From Defluviicoccus sp. (GTDB lineage: Bacteria > Pseudomonadota > Alphaproteobacteria > MPNO01), in assembly GCA_028820505.1 (NCBI GenBank), contig JAPPIT010000015.1:1-38688 (forward strand): DNA of 38,688 bases. Direction: 5' to 3'. Positions 1 through 38,688 of this stretch are shown one piece after another (the first letter of the stretch is position 1; every line of letters begins with the position of its first letter). The notes below the pieces were generated by a model, which was not told the origin of the DNA, did not search any database, and saw only the letters and a program-made list of their open reading frames with translations. The position numbers and the translations under genes are program-made.

Positions 1-73
1 CGGCCCGGCCGATGCGCTCCCATTCCGCGTCCGTCGCCATCAGCGCCCGCTGGCGCCGCCCGTCCCCGGTCAT
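1..73 (-). CDS. Partial small protein, ribbon-helix-helix or MobC-like N-terminus
   Basis: The gene reads leftward off the window, so only the first 24 codons are visible. The ATG at 73 has a good Shine-Dalgarno (GGAGG, 8 nt upstream), which supports a real start. The peptide MTGDGRRQRALMATDAEWERI followed by GRA resembles the opening of CopG/ribbon-helix-helix and plasmid-mobilisation MobC-type proteins, which often carry a DxEWERI-type first helix. That assignment is inference from a very short piece. If correct, it would fit an integrated or mobilisable element beginning to the left of the window, next to the truncated DUF3179 gene. Confidence 0.4.
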   Translation of the reverse strand, partial: MTGDGRRQRALMATDAEWERIGRA

Positions 74-467
74 CGTCCAAGCCTCCGCGAGCCCGCCCGG
101 GGCAGCGATACAGGCCCGACCTTATAGGTGCTGATGTGCCACGACTGCCTTATGGTCGCCCGAAATCCGGCAAACCCGGTGTGCGCCTCGCTCCTCGCGA
201 CCCGGGCGCCCAAGGATCCACACCAGAAACTCTTCCACCAGGATCGACATGTCCCATGACATACCTCGCAGACCCACTCAAATCTTTACTTCCCAAAATA
301 CAATCGAAAAACGATCTTTGTTCCAACTTTATATCGCACCCAAGGGCACCCAAGGACACGAAAAAATCCTTTCCATCCCCGCCAAGCCCAAGTATAATAA
401 CAACTATTCGAGGAGAAGCAACGAACCTAACTCAGATAGTGCAATCGTCCAACTCAGAAGTGGTCGA
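74..467. other. AT-richer intergenic spacer, possible element junction
   Basis: This 394 bp gap separates the left partial gene from the truncated DUF3179 gene. From about 240 to 460 it is clearly less GC-rich than the rest of the window. It contains three CCCAAGG heptamers (211-217, 339-345, 349-355). The short ORFs crossing it have no convincing start or codon pattern, and I find no tRNA-like fold. The composition shift ending exactly where the DUF3179 reading frame is cut suggests a recombination or insertion junction. No terminal inverted repeat or target duplication was recognised. Confidence 0.45.
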
Positions 468-1505
468 TCACACCCCGTCCTTGTTCTTCAGCCTTGTGTC
501 GAGGACCGGGACCGAGAACATCAGCGCGTCGGTCGCGAAATAGTCGCGGTAGGCGGCCCCTTCGGCGTAGTCGCGCCGGTGGCCGGTATCGAGCGAAAGC
601 ACTCGGGTTCCGGGGTGGCGCCGCCGCCACTCGCCCCAGCTGGTCGTCACCACGGGCCCGCTCTCCAGCGCGATGCCCTTCCCGGCAAGCGGCCCGACGA
701 CCGGCGCGCCCAGCATGGTGCTCCACAGCGACTGGGTGTCCCGGTCGTACATCAGCTTGTTGGAACGGTAGAGGAAGCCGCTGGTGCCGAGCCGGTGATG
801 CACGCCTTCATGCTCGGTGCGATAGAGGATCACGGTGCCGCACAGGGTGCAGTAAACGCCCGCGACCGGCACGCCGCCGACGGTGTCGAAGAACATCTCG
901 TGCCAGGCGAGGATGCGCTTCGGATAGGCGCGGGCGTCGCCGTTGACGGAGATGCCGAACACGATGTTGTCGTCCTCCAGATAGAGGGCGTCTTCCGCGG
1001 CCAGCATCGCCGGGTTGCGAAGCGGCGGGATGCCGTCCTGCCGCACGCCGCCCCAGACGATCTCGTCGAGCCGGATGAGCGTTTCCCCGGCGGTGTCGAA
1101 ATAGGCCGAGAATCGCGGGTCGATGAGGCTGTAGAGCGCGCTCTTGAAGGCGGCATAGCGCGGGTGCCGCGCCTCGGGCGCATTCCACATCCTGCGTTGC
1201 CAGGCGTCGAGGTCGTGGCCGAGCCCGGCGCCGGTCTTCCGTTCCATGATGCTCACCAGAACGCCGGAGACCTCCGCGCTGCGGGTCAGGCGGATCGTCT
1301 CGAGCGCCATCGGCAGGAAGGACGGCTGCCATTGCGTCTCGATCAGCTCCCAGGCGCGCGCCTTGTCGCTCTCCTCGCCCACGAGCAGGGTCAGGAACGC
1401 CCGGACGACGGCGCGGTCGGCGGTCTCCGCCCGGGGACGAGCGTCGGTCGCCGCCAGCATCAGGACGATGCCGAACGCGACGACGAGGCTGCGAAGGGCA
1501 GGCAT
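468..1505 (-). pseudogene. DUF3179-domain protein, C-terminally truncated
   Basis: The start at 1505 is chosen because an ideal AAGGAGG lies 6 nt upstream and the first 24 residues form a signal peptide (MPALRSLVVAFGIVLMLAAT), so the protein is probably exported. The middle and end match DUF3179 proteins: a VYCTLCGT segment, SGFLYRSNKLMYDRDTQSLW, then TTWGEW-like and FATDALMFSVP segments. Known relatives continue for roughly 100 residues after the TRLKNKDGV point, whereas here a TGA follows at once and the DNA turns AT-rich. It is therefore called a truncated gene of 345 codons. It follows the PEP-mutase-like gene by 103 bp and may be the last gene of that operon. The function of DUF3179 is unknown; the short form could still fold. 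Confidence 0.75.
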
Positions 1506-1608
1506 GGGATGCCTCCTTGACCCGCACCCCTGGGACCGGTCGAAATGACGGGTTGGGCTATGCGGTTTCCGACGACTGAGTTTCGACAGCAATCGGCGCG
1601 GATGCCAC

Positions 1609-2445
1609 CTAGTCGGCCTCCATCAAGGCGTTCATCTCCGGGTGCAGGATAACGCCCTCGGCGAATCCGTAGGTTCCGGTGTCGGCAAGCTCGCCCGCGG
1701 CCCGGCGCGCCAGCGTGGCGAAGGCGAGCGAGAGGAGGCCGCCGATGCTGACCCGGGCCACGCCGAGCCGCTTGAGCTCGGGGACCGGCGGGGAGACCGC
1801 GCTCGCCAGAACGTTCAGCGGTCCGTCGATCCCTTCGACCAGCGCGCCGATGGTCTCGGCGTCGCGCGCGAAGGGAACGAACAGGCAGTCCGCGCCCGCC
1901 TCGCGATAGGCATTGCTGCGGCGGATCGCCTCCGCGATTGCCTCCGGCCCCTTGCCGCCGCGCAGGAACGCGTCGCAGCGCGCGTTGAGCACCGCCGGCA
2001 CGCCGAGCTCGTCCGCGGCCCTCCGCCCCGCCGCGATCCGCGCGACCGCGAGATCGAAGTCGAGCAGCGGACCGGGAACGCCGATGGCTCCGTCCTCGAT
2101 ATTCATTCCGACGGCGCCGGCCTCGACGGTCGCGCGAACCGTATCGGCGACCGCCTCGGGCTCGATCCCGTAACCCGCCTCCATGTCGGCGGTCACGGGC
2201 ACGTCCACGCGCTCGGCGATGCGGCGCACCATCCAGAGCATTTCCTCGCGCGGGATGTTCTCCCCGTCGGCATAGCCCATCAGCCAGGCCACGCCGGCGC
2301 TCGATGTCGCCACCGCCGGGTATCCGGCTTCGACGACGATCCGGGCGGTCGCGGCATCCGGGGCGTTGACCAGGACCAGCGGATCCGGCCCGTCGTGGAG
2401 TGCCTTGAAGGCTTCCGCCCTGGCGACCTGTCGGGCCTCGGTCAT
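1609..2445 (-). CDS. Isocitrate lyase/PEP mutase superfamily protein
   Basis: A 278-residue TIM-barrel protein of the PEP-mutase/isocitrate-lyase superfamily, whose members make or break C-C or P-C bonds of 2-oxo/2-hydroxy acids using Mg2+. Visible motifs are VLVNAPDAATARIVVEAGYP near the N-terminus, TADMEAGYG (Asp87, metal region), NIEDG (about 115-119) and ARCDAF (155-160). The KKCGH-type active-site loop of isocitrate and 2-methylisocitrate lyases is absent; that region reads IGVPGPLLDFD. So it is probably not a true (methyl)isocitrate lyase; oxaloacetate-decarboxylase-like or dimethylmalate-lyase-like activity is possible. The start overlaps the PrpD stop (ATGA) and has a GAGAGGAAAG ribosome site. 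It is translationally coupled to MmgE/PrpD, suggesting consecutive steps. Confidence 0.88.
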   Translation of the reverse strand: MTEARQVARAEAFKALHDGPDPLVLVNAPDAATARIVVEAGYPAVATSSAGVAWLMGYADGENIPREEMLWMVRRIAERVDVPVTADMEAGYGIEPEAVADTVRATVEAGAVGMNIEDGAIGVPGPLLDFDLAVARIAAGRRAADELGVPAVLNARCDAFLRGGKGPEAIAEAIRRSNAYREAGADCLFVPFARDAETIGALVEGIDGPLNVLASAVSPPVPELKRLGVARVSIGGLLSLAFATLARRAAGELADTGTYGFAEGVILHPEMNALMEAD

Positions 2446-3773
2446 CGGCTTTCCTCTCGGATATCGAAGGACGGCACCGGCTCGCCATGCGCCATGCCGA
2501 GCACGCCGGCGATCGCCGCTTCGGGATCGCCGACCTTGCCGAAACGCATGAGCTCGCGCGCCTTTTCCACCATCTCGTCCCGGTCGAGGGCGGCCTCGGG
2601 GTCGCCCTTGCACTTCCGGCGGGCAGCGCTCACCCGGCCCCCGTCGGCGAGCACCGCCGTTACCTCGCCGCCCCAGGCCGCCGGGTAGTCGGACAGATAG
2701 GGTTCGCCCGCGCCGACCCTCACCTTCGAGCGCAGTGACGACAGACGGGCCCGCGCCTCGGCCTCGAAGGACCCGAAACCGACCGCGCCGTCGGCGAGCG
2801 CGGCGGCGATGCAGTGCTGGAGAGAGAATTTCGCCTCGTAGGGCGATGTCGGCAGCGGCCGGTCGCAGACATCGACCGCGGCCCGGTAGGTCGACGCCTC
2901 CACCCCCGCGATCGCATCCGCATCGACCTGTGCGGAAATCTCGAGCGCGGCGTCGATCGCGGGATGGGTGTGGCGGCAGGACGGCCAGGGCTTGATCGAG
3001 GTGGCGTGCACCTGCCACGGCAAATCGGGGTGACGCAGCACCGCGCCGGGGTCGGGGTCGGGACAGGCGCCGGCATAGAAGCCCTGCGGTCCTTCGAGGA
3101 TCGCCGGCGGGCCGGTAAAGCCGCCGGCCGCGAGCTCCGCCGCGACGACCCCGGCCTCCGCCGCGCGCCCGGCGTGGAGATGCTTGCTCATCGCCCCGGT
3201 GTTGAGGAACTCCCAGAGCCCCGCCGATTGGGTGCCCGCGTTGCCGAGCGCGTGGACGGCGGCCTCGTCGTCGAGCTCCAGCAGCGCGGCGGCGGCCATT
3301 GCGGCGCCGAACGGCCCGCAGGTCGCCGTGTTGTGCCAGACCTTGTAATGCGTCGGGCCGACAGACATGCCGACCCGGCAGACCGCCTCGAACCCCTGCA
3401 GCACCGCGCGCAGGACGGTATCGCCGCCAGCCTCACCCGCCAGCGCCAGCGCGGCCGGGATCACCACGCATCCGGGGTGGGTGACCGAGCCGCGATGGAG
3501 GTCGTCGACTTCAAGGACGTGCATGCACCCGCCCATCGCCAGCGCGCGGCGTCCCGGGTCCCGCTTGTCCGCGCCCCAGCGGCGCAGTATCCGCCCGGGC
3601 TCGGTCTCCCGTCCGGCCAGCATGTTGGCGATCCCGTCGAGCACGATCAGAGCCATCCCGTCGAGATCGGATTGCGTCACCGGTTTGGACCGGATCAGCG
3701 AAACGAGTCCTTCCGTCAGCGTTTGCGCGACCGCCGGCTCGACGGCGGCCGCTTGTGCCGCGGAGCTGCTCAC
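2442..3773 (-). CDS. MmgE/PrpD family protein (2-methylcitrate dehydratase-like)
   Basis: A 443-residue protein of normal family length. MmgE/PrpD proteins dehydrate or isomerise polycarboxylates such as 2-methylcitrate, iron-independently, in the cytosol. Family landmarks: LEVDDLHRGSVTHPG (87-101), HNTATCGPFGAAMAAAALLE (147-166), KPWPSCRHTHPAID (261-274) and SPYEAKFSLQHCIAAAL further on. The start is GTG at 3773, inside the upstream amidohydrolase stop (GTGA overlap), so translation is coupled. No prpB or prpC of the classical methylcitrate cycle accompanies it. The substrate may be another hydroxy-polycarboxylate made by this operon. Confidence 0.9.
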   Translation of the reverse strand: MSSSAAQAAAVEPAVAQTLTEGLVSLIRSKPVTQSDLDGMALIVLDGIANMLAGRETEPGRILRRWGADKRDPGRRALAMGGCMHVLEVDDLHRGSVTHPGCVVIPAALALAGEAGGDTVLRAVLQGFEAVCRVGMSVGPTHYKVWHNTATCGPFGAAMAAAALLELDDEAAVHALGNAGTQSAGLWEFLNTGAMSKHLHAGRAAEAGVVAAELAAGGFTGPPAILEGPQGFYAGACPDPDPGAVLRHPDLPWQVHATSIKPWPSCRHTHPAIDAALEISAQVDADAIAGVEASTYRAAVDVCDRPLPTSPYEAKFSLQHCIAAALADGAVGFGSFEAEARARLSSLRSKVRVGAGEPYLSDYPAAWGGEVTAVLADGGRVSAARRKCKGDPEAALDRDEMVEKARELMRFGKVGDPEAAIAGVLGMAHGEPVPSFDIREESR

Positions 3774-5008
3774 GCGCTGCCGCCCGGCGGCCGGTAGTCC
3801 GGGAAACGCCCCGAGACGTCGAGATCGAACAGCTTGCGCGCGTTCTCGCCGAGGATGTTGCGCTTCGCGGTCTCGTCCAGGAACGGCAGATCGTAGATCA
3901 CGCTCGGCAGGTCCATGTCCCAGTGCGGGTAGTCGGAGCACCAGCAGAGCTGGGTCTCGGCCTTGATCATCTTGAACGTCATCTCGAGCACGTCGAGGTC
4001 GTTGGGGACCTCCATCGGCTGCGACGAGTAGTACATGTCCTGCATGTACTCGCTCGGCAGCTTCCTGAGCGACGGCGCCTCCGAACTCCGCATCTTGTAG
4101 TCGTTGTCGAGGCGCTGCATGAGCCAGGGAACCCAGGCGAGGCCCGATTCGATCCAGATCACCTTGAGCTTGGGGAAACGCTCGGGCAGACCGTTGATCA
4201 CCCAGTTCGCGCAGTGCATGGCGTTGTAGATGGTGAAGCCCATCGCATGGGTGATCAGGAACCGGTTCGTCGCGCCCAGCAGCGGGTCGTTCCAGTTGTA
4301 CGACGCGTGGAAGGCGAGCGGCTTGCCCATCTCCTCCATCAGCCGGTAGGTCTTCATGTAGGCGTTGTCGTAAACCGGCTTGTAGCGCGTCGACACCACC
4401 GAGAAGCCCACCACGCCCGGCCTGTCGCCGAAATCCCGCACCATCTTGTAGCTGGCTTCGGGATCGTTGAACGGCAGGTAGAGCATCGAGGTGATGCGCT
4501 CGTTCTGCGGCAGGATCTGTTCCACCAGCCAGCGGTTGTAGGCGCGCGACATCGCGACCTCGATCTCCGGCTGGGGGTGCAGGCCCAGGAGAAGCATCGG
4601 CGTCGGGAACATCGAGACGTAGTCGACCCCCATCGCGTCCATCCACTTGAGCGACAGGTGGATATCGCGGTGGGTGCCGTCGGCGGGCGTCTGTTCGAGC
4701 TTGCGCAGCGGATAGCGCATCACCCGGCCGGAGATGTCCTGGTAGCCCACCACGCCCGGGATCAGCGGCGACTGCGCGCCGGTGCCGCTGCCGGAATAGA
4801 CCAGGCCGGTCTGCTTGATCACCGGGTCCTCGATGTACTGGATGATGTCGCGCAGCGACTCGTTCTCGTAGTGATGGCAGTCGACATCGACGATCAGCAC
4901 GTCCTCGAGCTTGCGCCGGTCGCGCTGCCGGGCCGCGTTGACGAGGAGCTTCTTGGTGTCGAACTCCTCGACGCTCATCTTGTGGATGTCGCTTGTCGGA
5001 ATATCCAT
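3770..5008 (-). CDS. Amidohydrolase family protein (ACMSD-like TIM barrel), copy 1
   Basis: A 412-residue protein of the amidohydrolase-2 (PF04909-type) group, which includes aminocarboxymuconate-semialdehyde decarboxylase and hydrolases of ring-cleavage products. Visible: DVDCHHYE (41-48, first metal site), FPTPMLLLGLHPQPE, AFHASYNW (His233), THAMGF (His253), and SDYPHWDMDLP with the terminal Asp near 358. Where most relatives have a His-Gly-Gly ligand strand this one reads WIESGLAW (Glu286). The start has GGAG 7 nt upstream. It lies 12 bp after a small unknown gene and its TGA overlaps the PrpD GTG. It is about 60% identical by eye to the protein at 27204-28439. Decarboxylase or hydrolase activity on a carboxylated diene or ring acid is inferred, not shown. 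Confidence 0.9.
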   Translation of the reverse strand: MDIPTSDIHKMSVEEFDTKKLLVNAARQRDRRKLEDVLIVDVDCHHYENESLRDIIQYIEDPVIKQTGLVYSGSGTGAQSPLIPGVVGYQDISGRVMRYPLRKLEQTPADGTHRDIHLSLKWMDAMGVDYVSMFPTPMLLLGLHPQPEIEVAMSRAYNRWLVEQILPQNERITSMLYLPFNDPEASYKMVRDFGDRPGVVGFSVVSTRYKPVYDNAYMKTYRLMEEMGKPLAFHASYNWNDPLLGATNRFLITHAMGFTIYNAMHCANWVINGLPERFPKLKVIWIESGLAWVPWLMQRLDNDYKMRSSEAPSLRKLPSEYMQDMYYSSQPMEVPNDLDVLEMTFKMIKAETQLCWCSDYPHWDMDLPSVIYDLPFLDETAKRNILGENARKLFDLDVSGRFPDYRPPGGSA

Positions 5009-5020
5009 GTCCCGTCTCCG

Positions 5021-5347
5021 TCAGGCGCCCGACCAGGCCTGCCACATGCCGAGCTCGAACAGCTCGACATTCACGGCCCGCAGCATGGCGGTGCACATGA
5101 TCATCACGGCGGTCGCCGGCATCGCACGGTCGTCGACGAAGGGCGACCATCGCTCGCCGACCTGAAACTTCACCGTATAGAGCCTGGTCAGGGCGGTCAG
5201 CCCCTCCTGGATCAGCTCGTCGGGCGGCTCCCTGCCCTTCTCCAGCGCCAGCATCTTCTCCGCGAAGGCCTGGAGCTTGGCCGTCTCCTCTCCGACATCG
5301 GCGAGCAGATCGCCGAACTCGTCGTCGGGCTGCTCAGGCGAGGACAT
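5021..5347 (-). CDS. Uncharacterised 108-residue protein
   Basis: I do not recognise this family. The protein is acidic at its N-terminus (SSPEQPDDEFGDLLADVGEE), then mainly helical with a TALTRLYTVKFQ segment and a Met-rich stretch (ATAVMIMCTAMLRAVNVELF). There is no signal peptide, cofactor motif or convincing membrane helix. Its ATG lies within the last codons of the Rieske gene (14 nt overlap), and the amidohydrolase starts 12 bp after its stop. Translational coupling to both neighbours makes it a likely real gene and a candidate accessory subunit of the Rieske protein or the amidohydrolase. Confidence 0.8.
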   Translation of the reverse strand: MSSPEQPDDEFGDLLADVGEETAKLQAFAEKMLALEKGREPPDELIQEGLTALTRLYTVKFQVGERWSPFVDDRAMPATAVMIMCTAMLRAVNVELFELGMWQAWSGA

Positions 5348-5702
5348 AGATGCCGTCCTCTTTCTCGACGACGTCGTATTTCCTCAGGCGGAAGGTCCTG
5401 TCCGCCACCATCACGCCGGTCTCGAGATCGTACTCCCAGCCGTGCCAGGGGCAGACGATATGCATCTCGTCGTGGTTGAAGCGCATCCCCTGGTAGGTCT
5501 TGTCCTCGGCGATGACCTCCTCGACCTTGGCCATCAGCAGCCCTTCGCAGGCCGGGCCGCCCTGGTGGGCGCAAAGGTTCTGGTAGGCGTAGAGGCTGCC
5601 CTTCACGCGATAGACGCCGATCTCCGAATTGCCGTTGGGAACGATCTTGCGCTCCCCGTCGGGAAGGTCGTCGGATTTGGCGACAAAGATCTCCCTTGCC
5701 AT
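5334..5702 (-). CDS. Rieske [2Fe-2S] ferredoxin-type protein
   Basis: A 122-residue stand-alone Rieske domain. Cluster ligands are visible as CAH (Cys44, His46, in NLCAHQGG) and CPWH (Cys84, His87, in VCPWHGWEYD). The 37-residue spacing between the two motifs is longer than in classical Rieske ferredoxins but is seen in stand-alone members. The ATG at 5702 is preferred over GTG at 5708 because AAGGAG lies 8 nt from the ATG but only 2 nt from the GTG. It is probably a cytosolic electron carrier. It sits between ABC permease genes and the amidohydrolase, with no oxygenase or reductase partner in the window. Confidence 0.9.
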   Translation of the reverse strand: MAREIFVAKSDDLPDGERKIVPNGNSEIGVYRVKGSLYAYQNLCAHQGGPACEGLLMAKVEEVIAEDKTYQGMRFNHDEMHIVCPWHGWEYDLETGVMVADRTFRLRKYDVVEKEDGIYVLA

Positions 5703-5738
5703 TCGCACTTCTCCTTTCGGTAAACCGGTCCCGGCGCC

Positions 5739-6581
5739 TCAGTTGGTGGCGACCGAGAGACTGTGCGCTCCGGAACCGCCCTGATGCCGGTTCGCGTATA
5801 CCTGCAGGCGCGTCATGCCCATATTCGCGACCGCGGCGAGCGCGAAGATGATCAGGATGATCGCGTACATCTCGGCGATCCTGAACTGCTCGTAGTAGTT
5901 CCCGAGCCGGTAGCCGAGCCCGCCGTCGGCGAATTTCAGCTCGGCCACGAGAACGCCGATGACGGTGATCGCCATGCCGAGCCGAAGCCCGGTAATCACC
6001 GGGTTAACCATCGCCGGTATGTAGATCTTGGTCACCGTGTGCCAGCGATTGAGGTTGAAGGACTTGCCGACGCGGAGCAGCACCGGGTTGATCAGGATCA
6101 TGCCGAGCGCGGTGGAGAACACCACGGGGAAGAACGCCGACAGCGCGCCCTTGGCCATTTTCGAATCGATGCCGGTGCCGAAGATCAGGAACAGGATGGG
6201 CAGGAAGATGATCTTGGGCGTCGAGCCGATGGCGTTGAGATAGGGCTCGATCGCCTTGCGCAGCAGCGGGTTCAGCCCCATCGAAATGCCGAGCGCGAGC
6301 GCGATGGCGGAACCCACGACGAAGCCGACGATGTGTTCCGCGAAGGTGATCCCGAGATCGCGGTAGAAATCCGCCGCTGTTATCTCGCCCCAGATCGCGA
6401 CGGCGATCTTCCACGACGACGGGATCACGTCGCCGTAAAGGATCTCGAGGGAGCCCAGCGCGGCCAGCCCCTCCCACGCCGCCAGGAGGCAGACGACGGT
6501 GAGCGCCCGGATCCGGAATACCGTCGCCTCGCGGTCGGCGCCCGCGGCGGGCGCCGCGGCCATTACACCGGCCTGAGCCAT
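5739..6581 (-). CDS. ABC transporter permease, NitT/TauT type (second permease gene)
   Basis: A 280-residue inner-membrane permease of the nitrate/sulfonate/taurine ABC family. It has about six hydrophobic segments and an EAA-loop region (VGKSFNLNRWHTVTKIYIPA) that contacts the ATPase. The start at 6581 has AAGGA 7 nt upstream and overlaps the previous permease by 19 nt. An internal ATG at 6563, in a TAATG arrangement with the upstream stop, is an alternative but lacks a good ribosome site. With 6563-7324 it would form the heterodimeric membrane channel. The cargo is likely a small organic anion judging from the catabolic genes downstream, which is inference. Confidence 0.9.
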   Translation of the reverse strand: MAQAGVMAAAPAAGADREATVFRIRALTVVCLLAAWEGLAALGSLEILYGDVIPSSWKIAVAIWGEITAADFYRDLGITFAEHIVGFVVGSAIALALGISMGLNPLLRKAIEPYLNAIGSTPKIIFLPILFLIFGTGIDSKMAKGALSAFFPVVFSTALGMILINPVLLRVGKSFNLNRWHTVTKIYIPAMVNPVITGLRLGMAITVIGVLVAELKFADGGLGYRLGNYYEQFRIAEMYAIILIIFALAAVANMGMTRLQVYANRHQGGSGAHSLSVATN

Positions 6582-7324
6582 TTCTCGATCCTTCCGAAGC
6601 CCCAGTAGAAGAACACGCTGACCAGGATCACCGCAACGATGCTGGCATAGGTGCCGGGCGTGTCGAAGCGGAAATACATCTCCGAGACGATCCGCCCCAG
6701 CCCGCCGAAATCGATCAGGTACTCGATCGCGACGATATTGACGAGAGTATACATCACCCCGATGCGGATGCCCGTGAAGATGGTGGGCACGGCACTCGGA
6801 AGCTGGATCTTCCAGAACATCTCGCGCTCGGAGACGTTGAAGCTCCGCCCGACATTCAGCAGCGTCTGCGACACGCCGAGCAGCCCCTGCCGCGTCTGGA
6901 TGACGATGGGGATCGCGCCCGGAATGAAGCCCATCATGATCAGGGTCAGGTAGGTGCGCCCGAAGATCACCAGGAACAGCGGGTAGAGCAGCACCGTCGG
7001 CGCCGCGAAGGCAGCCGCGAGCCAGCCTTCATAAGCGATGCCGTAGCGCCGGTTCCGATAGAGGAAATAGCCGAAAGGCACCCCGATCGAGAGCGCGATC
7101 GCGGTGGAGGCGGCGGTCATGCCGAGCGTGACGAAAAAGTTGCCCACCAGGTCCATGTCCTCCTGGACCGGGGGGAACGCGAGAAACGTGTCGGACGGGC
7201 GCGGGACGACGAGCTCCATCACCATCCCGGTCTCGACCGCGATCTCGAGCACGCAGAGAAATATCGCGAGCCCGATACCGCCGACCAAGACGGGCGACTT
7301 GGAAAGCCTGAACGAACCCGTCAT
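6563..7324 (-). CDS. ABC transporter permease, NitT/TauT type (first permease gene)
   Basis: A 253-residue inner-membrane permease. N-terminal helix VGGIGLAIFLCVLEIAVETG, several further membrane segments, and an EAA-type loop (NVGRSFNVSEREMFWKIQLP) followed by PTIFTGIRIGVMYTLV. It starts 24 bp after the solute-binding protein gene. It is only distantly similar to its partner at 5739-6581, as usual for a heterodimeric importer. It belongs to the ATPase, binding protein, permease, permease order of this operon. Confidence 0.9.
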   Translation of the reverse strand: MTGSFRLSKSPVLVGGIGLAIFLCVLEIAVETGMVMELVVPRPSDTFLAFPPVQEDMDLVGNFFVTLGMTAASTAIALSIGVPFGYFLYRNRRYGIAYEGWLAAAFAAPTVLLYPLFLVIFGRTYLTLIMMGFIPGAIPIVIQTRQGLLGVSQTLLNVGRSFNVSEREMFWKIQLPSAVPTIFTGIRIGVMYTLVNIVAIEYLIDFGGLGRIVSEMYFRFDTPGTYASIVAVILVSVFFYWGFGRIEKWLRPV

Positions 7325-7348
7325 CCCGCGCCGTCCGGAAGACGCGTC

Positions 7349-8314
7349 CTAGATCGGCTTGTTGCCCATCGGATGGACCAGCTCGTGCAGCTGTTCCTTG
7401 GTGAGCAGCTTCTTGATCTTCTTGTTCTCGAGGGCGATCTGGTTGATCTTCTCAAGTCCCGCGACCGGCAGGAAGGTCGAGGAGTTGAGCGGCGTGTCCA
7501 TCGGCGCCGACTTTATGTCCTCGTAGTTGAGCTTCCAGCGCTTGGCGTAAGCCTTGAGCTGATCGTCGCTCGAATAAGTGCGGGCCTGGCCTTCGGTCAA
7601 CGCGTTCATCAGACGCCGGGCTGCGTCGCGGTTCTTGTCGAGCCAGTTCACGTTGGCCGCGATCACCCGGATGGTGGTTCCGGTCAGCGCGGCGGCCGCG
7701 GCCCCGGTGCCGATGATGCGGATCTTCTTCTCGCGCAACAGGTTCTTGTTGAGCGGGAAGACCGACCACCCGGTGGCGACCTGGCCGGACATGAGCTGGG
7801 TGCGCGAGCCGGACGGGCCGCCGACCGACACCGCCTTGGCCGGGATGTTGAGCGCCTCCTTGATGAACAGGACGGCGAGGTTGGTGGTCGAGCCGGGCCT
7901 GGAATAGGCGAACTCGTGCTCCGCCTTGAGGTCCTTGAAGCTCTTGATCGGGCTGTCCGCCTTCACGTACCAGTAGAGGTCCGGCACGCCGCGGATGTTG
8001 CTCCCCAGCACGCGGACCGGCGCGCCCTTGGAATAGGCCGACACCACGCCGAGCACGCCGTTGCCCCACACCACGTCCTGGCTCCCGGTGATCACCGCCT
8101 GCAGCGATGCCGCGCCGCCCGAGCCGTGGATGATCGAGACGTCGAGCCCGTACTTCTCGAAGATCCCGTTCTCCTTGGCGGAGTAGGGATGCTCGGTCTC
8201 GAACACCACCTTGGTGCTGTTGACCATGCGTATCTTGTCGAGCGCCGCGGCGGGCGCGGCGGCGACAACGGCCGCAATGGCGGCCAGCGCCGCCGTTTTT
8301 ACGTATCGTGCCAT
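7349..8314 (-). CDS. ABC transporter substrate-binding protein (NitT/TauT/SsuA-like)
   Basis: The start at 8314 has GAGAGG upstream and gives a clean Sec signal peptide, MARYVKTAALAAIAAVVAAA then PAAA before LDKIRM. A longer upstream reading frame is rejected. The mature protein of about 297 residues has a periplasmic binding fold typical of NMT1/SsuA-like proteins: KENGIFEKYGLDVSIIHGSG, SLQAVITGSQDVVWG and KDLKAEHEFAYSRPGSTTNL segments. No lipobox is present, so it should be a soluble periplasmic receptor. It is followed by two permeases and preceded by the ATPase, making a complete importer. Confidence 0.92.
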   Translation of the reverse strand: MARYVKTAALAAIAAVVAAAPAAALDKIRMVNSTKVVFETEHPYSAKENGIFEKYGLDVSIIHGSGGAASLQAVITGSQDVVWGNGVLGVVSAYSKGAPVRVLGSNIRGVPDLYWYVKADSPIKSFKDLKAEHEFAYSRPGSTTNLAVLFIKEALNIPAKAVSVGGPSGSRTQLMSGQVATGWSVFPLNKNLLREKKIRIIGTGAAAAALTGTTIRVIAANVNWLDKNRDAARRLMNALTEGQARTYSSDDQLKAYAKRWKLNYEDIKSAPMDTPLNSSTFLPVAGLEKINQIALENKKIKKLLTKEQLHELVHPMGNKPI

Positions 8315-8381
8315 TTGTTTCCTCTCTTCCTGGTAATCTGCCGCCGCAGTGTATCCCCGCAAGGGCTGCGAAACGACACCC

Positions 8382-9188
8382 CTACCGCGCGGCGAGCTCG
8401 GCTTCCGCCTCGACCATGCCGCGCGATGCCTCCTCGCGAAGCAGCGTCCATAGCCTGCCGACATATTCGCCGAATTTCGGCGTGGAAATGACCTCCGACG
8501 AACGCGGACGCGGCAGATCGATCGAGATCACTTCCTTGATCTTTCCCGGCCGGAAGGACATTACCACCACCCGGTCGGACAGCTGGACCGCCTCGGTGAT
8601 GTTGTGGGTGATCAGCAGCATCGTCTGGTTCAGCGCCGCCCAGATCTCCAGCATCTTGTCGCCCAGCAGCATGCGCGTTTGTTCGTCGAGCGCGCCGAAC
8701 GGCTCGTCGAGCAGCATGATGCGCGGCTCGTAGGCCAGCGTCCGCGCCACCGCCGTCCGCTGCTTCATCCCGCCCGAGAGCTGCGCCGGGTAGTGGTTCT
8801 CGAATCCTTCGAGGCCGACCAGGCTCACGAATTTCCGCGCCCGCTCATCCCGCTCCGGTTTGCCCATCCCCTGGACCTCGAGCGGGAAGGCGACGTTGTC
8901 GAGCGTGGTTCGCCACGGGAAGGTCGATTCCTCCTGGAACACCACGCCCACGTCGCGATGCGCGCCGTCCACCGCCCGTCCGTCGATCCGGACGCTGCCC
9001 TCGTACTGGGCGATCAGGCCTCCGACGATGTTGAACAGGGTCGACTTGCCGCAGCCGCTCGGGCCGATCACCGACACGAACTCGCCCTCGGCCACGTCGA
9101 GCGTCACCCGGTCGAGGGCCTGGACGGGATTCTCGCCGTCAAGGTCGTAGGTCTTGGAGACCTCGGAAATCTCGAGAATGTCGGCCAT
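8382..9188 (-). CDS. ABC transporter ATP-binding protein, NitT/TauT type
   Basis: A 268-residue nucleotide-binding subunit. Walker A GPSGCGKST (42-50), Q-loop Gln85 in FQEESTFPWRT, signature LSGGMKQ (137-143), Walker B IMLLDE (157-162), D-loop GALDEQ and H-loop His195 are all intact. The FPWRT-type Q-loop is characteristic of SsuB/TauB-like ATPases. It is the first gene of the minus-strand operon and is divergent from the FMN dehydrogenase at 9277. The start at 9188 has GGAG 4 nt upstream. It powers uptake through the two permeases at 5739-7324. Confidence 0.95.
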   Translation of the reverse strand: MADILEISEVSKTYDLDGENPVQALDRVTLDVAEGEFVSVIGPSGCGKSTLFNIVGGLIAQYEGSVRIDGRAVDGAHRDVGVVFQEESTFPWRTTLDNVAFPLEVQGMGKPERDERARKFVSLVGLEGFENHYPAQLSGGMKQRTAVARTLAYEPRIMLLDEPFGALDEQTRMLLGDKMLEIWAALNQTMLLITHNITEAVQLSDRVVVMSFRPGKIKEVISIDLPRPRSSEVISTPKFGEYVGRLWTLLREEASRGMVEAEAELAAR

Positions 9189-9276
9189 GGTTCTCCGCGC
9201 CGCTCCGGCGTGGGATCATGTTTCGTCGCTGGCGCCGCCGCTGTCAACGGCGCCGCCGCAACCTCCGGAGTACCCC
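9189..9276. promoter_or_regulatory. Divergent intergenic region with GC-rich inverted repeat
   Basis: This 88 bp gap must hold the start signals of both the ABC operon and the FMN dehydrogenase. It contains GGCGCCG (9231-9237) and its inverse CGGCGCC (9248-9254), 10 bp apart, a plausible shared operator or hairpin. The ribosome site of the plus-strand gene (CCGGAG) lies at its right end. No clear sigma-70 boxes are visible. Confidence 0.35.
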
Positions 9277-10353
9277 ATGCCAGAGCGATACGAGACCACT
9301 CACGAGATCGTCCGTGCCGCGCGTCGGAGCGTCAGCCAGCCGGTCTGGAACTACATCACCGGCGCCGCCGAGACCGAGACCACGATGCGGCGCAACCGGC
9401 ACGCGCTGGATCGTATCGCGTTCCGCCCCCGGGTGCTGCGCGACGTCTCCGAGATCGACGTGAGCGGCGAGTTGCTCGGCCACAGGCTCCGCATCCCGGT
9501 CCTGCTCGCCCCGATCGGATCGCTTCAGACGATAACGCCGGACGGCGCCATCGCCGTGGCCCGGGCGGCTGCCGCGTTCGGCACCCTGCAGATGGTCTCG
9601 ACCGTCACCCAGCCGAGCCTCGAAGAGATCGCGGACTCGGTCGAGCACCCGAAGATCTTCCAGATCTACATCCGGGGCGACGACGGCTGGATCCGGGACC
9701 TCGTGGGACGGGCCCGCGATGCCGGGTACGCCGCGCTGGCGCTCACGGTCGACTCCGCCCATTACGGCCGCCGCGAGCGCCAGCTGCTGACCCGCTGGCT
9801 GCCGCCCAGCGTCCGCACCCAGACCGGTCGCGAATGGCAGACAAAAATCACCTGGGACACCATGGCGATGATGAAGGAGCATGGCGGCCTTCCCTTCATC
9901 CTCAAGGGCATCCAGACCGCCGAGGACGCCGCGCTCGCGGTGGAGCACGGGGTGGACGCGGTCTACGTTTCCAACCATGGCGGCCGCCAGCTCGACCACG
10001 GCCAGGGCACGATCGACATCCTGCGGGAGGTGGTCGCGGCGGTCGGCGGAAGGGTGGAGATCGTGCTCGATTCCGGTATCGCGAGGGGCACCGACGTGCT
10101 CAAGGCGCTCGCGCTCGGCGCCGACGCGGTGGCCATCGGCCGCCTGCAGGCCTGGGCGCTCGCGGCCGGCGGCACGGCGACCTTGATCCGCGCGCTGGAG
10201 ATACTGGAGGCGGAGATGCACAACGCGATGGGGCTGGTCGGGGTCACCAGCCTCGACCGGCTCGACCCGAGCTACGTCACCGAGGCGCCGGCGGTCACCG
10301 AGGCGACCGAGCTCGGCGCCTTCCCGCTGATGGGCGAGGAAATCCGGCTTTGA
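9277..10353 (+). CDS. FMN-dependent 2-hydroxyacid dehydrogenase/oxidase, copy 1
   Basis: A 358-residue TIM-barrel flavoenzyme of the glycolate oxidase/L-lactate/mandelate dehydrogenase family, which oxidises (S)-2-hydroxyacids to 2-oxoacids. FMN and active-site residues by alignment: WNYITGA near 24-30, LLAPIGS (76-82), IYIRG (Tyr131), TVDS (157-160), Lys210 in FILKGI, and the catalytic SNHGGRQLDHG with His234 and Arg237. The ATG at 9277 is chosen over upstream codons because CCGGAG precedes it by 6-7 nt. It is transcribed alone, divergent from the ABC operon and convergent with the ThDP-decarboxylase gene. Electron acceptor (oxygen or quinone) and substrate cannot be assigned. Confidence 0.93.
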   Translation: MPERYETTHEIVRAARRSVSQPVWNYITGAAETETTMRRNRHALDRIAFRPRVLRDVSEIDVSGELLGHRLRIPVLLAPIGSLQTITPDGAIAVARAAAAFGTLQMVSTVTQPSLEEIADSVEHPKIFQIYIRGDDGWIRDLVGRARDAGYAALALTVDSAHYGRRERQLLTRWLPPSVRTQTGREWQTKITWDTMAMMKEHGGLPFILKGIQTAEDAALAVEHGVDAVYVSNHGGRQLDHGQGTIDILREVVAAVGGRVEIVLDSGIARGTDVLKALALGADAVAIGRLQAWALAAGGTATLIRALEILEAEMHNAMGLVGVTSLDRLDPSYVTEAPAVTEATELGAFPLMGEEIRL

Positions 10354-10417
10354 GCTTCAACCCAAAATAGAATCTGTCGACATGATATATAGTGAGTTCT
10401 CGCCGAAGGAGCGAAGA

Positions 10418-10594
10418 ATGAAGTTGATCGGCAGTCTTCGGTACAAGGTGGACGTCCGCGGGGAAATCCTCTCGACAGGTATCGAATGGGAAGCCAGTGC
10501 CGAGAGGTTCGGCGACGAGGCGTCCCTCGATACGGTCCCTTCGGGACCTACTCGGGATGAGAATCTGCCTAAAGGACTTCCTCACCCTGAGTAG
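10418..10594 (+). pseudogene. Doubtful 58-residue ORF, possible gene remnant
   Basis: The ATG has a strong ribosome site (GAAGGAG, 6 nt away), which is unusual for a random ORF. The peptide opens MKLIGSLRYKVDVRGEILST and then runs into repeat B1, ending at its TAG. The MKLIGS opening resembles glutathione S-transferase N-termini, but the following residues do not match convincingly. It may be the 5' scar of a gene cut by repeat insertion, or chance. Low confidence. Confidence 0.25.
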
Positions 10595-10620
10595 CCGCGA
10601 AGCGGCATACCGAAGAGGGC
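10523..10620. repeat. Palindromic repeat B, copy 1
   Basis: One of three copies of an element bounded by TCCCTCGATACGG on the left and a degenerate TATCGAAGGG-like inverse on the right (here CATACCGAAGAGGG), with TACTCGGGATGAG and CTCACCCTGAGTAG inside as a second inverted pair. The other copies are 13839-13944 and 38471-38563. It is immediately followed by repeat A1, as copy 3 is followed by A3. Extragenic and not coding. Confidence 0.8.
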
Positions 10621-10663
10621 TTATATCGATCACTTGATGGGCGGGAGGGCCGCGACACTTCTT

Positions 10664-10778
10664 CCGTCATGCCCGGACTTGTTCCGGGCATCCACGTCCC
10701 TCCGCCGTCTCGCGCGTGCCCGGTTCGTACCGCGAAGCCGCAAGACGTGGATGCCCGGAACAAGTCCGGGCATGACGG
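10664..10778. repeat. Palindromic repeat A, copy 1 (35 bp perfect inverted arms)
   Basis: Left arm 10664-10698 and right arm 10744-10778 are exact reverse complements. Each arm carries its own inner hairpin (CCCGGA, loop CTTGT, TCCGGG), so the element can form a cruciform-like nested structure. The 45 bp centre is in inverse orientation relative to the centres of copies 2 (33239-33352) and 3 (38589-38688). No transposase of any kind is encoded, so it would be a non-autonomous REP/MITE-like repeat. Confidence 0.85.
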
Positions 10779-10839
10779 TATGGGGGCGGGTGGGGCGCCG
10801 ACCGTGACGGACGACCGCAACGCCGCGTCCCTTACCGCC

Positions 10840-12645
10840 TCAGCTCGCCGTGCCGGTCGACGCCTCGCCGCTGGCGCGCGTCACCATGGGCGCGCTGTAG
10901 CCCGGCTGGACCACCACGTCGAGCAGGAAGGGGTTGCCCGCCTCGACGGCGGCGATCGCCGCATCCAGCGCTCCGGGAAGGTCGCCCACGGTCTCCACCG
11001 GACCCGCCGCGGCGACGCCTTGCGAGCGCGCGTAGCCCGCGAGGTCGATCGCGGGATCGTCGATGCGCTGGCCGATCCACCGGTTCTCGACCGGGCGGTT
11101 ACGCTCCTTCGCCATCGCCTCCTGATGGACCTCGTCGTTGAAGTTCGACCGGTTGTTGGACACCACGAAGAGCACCGGGATGTTGTAGTGCGCGGCGGTC
11201 CAGAGCGCCGAGCCGCCCTGCATGAAGTCGCCGTCGCCGAGGATCGAGACCGGCACCCGTCCCGATCCCATCAGCGCGAGCCCCGCCCCGATGGCGTTGC
11301 CGGGACCGGACCCGAGCCCGCCCCCGCCATCGTTGCCGAGATAATCCAGCGGCTCGGAGAAATGGTACGAATCGCCGGCCCAGCCGAGCGGCACGCGGGT
11401 GAGCGTGATCTTCCTGTCCCCCTTGACCCGGTTGAGCGCGCCCGCGATGTCGCGCGGTGCGATCGGCGCGGACGCGTCCTTGACATCGGGTTCGGCGAGC
11501 GGCACCGGATCGCCGCCCGCGAATTTCGGCTTGCCGTCCAGCCTGTCCTCCACCGCCGCGAGAAGCTGGGCGACGAACGCATCCGGGTCGGCGAGCAGGC
11601 GCCGGTCGCCCACCGCCAGCCCGAAATGGTCCATCGACCAGCCGTTATGGACGTAGGAATCGAGGGTCACGTCGATCACCGTCGCGGGAACGCCGTAGCC
11701 GAGGCCGAGCGCCTTGAAGGTGCCGGCGAGGTCGATCCAGTCGAGCACGAGGAGCGCGTCCGCATTGCGCACCAGGTCCTCGCCCGGCCCGCGCACCCAG
11801 TTGGAGGGCGGCCCGGCATGGAGCGGATGCCCGGTCGGGAACGAAGCCGAGGTCTTGAGGTCGGTGACCACGCGCGCGCCCAGCATCTCGGCGAGGCGCA
11901 CGCGGCGGTCCCAGCCGTCCGGGCTGCGCGAGACCCGGCCGATCATCATCACCGGCCGCTCGGCACCGATCAGGGTTTCCGCCGCCGCGGCAACGGCGCC
12001 GGCCGAGGCGTGAGGCGTCTCGGGCGGGGCGAAGCGGGCGGCATCCGGGATCGTCACCTCGCCGTCGAGCCGGGTCTCCTGGAGCCCCGCGTCGAGGCAG
12101 ATATAGACCGGCCCCCGGGGCGGCGTCTTCGCCATGATCCCGCCGCGCAGCATCGTCTCGACGATGGCCTCGGCGGAACGGGGTTCGTCGTCCCATTTGA
12201 CGAAGTTCCTGAGCATCATGCCCTGGTCCTTGGCGGTGTGGATCCAGTCGATCCATGGCCGCCGCAGCGGTGCGTCGACCGGCCCGGTCGCCCCCATCAC
12301 ATAGACCGGCGCGCGGTCGCACCACGCGTTGAACATCCCCATCAGGCCGTGCATCAGCCCCACGTTGGAGTGGACGATCGCCCCCATCGGCTCGTCGGCG
12401 ACCTTGGCGTAGCCGTGGGCGATCGAGACCGCGTGATCCTCGTGCAGGCACAGCAGCATCTGCGGGTCTTCGTTGCCGAGATAGTTGACGATCGAATCGT
12501 GAAACCCGCGATAGCTGGCGCCGGGATTCAGCGAGACGTACTTGATCCCGAGCCGGCGCAGCATCTCGGCCGCGACGTCGCTGGTCCATTCCATCTGCCG
12601 GTTGCCGCCAATCTCGGGGCGATCGAATTGCTGCAGCATGTTCAT
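10840..12645 (-). CDS. Thiamine diphosphate-dependent decarboxylase (benzoylformate decarboxylase/acetolactate synthase-like)
   Basis: A 601-residue ThDP enzyme with the usual three domains. The catalytic glutamate is Glu69 in LHEDHAVSIAHGYAK. The Mg/ThDP motif begins GDGDFMQG (470-477) and ends with Asn497-Asn498 in VVSNNRSN, the exact spacing expected. The middle domain (about 210-370) has no recognisable FAD site, suggesting a simple 2-oxoacid decarboxylase rather than a true acetolactate synthase. The gene starts 3 bp after the stop of an FMN 2-hydroxyacid dehydrogenase, so the pair probably works sequentially: 2-hydroxyacid to 2-oxoacid to aldehyde plus CO2, as MdlB and MdlC do with mandelate. 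The exact substrate is unknown. Confidence 0.88.
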   Translation of the reverse strand: MNMLQQFDRPEIGGNRQMEWTSDVAAEMLRRLGIKYVSLNPGASYRGFHDSIVNYLGNEDPQMLLCLHEDHAVSIAHGYAKVADEPMGAIVHSNVGLMHGLMGMFNAWCDRAPVYVMGATGPVDAPLRRPWIDWIHTAKDQGMMLRNFVKWDDEPRSAEAIVETMLRGGIMAKTPPRGPVYICLDAGLQETRLDGEVTIPDAARFAPPETPHASAGAVAAAAETLIGAERPVMMIGRVSRSPDGWDRRVRLAEMLGARVVTDLKTSASFPTGHPLHAGPPSNWVRGPGEDLVRNADALLVLDWIDLAGTFKALGLGYGVPATVIDVTLDSYVHNGWSMDHFGLAVGDRRLLADPDAFVAQLLAAVEDRLDGKPKFAGGDPVPLAEPDVKDASAPIAPRDIAGALNRVKGDRKITLTRVPLGWAGDSYHFSEPLDYLGNDGGGGLGSGPGNAIGAGLALMGSGRVPVSILGDGDFMQGGSALWTAAHYNIPVLFVVSNNRSNFNDEVHQEAMAKERNRPVENRWIGQRIDDPAIDLAGYARSQGVAAAGPVETVGDLPGALDAAIAAVEAGNPFLLDVVVQPGYSAPMVTRASGEASTGTAS

Positions 12646-12648
12646 CGC

Positions 12649-13731
12649 TCAGTACTCCGGTGACCTGAGTTTGAGAAAGGGGAAGGCGGACAGCACGGAA
12701 GGCTCGCGCACGGGCGGCGCCTCATGCAGGAAGGTTTCGTCGAGCTGGTCCAGCCGGGTGAGGCCCATCAGCCCCATCGCGATCCGCATTTCGTCTTCGA
12801 GCAGTTCCAGAACACGGACGATCCCAGACATGCCCTGGGCCGCGAGTCCGAACCCCTGCACCTTGCCGATGGCGACCGAATCGGCGCCGCGCGCGATCGC
12901 CTTGACGATGTCGGTCCCGCGCATGAAACCGCCGTCGACGACGATTTCCGCCCTGCCGGAGACCGCTTCGACCACTTCGGGAAGCACGTCTATCGTGGCC
13001 CTGCCGTGGTCGAGTTGCCGACCGCCATGGTTGGACACATAAACAGTGTCCACCCCGTGCTCGACGCAGAGCGCCGCGTCCTCCGCCGTCGCAACCCCCT
13101 TGATCTGGAGCGGGATGTCGAAGGAGTCCTTGAACCACTTGACCAGATCCCAGTCGAGCCTGGCCTGGTATTCCATGCCCTCTCCCGCGGCAGAGCGGCG
13201 CGCGGTCGGCACGTAGCGCTTGATCAAATCGCGTTCGCGCCGCGAATAAAGCGCGACATCCACGGTGAGGCAGAACGCGGTATATCCGGTCGAAATCGCG
13301 CGCTGCGCCACATCGGCCACCGTGTCGCGGCCGCCCCGGACGTAGAGTTGATAGACCTTCGGATGGCCGGTGTTCTTGGCGACCGTCTCCATCCCGGGAT
13401 GCGTGACCGAACTCAGATAGGAAACCGTGCCGAACGATTCCGCCGCCTTGGCGACTGCCATCGAGCCGTCCGGATGCAAGAGTTCCAACGAGCCCATCGG
13501 CGCCAGCGACACCGGCAGCCGCGTCGCGTGGCCGGCGATCTTGGCGGACAGGTCGATGCTGCTCACGTCATTGAGCACCCGTGGGCGGAAAGCGATCGAA
13601 TCGAGACCCAGCCGATTGCGCAGCAGGGAAGTCTCGGTCTCGGTTCCGCCGGTCAAGTAATCCCATGCCCCGTCCGACAGGTTGCCGCGCGCGGCGGCGA
13701 CGATCTCATGCAGTGTCGCGAAGTCAGCCAA
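12649..13731 (-). CDS. FMN-dependent 2-hydroxyacid dehydrogenase/oxidase, copy 2
   Basis: A 360-residue paralogue of the enzyme at 9277. Active-site features: WDYLTGG near 23-29, LAPMGS (76-81), LYVRGG (Tyr130), TVDV, Lys211 in LQIKGV, SNHGGRQLDHG with His235 and Arg238, and DGGFMRGTD. The start is TTG at 13731, supported by GGGAGGAG just upstream; no ATG fits. It is separated from the ThDP gene by 3 bp, forming a two-gene module. Repeat B2 and element D5 lie directly upstream, so its link to the UbiD operon transcript is uncertain. Likely soluble, or peripheral at the membrane as in mandelate dehydrogenase, but no membrane-insertion loop is obvious. Confidence 0.92.
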   Translation of the reverse strand: MADFATLHEIVAAARGNLSDGAWDYLTGGTETETSLLRNRLGLDSIAFRPRVLNDVSSIDLSAKIAGHATRLPVSLAPMGSLELLHPDGSMAVAKAAESFGTVSYLSSVTHPGMETVAKNTGHPKVYQLYVRGGRDTVADVAQRAISTGYTAFCLTVDVALYSRRERDLIKRYVPTARRSAAGEGMEYQARLDWDLVKWFKDSFDIPLQIKGVATAEDAALCVEHGVDTVYVSNHGGRQLDHGRATIDVLPEVVEAVSGRAEIVVDGGFMRGTDIVKAIARGADSVAIGKVQGFGLAAQGMSGIVRVLELLEDEMRIAMGLMGLTRLDQLDETFLHEAPPVREPSVLSAFPFLKLRSPEY

Positions 13732-13784
13732 TCGCTCCTCCCGGGCGGTGTTGCGCAGGGTCTAGTCGCGCGCTGCGGCGCAGT

Positions 13785-13815
13785 CCAGAGCCTGCCCGTT
13801 TTGGTTGGAAGCGCC
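13785..13815. repeat. Short palindromic element D, copy 5 (degenerate)
   Basis: The sequence CCAGAGCCTGCCCGTTTTGG and onward resembles element D in the orientation of copy D4. It lies upstream of the FMN dehydrogenase gene rather than at a stop codon. It is a degenerate match recognised by its GAGCCTG, CCGTTTT and GGAAGCGCC blocks. Confidence 0.5.
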
Positions 13816-13838
13816 AAGCTTAGCCCGATCGCGGCGCG

Positions 13839-13944
13839 TCCCTCGATACGGCGCTGTCGCGCCTACTCGGGATGAGGGCGTTTTTCTATTCGATTTCACG
13901 ACTTCCTCACCCTGAGCAGGCGCGACAGCGCCGTATCGAAGGGC
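13839..13944. repeat. Palindromic repeat B, copy 2
   Basis: Outer arms TCCCTCGATACGGCGCTGTC and its inverse ending TATCGAAGGG pair almost perfectly here. Inner blocks are TACTCGGGATGAGG and CCTCACCCTGAGCAG. It fills most of the 256 bp gap between UbiD copy 1 and FMN dehydrogenase copy 2, and could terminate or attenuate the UbiD transcript. Confidence 0.85.
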
Positions 13945-13960
13945 GTGCCTCGGCTTCGGC

Positions 13961-13991
13961 AGCGGTTCGATTTGAAACGGACAGGTTCTAG
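13961..13991. repeat. Short palindromic element D, copy 1, overlapping a stop codon
   Basis: Sequence blocks AGCGGTTCGATTTGAAACGG and ACAGGTTCTAG. On the minus strand the CTAG end supplies the TAG stop of UbiD copy 1 (CTA at 13988-13990). Other copies are at 15764, 25031, 15606 and 13785. Confidence 0.65.
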
Positions 13992-15640
13992 TCGTCGCCC
14001 TCGTCCACGCGGCGGACTTCGGTGTTCATTTCCACGTCCTTGCGCCGTCGCTGGGCGATGATCCGGCCGGTCTCGAAATAGTCGCCCTCGGTCGCGAGCG
14101 CGGCCGCGCGGTCGAACTCGTCGGACCATTCGCCGAGGCTGTAGCCGTGCCACGGCGTCTCGGGTTTGAGCGGCGGCAGGCCGAGCTCCTCCCATATCCT
14201 CCGGGCGTTCTCCATGAACTCGCGCTTGGGCAGCGAGATCGGCGGGAAATCTTCCTTGAGCGTCGCGTCGATAAGCACGCTCGCGTCCTCGCCGTCGTTG
14301 CGCAGGCTGCGCGGGCCGTGGCCCTGGTCGCGATGGCCGAGCACCTCGAGATCGAGGGCCGGGTTGGCGCGGTACGCCATCGCCCAGAACAGCGCGTCGG
14401 CATTGTCGAGGTCGATGTCGTCATTGACCGCGATGACGTATTTGCCGGCCGCGCGATGCAGCGAGGCGGCGCCGTAGAGCGCGCGCCAGATCTCCGTTCT
14501 CGGCAGGCTCCGCTCCACCTGAATGACGATCACCTTGCGGATATTGGTCAGCGGCTCGTGCATGCCGACGCGGATCACGCCCTTGATGCCGAGTCGATCT
14601 CGAAGATGGGCGAGAAAGAGCGGCTCCATGCCGACCCGCTTGATCGTGCTCGACTCCGACGGCGTGACCTGGCTGATGATGGAGGTGAGGACGGCATTTT
14701 TTCGCCGGGTGACGGCGGTCACGTCCATGAAGGCGTTGAACTCCTGCAGGTTGACGTGGCCGTGGCTTTCGCCGAACGGCGCCTCCGGCTCGAGATATTC
14801 GGTGTCGATATAGCCCTCGACCACGATCTCCGCCTCCGCCGGGACGAGGAGGTCGACGGTCTTCGCCCTGACGACGTTCAGCGGATGGCCGACCAAGCCG
14901 CCCGCGATGTCGAACTCGCTGACCGTCTCGGGCAGCTTGAGCGTCGAGGTGAAGGTGACGCAGGGCGGCGCGCCGAGCACGACCGCGGCCGGCATGCGCT
15001 CGCCGCGCTCGCGGTATTTCAGCCAGTGGCCGTAGATGCCCGGGCGGAGCTCGAGCGAGGGGTTCATGCCGAGGCGCAGGGGCGCCTTCACCTGCCCCCG
15101 GTAGTTGCCCATGTTCTGGACGCTGGTGTCGGGGTCGCGGGTGATGTACTGCGAGAGCGTCGTGTAGGGCGCGTTGTCCCAGCCGGGCGTCGAGATCGGC
15201 ACCGGGATGCCGTCGAGCGCGTTGCCCTCGACATTCAGCGCCTCGCCGGTGAACACGAGCTCGTGGCACGGCGCGTCCGCCACTTCGCGCGGCGGAACGG
15301 GATTGGCGATGGCCTCCGCCCAGCGCTCCTCGATCTTGTCGAGCTCGCAGCCGATGCCGCGCCGGTAGATCTCCCGGCTCGCCGCCAGCCCGCCCACGAT
15401 CACCGGGATGTCGTAGCGCCGGCCCTTGGAGTCGACCACGTTGGTGAACAGGAACGCCTTCCGCTCGTGCTCCGGGATGCCGCCGCGGAACTGCCATCGG
15501 ACCAGCGGATGCATTTCCGTGTCCTTGTTGATCTCCCGGTCGACGCGGACCAGCAACCCCGCCTCTTCCAGGGTCGCGATGTGGTCGTGGAGATCGGGGT
15601 AGCCCCTAGAGCGGATCCGTTTTTGTTGGAACCGCTTCAT
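13988..15640 (-). CDS. UbiD-family (prenyl-FMN) decarboxylase, copy 1
   Basis: A 550-residue protein. UbiD enzymes use prenylated FMN for reversible decarboxylation of unsaturated or aromatic acids. By alignment with Fdc1 the cofactor/metal ligands Asn176, His205 and Glu242 and the catalytic Arg181, Glu286 and Glu291 are all present (VQNMGNYRGQ, GHWLKYR, SEFDIAGG, EPEAPFGESHGHV). The first dozen residues (MKRFQQKRIRSR) are encoded by repeat element D4 and differ from the paralogues, which share homology from GYPDLHDHI onward. The stop codon lies in element D1. It has a GGGAGAG ribosome site. The paralogues at 15791 and 18172 share the same motifs. Substrate unknown; no UbiX is in the window. 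Confidence 0.93.
   Translation of the reverse strand: MKRFQQKRIRSRGYPDLHDHIATLEEAGLLVRVDREINKDTEMHPLVRWQFRGGIPEHERKAFLFTNVVDSKGRRYDIPVIVGGLAASREIYRRGIGCELDKIEERWAEAIANPVPPREVADAPCHELVFTGEALNVEGNALDGIPVPISTPGWDNAPYTTLSQYITRDPDTSVQNMGNYRGQVKAPLRLGMNPSLELRPGIYGHWLKYRERGERMPAAVVLGAPPCVTFTSTLKLPETVSEFDIAGGLVGHPLNVVRAKTVDLLVPAEAEIVVEGYIDTEYLEPEAPFGESHGHVNLQEFNAFMDVTAVTRRKNAVLTSIISQVTPSESSTIKRVGMEPLFLAHLRDRLGIKGVIRVGMHEPLTNIRKVIVIQVERSLPRTEIWRALYGAASLHRAAGKYVIAVNDDIDLDNADALFWAMAYRANPALDLEVLGHRDQGHGPRSLRNDGEDASVLIDATLKEDFPPISLPKREFMENARRIWEELGLPPLKPETPWHGYSLGEWSDEFDRAAALATEGDYFETGRIIAQRRRKDVEMNTEVRRVDEGDD
15606..15638. repeat. Short element D, copy 4, encoding the UbiD1 N-terminus
   Basis: Sequence CTAGAGCGGATCCGTTTTTG to ACCGCTTC; ends GAGCGG and CCGCTTC are imperfect inverses. 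It is inverted relative to D2. Read on the minus strand it encodes residues 2-12 of UbiD copy 1. Confidence 0.6.
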
Positions 15641-15651
15641 CCGTTCTCTCC

Positions 15652-15744
15652 CGTCATGGTCGGCGAAGGCCGACCATCCACGTTTTGTTTTTGTTTCCAG
15701 CGCCTTAAAAACTCGTGGATGGTCGGCCTTCGCCGACCATGACG
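15652..15744. repeat. Palindromic repeat C (31 bp perfect inverted arms)
   Basis: Left arm 15652-15682 and right arm 15714-15744 are exact reverse complements with a 31 nt AT-richer centre. Each arm has its own hairpin (GGTCGGC, loop GAAG, GCCGACC region). The arm ends CGTCATG and CATCCACG are identical to those of repeat A although the hairpin cores differ. It lies between UbiD copies 2 and 1, flanked by D4 and D2. Confidence 0.85.
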
Positions 15745-15763
15745 ATGGGGAGACAGGGGTAAA

Positions 15764-15794
15764 GGCGCTTCTATCTGAAACGGACAGGCTCTAG
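15764..15794. repeat. Short element D, copy 2, overlapping a stop codon
   Basis: Blocks GGCGCTTCTATCTGAAACGG and ACAGGCTCTAG. On the minus strand its CTAG end supplies the TAG stop of UbiD copy 2 (CTA at 15791-15793), just as D1 does for UbiD copy 1. Confidence 0.65.
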
Positions 15795-17443
15795 TCATCG
15801 TCCTCGACCCAGCGCACCGGGGTTTCCGGCTCAACGGCGCGCCGCTGGCGCTGCGCGGTGAGCCGGCCGTTCTCCAGATAGCCGCCCCCGACGGCGCGCA
15901 GGGCGGCCTGTTCCCAGTGCTCCTCCCAGTCGCCCAACGAATACCCGGCCCACGGGCTCTCCGGGTTGAGCGGCGGCAGGTCCAGCCGTTCCCAGATCTT
16001 CCGCGCGCGCTTCATGTAGGCCTCCCGAGGCAGCGCGACCGGTGGCATGTCGCCCTTCAGGGTGGCGTCGATCAGCAGCGTCGAATCTTCGAAACCGGGG
16101 TCTTCGGTCTTGGGCCCGTGGCCGCGGTGGCGGTGGTCGAGGACGGCCGAGTCCTCGCGCGGGTTGGCACGGTAGGCGATCGACCACCACACGGCATCGG
16201 TATTCTCGGGGTCGATGTCGTCGGAGACCGCGACGACGTATTTCCCGCACGCCGATTGCAGCGACGACGCGCCGTAGAGCGCGCGCCACACCTCGGTCCT
16301 CGGCACGCCGCGCTCGAACTGGACGAAGATGACGCGGCGGATATTGGTCAACGGCTCGTGCATCGCCACCCGCTTTACGCCCTTGATCCCGAGACGGTCG
16401 GTCAGATGCGCGAGGAACAGCGGCTCGTAGGCGACCCGCTTGATGACGCTCGATTCCGAAGGCGTCACCTGGCTCACGATCGAGGGCAGGATGGCGCCGC
16501 GACGGTGGGTGATCGCGGTCACCCGCATGATCATGTTGTAGTCTTCGAGCGCGACATGGCCGTGGCTTTCGCCGAACGGCGCTTCGGGCTCCACGAGGTC
16601 GGTGTCGATCAGCCCCTCGATGACGATCTCCGAATCGGCGGGAACGGCGAGGTCCACCGTCCTGCACCGGACCGTCTCGATGGGCGCGCCGACGATTCCG
16701 CCGGCCACCGCGACTTCGTCCAGCCCCATCTGAAGCTTCTGCGGCGCGCAATAGGCGACCGCGGGCGGCGGGCCGAGGACGATCGCGCAGGGCATGGGCA
16801 CGCCGCGTTCGCGGTATTGCCGCCAGTGGCGGTAACCTTCCGCCCCGCCCGACCGCGTCGCCATGCGGACCGCGAGCCGGTCCGGCGCCTTGAGCCCCGC
16901 CCGGTAGGTGCCCATGTTCTGGACGCCGGTTTCGGGGTTCCTCGTCACGCAGCCGGTGGCGGTCAAATAGGGCGCGGCGTCGAATCCGGGCGTCGAGATC
17001 GGCACCGGAAGCGCGTCGAGCCCCCTCCCCTCGCCCAGCAGCGCGTTGCCCTCGATCACGATCTCCTGACAGGGCGCGCCCGTCACCTCGACGGGCGGTA
17101 CGGGGTTCGCGATGGCCTCGTTCCACCTGTCGCCGATCTCCTCGACGGGGACGCCCATGCCGATGGCGTAGATCGCGGCGTTGGCGGCGAGCGCGCCGAC
17201 GACCACGGGCATGTCGTAGTCCCGGCCCCTGGCGTCGGTCACGTCGGTGAAGAGGAAGGCCTTGCGCTGGTCCTCCTTCAGTCCGCCGCGGAACTGCCAG
17301 CGGACCAAGGGGTGCATCTCGGCGTCCTTGTCGATCCGCTCGTCGACGCGGAACAGCAATCCCGCCCGGTCGAGCGCGTCCAGATGGTCCCGGAAATCCG
17401 GATAGGCGCGCTGCGCTTTCGACTCCAGTCGGGAAGCGGCCAT
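15791..17443 (-). CDS. UbiD-family (prenyl-FMN) decarboxylase, copy 2
   Basis: A 550-residue paralogue. Predicted Mn/prenyl-FMN ligands are Asn176, His206 and Glu243; catalytic Arg181, Glu287 and Glu292 are intact (VQNMGTYRAG, EGYRHWRQY, LDEVAVAGG, EPEAPFGESHGHV). The SLELRPG-type segment of copy 1 is replaced by VRMATRSGGAEGYRHW, so the substrate pocket near the metal probably differs. The ATG follows the SDR stop with no gap (TAGATG), so the two are coupled. The stop is inside element D2 and the C-terminus is accordingly short. Cytosolic. Carboxylase or decarboxylase direction cannot be decided. Confidence 0.93.
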   Translation of the reverse strand: MAASRLESKAQRAYPDFRDHLDALDRAGLLFRVDERIDKDAEMHPLVRWQFRGGLKEDQRKAFLFTDVTDARGRDYDMPVVVGALAANAAIYAIGMGVPVEEIGDRWNEAIANPVPPVEVTGAPCQEIVIEGNALLGEGRGLDALPVPISTPGFDAAPYLTATGCVTRNPETGVQNMGTYRAGLKAPDRLAVRMATRSGGAEGYRHWRQYRERGVPMPCAIVLGPPPAVAYCAPQKLQMGLDEVAVAGGIVGAPIETVRCRTVDLAVPADSEIVIEGLIDTDLVEPEAPFGESHGHVALEDYNMIMRVTAITHRRGAILPSIVSQVTPSESSVIKRVAYEPLFLAHLTDRLGIKGVKRVAMHEPLTNIRRVIFVQFERGVPRTEVWRALYGASSLQSACGKYVVAVSDDIDPENTDAVWWSIAYRANPREDSAVLDHRHRGHGPKTEDPGFEDSTLLIDATLKGDMPPVALPREAYMKRARKIWERLDLPPLNPESPWAGYSLGDWEEHWEQAALRAVGGGYLENGRLTAQRQRRAVEPETPVRWVEDDD

Positions 17444-18202
17444 CTACCACATGGCCGAGCCGCCATCGACGACGATGGTCTGGCCCGTCACGAAGTCGCT
17501 GTCGGCCGAGGCGAGATAGACACAGGCGCCGACCAGGTCTTCCGGAGTCTCGTCCTCCTTGATCGCGCGCGTCGCCCGCGTCCGCTCCGGCCCGCCGCCC
17601 ATCCAGTTGGTGCGCTTGAGCACGTTCTCCGACATCGTCGAGCCCGGCGCGATCGCGTTCACGCAGATATTGTCGTCGCCGAGCTCGCGGGCGAGCGAGC
17701 GGGTGATGCCGAGCACGGCGGCCTTGGACGCGTCGTAATGCAGGAAGAACGGCGCGCCCTTGAAGATGCGCCCGGTGCAGATCGAGATGATCTTGCCGTA
17801 TTTCCTCTTGCGCATCTCGGGCGCGGCCGCCTTGCAGCAGAGCCAGACGCCCTTGGTGTTGACGGCGAGCACCCGGTCCCATTCCTCGACCGTGATTTCG
17901 TCGAAGGCCTTGCGCTCCACCGCGGTGAAGACGGCGGCGTTGTTGACGACGATGTCGAGCCCGCCGAACGCTTCTACCGTCTGCGCCACCATCGCCTTGC
18001 AGGAGTCCTCGTCGGCGACGTCGGTCGGCACGTCGATCGCCTCCGCGCCGCCCGACTTCAGCTCCTCGACGATCCCGGCGCCGGAATCGAGATCGGCGAT
18101 GGCGATTTTCGCCCCCTCGGCCGCCATGGCGCGGGCGAAGGCCGCGCCGATCCCCTGCGCCGCGCCGGTGACTATCGCGACGCGTCCGTCAAGCCGTCCC
18201 AT
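17444..18202 (-). CDS. Short-chain dehydrogenase/reductase (SDR)
   Basis: A 252-residue classical SDR. NAD(P)-binding TGAAQGIG (12-19), NNAA (87-90), VNTKG and the YxxxK pair Tyr156/Lys160 (HYDASKAAV) are present. The position of the catalytic serine, 13 residues before the tyrosine, is Thr143 (SICTGRIF). Asp37 after the second strand (IADLD) favours NAD over NADP. C-terminal SDFVTGQTIVVDGG is typical. The gene overlaps the 3' end of UbiD copy 3 by 31 nt and abuts UbiD copy 2, so it is an integral step of this operon, likely oxidising or reducing an alcohol/ketone before or after decarboxylation. Confidence 0.93.
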   Translation of the reverse strand: MGRLDGRVAIVTGAAQGIGAAFARAMAAEGAKIAIADLDSGAGIVEELKSGGAEAIDVPTDVADEDSCKAMVAQTVEAFGGLDIVVNNAAVFTAVERKAFDEITVEEWDRVLAVNTKGVWLCCKAAAPEMRKRKYGKIISICTGRIFKGAPFFLHYDASKAAVLGITRSLARELGDDNICVNAIAPGSTMSENVLKRTNWMGGGPERTRATRAIKEDETPEDLVGACVYLASADSDFVTGQTIVVDGGSAMW

Positions 18203-19866
18203 GTGAGCTCTCCCTCATCGCTTCCCGAACCGCTCGCCCCGGGATTTCCCTCGTCGAGGGTGCGGACCTCGGTGTTCATCGAAACGTCGCCGCGGCGGCG
18301 CTGGGCGATGATCTGCCCGGTCTCCCAGTATTCGCTGCGCACGGCGCGCCGCGCCATCGTTTCCAGGTCCTCGTTCCACTCGCCGAGATCGTAGCCGAAC
18401 CAGGGCCGCTCGGGCCTGAGCTTCGGCAGGCCGAGCTCGTTCCAGATCTCAGCCGCCGCCTCCATGTATTGCCGCTTGGGCAGCGAGACCGGCGGGAAGG
18501 TCTCCTTCAGCGTCGCGTCCACCAGCACCGCGCTGTCCTCGCTGTCGATCAGGCTGCGCGGGCCGTGCCCCTCGTCCTTGTGCTTGAGGATCTCGACGTC
18601 GCGGTGCGGCTTGGACCGGTAGGACATCGCCCAGAAGACGGCGTTGGTGTCGTCGGGGTCGATATCCTCGTTGACCGCGATCACCCACTTGCCCTCGGCG
18701 CGGCGGAGCGAGGCGACGCCGTAGAGCGCGCGCCAGATCTCGGTGCGCGGAATATCGCGCTCGACGACGACGACGATCAGCTTGTGGAGCGAGGTCAGCG
18801 GCTCGTGGGTGGCGACGTGCCTGACGCCCTTGATCCCCAGATGGTCGCGCAGATGCTCGATCTGCGCCGCCTCGTAGGCCGGCCGCTTGATGGCGCTCGA
18901 TTCCGACGGCGTGACCTGGCTTACCCAGGAGGTAATGACCGCGTTCCGGCGCCGGGTGATCGCGGTCACGTCCACATAGCCGTTATATTCCTGCAGGTTG
19001 ACGTGACCGTGGCTCTCGCCGAACGGCGCCTCGGGCTCCAGGAGCTCGGTCGAGACAAAGCCCTCGATCACCACCTCCGCCTCGGCCGGCACCAGAAGGT
19101 CGACCGTCTTCGCCTCGACCACGTTGAGGGGCTTCCCCACCAGCCCGCCCGAGACCCAGAGCTCGTCGAGCTTCTCCGGCATCTTCTGGACCGCGGTGAA
19201 CGAGACGACCGGCGGGCAGCCGAGGACGATGGCGCAGGGCATCGGCTCGCCGCGCCGCTTCCACGCCTCCCAGTGCATGTATCCGCCGGTCCGGAGCTCG
19301 ATCGAGGGGTTCATGCCGATCCGGTTCGGCGCCTTCAGCATCCCCCGGTAATTGCCCATGTTCTGGACGCCGGTCTCCGGATCCCTGGTGATGAAGTGCG
19401 ACGAGGTGGTGTAGGGCGCGTTGTCCCATCCGGGCGAGGATATCGGCACCGGAAGCGCGTCGAGCCCGTTTCCGTTCAGCAGCTCGTTGTCCCGGTAGAC
19501 GATCTCGTGGCACGGCGCGTCTTCGACGACATTGGGTTCGATGGGCGCGTTCATCGCCCGGATCCAGTTCTCCTTGATCTCGGCGAGCGGCACGCCCATG
19601 CCCATCTCGTAGACCCGGCCGTTGGCGGCGAGGCCGCACACCAGGACCGGGATGTCGAATTCCCGCCCCTTGGAGTCGGTGACGTTGGTGAACAGGAACG
19701 CCTTGCGGTCTTCGGCATCGATGCCGCCGCGGAACTGCCAGCGGACCAGCGGATGCATCTCGGTATCCTTGTTGATCCGCCGGTCGACCTCGATCAGGAG
19801 GCCGGCCTCGCGCAGCGCGGCGATATGTTCGTGCAGGTCGCGGTACCCCCGCGCGGGCATCGACAT
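18172..19866 (-). CDS. UbiD-family (prenyl-FMN) decarboxylase, copy 3
   Basis: A 564-residue paralogue and the first gene of the UbiD operon. Predicted ligands Asn169, His198 and Glu235 and catalytic Arg174, Glu279 and Glu284 are intact (VQNMGNYRG, GGYMHWEAW, LDELWVSGG, EPEAPFGESHGHV). Its C-terminus extends beyond those of copies 1 and 2 with a low-complexity GASGSGSDEGELTWD tail, and overlaps the SDR start by 31 nt. The ATG at 19866 has AAGGAG about 10 nt upstream. A sigma-70-like promoter lies at 19939-19967. It is nearer to copy 1 than to copy 2 by eye (shared MNPSIELR-type segment). Confidence 0.93.
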   Translation of the reverse strand: MSMPARGYRDLHEHIAALREAGLLIEVDRRINKDTEMHPLVRWQFRGGIDAEDRKAFLFTNVTDSKGREFDIPVLVCGLAANGRVYEMGMGVPLAEIKENWIRAMNAPIEPNVVEDAPCHEIVYRDNELLNGNGLDALPVPISSPGWDNAPYTTSSHFITRDPETGVQNMGNYRGMLKAPNRIGMNPSIELRTGGYMHWEAWKRRGEPMPCAIVLGCPPVVSFTAVQKMPEKLDELWVSGGLVGKPLNVVEAKTVDLLVPAEAEVVIEGFVSTELLEPEAPFGESHGHVNLQEYNGYVDVTAITRRRNAVITSWVSQVTPSESSAIKRPAYEAAQIEHLRDHLGIKGVRHVATHEPLTSLHKLIVVVVERDIPRTEIWRALYGVASLRRAEGKWVIAVNEDIDPDDTNAVFWAMSYRSKPHRDVEILKHKDEGHGPRSLIDSEDSAVLVDATLKETFPPVSLPKRQYMEAAAEIWNELGLPKLRPERPWFGYDLGEWNEDLETMARRAVRSEYWETGQIIAQRRRGDVSMNTEVRTLDEGNPGASGSGSDEGELTWDGLTDASR

Positions 19867-19938
19867 GGGCGATCTGCTCCTTCCGCCCCGCCGGCCGGGC
19901 GCGCGGGTGACGGTTGATCCGATAGCTGAGCGATCCGC

Positions 19939-19967
19939 AATCTATGCGGCCCCTCGGACCGTGACAA
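19939..19967 (-). promoter_or_regulatory. Putative sigma-70-type promoter of the UbiD operon
   Basis: On the minus strand the -35 box is TTGTCA (19962-19967) and the -10 box TAGATT (19939-19944), separated by exactly 17 bp. It is correctly placed about 70 bp upstream of the UbiD copy 3 start. Prediction only. Confidence 0.5.
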
Positions 19968-19982
19968 CCGGCGGCCCGGGTT

Positions 19983-20010
19983 TTGCGCGGACGCCCTGCC
20001 GGGCTTATCC
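19983..20010 (+). promoter_or_regulatory. Weak putative promoter of the TTT receptor gene
   Basis: TTGCGC (19983-19988) and TTATCC (20005-20010) with a 16 bp spacer, about 50 bp upstream of the ATG at 20062. The boxes are poor, so this is tentative. Confidence 0.3.
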
Positions 20011-20061
20011 TTGGCACGCATTCGATACCTTTCGGCGACGAGAACGAACAAGGAGCAGGAG

Positions 20062-21084
20062 ATGTCGTTCAAACGCGCAACCAGGGCGCTGGCGGTTGCC
20101 GCCGGCGCGCTCGCGATCGGTGTTACCGGGTCGGCTTCGGCCGACGTCGCGGGCTTCTACAAGGACCGGACCGTGACCATCGTGGTGCCCGCCGGCCTCG
20201 GCGCCTCGCTCGGGCTCTACGGCCGCCTGCTGGCGGAACACTGGGGCAAGCACATCCCCGGCAACCCGACGGTGATCGTGCAGTCCCGGCCGGGGGGCGG
20301 CGGCACCAAGGGCGCGGCCTATGTCTACAACGCGGCGCCCAAGGACGGCACGACGATCGCCGAGGTGCTGGCGCCCTCGGTCCTCGCGCCGATCCTCCGC
20401 AACGTCAAGTTCGACGCCACCAAGTTCCAGTGGCTCGGTTCGATCACCCAGCGCCCGAGCGTGGTCTCGGTGTTCCACAACGCGCCGGCGACGACGCTCG
20501 AAGGGGTGAAGAAGACCGAGGTCATCATGGGCTCCACCGGCTTCGGGTCGGAGACCTACCTGATGCCCAGGCTGATGAACCATTTGCTGGGCACCAAGTT
20601 CAAGATCGTCAAGGGCTACAAGGGCGGCGCGTCGATCAACAAGGCGATGGCGCAGGGCGAGGTCCACGGGCGGATGAACTACTGGACCGGCTGGACCACG
20701 ATCAAGAACGACTGGCTCAAGACCGGCAAGCTCAAGCACCTGATCCAGTACGGCCCGCGCATCCCCGAGCTTCCCGACGTTCCCAGCATCGGCGATCTGG
20801 TGACGTCGGAAGACGGCAAGAAGATGATCAGCTTCATCGAGGTCTGCGAGCTGATCGGGATGGGCTTCTGGGTGGCGCCCGAGGTGCCCAAGGACCGGGT
20901 GGCGGCGCTGCGGTCGTCGTTCATGGCGACGATGAAGGACCCGGCCTTCGTGGCCGACGCCAAGAAGCGGCGTGCGCCGGTCGCCCCGATTTCGGGCGAG
21001 AAGCTGGTCGAGCTCGTCAACGACGGGCTGAACGTCTCGCCCGAGCTGGTGGCCAAGATGAAGGTCGCCTTCGGCTTCAAGTAG
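20062..21084 (+). CDS. Tripartite tricarboxylate transporter (TTT) receptor, Bug/TctC-like
   Basis: A 340-residue periplasmic binding protein. Signal peptide MSFKRATRALAVAAGALAIG then VTGSASA before DVAGFYK. Family features: TIVVPAGLGASLGLYGRLLA (normally VPFPPGG-like), RPGGGGTKGAAYVYNAAPKD and IMGSTGFGSETYLMP. The start has AGGAGCAGGAG close upstream. TctC proteins bind carboxylates and deliver them to the TctAB permease. The only such permease here is encoded 4 kb away on the other strand (25053-27149). It is followed by a strong GC-rich terminator and then a TRAP operon. It diverges from the UbiD operon, so it may capture a UbiD-pathway substrate. Confidence 0.85.
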   Translation: MSFKRATRALAVAAGALAIGVTGSASADVAGFYKDRTVTIVVPAGLGASLGLYGRLLAEHWGKHIPGNPTVIVQSRPGGGGTKGAAYVYNAAPKDGTTIAEVLAPSVLAPILRNVKFDATKFQWLGSITQRPSVVSVFHNAPATTLEGVKKTEVIMGSTGFGSETYLMPRLMNHLLGTKFKIVKGYKGGASINKAMAQGEVHGRMNYWTGWTTIKNDWLKTGKLKHLIQYGPRIPELPDVPSIGDLVTSEDGKKMISFIEVCELIGMGFWVAPEVPKDRVAALRSSFMATMKDPAFVADAKKRRAPVAPISGEKLVELVNDGLNVSPELVAKMKVAFGFK

Positions 21085-21091
21085 ACGGTTC

Positions 21092-21120
21092 GCCCGCCGC
21101 CGCGCGACGCGGCGGCGGGC
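21092..21120 (+). terminator. GC-rich terminator-like hairpin after the TTT receptor
   Basis: Arms GCCCGCCGCCGCG (21092-21104) and CGCGGCGGCGGGC (21108-21120) pair perfectly over 13 bp with loop CGA, followed by GTCCTTGTCC. The T-tract is weak, but the stem is very stable and well placed 8 bp after the stop codon. Confidence 0.65.
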
Positions 21121-21187
21121 GTCCTTGTCCCGCGGCGCTACCTTGTGGGACTATCTGTCCCGGTCACGGGAAAGGGAGGAGTTCGCG

Positions 21188-22198
21188 ATGCTGAGGTTCA
21201 AGCTGGCTGCGCCGATACTGGCGGCCGCCGGAATCGCCGCGCTGCTTTCGGCAGGCGCGCCCAAGGCGTCCGCCGAAGTGAAGCTCAACATGGTCTATCC
21301 GTTCCCCGATTTCCTGATCTACACCAAGCAGTGCAAGCAATTGGCCGCCGACATCACCGAGGCGGCCAAGGGCAAGCTGTCGATCGAGGTGCTCCCCTTC
21401 AACTCGATCGGGATGTTCCAGCAGCCGCCGGCGGTCCGCAAAGGCCGGGTCGACATGATGTGCACGCCGTATGCGTTCTTCGCCCGGGCGGTGCCGGAGA
21501 ACGAGGCGGTATCGACCTCGGCCTCGAACCCGGAAACGGTGCGCGCCAATGGCGGGCTCGCCATGCTGGACGAGCTCCAGCAGAAACATTTCGGGGTGAA
21601 GAACCTGGGCTGGACCTCGTCGGGCGGGCGCTTCCGCATCTACATGAAGAACCAGCCGAAATTCAACGACAAGGGCATGCTGAACCTCGACGGGGTGAAG
21701 CTTCGCGACAACCCGATCTACGGCGCGTTCTTCCGCGCGATGAACGCGACGACCCACCCGCTGGCGGCGACGCAGGTCTATGCCGCGCTGGAGAAGGGCG
21801 TGGTGGACGCCGCCGCCTGGGCCACCATCGGCCTGAAGGGCCTGAAATGGGACAAGTTCCTGCGCCACGCGGTGGAGCCGGAGTTCTATCACACCGATAT
21901 CGGCTGGTTCATCAACCTGAAGAAGTGGAACGGCCTCGACGCGGGGCTCCGTAAGCTGGTTCAGGACATGGTGATCGAGAACGAGAAGGCGGTGCGCAAG
22001 GTCCTTCTCGAAGAGTCGAAGAAGGAGCGGGCGACCCTCGCCAAGGAAGGCATGAAGTTCCACACCGTGCCGGCGGCGGACGTGTACTCCAAGCTCGCCG
22101 TCGATTCGGCATACGCCCGCATGACCGATCGGCTGACCAAGGCGAAACGCCCGACCGGCCACGTCGCCAAGCTGCGCGAGCTCTGGCAGCAGCAATAG
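21188..22198 (+). CDS. TRAP transporter substrate-binding protein (DctP family), system 1
   Basis: A 336-residue protein. The ATG at 21188 has GGGAGGAG 7-8 nt upstream, and the signal peptide runs to about residue 29 (MLRFKLAAPILAAAGIAALL then SAGAPKASA). Mature features: GWTSSGGRFRIYMKN, DGVKLRDNPIYGAFFRAMNA containing the conserved carboxylate-binding arginine strand, and QVYAALEKGVVDAAAW. Periplasmic receptor for an organic acid, partner of the DctQ and DctM genes directly downstream. Confidence 0.92.
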   Translation: MLRFKLAAPILAAAGIAALLSAGAPKASAEVKLNMVYPFPDFLIYTKQCKQLAADITEAAKGKLSIEVLPFNSIGMFQQPPAVRKGRVDMMCTPYAFFARAVPENEAVSTSASNPETVRANGGLAMLDELQQKHFGVKNLGWTSSGGRFRIYMKNQPKFNDKGMLNLDGVKLRDNPIYGAFFRAMNATTHPLAATQVYAALEKGVVDAAAWATIGLKGLKWDKFLRHAVEPEFYHTDIGWFINLKKWNGLDAGLRKLVQDMVIENEKAVRKVLLEESKKERATLAKEGMKFHTVPAADVYSKLAVDSAYARMTDRLTKAKRPTGHVAKLRELWQQQ

Positions 22199-22213
22199 GA
22201 TCTTCGCGATCCC

Positions 22214-22236
22214 GGCTTCCCGTTCCCGGGGAAGCC
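22214..22236 (+). terminator. Stem-loop between dctP- and dctQ-like genes
   Basis: GGCTTCCC (22214-22221) and GGGAAGCC (22229-22236) form an 8 bp stem with a 7 nt loop. There is no T-tract. Such a stem-loop after a binding-protein gene usually stabilises or attenuates the transcript so the receptor is made in excess over the permease. Confidence 0.5.
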
Positions 22237-22262
22237 GCCGTGGCGGGCAGGACAGGCGGCCC

Positions 22263-22835
22263 ATGACCGTTCTGCGCGCCGTCGACCGGGGCTGGGCGGG
22301 GCTCCTGTGGGTCATGATGGCGCTCGCCGCGCTCTATGTGGGCTTCATCATGGTGGCGATCGTCTACGTGACGATCTTCCGCAGCGCGGGCTGGGCCTAT
22401 AACCAGTTCGTGTTCACCCTCATCGAGTACGGCTTCCTCTACATCCTGTTCCTCGGTTCGCCCTGGCTCGTCCGGACCCGGGGGCATGTCTATATCGAGC
22501 TGCTGACCGCCGCCGTTGCCGAGCGCCACCGGGCGGTGCTGTCCCGCGGCATCGCCGGGCTCTGCGCCACGATCTGCCTGATCTGGGTCTGGTACACGTG
22601 GGGCATCTTCCTGGAGCATCTGGAGGACACGCTCGCCTTCGACGAGCTGCGGGACGACCGGGGCATGCGCCTGTGGACGACCACGATCGTCTATCCCGCG
22701 GGCTTCCTCTTCATGGCGGTCGAGTTCCTGCGCTTCGTCTTCGGCCGGCAGACCATGCACAGCGGCGAGGCCGGCGTCGGCAACGAACGGATCGAGCTCG
22801 AGGAAACCAGGCGCAGCCTGACGGAAACGCGCTGA
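22263..22835 (+). CDS. TRAP transporter small permease (DctQ family), system 1
   Basis: A 190-residue membrane protein with four predicted helices (for example WVMMALAALYVGFIMVAIVY, FVFTLIEYGFLYILFLGSPW and AGLCATICLIWVWYTWGIFL) and the RTRGHVYIELL segment characteristic of DctQ. Its TGA is immediately followed by the ATG of the large permease, indicating coupled translation of the two subunits. Confidence 0.92.
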   Translation: MTVLRAVDRGWAGLLWVMMALAALYVGFIMVAIVYVTIFRSAGWAYNQFVFTLIEYGFLYILFLGSPWLVRTRGHVYIELLTAAVAERHRAVLSRGIAGLCATICLIWVWYTWGIFLEHLEDTLAFDELRDDRGMRLWTTTIVYPAGFLFMAVEFLRFVFGRQTMHSGEAGVGNERIELEETRRSLTETR

Positions 22836-24242
22836 ATGGAGTGGTACTGGATACTCCTGGCGCTGCTGGGCTCCATCCTGCTGCTGATGTTCGCCGGCCT
22901 TCCGGTCGGCATCGCGTTCATCGCGGTCAACACGGTCGCCGCCTTCTTCATTTTCGGGCGGTTCGGCGATTTCGACACGCGGGTCCAGTCGGCCATCGGC
23001 CAGCAGGTCGACAACGCGTTCGGCAACATGACGATCTTCGCCATCGTGCCGATTCCGATGTTCCTGCTGATGGGCGAGCTTTTCTTCCATACCGGCCTCG
23101 CCAACCGGATGTTCGATGCGATCGAGAAGCTGATGGGCCGGGTCCCGGCGCGGCTGTCCTACGTCACCGTGGCGGGCGGCACGGCCTTCGCCACGCTGTC
23201 GGGCTCCTCGATGGGCTCGACCGCCCTCCTCGGCACGCTGATGGTCCCCGAGATGACGGCGCGCGGCTACAAGAAGAGCATGTCGATCGGGCCGATCCTC
23301 GGCACCGGCGGCCTCGCCATGCTGATCCCGCCCTCGGCGCTCGCCGTGCTCCTCGGCACCCTGGCCGAGATCGACATCGGCAAGCTGCTGATCGCGGGCG
23401 TGGTGCCCGGCCTGCTGCTGGCCGTCTTCTACGCCATCCTGATCTTCGTCCGCGCGAGCCTCGATCCCTCGGCCGCGCCCTCATACGAGGTCGACATCGT
23501 GCCCCTCGGCCGGCGCATCCTGCTGTTCGTTTCCGATGTCCTGCCGATGATCTCGATCATCGTCTTCGTGATCGCCCTGATCATGGGCGGGGTGGCGACG
23601 CCGTCGGAGGCCGCCGCCTACGGCTCGGTCGGGGTGATCCTGCTCGCGGTGGGCTATCTGTTCGCGGCGCCGCTGCTGCGCGGCGATTTCCGCGAGGCCC
23701 GCGCGTTCGGACCCTTCTTCGCCGCGGCGATGTGGAAGTCCCTGTGGGGGGCAGGGCGGGTCACGGTGATCGCGCTGATGATCCTGTTCGGCTCGTCGCT
23801 GTTTTCCAACGTGCTGGCCGCCTCGGGCTCCAGCGCGGCGCTGATCGAATGGGTCGCGGGCTTCGATGTCTCGCCCTACGCGATGCTGCTGATGATGTTC
23901 GGCATCCTCCTGCTGCTCGGCATGTTCATGGACCAGCTCGCCATGATGCTGCTGACGGTGCCGATTTTCTTCCCCATCGTGCAGGGGCTCGATTTCGGCC
24001 TCGCGGCGGACATGAAGCTGATCTGGTTCGCGGTCATCATGCTGCTCGCGATGGAGATCAGCTTCACCACGCCGCCCTTCGGCCTGCTGCTGTTCGTCAT
24101 GCAGGGGGTGGCCCCGCCCGGCACGCGCTTCGGCGAGATCTGCCTAGCCGCGCTCCCCTTCATGGGCTGCGCGCTGCTGCTCACCCTGCTGATCGTGATC
24201 TTCCCGCCCCTGGCGATCTGGCTCCCCTGGCTCGGCGGGTAG
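22836..24242 (+). CDS. TRAP transporter large permease (DctM family), system 1
   Basis: A 468-residue polytopic protein, the Na+-coupled transport subunit. DctM features: LLMFAGLPVGIAFIAVNTVA, IPMFLLMGELFFHTGLANRM, GSSMGSTALLGTLMVPEM, IPPSALAVLLGTLAEIDIGK, GGVATPSEAAAYG and FTTPPFGLLLFVMQG. The length, with extra residues in the middle, is in the usual range. It completes the plus-strand TRAP operon and is convergent with the small unit at 24302. Confidence 0.94.
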   Translation: MEWYWILLALLGSILLLMFAGLPVGIAFIAVNTVAAFFIFGRFGDFDTRVQSAIGQQVDNAFGNMTIFAIVPIPMFLLMGELFFHTGLANRMFDAIEKLMGRVPARLSYVTVAGGTAFATLSGSSMGSTALLGTLMVPEMTARGYKKSMSIGPILGTGGLAMLIPPSALAVLLGTLAEIDIGKLLIAGVVPGLLLAVFYAILIFVRASLDPSAAPSYEVDIVPLGRRILLFVSDVLPMISIIVFVIALIMGGVATPSEAAAYGSVGVILLAVGYLFAAPLLRGDFREARAFGPFFAAAMWKSLWGAGRVTVIALMILFGSSLFSNVLAASGSSAALIEWVAGFDVSPYAMLLMMFGILLLLGMFMDQLAMMLLTVPIFFPIVQGLDFGLAADMKLIWFAVIMLLAMEISFTTPPFGLLLFVMQGVAPPGTRFGEICLAALPFMGCALLLTLLIVIFPPLAIWLPWLGG

Positions 24243-24301
24243 CGGAGTCAGGTGAAACTCTACGGTTCACCGGACCCACCCAACACGATGCAGGAGCCGA
24301 T

Positions 24302-24583
24302 TCAACGCCGGTCGGCGACCAGAACGCCCGCCAAAGCTCCGATGGCGGTCGATCCCAGGGCAACCACGAAATCGGGTACGGATTTGTCGTAGGCTGCAAG
24401 AGCGATCGCCCCGACCAGTGCAAGACCGGCAAGTATCGCGAGGGACGACCCAACCACCCGATAGAAGAAGCGGTCGCGAAGATAGGCGGGACCGGACTGC
24501 AACCGGGGCGATGGGCCGTCTGCGACCGTTCCCCAATCGTCGGGCGGGTCCCTCGTGTCTTCGGACTTGGCTTCGACCGTCAT
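24302..24583 (-). CDS. Small membrane protein of unknown function
   Basis: A 93-residue protein with a charged N-terminus (EAKSEDTRDPPDDWG) and two membrane segments, about 44-64 (VVGSSLAILAGLALVGAIAL) and 71-90 (FVVALGSTAIGALAGVLVA). The ATG overlaps the TGA of the upstream RHH-like gene by one base (TGATG). I do not recognise the family. The pair is transcribed from its own promoter and is unrelated in direction and content to the adjacent TRAP operon. Confidence 0.75.
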   Translation of the reverse strand: MTVEAKSEDTRDPPDDWGTVADGPSPRLQSGPAYLRDRFFYRVVGSSLAILAGLALVGAIALAAYDKSVPDFVVALGSTAIGALAGVLVADRR

Positions 24584-24813
24584 CAGGCGTTCGCACCGCC
24601 CAGGCCCGCGATGACGATCGTCTCCAGAGATCCATCCTTCTTTTTGACGATCAGTTCGCCACCGTCTTCGATTTTCTTCGTGATGCCCTCGGCGATCGCC
24701 AGCGCGCTGCTGACGGTGGAGGCCTTGTTTCTCGCGTTCAACCGAACGGTGAGAACCTCGGTATTGGCGATGTCTCGTTCGGTCAGGTTCATGGTGACCT
24801 TTTTCAGTGCCAT
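24583..24813 (-). CDS. Small ribbon-helix-helix-like protein
   Basis: A 76-residue protein starting MALKKVTMNLTERDIANTEV. A beta strand (KKVTMNL) followed by helices and ASTVSSALAIAEGITKKI resembles ribbon-helix-helix proteins. The tail GGELIVKKKDGSLETIVI is a beta hairpin. The ATG at 24813 is preferred to an upstream start at 24885 because that would overlap the -35 box of a good promoter. It could be a transcriptional regulator or an antitoxin-like partner of the membrane protein that follows it. Its function is not established. Confidence 0.75.
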   Translation of the reverse strand: MALKKVTMNLTERDIANTEVLTVRLNARNKASTVSSALAIAEGITKKIEDGGELIVKKKDGSLETIVIAGLGGANA

Positions 24814-24856
24814 GATCTTGTCTCTCTCGTCGGAGATTGCCATACAGGATATGGCT

Positions 24857-24885
24857 AATATAAGGCGATTGTCTGGTACTTTCAA
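24857..24885 (-). promoter_or_regulatory. Strong putative sigma-70 promoter of the small two-gene unit
   Basis: Minus-strand -35 TTGAAA (24880-24885) and -10 TATATT (24857-24862) with exactly 17 bp between. Predicted transcription start near 24850, giving a leader of about 37 nt before the ATG at 24813. One of the best promoter matches in the window. Confidence 0.7.
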
Positions 24886-25002
24886 CGCACGGGAGATCGC
24901 TACGGACCGAGATTTGCCGGCGTCAATTGGAGCCCATGATCCGCTCCCTCACGCTTTGGCGCATATACGTTTCAGGCCGGAGCGCGGCGGCAACCGGGTT
25001 CT

Positions 25003-25020
25003 TTCCCGATGAGTCGGGAA
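25003..25020. terminator. Hairpin downstream of the TctA-TctB fusion gene
   Basis: TTCCCGA (25003-25009) and TCGGGAA (25014-25020) form a 7 bp stem with a 4 nt loop. It lies about 33 bp after the fusion gene's stop on the minus strand. No T-tract follows, so termination is uncertain. Confidence 0.4.
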
Positions 25021-25030
25021 GACAGGGAGA

Positions 25031-25056
25031 ACGCTTCCGCCCGAAACGGACGCTAG
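25031..25056. repeat. Short element D, copy 3, overlapping a stop codon
   Basis: Sequence ACGCTTCCGCCCGAAACGGA then CGCTAG. Its CTAG end supplies the TAG stop codon (25053-25055) of the TctA-TctB fusion gene, the third gene in the window to end this way. Confidence 0.55.
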
Positions 25057-27149
25057 ATCAGGTTGAACCAGACGCTGGAGCGGAGTTCCGGGAAGATGTC
25101 GCCGAAGACCGTCTGCGGCCAAGGCACGATCAGGATCTTGTGGAACAGCCAGTAGCTGAAGATCCACATCGGAACCGCGATCGCCAGCGTCGTCGTCCAG
25201 CTCTCCTTGCCCTCGTAGCGCAGGTACCCGACCAGGAACAGGAACATGCCGGGCAGGATGCCGACCAGAGCCGCGGCGCCGAAGAAGAACAGCAGCCATC
25301 CGAAATAGACCGCCGCGCGGAGGAAAATCGTCCGGACCGGGAGATCGCCGTAATCGGCCTGGATATCGAAATGCACGTCTTCCGCGGCCGGTGGGGCGTC
25401 CTCCCCGGGCGGTGCGCCGGCAAGGAGTCCCGTCGCCTGAACCTGCGCCGGACGCACGAACATCGCGGCCAGGATCAGCCACACGGTGAACAGCAGACCG
25501 GACCATCCGACCGCCTGCGGAACCAGCTTGGCGCCGAATTCCCACCCCGAGGATATCGCGAGGCAGGTCGCGAAAAACGCAAGCACGAGGAACGAAAAGG
25601 CGAGATCGGGATTGACGCTCTCGGGCCGGAACCCGAAGGCCGCGCCCCGGCGCCCCTCCCCGCGCGGCTTGGCGAAGTAGCCCTTCAGGATCGGCCGCAG
25701 GATGCCGTAAAGCGTGATCGCGAACACGATCATCACGACCGGGAAGGTCAGCCACTCCGCCCCGTAACGCTCGACCGATATGAACAGGTAGCGCTCCACC
25801 AGACCGCCGAGCACGAAACCCAGGATCAACGGCGGGCGCGGCCATTTCATCCGCTTCATCACCCAGCCGAAGAAGCCGAAGATCAGGAGGGCGTAGATGT
25901 CGCCCCATTGCCTGGATCCCTGGAACGCGCCGACGAAGACGACCGCGAGCACCACGGGCGCCAGGATGCCGATGCGCACGAGCGCCACCTTGGCGAGCTG
26001 ATTGGCGAACAGGAAGCAGATTCCGGCTCCGATCACGTTGGCGAAGGCGACCGACCAGACCAGCGTGTAGGTGACGTCGAGATGCTTGGTCAGCATCTCC
26101 GGGCCGGGCGTCAGGCCGTGGATCAGGAACGCGCCCAGGATCAGCGCCATCGACGCCGAGCCCGGCACGCCGAAGGCGATGGTGGGCACCAGCGCGCCGC
26201 CTTCCTTGGCGTTGTTCGAGCTCTCGGACGCGATCACGCCGCGCACGTCGCCCTTGCCGAAGGTCGTGGCGGTGTCCTTCTCGCTCCGCAGCGCATGGCC
26301 GTAGGCGATCCAGTCGATCACCGAGGCGCCGATCCCCGGCACCGCGCCGAGGCTGGATCCGATGGTCGCGCAGCGGAGCAGCAGGAACCAGTTGCGGAAA
26401 ACGTCCCGGACGCCGGCGATCTGGCTCATCTCCGACTTGACCTGGCCCTCGGCCGCGATTCTCTGCCGGGTGATCGCCATGTCGGCGATCTCGGGTATCG
26501 CGAACAGGCCGAGCGCGAGCGGCACGACGGGAAGCCCGTCCCACAGATAGAGCGAATCGAACGTCCAGCGCAGTGTGCCCGTCTGCGGGTCGTCGCCCGC
26601 GGTCGCCACCATCAGCCCGATACAGGCCGCCGCCAGCCCCTTCAGCGGCGTCCCCCCGCTCAGCACCGCGACCAGGGACAGGCCGAAGACGCAGAAGGAC
26701 AGGAGCTCGGGCGAGCCGATATGCAGCATCACCGGGCGCAGGATCGGCACGCTGATCGCGAGCAGGAACGCGCCGTAGATGCCGCCGATCACCGACGCCG
26801 AGAACGCCGCGCCGAACGCCCGGCCCGCTTCGCCCTTCCGGGCCATGGGATAGCCGTCGAGGATCGTCGCCGCCGACCCCACCGTCCCCGGCACACCGAA
26901 CAGCACCGCCGGTATCGTGTCCGATGTGACGACCACCGCCTGCAGGCCCATCAGGAAGGCGAGCGCGGTGTAGGGGTCCATGTCGAAGGTGAACGGCAGC
27001 AGCAGCGACAGGCCGACCAGCCCGCCCAGCCCGGGGATGACCCCGAGCACCAGCCCGATGATGACGCCGAGTGCGAGAAAGCCGATCCGCTCCGGATCGG
27101 CCATGATGGTTGCGGCCTTGACGGCCATGCCGATCATGTCGGCTTCCAT
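25053..27149 (-). CDS. TctA-TctB fusion permease of the tripartite tricarboxylate transporter family
   Basis: A 698-residue protein combining both TTT membrane subunits. Residues 1-500 are TctA: GLVLGVIPGLGGLVGLSLLL (32-51), FGVPGTVGSAATILDGYP, PGIGASVIDW and ASESSNNAKEGGALVPTIAF. Residues about 512-698 are TctB-like, with helices at LAFSFLVLAFFATCLAI, GLLFTVWLILAAMF and the pair around 613-668, separated by a loop rich in Pro and Asp/Glu (PPGEDAPPAAEDV). Usually these are separate genes. It is 54 bp downstream of amidohydrolase copy 2. A TctC receptor is found only at 20062 on the opposite strand. The stop lies in element D3. Confidence 0.92.
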   Translation of the reverse strand: MEADMIGMAVKAATIMADPERIGFLALGVIIGLVLGVIPGLGGLVGLSLLLPFTFDMDPYTALAFLMGLQAVVVTSDTIPAVLFGVPGTVGSAATILDGYPMARKGEAGRAFGAAFSASVIGGIYGAFLLAISVPILRPVMLHIGSPELLSFCVFGLSLVAVLSGGTPLKGLAAACIGLMVATAGDDPQTGTLRWTFDSLYLWDGLPVVPLALGLFAIPEIADMAITRQRIAAEGQVKSEMSQIAGVRDVFRNWFLLLRCATIGSSLGAVPGIGASVIDWIAYGHALRSEKDTATTFGKGDVRGVIASESSNNAKEGGALVPTIAFGVPGSASMALILGAFLIHGLTPGPEMLTKHLDVTYTLVWSVAFANVIGAGICFLFANQLAKVALVRIGILAPVVLAVVFVGAFQGSRQWGDIYALLIFGFFGWVMKRMKWPRPPLILGFVLGGLVERYLFISVERYGAEWLTFPVVMIVFAITLYGILRPILKGYFAKPRGEGRRGAAFGFRPESVNPDLAFSFLVLAFFATCLAISSGWEFGAKLVPQAVGWSGLLFTVWLILAAMFVRPAQVQATGLLAGAPPGEDAPPAAEDVHFDIQADYGDLPVRTIFLRAAVYFGWLLFFFGAAALVGILPGMFLFLVGYLRYEGKESWTTTLAIAVPMWIFSYWLFHKILIVPWPQTVFGDIFPELRSSVWFNLI

Positions 27150-27203
27150 ACGCGCCCCTGTTTCCCGTTACCGTCTTGTGCGGCCGTTATCGGCCGTCCG
27201 TCT

Positions 27204-28439
27204 TTACTCCGCCGCGATGCGCTCGGGGAACCGCTCGCTCACGTCGAGCTTGAAGACCTTCTGGGCGTTCTCCCCGAGGATCTTGCGCTTGGCCTTCTCG
27301 TCGAGGAACGGCAGGTCCCAGATCACGCCGGGCAGGTCCATGTCCCAGTGCGGGTAGTCGGTCGCGAAGAGCATGCTGTTCTCCGCATCCATCGCCTTGA
27401 AGGTCGCCTCCAGCAGCCAGTCCTCGTTGGGCCGTTCCATCGGCTGGCTGGTGTAGTACATCTCCTTCATGTACTCGCTCGGCAGGCGCTTGAGCGAGGG
27501 GCATTCCGAGCTTCGCATCCGGTACTCGTTGTCGAGGCGCATCATCAGCCACGGCACCCAGGCGATGCCGGACTCGATCCAGATGGTCTTGAGGTCGGGG
27601 AACCGCTCGGGCAGGCCGTTGACCACCCAGTTGGTGCAGTGGACGACGTTGTACCAGGTGAAGCCCAGCGCGTGGACGGCGATGAACCGGTTCGAGGTCC
27701 GGAACATCGGGTCGTCCCAGTTGAAGCCCGAGTGGAAGCCGAGCGGCAGGCCGCGCTCCTCGACGGCGCGGTAGATCTTCATGTAGTCGTTGTCGTGGAC
27801 CGGCTTGTGCCGGACCGACGTGACCATGAAGCCGATCACGCCGGGATAATCGGCGAAGTCCTCGACCATCTTCATCGCCGCGTTGTGGTCGTTGAACGGC
27901 AAATAGAGCATCGACTTGATGCGCGACGATCCGGGCAGCACGCGCTCGACCAGCCAGCGGTTGTAGGCGCGCGCCAGATGGTTCTCGACCTCGGGTTGCG
28001 GGTGCATGGCGAGGCCGAGCATCGGCGTCGGGAACATGCAGGTGTAGTCGACCCCCATCGCGTCCATCCAGCGGTGGCCGAGATGGATGTCCCGATGCAC
28101 GCCGTCGGCGGGCGTCTGCTCCATGCGGCGGAGCGGATAGCGCGTCACCCTGCCGCCGATATCCTGGTAGCCGACCCGGCCGAGGGCGAACATGCCGCCG
28201 CCGCGCTGGGCGACCTGGCCGCCCGAGCGGGCGAGCTGCTGGAGGACCGGGTCTTCCATGTATTCCATGATCTCGGCCATCGATTCGCTCTCATAGTGGT
28301 GCGAATCGACGTCGACGATCAGCACGTCCTGCAGGTTGCGCCGGTCGCGCTGCCTGGCCGCGTTCGCCAGCACCTTGTCGGTGTCGAACGAATCGACGCT
28401 CATCCGGAAAAACTGCTCGTTGCCGGTCGGGAGTTCCAT
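27204..28439 (-). CDS. Amidohydrolase family protein (ACMSD-like TIM barrel), copy 2
   Basis: A 411-residue paralogue of the protein at 3770-5008. Shared blocks include NAARQRDRR, DVDSHHYE (43-50, first metal site), QTPADGVHRDIHL, WMDAMGVDY, LPFNDHNAA, WIESGIAWVPWLM (Glu replacing the usual His-Gly-Gly ligand) and TDYPHWDMDLPGVIWDLPF. The start has GAGGGG 6 nt upstream. It lies between a TRAP large permease (41 bp upstream) and the TctA-TctB fusion, so transport and hydrolysis/decarboxylation of one substrate are probably co-expressed. The exact reaction is not assignable. Confidence 0.9.
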   Translation of the reverse strand: MELPTGNEQFFRMSVDSFDTDKVLANAARQRDRRNLQDVLIVDVDSHHYESESMAEIMEYMEDPVLQQLARSGGQVAQRGGGMFALGRVGYQDIGGRVTRYPLRRMEQTPADGVHRDIHLGHRWMDAMGVDYTCMFPTPMLGLAMHPQPEVENHLARAYNRWLVERVLPGSSRIKSMLYLPFNDHNAAMKMVEDFADYPGVIGFMVTSVRHKPVHDNDYMKIYRAVEERGLPLGFHSGFNWDDPMFRTSNRFIAVHALGFTWYNVVHCTNWVVNGLPERFPDLKTIWIESGIAWVPWLMMRLDNEYRMRSSECPSLKRLPSEYMKEMYYTSQPMERPNEDWLLEATFKAMDAENSMLFATDYPHWDMDLPGVIWDLPFLDEKAKRKILGENAQKVFKLDVSERFPERIAAE

Positions 28440-28480
28440 CTACATCCCCTCGTTGGGACTGGGGTTCGGACCTGCGCCGA

Positions 28481-29791
28481 TTAGAGCAGCCCCGGAAGCC
28501 ATGTTGCAAGGGGCGGGAAGGCCGCGATCACGATCATGCCGACCAGAAAGATGCCGACGAACGGCCAGGTGGCGTTGAAGATGTCCTTCAACGGCACATG
28601 GGGCGCCGACCCCTTGAAAGCGAACATCGTGTAGCCGAACGGCGGGGTGATCCCGCCCACCGTCACGTTGAGAAGCATGATCAGCCAGAACCAGATCGGA
28701 TCGAAGCCGAGGGTGCCGAGCAGCGGCTGATAGATCGGGATCACCACCAGCATCAGCGCGATCTGGTCGATGAACATGCAGAGGATGAACGGGATCAGCA
28801 TCATGATGAACAGCATCACGTAAGGCTCGAAATTGAGCGTCACGATCAGCGTGGTCAGCTCCCGCGTGGAACCGGTGAAGGCGAGCAGCTGGCTGAACAT
28901 CTTGGAGCTCGCCATGATCACCAGGATCATGCTGGTGATGAAGGCCGCCGAGGTTACCGATTCCGAGATCATCTGCCAGTTGAGCTTGCGGTAATAGACC
29001 GCCGTGAGAAGCGCGCCCAGCACGCCGGTGGCCGCCGATTCGGACGGCGTCGCGATGCCGAGCAGGATGAAGCCCATCACGCAGAATATGATGATCGCGA
29101 AGGGCAGCACGCGGAGCACCGCGACCACCATCTCCCACGTCGTGACCTCGGGCGCGGTGTCCGAAACGCCGTAGGGCGCGAGCTCCGGGTTGGCTCGTAC
29201 GCGTGCGAAAATGTAGATCAGGAACATGCTCGACAGCAGCAGCCCCGGCACGATGCCGGCGATCAGCAGCCCGGCGATGGAGACGTCGGCGAGAGTCCCG
29301 ATGATGATCACGAGCACGCTCGGCGGGATGATCGGCGCGAGGCTCGCCCCGGCGAGAATCGCCCCGGTCGACAGGCGCGAATCGTATTTTCGCTCGATCA
29401 TCCCGGGGTAGAGCGTCCGCGCCATCATCGCCGCAACGCCCATCGCCGCCCCCGACAGCGCGCCGAAGATCGTCGACAGCACGATGCACAGCACGTATTG
29501 CCGCCCGCGCACCTTGCCGACCAGCTTGTCGACCGAATCGAACAGGATGTCGATCGAGCCCGAGCGGAACAGCAGCTCGCCCATCAGGATGAACAGCGGC
29601 ACCGCGGACAGCGCGGCGATATTGGTGGTCTCGAAGATCGAATTGGCGACCATGCCGAAGCCGGGCTGGCCGAGGACGATCAGGACGCCCGCGATATTGA
29701 TGACCAGAAACGCGATGAAGATCGGCGCGCCGGTCATGAACGCGCCCAGCAGGAGCGCGAGCCCGCCCGAGAGTGTGCCCCACCAGACCAT
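28481..29791 (-). CDS. TRAP transporter large permease (DctM family), system 2
   Basis: A 436-residue polytopic membrane protein. The ATG at 29791 lies 2 bp after the small-permease stop, so an N-terminally longer frame is rejected. DctM motifs: FMTGAPIFIAFLVINIAGVL, PLFILMGELLFRSG, GALSGAAMGVAAMMARTLYP, IPPSVLVIIIGTLADVSIAG, GIATPSESAATG, FIDQIALMLVVIPIYQP and GGITPPFGYTMFAFKG. Couples solute uptake to a cation gradient with DctQ (29794) and the receptor (30358). Confidence 0.94.
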   Translation of the reverse strand: MVWWGTLSGGLALLLGAFMTGAPIFIAFLVINIAGVLIVLGQPGFGMVANSIFETTNIAALSAVPLFILMGELLFRSGSIDILFDSVDKLVGKVRGRQYVLCIVLSTIFGALSGAAMGVAAMMARTLYPGMIERKYDSRLSTGAILAGASLAPIIPPSVLVIIIGTLADVSIAGLLIAGIVPGLLLSSMFLIYIFARVRANPELAPYGVSDTAPEVTTWEMVVAVLRVLPFAIIIFCVMGFILLGIATPSESAATGVLGALLTAVYYRKLNWQMISESVTSAAFITSMILVIMASSKMFSQLLAFTGSTRELTTLIVTLNFEPYVMLFIMMLIPFILCMFIDQIALMLVVIPIYQPLLGTLGFDPIWFWLIMLLNVTVGGITPPFGYTMFAFKGSAPHVPLKDIFNATWPFVGIFLVGMIVIAAFPPLATWLPGLL

Positions 29792-29793
29792 GG

Positions 29794-30315
29794 TCAGCCG
29801 TGCATCCCGCTCGCCGGCTTGCCGATCCCAAGCGTCCGGGGATCGAGCATGCGCAGGAAATAGATCGCGGACGACGCGAAGCCGTAGGTGATGAACGCGG
29901 AGATGTAGATCTTGGGGATCGGCTTCACCTTCATCAGGTGAACGTCCTTGACGATCTGGCGGATATTCTCGTCGAGACTGATCCAGGTCGCGGCGGCGCA
30001 GGCGAGGAACCCGACGAGATAGATGAACCAGTATAGAAGGCGGGTCTTTTCCGCCGCCATCATGTCGAGGATGACGGTGACGGCGACGTGCCCCTTCTCC
30101 TTGGTGACGTGGGGCATCATCAGGAAGCAGCCGATGCAGAGCGAATACTGGACCGCTTCGTTCGACCACCAGGTCGGCGCGCCGAAGAAGTAGCGCGCGA
30201 ACACCTCGAAGCAATAGGCGAAGACGATGATGCCGAGGCAGAGCTTGGAGAGGTGGAATCCGGCCCGCGTGACCGCGTCGTGCAGCCGCGCGAGCATACT
30301 CAGCGCCTCACCCAT
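29794..30315 (-). CDS. TRAP transporter small permease (DctQ family), system 2
   Basis: A 173-residue protein with four hydrophobic helices, including LCLGIIVFAYCFEVFARYFF, YSLCIGCFLMMPHVTKEKGH (the conserved Q-subunit segment) and LLYWFIYLVGFLACAAATWI. It starts at ATG 30315; an internal ATG at 30297 is a possible alternative. Situated between receptor and large permease in a standard P-Q-M order. Confidence 0.92.
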   Translation of the reverse strand: MGEALSMLARLHDAVTRAGFHLSKLCLGIIVFAYCFEVFARYFFGAPTWWSNEAVQYSLCIGCFLMMPHVTKEKGHVAVTVILDMMAAEKTRLLYWFIYLVGFLACAAATWISLDENIRQIVKDVHLMKVKPIPKIYISAFITYGFASSAIYFLRMLDPRTLGIGKPASGMHG

Positions 30316-30357
30316 CGCCCGTCCCCGGCATCCCGTCAGGTTTCGCCCAAAGGAAGG

Positions 30358-31344
30358 CTAGTCGGTCATGCCCGCATTCTTGGCGAGCTTGTAAAGGCCG
30401 TCCGCCCCGTCGCCGCAGCACTTGCGCGTGACATCCCACAGGCTCTGGCTCCAGGCCTTCTTGACCAGCGCCGCATTCTCCGGCGGAAGGTGAAGCGTCT
30501 TCACCCCGTGCTTGTCGAGCTCGCGGGTCTCCTCGGCGAGGATCTGGCTGCCGACCCAGGGCATCTCGAGCTCGGTCCTGCGACCGGCCGCGAGGAGCAC
30601 GCCCTTCTCCTTGTCGTTGAGCTTGTTCCACGAATCGAGGTTGACCAGGACAGGTACGTTGGACGACCCGAAGGTCGGGCGGACGCGATACTTGGCGACT
30701 TCGAAATGCTTCATCGACAGCATCCCGGCGGCCGGCCAGCACGCGCCGTCGACCACGCCCTTCTCCAGCGCGGTGTAGATCTGCGACCCCGGCAGCACGA
30801 CCGGCGAGCCGCCGAGCGCGCGGATCACGCCGTGATACGAGAGCGTGCCGCGGATCTTGCGCCCCTTCACGTCGCCCGCCGGGCTCAGCGGCTCCTTGAG
30901 GAACATGTGGTAGCCGTCGAAGCTCGCCGCCGGCAGGGTGACCATCTTCAGGTTGTTGTGCTTCTGGTAGTACTTGTCGATGAAATCCCAGATGCCCGCC
31001 TCGCGCCGCCTGAGCGGGTCCACGTCGATCGTGTCGGCGACCAGCGCGATACCCTTCGAGCCGGCGTGATAGACGCCGTGGGTGAACAGCATGTCGAACA
31101 CGCCGGAGGCGACCGGCTGGAGCTGCTCGAACGGCGGCACGACCTCGGGCCCCTGCACGTTGATCTTGACGGTGTCGCCGCCGATTGCTTTCACGTTGTC
31201 GAGATATTGCTGGAGCACGGCATAGGTCGGCCAGTTGTTCTTGTTCCAGCTGGTCAGCAGCTTGAGGCTGGCGGCCTCGACGGCACCGACCATGGCGACC
31301 GCGAGCGCCGCTCCGGCGAGCAGCGAAGTCCACGTCCGTTTCAT
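30358..31344 (-). CDS. TRAP transporter substrate-binding protein (DctP family), system 2
   Basis: A 328-residue periplasmic receptor. Signal peptide MKRTWTSLLAGAALAVAMVG then AVEA before ASLKLLTSW. DctP features: LLTSWNKNNWPTYAVLQQY, FTHGVYHAGSKGIALV, DVKGRKIRGTLSYHGVIRAL (binding arginine) and QIYTALEKGVVDGACW. AGGGAGGA lies 6 nt before the ATG. It is clearly different from the system 1 receptor, and the CCGDGADG C-terminal segment is unusual. First gene of a five-gene operon running to the TctA-TctB fusion. Confidence 0.92.
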   Translation of the reverse strand: MKRTWTSLLAGAALAVAMVGAVEAASLKLLTSWNKNNWPTYAVLQQYLDNVKAIGGDTVKINVQGPEVVPPFEQLQPVASGVFDMLFTHGVYHAGSKGIALVADTIDVDPLRRREAGIWDFIDKYYQKHNNLKMVTLPAASFDGYHMFLKEPLSPAGDVKGRKIRGTLSYHGVIRALGGSPVVLPGSQIYTALEKGVVDGACWPAAGMLSMKHFEVAKYRVRPTFGSSNVPVLVNLDSWNKLNDKEKGVLLAAGRRTELEMPWVGSQILAEETRELDKHGVKTLHLPPENAALVKKAWSQSLWDVTRKCCGDGADGLYKLAKNAGMTD

Positions 31345-31407
31345 ATGGGATCCTCCCTTTCGATCGCCGGCCGGTGAGGCGCTGCGCGCAGACGGTGCCG
31401 GCAGGTC

Positions 31408-31436
31408 ATTTAATCAACCGGCCCGTGCCGCCACAA
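31408..31436 (-). promoter_or_regulatory. Putative promoter of the TRAP system 2 operon
   Basis: Minus-strand TTGTGG (31431-31436) and TTAAAT (31408-31413) separated by 17 bp, about 65 bp upstream of the receptor ATG. It lies in the gap shared with the divergent citryl-CoA-lyase-like gene. Confidence 0.4.
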
Positions 31437-31512
31437 GACCGGCCCGACATGACAAGCCCGTGTCGCGGTGCCACGATTGCGGCCGGACACCGCAACAGGG
31501 AGACAGCGTCGA

Positions 31513-32271
31513 ATGAGCAGCCCGACCACCCGCATCGGCAGCGCCACCTCGGATACCACGCAGTTCCGGATGCGCGGCAAGGACGTGCTCTCCGAGATCG
31601 TCGGCGAGATGAGCTTTACCGAAGCGTTCTATTTCATCGTCACGGGGCGCGAGCTGACCAAGGAGCAGGGCCGGATCTTCGATGCCTGCGTGATCGTCCT
31701 GATGGATCACGGCATCACGCCGCAGGCGCTGGTCTCCCGGCTGGTCCATGATGCGGTACCGACCGACCTGCAGGTTCCGGTCGCCTCGGGCCTGCTGATG
31801 GTGGGAAACAAGTTCGCGGGCACCATGGCGGGCTGCGGGCAGATCCTGCAGGACTGCATGGCCCAGGACGGCGACCGGCGGGCGTGGCTGGCCGACAAGG
31901 TCGCCTCGTACCGCGCCCAGCGGCGCTTCATCCCCGGCTTCGGCCACCCCTACTACAAGCCGGAAGACCCGCGCGCCGCCCGCCTTTTCGAAATCGCCGA
32001 GGCCAACGGCGCGAAGGGAGACTACATCGCGCTGGTCAAGATGCTGGGCGAGGAGGTCGACAGGGCGGCGGGCCGGCATCTGACGCTCAACGTCACCGGC
32101 GCTCTCGGCGCGGTGCTGAGCGAGATCGCGTTTCCCGTCGAGGTCATGCGCGCGTGCTCGGTGGTCGGGCGGGCGGCGGGACTCGTCGCGCATGTGCTCG
32201 AGGAGCAGTCCAGCCCGATCGTCCCGGACGTGGTGAATTTCGTGAACGAAATACCCTATGTCGAGGACTGA
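31513..32271 (+). CDS. Citryl-CoA lyase-like protein (short citrate synthase family)
   Basis: A 252-residue protein, much shorter than citrate synthase (about 430) but typical of the citryl-CoA lyase-like subgroup. Features: FRMRGKDVLSEIVGEMSFTE, LMDHGITPQA (His67), GFGHPYYKPEDPRA (His145, equivalent to the second catalytic His of citrate synthase), and EVMRACSVVGRAAGLVAHVL. The GPLHGGA histidine is replaced by GNKFAGTMAG. The ATG at 31513 has AGGGAGA upstream and is chosen over a longer frame. It probably cleaves or forms a citryl-CoA-like thioester. Divergent from TRAP system 2 and overlapping the next gene by 14 nt. Confidence 0.85.
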   Translation: MSSPTTRIGSATSDTTQFRMRGKDVLSEIVGEMSFTEAFYFIVTGRELTKEQGRIFDACVIVLMDHGITPQALVSRLVHDAVPTDLQVPVASGLLMVGNKFAGTMAGCGQILQDCMAQDGDRRAWLADKVASYRAQRRFIPGFGHPYYKPEDPRAARLFEIAEANGAKGDYIALVKMLGEEVDRAAGRHLTLNVTGALGAVLSEIAFPVEVMRACSVVGRAAGLVAHVLEEQSSPIVPDVVNFVNEIPYVED

Positions 32272-32767
32272 CCGGCCCGGCCCGGAACCGCTCGACGGCG
32301 GAAACCCGGTCCTCGACTTCCGCCGCCGCTTCGCGCTCTGGAACAACCTCTCCTTCTGGCGGCAATGGGCGGTCGGCGCGAGCCTCGCGGCGGTTGCGCT
32401 GCTCGGCGTGGCGATCCTCGACACGCCCTCCGGGCCGGGCTACGTCGCGGTGCTCCGATCGGCGGAAGACAATCCCGCATGGCTGGTCTCGGCCGACACC
32501 GCCGAAGGCGTGCTCTCGGTCCGGCCCATCGGGGCGTGGGGCGCGGCCCCGCGATCGTTCGAGCTTTGGGCGATCCCCCCGGGAAGCGCGCCCCAACCGC
32601 TCGGCGCCGTCCGAACGTCCGGAGCGACCGAGATACCGCTCGACATCGAGCTGGCCCGCGAGATCGCCGGCGCCGCCACCTTCGTCATCGGCCCGGCGGG
32701 GCAGCCGCCGACCGAAACCCCGGGTCGCCGATCGTACCGGGGCGATCTGCTGTCGCTCCACCGATAG
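32258..32767 (+). CDS. RskA-like anti-sigma factor C-terminal domain protein
   Basis: A 169-residue protein. A short Arg-rich N-terminus is followed by LWNNLSFWRQWAVGASLAAV with one membrane helix (about 37-54), then a periplasmic-type domain containing PAWLVSADTAEGVLSVRPIG and FELWAIPPGSAPQPLG, the hallmark segments of the anti-sigma-K (RskA) C-terminal domain. The cytoplasmic zinc-binding anti-sigma helices normally preceding the helix are absent, and no ECF sigma gene is adjacent. The ATG lies in the end of the upstream gene (14 nt overlap). It may be a truncated anti-sigma factor or a membrane sensor reused for another purpose. Confidence 0.65.
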   Translation: MSRTDRPGPEPLDGGNPVLDFRRRFALWNNLSFWRQWAVGASLAAVALLGVAILDTPSGPGYVAVLRSAEDNPAWLVSADTAEGVLSVRPIGAWGAAPRSFELWAIPPGSAPQPLGAVRTSGATEIPLDIELAREIAGAATFVIGPAGQPPTETPGRRSYRGDLLSLHR

Positions 32768-32867
32768 AGCGCCCTCTTACGAATAGTCCGTCCGGCGATC
32801 GGCGGGTCGGCCAATAGGGGCCGGCGACGGGGAAACCTCAAAAATGATCTAAAAGAGAAAAATACCC

Positions 32868-32896
32868 TTGACCCGGGACGCGTTTGAGACCATATT
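32868..32896 (+). promoter_or_regulatory. Strong promoter-like unit, copy 1
   Basis: -35 TTGACC (32868-32873), 17 bp spacer, -10 CATATT (32891-32896), preceded by an A-rich stretch (32838-32863) resembling an UP element. Downstream is GTGGGGAAGTGGGG (32904-32917). The block is about 80% identical to copy 2 at 33128. No obvious gene begins downstream. Confidence 0.6.
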
Positions 32897-33127
32897 TCGC
32901 ACTGTGGGGAAGTGGGGCAGCTGGCGGAGTTGCCCGCTCCCGCCGCACAGGGACAGGAGCATGGAACCCGGCGATCCCCGAAGAGACCGGCCGGGGCGGC
33001 GCCGGGGAGCTGCATGGGACGGATTCGGAGCTCCGAAGGCCAGTTTCGGGGTGGAATCGGAAGAGAGAAAAAACCTCGTGAAATCCGTGACTTACCGATT
33101 TATTTTCCCTAAATAAGCATTTTTTGC

Positions 33128-33156
33128 TTGACTCGGGACGCGTTTTAGGCTATATT
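33128..33156 (+). promoter_or_regulatory. Strong promoter-like unit, copy 2
   Basis: -35 TTGACT (33128-33133), 17 bp spacer CGGGACGCGTTTTAGGC, -10 TATATT (33151-33156), with an AT-rich upstream stretch (33097-33126). GTGGAGAAGTGGGG (33164-33177) follows at the predicted transcription start and runs into a hairpin at 33175. Together these could specify a very short (about 40 nt) RNA. Confidence 0.65.
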
Positions 33157-33174
33157 TGCCAGAGTGGAGAAGTG

Positions 33175-33199
33175 GGGGCGCCGGAGGTTTCGGCGCCCC
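33175..33199 (+). terminator. Terminator-like hairpin directly after promoter copy 2
   Basis: GGGGCGCCG (33175-33183) and CGGCGCCCC (33191-33199) form a perfect 9 bp stem with loop GAGGTTT, followed by TTTCC. It begins only about 12 nt after the predicted transcription start, so it would terminate almost at once or cap the 5' end of a longer RNA. The loop contains GAGG, a Shine-Dalgarno-like core. Confidence 0.5.
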
Positions 33200-33238
33200 T
33201 TTCCGTTGCCGGGCACACCGCCCCGTCCGTCCCCCGGT

Positions 33239-33352
33239 CGTCATGCCCGGACTTGTTCCGGGCATCCACGTCTTGCGGCATCGCGGTGCGAGCCTGGCGC
33301 GGGCGAAGCGGTCGAGGGACGTGGATGCCCGGAACAAGTCCGGGCATGACGG
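33239..33352. repeat. Palindromic repeat A, copy 2
   Basis: Left arm 33239-33272 and right arm 33318-33352 are inverse complements apart from the outermost base, each with the CCCGGACTTGTTCCGGG inner hairpin. The centre (CTTGCGGCATCGCGGTGCGA onward) closely matches copy 3 at 38589, so the whole 115 bp unit, not just the arms, is conserved. Confidence 0.85.
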
Positions 33353-33405
33353 AAGTACGGAAGAAACGCCGCGGGTCTCGCGCCCGCTATGTGGAGGAGA
33401 CGAAC

Positions 33406-33639
33406 ATGCATGCGATCGCCATTGCCACCGATGCGGCCGTCACCCGGAGCGGGCCGCCCACGGAGATCCCGGCGACGGAGGGGATCCGCGACATGCCGAC
33501 CCGCGGATCGGATATGCCGACTCCCCGGCGCCGCGCGCGCGGTCGGCATTTGCCGACGGAAATGCCGACCGGCATGTCGAGTCGGCAAAGGTCGACATTC
33601 CCGCCCGGCATCCGCGGGGCGCGAATGTCGACCCGGTAG
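33406..33639 (+). CDS. Doubtful 77-residue ORF over the octamer array
   Basis: The ATG has a strong ribosome site (GGAGGAG, 6 nt upstream). The peptide is of low complexity, with repeated MPT or LPT tripeptides (RDMPTRGSDMPTP, HLPTEMPTGMS) that come from the DNA octamers. No family is recognised. It may be a small repeat-containing protein, or simply an open frame through a binding-site array. The strong ribosome site is the main argument for translation. Confidence 0.3.
   Translation: MHAIAIATDAAVTRSGPPTEIPATEGIRDMPTRGSDMPTPRRRARGRHLPTEMPTGMSSRQRSTFPPGIRGARMSTR
33493..33632. repeat. Array of WTGYCGAC octamers in both orientations
   Basis: Forward copies at 33493, 33514, 33550, 33562, 33574 (one mismatch) and 33625; reverse copies at 33542, 33581 and 33591. 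GTCGGCA-TT-TGCCGAC (33542-33557) is a near-perfect 16 bp palindrome. Nine copies in 140 bp is far beyond chance and resembles an operator array, though a decayed minisatellite is possible. Confidence 0.55.
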
Positions 33640-33715
33640 CGATTTGTCTACTCGATGTCGGGACAGCAAGGAGGGATGGATGGCGTACGACTGGAACGAT
33701 TTGCCGCCAAGCCGG

Positions 33716-34831
33716 TCAGGGCGCCTCGGCGGTGTCGATGTGGATGTGGACCGGCTCGGGGCCGTCCTCGATCTCGCGGCCGAGCACGCGGACCGCCTTT
33801 TCGGCTTCGCCGATGGGATAGCTGTGGGTGCAGAGGTCGGCGAGGTCGCGCCAGCGCGCCTTCAGGATGTCGATCGCCTTGACCGTGTCGACCCAGTCGG
33901 ACGACAGCACGCCGAGCAGGGAGATCTCGCGAAAGACCAGCTTGTCGGTGTAGAGGTCGTTGAGCGCGTTGTCGGTCTTGAGTCCGGCGACGACGACATT
34001 TCCGCCCTTGCGCACCATGTCGACGGCCTGGAGCAGCGGCTCGGTCGCGTGCGCGGATACGTCGACCACGACGTCCGCGCCATGGCCCCCGGTCAGCGCG
34101 AGCACTCGTTCGACGGGGTCCTCCCGGTCGACGTCGATCGTCGCGTCGGCGCCGAGCGCACGGGCGAGCTCCAGCCGCCTCGCGTCGGCGCCGGTGCCGG
34201 TAACGATCACCCGTTCGGCGCCGAGCTCGCGCGCGACCACGACGCAGAGCAGGCCGCGCTGCCCCGGCCCGGTGATGACCACCGTGTCGCCGGCGCGCGT
34301 CCGCGGCCGTTCGCCCGCCCAGCGGACCGCGTTGGACAGCGGGTTGAACAGGCTCAGCACGTCCGTCGGGATGTCGTCCGGCGCCCGGTGCAGCCGGGTC
34401 CGGGGATGCAGGTAGAGATGCGAGGCATAGCCGCCCCAGAGATGGGGCGGCACGTCGAACCCCATACGCAGCCCGTAGCCCATGTTGTTGTCGCACAGCA
34501 CCGTGCGGTCGTCCCTGCAATACCGGCACTGACCGCAGCCGATCGAGGTCTCGACGATCACCCGGTCGCCTTCCCTGACGCCCCAGCGCTTGAGCGCGTC
34601 GGCGCCCGCCCGGTCGATCCAGCCGAAGATTTCGTGTCCCGGGATGATCGGGAACAGTCCGCGCCCGGACGCGCCGAGGCGGCCGTCATATTGCTCGTAA
34701 TCGGTGCCGCAGAGCCCCGCCGCCTCCATGCGGAGCACGCCGTCGTCGGCGCCGATCTCGGGGATCGCGACCTCGCGGTAATCGAACCGCCGGGGTGCGG
34801 TCAGCACCGCGGCAAACGCGTTATCCGCCAC
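33716..34831 (-). CDS. Zinc-dependent alcohol dehydrogenase (MDR family)
   Basis: A 371-residue medium-chain dehydrogenase. Catalytic zinc residues Cys41 (GLCGTDY) and His66-Glu67 (PGHEIFGW); structural zinc cysteines 99, 102, 105 and 113 (GCGQCRYCRDDRTVLC); NAD(P)-binding VVITGPGQRG (184-193). The start is GTG at 34831 with GGGGAGGAAG upstream; a longer frame to 34993 is rejected because it crosses the divergent thiolase start region. It oxidises an alcohol or 1,2-diol or polyol, substrate unknown. Divergent from the thiolase gene, with a shared 100 bp promoter region. Confidence 0.92.
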   Translation of the reverse strand: MADNAFAAVLTAPRRFDYREVAIPEIGADDGVLRMEAAGLCGTDYEQYDGRLGASGRGLFPIIPGHEIFGWIDRAGADALKRWGVREGDRVIVETSIGCGQCRYCRDDRTVLCDNNMGYGLRMGFDVPPHLWGGYASHLYLHPRTRLHRAPDDIPTDVLSLFNPLSNAVRWAGERPRTRAGDTVVITGPGQRGLLCVVVARELGAERVIVTGTGADARRLELARALGADATIDVDREDPVERVLALTGGHGADVVVDVSAHATEPLLQAVDMVRKGGNVVVAGLKTDNALNDLYTDKLVFREISLLGVLSSDWVDTVKAIDILKARWRDLADLCTHSYPIGEAEKAVRVLGREIEDGPEPVHIHIDTAEAP

Positions 34832-34931
34832 CGGCTTCCTCCCCGCTTGATTATTTTCCGCCGTAAATCGATCATAGCGAACGCACGAGCGGCCCGCGAG
34901 GCGGGCGTCTTCCAATCCGGAGAATATCCGC

Positions 34932-36098
34932 ATGACCGCATGCATCGTGGGCTGGTCCCACACGAAGTTCGGCAAGCACGAAGACCGGGACATCGAGTCC
35001 CTGATAACCGAGGTCGCGGTCGGCGCGCTCGACGACGCGGGCGTGGCGCCGGCGGATATCGACGAGATCTATATCGGTCACTGCAACGGCGGCTTCGTGC
35101 GCCAGGAATTCCCCTCCTCGCTGGTGCTCCAGGCGGATGACGATCTCCGCTTCAAGCCGGCGACCCGGGTGGAAAACGCCTGCGCCACCGGATCGGCCGC
35201 CATTCATCAGGGGCTGAACGCGATCGCCGCCCGGAAGGCGCGCCGGGTGCTGGTGGTGGGCGTGGAGAAGATGACCGAGCTTGCCGGGGCCGCGATCGGC
35301 GAGGTGCTGGTCAAGGCGAGCTACGTCAAGGAGGAAGGCGGCGAGAACGGCAGCTTCGCCGCGATCTTCGGACGCATCGCCGAGAGCTATTTCCAGAAAT
35401 ACGGCGACAAGACCGACGCGCTCGCCCGGATCGCCGCCAAGAACCACGCCAACGGCGCGGCGAACCCGCTCGCGCATTTCCAGAAGGATCTTGGGTTCGA
35501 GTTCTGCCGCGCCGAGTCGGACAAGAACCCCGTCGTCGCCGGCCCCTTGAAGCGGACCGACTGCTCGCCGGTCACGGACGGCGCGGCGGCGGTGGTGCTG
35601 ACCGACCTCGATACCGCGCTCGCCCACGACAAGGCGGTCGTGTTCCGCGCCGCGCGCCACGTGAACGAGTTTCTGCCCATGAGCCGGCGCGACCCGACGC
35701 GGTTCGAGGGCGCCGAGCTGGTCTGGCAACAGGCCTTCGACGACAGCGGGCTCGCGCTCGACGATCTCGACCTGCTGGAGGTACACGACTGCTTCACGAT
35801 CGCAGAGCTGATCATCTACGAAGCCCTCGGCCTGACCGCGCGCGGCGAAGGTGCGACCGCCGTCGAGGAAGGCTGGACCGGGAAGACCGGCAAGCTGCCG
35901 ATCAACCCGTCCGGCGGTCTCAAGTCGAAGGGCCACCCGATCGGCGCCACCGGCGTCTCCATGCACGTGATGGCCGCGATGCAGGTTCGCGGCGACGCCG
36001 GCGCGATCCAGGTGCCGGACGCCAAGCTCGCCGGCGTGTTCAACATGGGCGGAAGCGCGGTGGCCAACTACGCGAGCATCCTGGAGCCGCTTCGCTGA
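34932..36098 (+). CDS. Thiolase family protein (SCP2/lipid-transfer-type thiolase)
   Basis: A 388-residue thiolase of the SCP2-like branch, which cleaves or forms 3-ketoacyl-CoA. Catalytic residues: Cys84 (ENACATGSAA), His285 (EVHDCFT) and His335 (KSKGHPIGATG). The second active cysteine of biosynthetic thiolases is replaced in FNMGGSAVANY, as is normal in this subgroup. GGAG lies 9 nt before the ATG. Many such proteins work with a small DUF35 (zinc-OB) partner, which is not present here. It is followed 35 bp later by the molybdenum hydroxylase gene, probably in one transcript. Confidence 0.92.
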   Translation: MTACIVGWSHTKFGKHEDRDIESLITEVAVGALDDAGVAPADIDEIYIGHCNGGFVRQEFPSSLVLQADDDLRFKPATRVENACATGSAAIHQGLNAIAARKARRVLVVGVEKMTELAGAAIGEVLVKASYVKEEGGENGSFAAIFGRIAESYFQKYGDKTDALARIAAKNHANGAANPLAHFQKDLGFEFCRAESDKNPVVAGPLKRTDCSPVTDGAAAVVLTDLDTALAHDKAVVFRAARHVNEFLPMSRRDPTRFEGAELVWQQAFDDSGLALDDLDLLEVHDCFTIAELIIYEALGLTARGEGATAVEEGWTGKTGKLPINPSGGLKSKGHPIGATGVSMHVMAAMQVRGDAGAIQVPDAKLAGVFNMGGSAVANYASILEPLR

Positions 36099-36133
36099 TC
36101 GCGCTCTGACCCGGTAACCGGCGGAAATTGTCG

Positions 36134-38467
36134 ATGGGCGAGTTCGGCGTCGGACAGCCCGTGCCGCGTCTCGAGGATCCCGCGCTGCTGACGGGCCGCG
36201 GGCTGTTCGCGGACGATGCGGGACCGGGCTTCGAGGGGGCGCTGCGGGGCTACGTCCTGCGCTCGCCGCACGCCAATGCGCGGTTCGCGGAGATCGACGT
36301 TTCCGAAGCCGCCGCCGTGCCGGGCGTCGCCGCGGTGCTGACCGCGCGGGACTATATCGCCGACGGGCTGGGACCGATCCCCCACATCGGACCCCCGGTC
36401 GAACGGAGGGGCGGCGGGGCGCCCGCGAGCCCGCCCTACTATCCGCTCGCGGACGGTCACGCGCGCCATGTCGGCGATGGGGTCGCGTTCATCGTCGCCG
36501 ATACGCTCGAAAGCGCGAAGGACGCCGCGGAACGGATCGCGGTCGATTACGAACCTCTCCCCTCGGTTACCGGAACGGCGGAGTTGCTGGAGAACGGTGC
36601 GCCGGCCGTCTTCGACGGATGCCCGGACAACGAATGCTTCGTCCACGAGATCGGCGACCGCGCCGCGACCGATGCGGCTTTCGCGGGCGCGCGGAACGTG
36701 GTGCGCCGGCGTTTCCTGCTCTCCCGGGTATTGGCCAACGCCATCGAGCCGCGCGGCTGCGTGGCCGATTACGATCCTCGCGCGCGGCGCCTGTCCCTGC
36801 GCGCGCCGGTCCAGCACCCTTTCGTCGTGCGCGGCCTCCTCGCGAACCGGGTTTTCGGCGTCGACGAGCAGAGCATCCATGTCGAGGTCGACGACGTGGG
36901 CGGCAGTTTCGGCATCAAGGCCAACGTCTATCCGGAATACCTGCTGTCGCTGTGGGCGGCGCGCCGGCTCGGCCGGCCGGTGCGCTGGGCGAGCGAGCGC
37001 TCGGAAGGGCATCTGAGCGACTTTCACGGGCGCGACAACGTCACCGACGCCGAGCTGGCGCTCGATGCGGACAACCGATTCGTCGGCCTTCGCGTACGCA
37101 CCGTGGTCAATCTGGGCGCCTATCTCTCGCCGCTCGGCGCCGGGCCGGCGGTGAACAATCTCGGCTCTCTCGCCGGCGTCTACCGGACGCCCGCCGCCCA
37201 TGTCGAGGTGCGCGGCGCGCTCAGCAACAGCCAGCCGACCGCGCCCTATCGCGGCGCGGGACGCCCGGAAGCCGCGTTCGTCATCGAGCGGCTGATCGAC
37301 GCGGCGGCCGAAGATCTCGGCGTCGACCGCGTGGAGCTCCGGCGCAGGAACATCATCGGCAGCGAAGAGCTCCCCTTCGCCACCCCGCTGGGATTCGTCT
37401 ACGACTCGGGCGATTTCGAGACCAATATGGACCGTGCGTTGTCCCTTGCCGAAGCGGACCGCTTCGAGCGACGGCGGAAAGACGCGGCAGGCAACGGCAA
37501 GCTTCTCGGTCTCGGCGTCGCCAACGCCATCGAGCGCGCCGCGCCGCCCGGGCTCGAATTCGCGGAGATCCGGTTCGCGCCCTCGGGCCGCGCGACCGTG
37601 CTCTGCGGCGCGACGACCCAGGGCCAGGGCCACGCGACCACTTTCGCGCAACTCCTGAGCGACCGGCTCGGGCTGGACCCGGAAGAAATCCGGTTCGTGC
37701 AGGGCGACACCGACCGCCTCGCCTTCGGCTTCGGCGCGGGCGGCTCGCGGATATCGGCCATGGGCTGCGCGGCGTTGCTGATCGCGGCCGACAAGGTCGT
37801 CGACAAGGGAAAGCGCATCGCCGCCCACGTGCTGGAAGCGGCCGTGGACGACATCGAATTCGCCGACGGCCGGTTCGCGATCGCCGGGACCGATCGCACG
37901 ATCGCCCTGAGCGACGTGGCGAAAACCACGTTCCAGCCGGCGCGGCTGCCCGGAGACATCGAGCCGGGACTGATCGAGACCGGGACCTACCGGTCGCACG
38001 TCGCGAGCTATCCCAACGGCTGCCACGTCTGCGAGGTCGAGATCGACCGGGAGACCGGCGAAGCCCGCATTCTCCGCTATGTCGTGGTCGACGATTTCGG
38101 CACGGTGATCAACCCGCTCCTGGTCGAGGGACAGGTCCATGGCGGCGTCGCCCAGGGCGCGGGACAGGCGCTGATGGAGCGCATGGTCTTCGACCGCGAC
38201 AGCGGCCAGATGCTCGCCGGCTCGCTGATGGACTACGCGATGCCGCGGAGCGACGATCTGTGCTTCTTCGAGGTCGAGAGCAACCCGGTGCCGACCGTGG
38301 CCAACCCGCTCGGCGTCAAGGGCGCCGGGGAAGCCGGAACGGTGGGCGCGCTGCCGGCGGTGATCAGCGCGGTGAACGACGCGCTGCGCCCGCTGGGAGC
38401 GGGCGAAATCGAGATGCCGGCGACCCCGGAGCGGATTTGGCGGGCGGTGAGGAGCGCCCCGGCATAA
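36134..38467 (+). CDS. Molybdenum hydroxylase large subunit (xanthine dehydrogenase/CoxL-like)
   Basis: A 777-residue molybdopterin-binding subunit. Features: an N-terminal (a/b hammerhead) domain with [10 protein letters not shown] and [20 protein letters not shown] (254-262); PYRGAGR (371-377), the form II type active-site loop rather than AYxCSFR of true CO dehydrogenase; QGQGHATTF; and GVKGAGEAG with catalytic Glu733. The ATG at 36134 is chosen; TTG at 36128 is possible. The FAD and 2Fe-2S subunits that normally accompany it are not in the window, upstream or downstream to 38688. It would hydroxylate an aldehyde or N-heteroaromatic ring. Confidence 0.92.
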
Positions 38468-38470
38468 CCG

Positions 38471-38563
38471 TCCCTCGATACGGCGCCGATGTGCCTACTC
38501 GGGATGAGGGAAAGCGAAGAATCCCTCACCCTGAGTAGCGGCGAAGCCGCGTATCGAAGGGGG
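38471..38563. repeat. Palindromic repeat B, copy 3
   Basis: Begins TCCCTCGATACGGCGCC and ends GTATCGAAGGGG, with inner TACTCGGGATGAGGG and CCCTCACCCTGAGTAG blocks. Situated directly after a stop codon and followed by repeat A3 with 25 bp between, the same B-then-A order as at 10523-10778. Confidence 0.85.
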
Positions 38564-38588
38564 CCTATAGGGTTCGACGACACCTCTT

Positions 38589-38688
38589 CCGTCATGCCCG
38601 GACTTGTTCCGGGCATCCACGTCTTGCGGCATCGCGGTGCGAGCCGGGCGCCGGCGAGGCGGCGGAGGGACGTGGATGCCGGGAACAA
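38589..38688. repeat. Palindromic repeat A, copy 3 (cut by window end)
   Basis: Left arm 38589-38623 matches A1 exactly. The centre matches A2 (CTTGCGGCATCGCGGTGCGA). The right arm begins at 38669 and has one C-to-G change before the window ends. Confidence 0.85.

Follow-up and report, generated by a model that had tools for sequence, protein, structure and literature searches.

We have followed up a question raised by a compact group of genes in Defluviicoccus sp.: why is the gene of a stand-alone Rieske ferredoxin coupled to those of a 108-residue protein and an amidohydrolase? The window, by which we mean the whole 38,688-nt stretch of DNA that was analysed, comes from a genome of 5.5 Mb in 228 contigs. 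The first-pass annotation had stated that no oxygenase is present and had offered the small protein as a candidate partner in an undescribed redox or decarboxylation complex. The results presented here indicate that the three genes probably encode one multi-component monooxygenase built on an amidohydrolase-related dinuclear oxygenase (ARO), one of a group of O2-activating enzymes that has come to notice only recently, with the small protein as its dedicated third (docking or effector) subunit.

Gene organisation and the small protein

The genes concerned are the following.

8382..9188, minus strand: ABC importer ATPase of the nitrate/taurine/sulfonate type (PF00005, E 8.5e-32)
7349..8314, minus strand: NMT1-like substrate-binding protein (PF09084, E 1.7e-16); start chosen to match its L030 homologue (5034-5999) in length, the longest window ORF extending to 8464
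6563..7324, minus strand: ABC importer permease 2 (PF00528)
5739..6581, minus strand: ABC importer permease 1 (PF00528)
5334..5702, minus strand: Rieske [2Fe-2S] ferredoxin, 122 aa, ATG start (PF00355, E 1.2e-14)
5021..5347, minus strand: small protein, 108 aa, undescribed family (ORF, no family match)
3770..5008, minus strand: Amidohydro_2 protein, the predicted ARO, 412 aa (PF04909, E 4.3e-20)
2442..3773, minus strand: MmgE/PrpD-family protein, GTG start at 3773 (PF03972, E 1.4e-50; PF19305, E 4.5e-33)
1609..2445, minus strand: PEP mutase/isocitrate lyase superfamily protein (PF13714, E 1.4e-80)
27204..28439, minus strand: second ARO of the same clade (695 bits with the clade ARO profile)

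The nine genes from the ABC ATPase through the PEP-mutase-superfamily gene run in one direction and probably form one operon. Re-reading of the minus strand confirmed the first-pass coordinates of the three central genes, the Rieske and small genes overlapping by 14 nt and the small gene being separated from the ARO gene by 12 bp. The overlaps reported further downstream are also correct, with 4 nt shared between the ARO and MmgE/PrpD genes (at 3773) and again between the MmgE/PrpD and PEP-mutase-superfamily genes (at 2445). NCBIfam PrpD equivalogs match the MmgE/PrpD protein only far under cut-off, and the prpB and PEP mutase equivalogs match the PEP-mutase-superfamily protein under cut-off. 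Rfam families, riboswitches and other RNAs included, gave zero matches in the window at gathering score. Elsewhere in the window, three UbiD-family decarboxylase genes (13988-15640, 15791-17443 and 18172-19866) lie on one strand together with a short-chain dehydrogenase gene (17444-18202).

The small ORF is under coding constraint. Comparison with four close relatives revealed substitutions at codon positions 1/2/3 of 2/0/28, 4/2/23, 3/4/22 and 4/7/24, and this excess at third positions, combined with the recurring gene linkage described below, rules out a chance ORF. No family member produced a credible Pfam or NCBIfam match, and a PDB profile search with the family returned matches at E 0.24 or worse. 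Scattered weak matches to HydG (7 of 44 members, best E 0.012), PAS_10 (2 of 44, best E 0.0037), DUF6285 (1 of 44, E 0.025) and PRK14693 (1 of 44, E 0.0024) were considered and rejected as signs of relationship. The closest named relatives are found in Defluviicoccus MAGs. The new element here is thus this protein, whose family has not been described before.

The AlphaFold2 model of the small protein (pLDDT 82.6) predicts four helices, at residues 18-33, 43-62, 78-91 and 96-106. Foldseek returned no match to this model at E 0.001 or better, and the best VIA score, Z 6.0, lies where VIA itself describes scores as usual for helical models; the modelled helices may still correspond to a known fold. 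In 44 aligned sequences T79 and W102 are invariant, M1, S2, Q47, F97, L99 and M101 are conserved at 90% or more, and position 98, always E or D, is the sole fully acidic column. Conservation peaks in the C-terminal F-E/D-L-x-M-W helix, which has the appearance of a binding surface. All 44 proteins carry a negative net charge. None of their Cys or His residues is conserved; together with the acidic column and the hydrophobic C-terminal motif, this suggests a protein-binding rather than a metal-binding role. Conservation at the N-terminus is possibly forced in part by the coding overlap, as the MSSP start is encoded within the last Rieske codons, at 5334-5347 in the window and correspondingly in homologues.

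The amidohydrolase and its probable electron supply

Very probably the amidohydrolase is an oxygen-using metalloenzyme that receives its electrons from the adjacent Rieske protein. Its predicted metal ligands are D43, H45, H234, E287, D359 and H362, with D364 in the second sphere. AibH2 is described as binding its metals through D25, H27, H211, E265, D337 and H340 in the text of PMC7782822, and loss of its second-sphere residue D342 lowers activity according to that of PMC10401708. In HMMER alignments AibH2 H211, E265, D337, H340 and D342 correspond to H234, E287, D359, H362 and D364, respectively, and the assignment of D43 and H45 rests on the D-x-H columns of 8SM7, 8SM6 and 8SM9, the AibH2 alignment starting at residue 106. 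D43, H45, H234 and E287 are kept in 50 of 50 homologues and D359, H362 and D364 in 49, the deviating row being a shorter ORF of 379 aa (L066); three ARO ORFs truncated at the end of a contig (L031, L034 and L039) were left out of this alignment.

Sequence and structure searches lead to the same enzymes. With either the window ARO or the 50-row profile as query, the best PDB sequence matches were 8SM7, 8SM9, 8SM6, 8SM8 and AibH2, decarboxylases falling behind. When the window ARO model (pLDDT 84.1) was ranked by VIA, the first 11 entries were all AROs, representing six distinct proteins at Z 37.8-33.1, with 8SM7 and 8SM6 both at 37.8. They were followed by an uncharacterised amidohydrolase (Z 32.5), tied with PtmU3 (33.1), and by decarboxylases at 31.2 and lower. 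AROs also lead the Foldseek ranking, but PtmU3 appears there at rank 39, below several decarboxylases. With this one exception, the ligand set and the structural ranking speak against a decarboxylase or hydrolase complex. The earlier proposal for the small protein stands in that it belongs to an undescribed family and is a likely redox partner, and is not supported with respect to decarboxylation, the amidohydrolase being closer to AROs than to decarboxylases; the statement that an oxygenase is lacking does not hold either, as the likely oxygenase is the amidohydrolase itself, and 28 Ring_hydroxyl_A matches occur elsewhere in the genome. The metal content of the window ARO, Fe2 or Mn/Fe, and its O2 chemistry would follow those of its relatives. 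Members of its clade score more than 550 bits with the clade profile, solved AROs no more than 181.

One region of the model is of low confidence. Loop 86-98, which contains the invariant residues Q90, G94 and R95, has a pLDDT under 50 in the lone-protein model and aligns with the SfbO stretch bearing the sulfate-binding N67. That a partner protein orders this loop is a testable idea; the low confidence could be due instead to a shallow alignment.

The Rieske ferredoxin is the predicted electron donor to the ARO. Its cluster ligands, C44-x-H46 and C84-x2-H87, are accompanied by an invariant C52, and all four ligands and C52 are present in 44 of 44 aligned homologues, in agreement with the PF00355 ligand pattern; the C44-C84 spacing is 40 in 41 of the 44 and 39-41 in all. 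Clade Rieske proteins have a long loop between the ligand pairs which holds the further invariant Cys, and a like motif (HQGGxxCEG) is seen in the Rieske protein beside a non-clade ARO (locus L130).

A reductase would have to be supplied from outside the operon, in which none of the nine genes encodes a flavin ferredoxin reductase. The only FNR-type reductase gene detected near a module is at locus L086 (one good query, from L143, with a motif scan in agreement), and ferredoxin reductases are absent among the 25 Pfam families listed for 146 neighbour ORFs, 121 further families being unlisted. In the window genome two FAD_binding_6 matches were obtained, both on other contigs, alongside the 28 Ring_hydroxyl_A matches, and the many Rieske oxygenases of this genome seem to share few reductases of the FAD_binding_6 type. 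Further oxygenases might draw on the window's Rieske protein as well.

Linkage and co-occurrence of the three genes

The first-pass annotation had named occurrence of the small protein mostly away from Rieske and amidohydrolase genes as an observation that would count against its proposal. Inspection of its neighbourhoods revealed the opposite: in each of the 54 loci counted (the window, L030-L072, L081-L088, L124 and L129), which come from diverse Alphaproteobacteria, the small gene lies with a Rieske and an ARO gene on the same strand. These loci were gathered by searches with the small protein, except L124 and L129, which came from ARO searches, and no pair of them shares 1 kb at >=97% identity. 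Gene order is Rieske-small-ARO in 47 loci, ARO-Rieske-small in four, Rieske-ARO-small in two and ARO-small-Rieske in one; in locus L068 the ARO gene lies 5.8 kb away. Because the order changes, the association appears to be kept by selection and not merely by inheritance as a block. The 14-nt overlap of the Rieske and small genes recurs in 33 of the 54 loci, with start codons assigned by a script rule. Across the 54 loci no ORF was noticed in which the small protein is fused to the Rieske protein or the ARO. Three further small-protein matches (L089-L091) were discarded as false, having E values of 0.006-0.007, lying in long ORFs and lacking a Rieske or ARO gene nearby; the genomes of L090 and L091 gave no small-protein match at E 0.001.

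Over 42 loci the three protein distance matrices agree with one another at r 0.90-0.91, a value to which shared ancestry contributes, vs a maximum of 0.21 for the small protein and ARO in 1000 permutations. Two tandem AROs occur in L037-L039 and L072, and the small gene is still present in each. Conversely, seven non-clade ARO-like loci (L130, L131 and L148-L152, with 3.7 kb read for L148-L152) are without the small gene, indicating that the small protein belongs with this ARO clade and not with AROs generally. A Rieske gene adjoins five of the seven (L130, L148 and L150-L152), and L130 carries a pair of AibH1/H2-like genes.

Co-occurrence extends to whole genomes. A clade ARO (more than 550 bits, the next match reaching 166) is found in 17 of 385 Alphaproteobacteria genomes with the best four ARO candidates per genome scored, and these same genomes also gave the small protein: a single-sequence search recovered it in 16, after a weak match in G164 was dropped, and the ARO neighbourhood revealed it in the remaining one (G080). 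Since the single-sequence search missed G080, divergent small-protein copies in genomes without a clade ARO could be missed likewise, the small-protein profile having been run on only some of this sample. In a phylum sample of 398 genomes, with the best 12 small-protein and best four ARO candidates per genome scored and two weak small-protein matches (G525 and G555) dropped, both proteins are found in the same three genomes; in 12 others the PF04909 relatives are all remoter ones and the small protein gave no match. The genome of the window is itself part of both samples. Within the order of the window the small protein is present in 26 of 27 genomes, with two or more copies in 21, the single genome lacking it being 67% complete. 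A search of 78 genomes, run without a positive control, produced no match to the small protein. Coverage outside Pseudomonadota consisted of short patterns of a single small protein in genome contigs plus a plasmid collection, which yielded nine small-protein matches, the neighbourhoods of two of which were read.

Clade AROs are also found on their own. The second window ARO (27204-28439), 22 kb away, keeps all six ligands (ligand string DDHHEDHD) and has no Rieske or small gene beside it, nor does the window contain a further match of either. A TctA-type transporter gene (25053-27149) follows it directly on this strand. In all, at least seven clade AROs lack an adjoining Rieske or small gene (window 27204-28439, L122, L123 and L125-L128; L122 is a 4.9-kb contig), and all reside in genomes which hold a full module. 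Stand-alone AROs may borrow the Rieske and small proteins of that module. The window genome encodes a second full Rieske-small-ARO module (C206:37733-39639; L053 7734-9640), the small protein of which is of the F-D-L-A-M-W subfamily.

Possible role of the small protein

The pairing of a dinuclear amidohydrolase with a Rieske ferredoxin has precedents. In the 2-aminoisobutyrate monooxygenase of Rhodococcus wratislaviensis, AibH1H2-AibG-AibF, the text of PMC7782822 and PMC10401708 describes dinuclear ligands and a second-sphere Asp that match those of the window ARO, a small Rieske ferredoxin within the operon, and transporter and catabolic genes around it. The ferredoxin AibG is assigned there as electron partner of AibH1H2 (PMC7782822), and a Rieske ferredoxin gene is stated to lie beside 90% of AibH2-like genes (PMC10401708). 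The two systems differ in that the Aib operon has a second amidohydrolase, AibH1, and an adjacent FMN reductase, AibF, as described in those sources, whereas the window operon has neither and encodes a single ARO; identity of the window ARO to the AibH1H2 structures is 23-24%. Conversely, the window operon has the small protein, and none of this kind is among the listed rows of the AIB gene table. SfbO, reported in the text of PMC10811679 as discovered through adjacent Rieske ferredoxin genes, and the other ARO candidates treated there (PDB 8SM6-8SM9) are the best sequence and structure matches of the window ARO, at an identity of 28% at most. Mention of a small helical companion protein is absent from the ARO text, figures aside, of these three open-licence papers (PMC7782822, PMC10401708 and PMC10811679). 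Apart from the papers on AROs and AibH1H2, literature searches of open-licence PubMed Central yielded unrelated work.

Gene structure, coding nature, family membership, ligand conservation, linkage and co-occurrence in genomes are direct results of the analysis; the path of the electrons, and what the small protein binds and does, are what we infer for the window. The importer would bring the substrate, a small molecule, into the cell, and a reductase encoded elsewhere would reduce the Rieske ferredoxin, from which electrons would pass to the dinuclear site of the ARO. This site, Fe2 or Mn/Fe, would activate O2 and hydroxylate a C-H bond of the substrate. The small protein would bind the ARO or the ferredoxin, where it might dock the ferredoxin, gate the active site, or time or permit electron transfer.

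Toluene-4-monooxygenase provides an analogy, combining a soluble diiron hydroxylase with a Rieske ferredoxin, TmoC, and a cofactor-less effector of ∼100 aa, TmoD. The window set resembles it in the kinds of components, as a system that would work alike. The folds differ: the window hydroxylase is a TIM barrel, unrelated to the diiron hydroxylase, and effector proteins of soluble diiron monooxygenases are alpha/beta whereas the small-protein model is all-helical. A relation to the MmoB/TmoD effectors received no match in the PDB profile search and, because the fold search also gave no clear relative of the small protein, the analogy has no homology behind it. A broader reading, advanced tentatively, is that the small protein represents a new kind of regulatory subunit, the first of its family, which controls O2 activation and electron entry in AROs. 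If true, a four-part machine of dinuclear hydroxylase, Rieske ferredoxin, effector and reductase would have evolved twice on unrelated folds.

The known AROs count against the small protein as a working subunit, as they run without it: in the text of PMC10401708 AibH2 has AibH1 as its partner and PtmU3 needs no auxiliary subunit, and SfbO is reported in PMC10811679 as active alone in vitro. Nor is linkage by itself proof of a complex. A monooxygenase formed by the ARO and Rieske protein, with the small protein as an assembly factor outside the working complex that loads or folds the dinuclear site or the Rieske cluster, is a serious though unlikely alternative. AROs are described as metalation-sensitive in the text of PMC10401708 and PMC10811679, and co-translation through the 14-nt overlap would suit a chaperone equally well. 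An evident metal-handling site is lacking in the small protein, however, given its lack of conserved Cys or His and its one fully acidic column, and other AROs are reported to be metal-loaded in E. coli without such a protein (PMC10811679). It is also quite unlikely that the small protein replaces AibH1, with no role other than the structural one of making the hydroxylase oligomer complete. The dependence of AibH2 on AibH1 given in PMC7782822 would fit this, as would the single ARO gene of the window operon and the lack of the small gene beside the AibH1/H2-like pair of L130, but AibH1 is described in the same source as a whole TIM barrel, against ∼100 helical residues here, the tandem-ARO loci retain the small gene, and SfbO is stated to function without a second subunit type (PMC10811679).

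Two alternatives would detach the Rieske protein from the amidohydrolase. PF04909 includes redox-neutral decarboxylases and hydratases such as ACMSD and gamma-resorcylate decarboxylase, and the window enzyme could be one of these, the Rieske and small proteins serving something else. Decarboxylase structures do reach high scores in VIA and several outrank PtmU3 in Foldseek; against this, most AROs score higher in both sequence and structure, the six ligands and D364 are kept, and the Rieske gene is linked in every one of the 54 loci, such that we consider this reading improbable. It is more improbable still, to the point of being hardly credible, that the ferredoxin serves a Rieske oxygenase elsewhere in the genome and is positioned here incidentally. 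The 28 Ring_hydroxyl_A matches would offer it partners, yet the linkage to the ARO holds across diverse Alphaproteobacteria, and ARO-Rieske pairing is a known pattern according to the text of PMC10811679. The reading of the small protein as a third subunit of an ARO monooxygenase is preferred.

With a clade that carries an additional protein, frequently co-translated, the question whether certain AROs depend on an effector can be tested directly, and such a partner could explain failed reconstitutions. The small protein also provides a search handle for more AROs, and the results suggest that many alphaproteobacterial genes with an amidohydrolase annotation encode oxygenases.

The genes which follow the ARO suggest dehydration and cleavage of the product, as they encode PrpD-family and PEP-mutase-superfamily proteins. 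By a speculative comparison with the methylcitrate cycle, which is a guess, the hydroxylated product would pass to the PrpD-family dehydratase and then be cleaved by the PEP-mutase-superfamily lyase. A common pathway was not apparent from neighbour genes, the sets of which differ from locus to locus and variously include TctC, NMT1 and ABC proteins, aldehyde dehydrogenase, amidase, cupin, gluconolactonase and TauD. On the Aminobacter plasmid pANY103a (L082 7625-16581), an ARO-small-Rieske operon that offers a good prospect of finding a substrate includes a flavin hydroxylase, a second amidohydrolase downstream, a LigB-like dioxygenase, RraA-family proteins and a 4-hydroxybenzoate 3-monooxygenase, and looks like an aromatic acid pathway.
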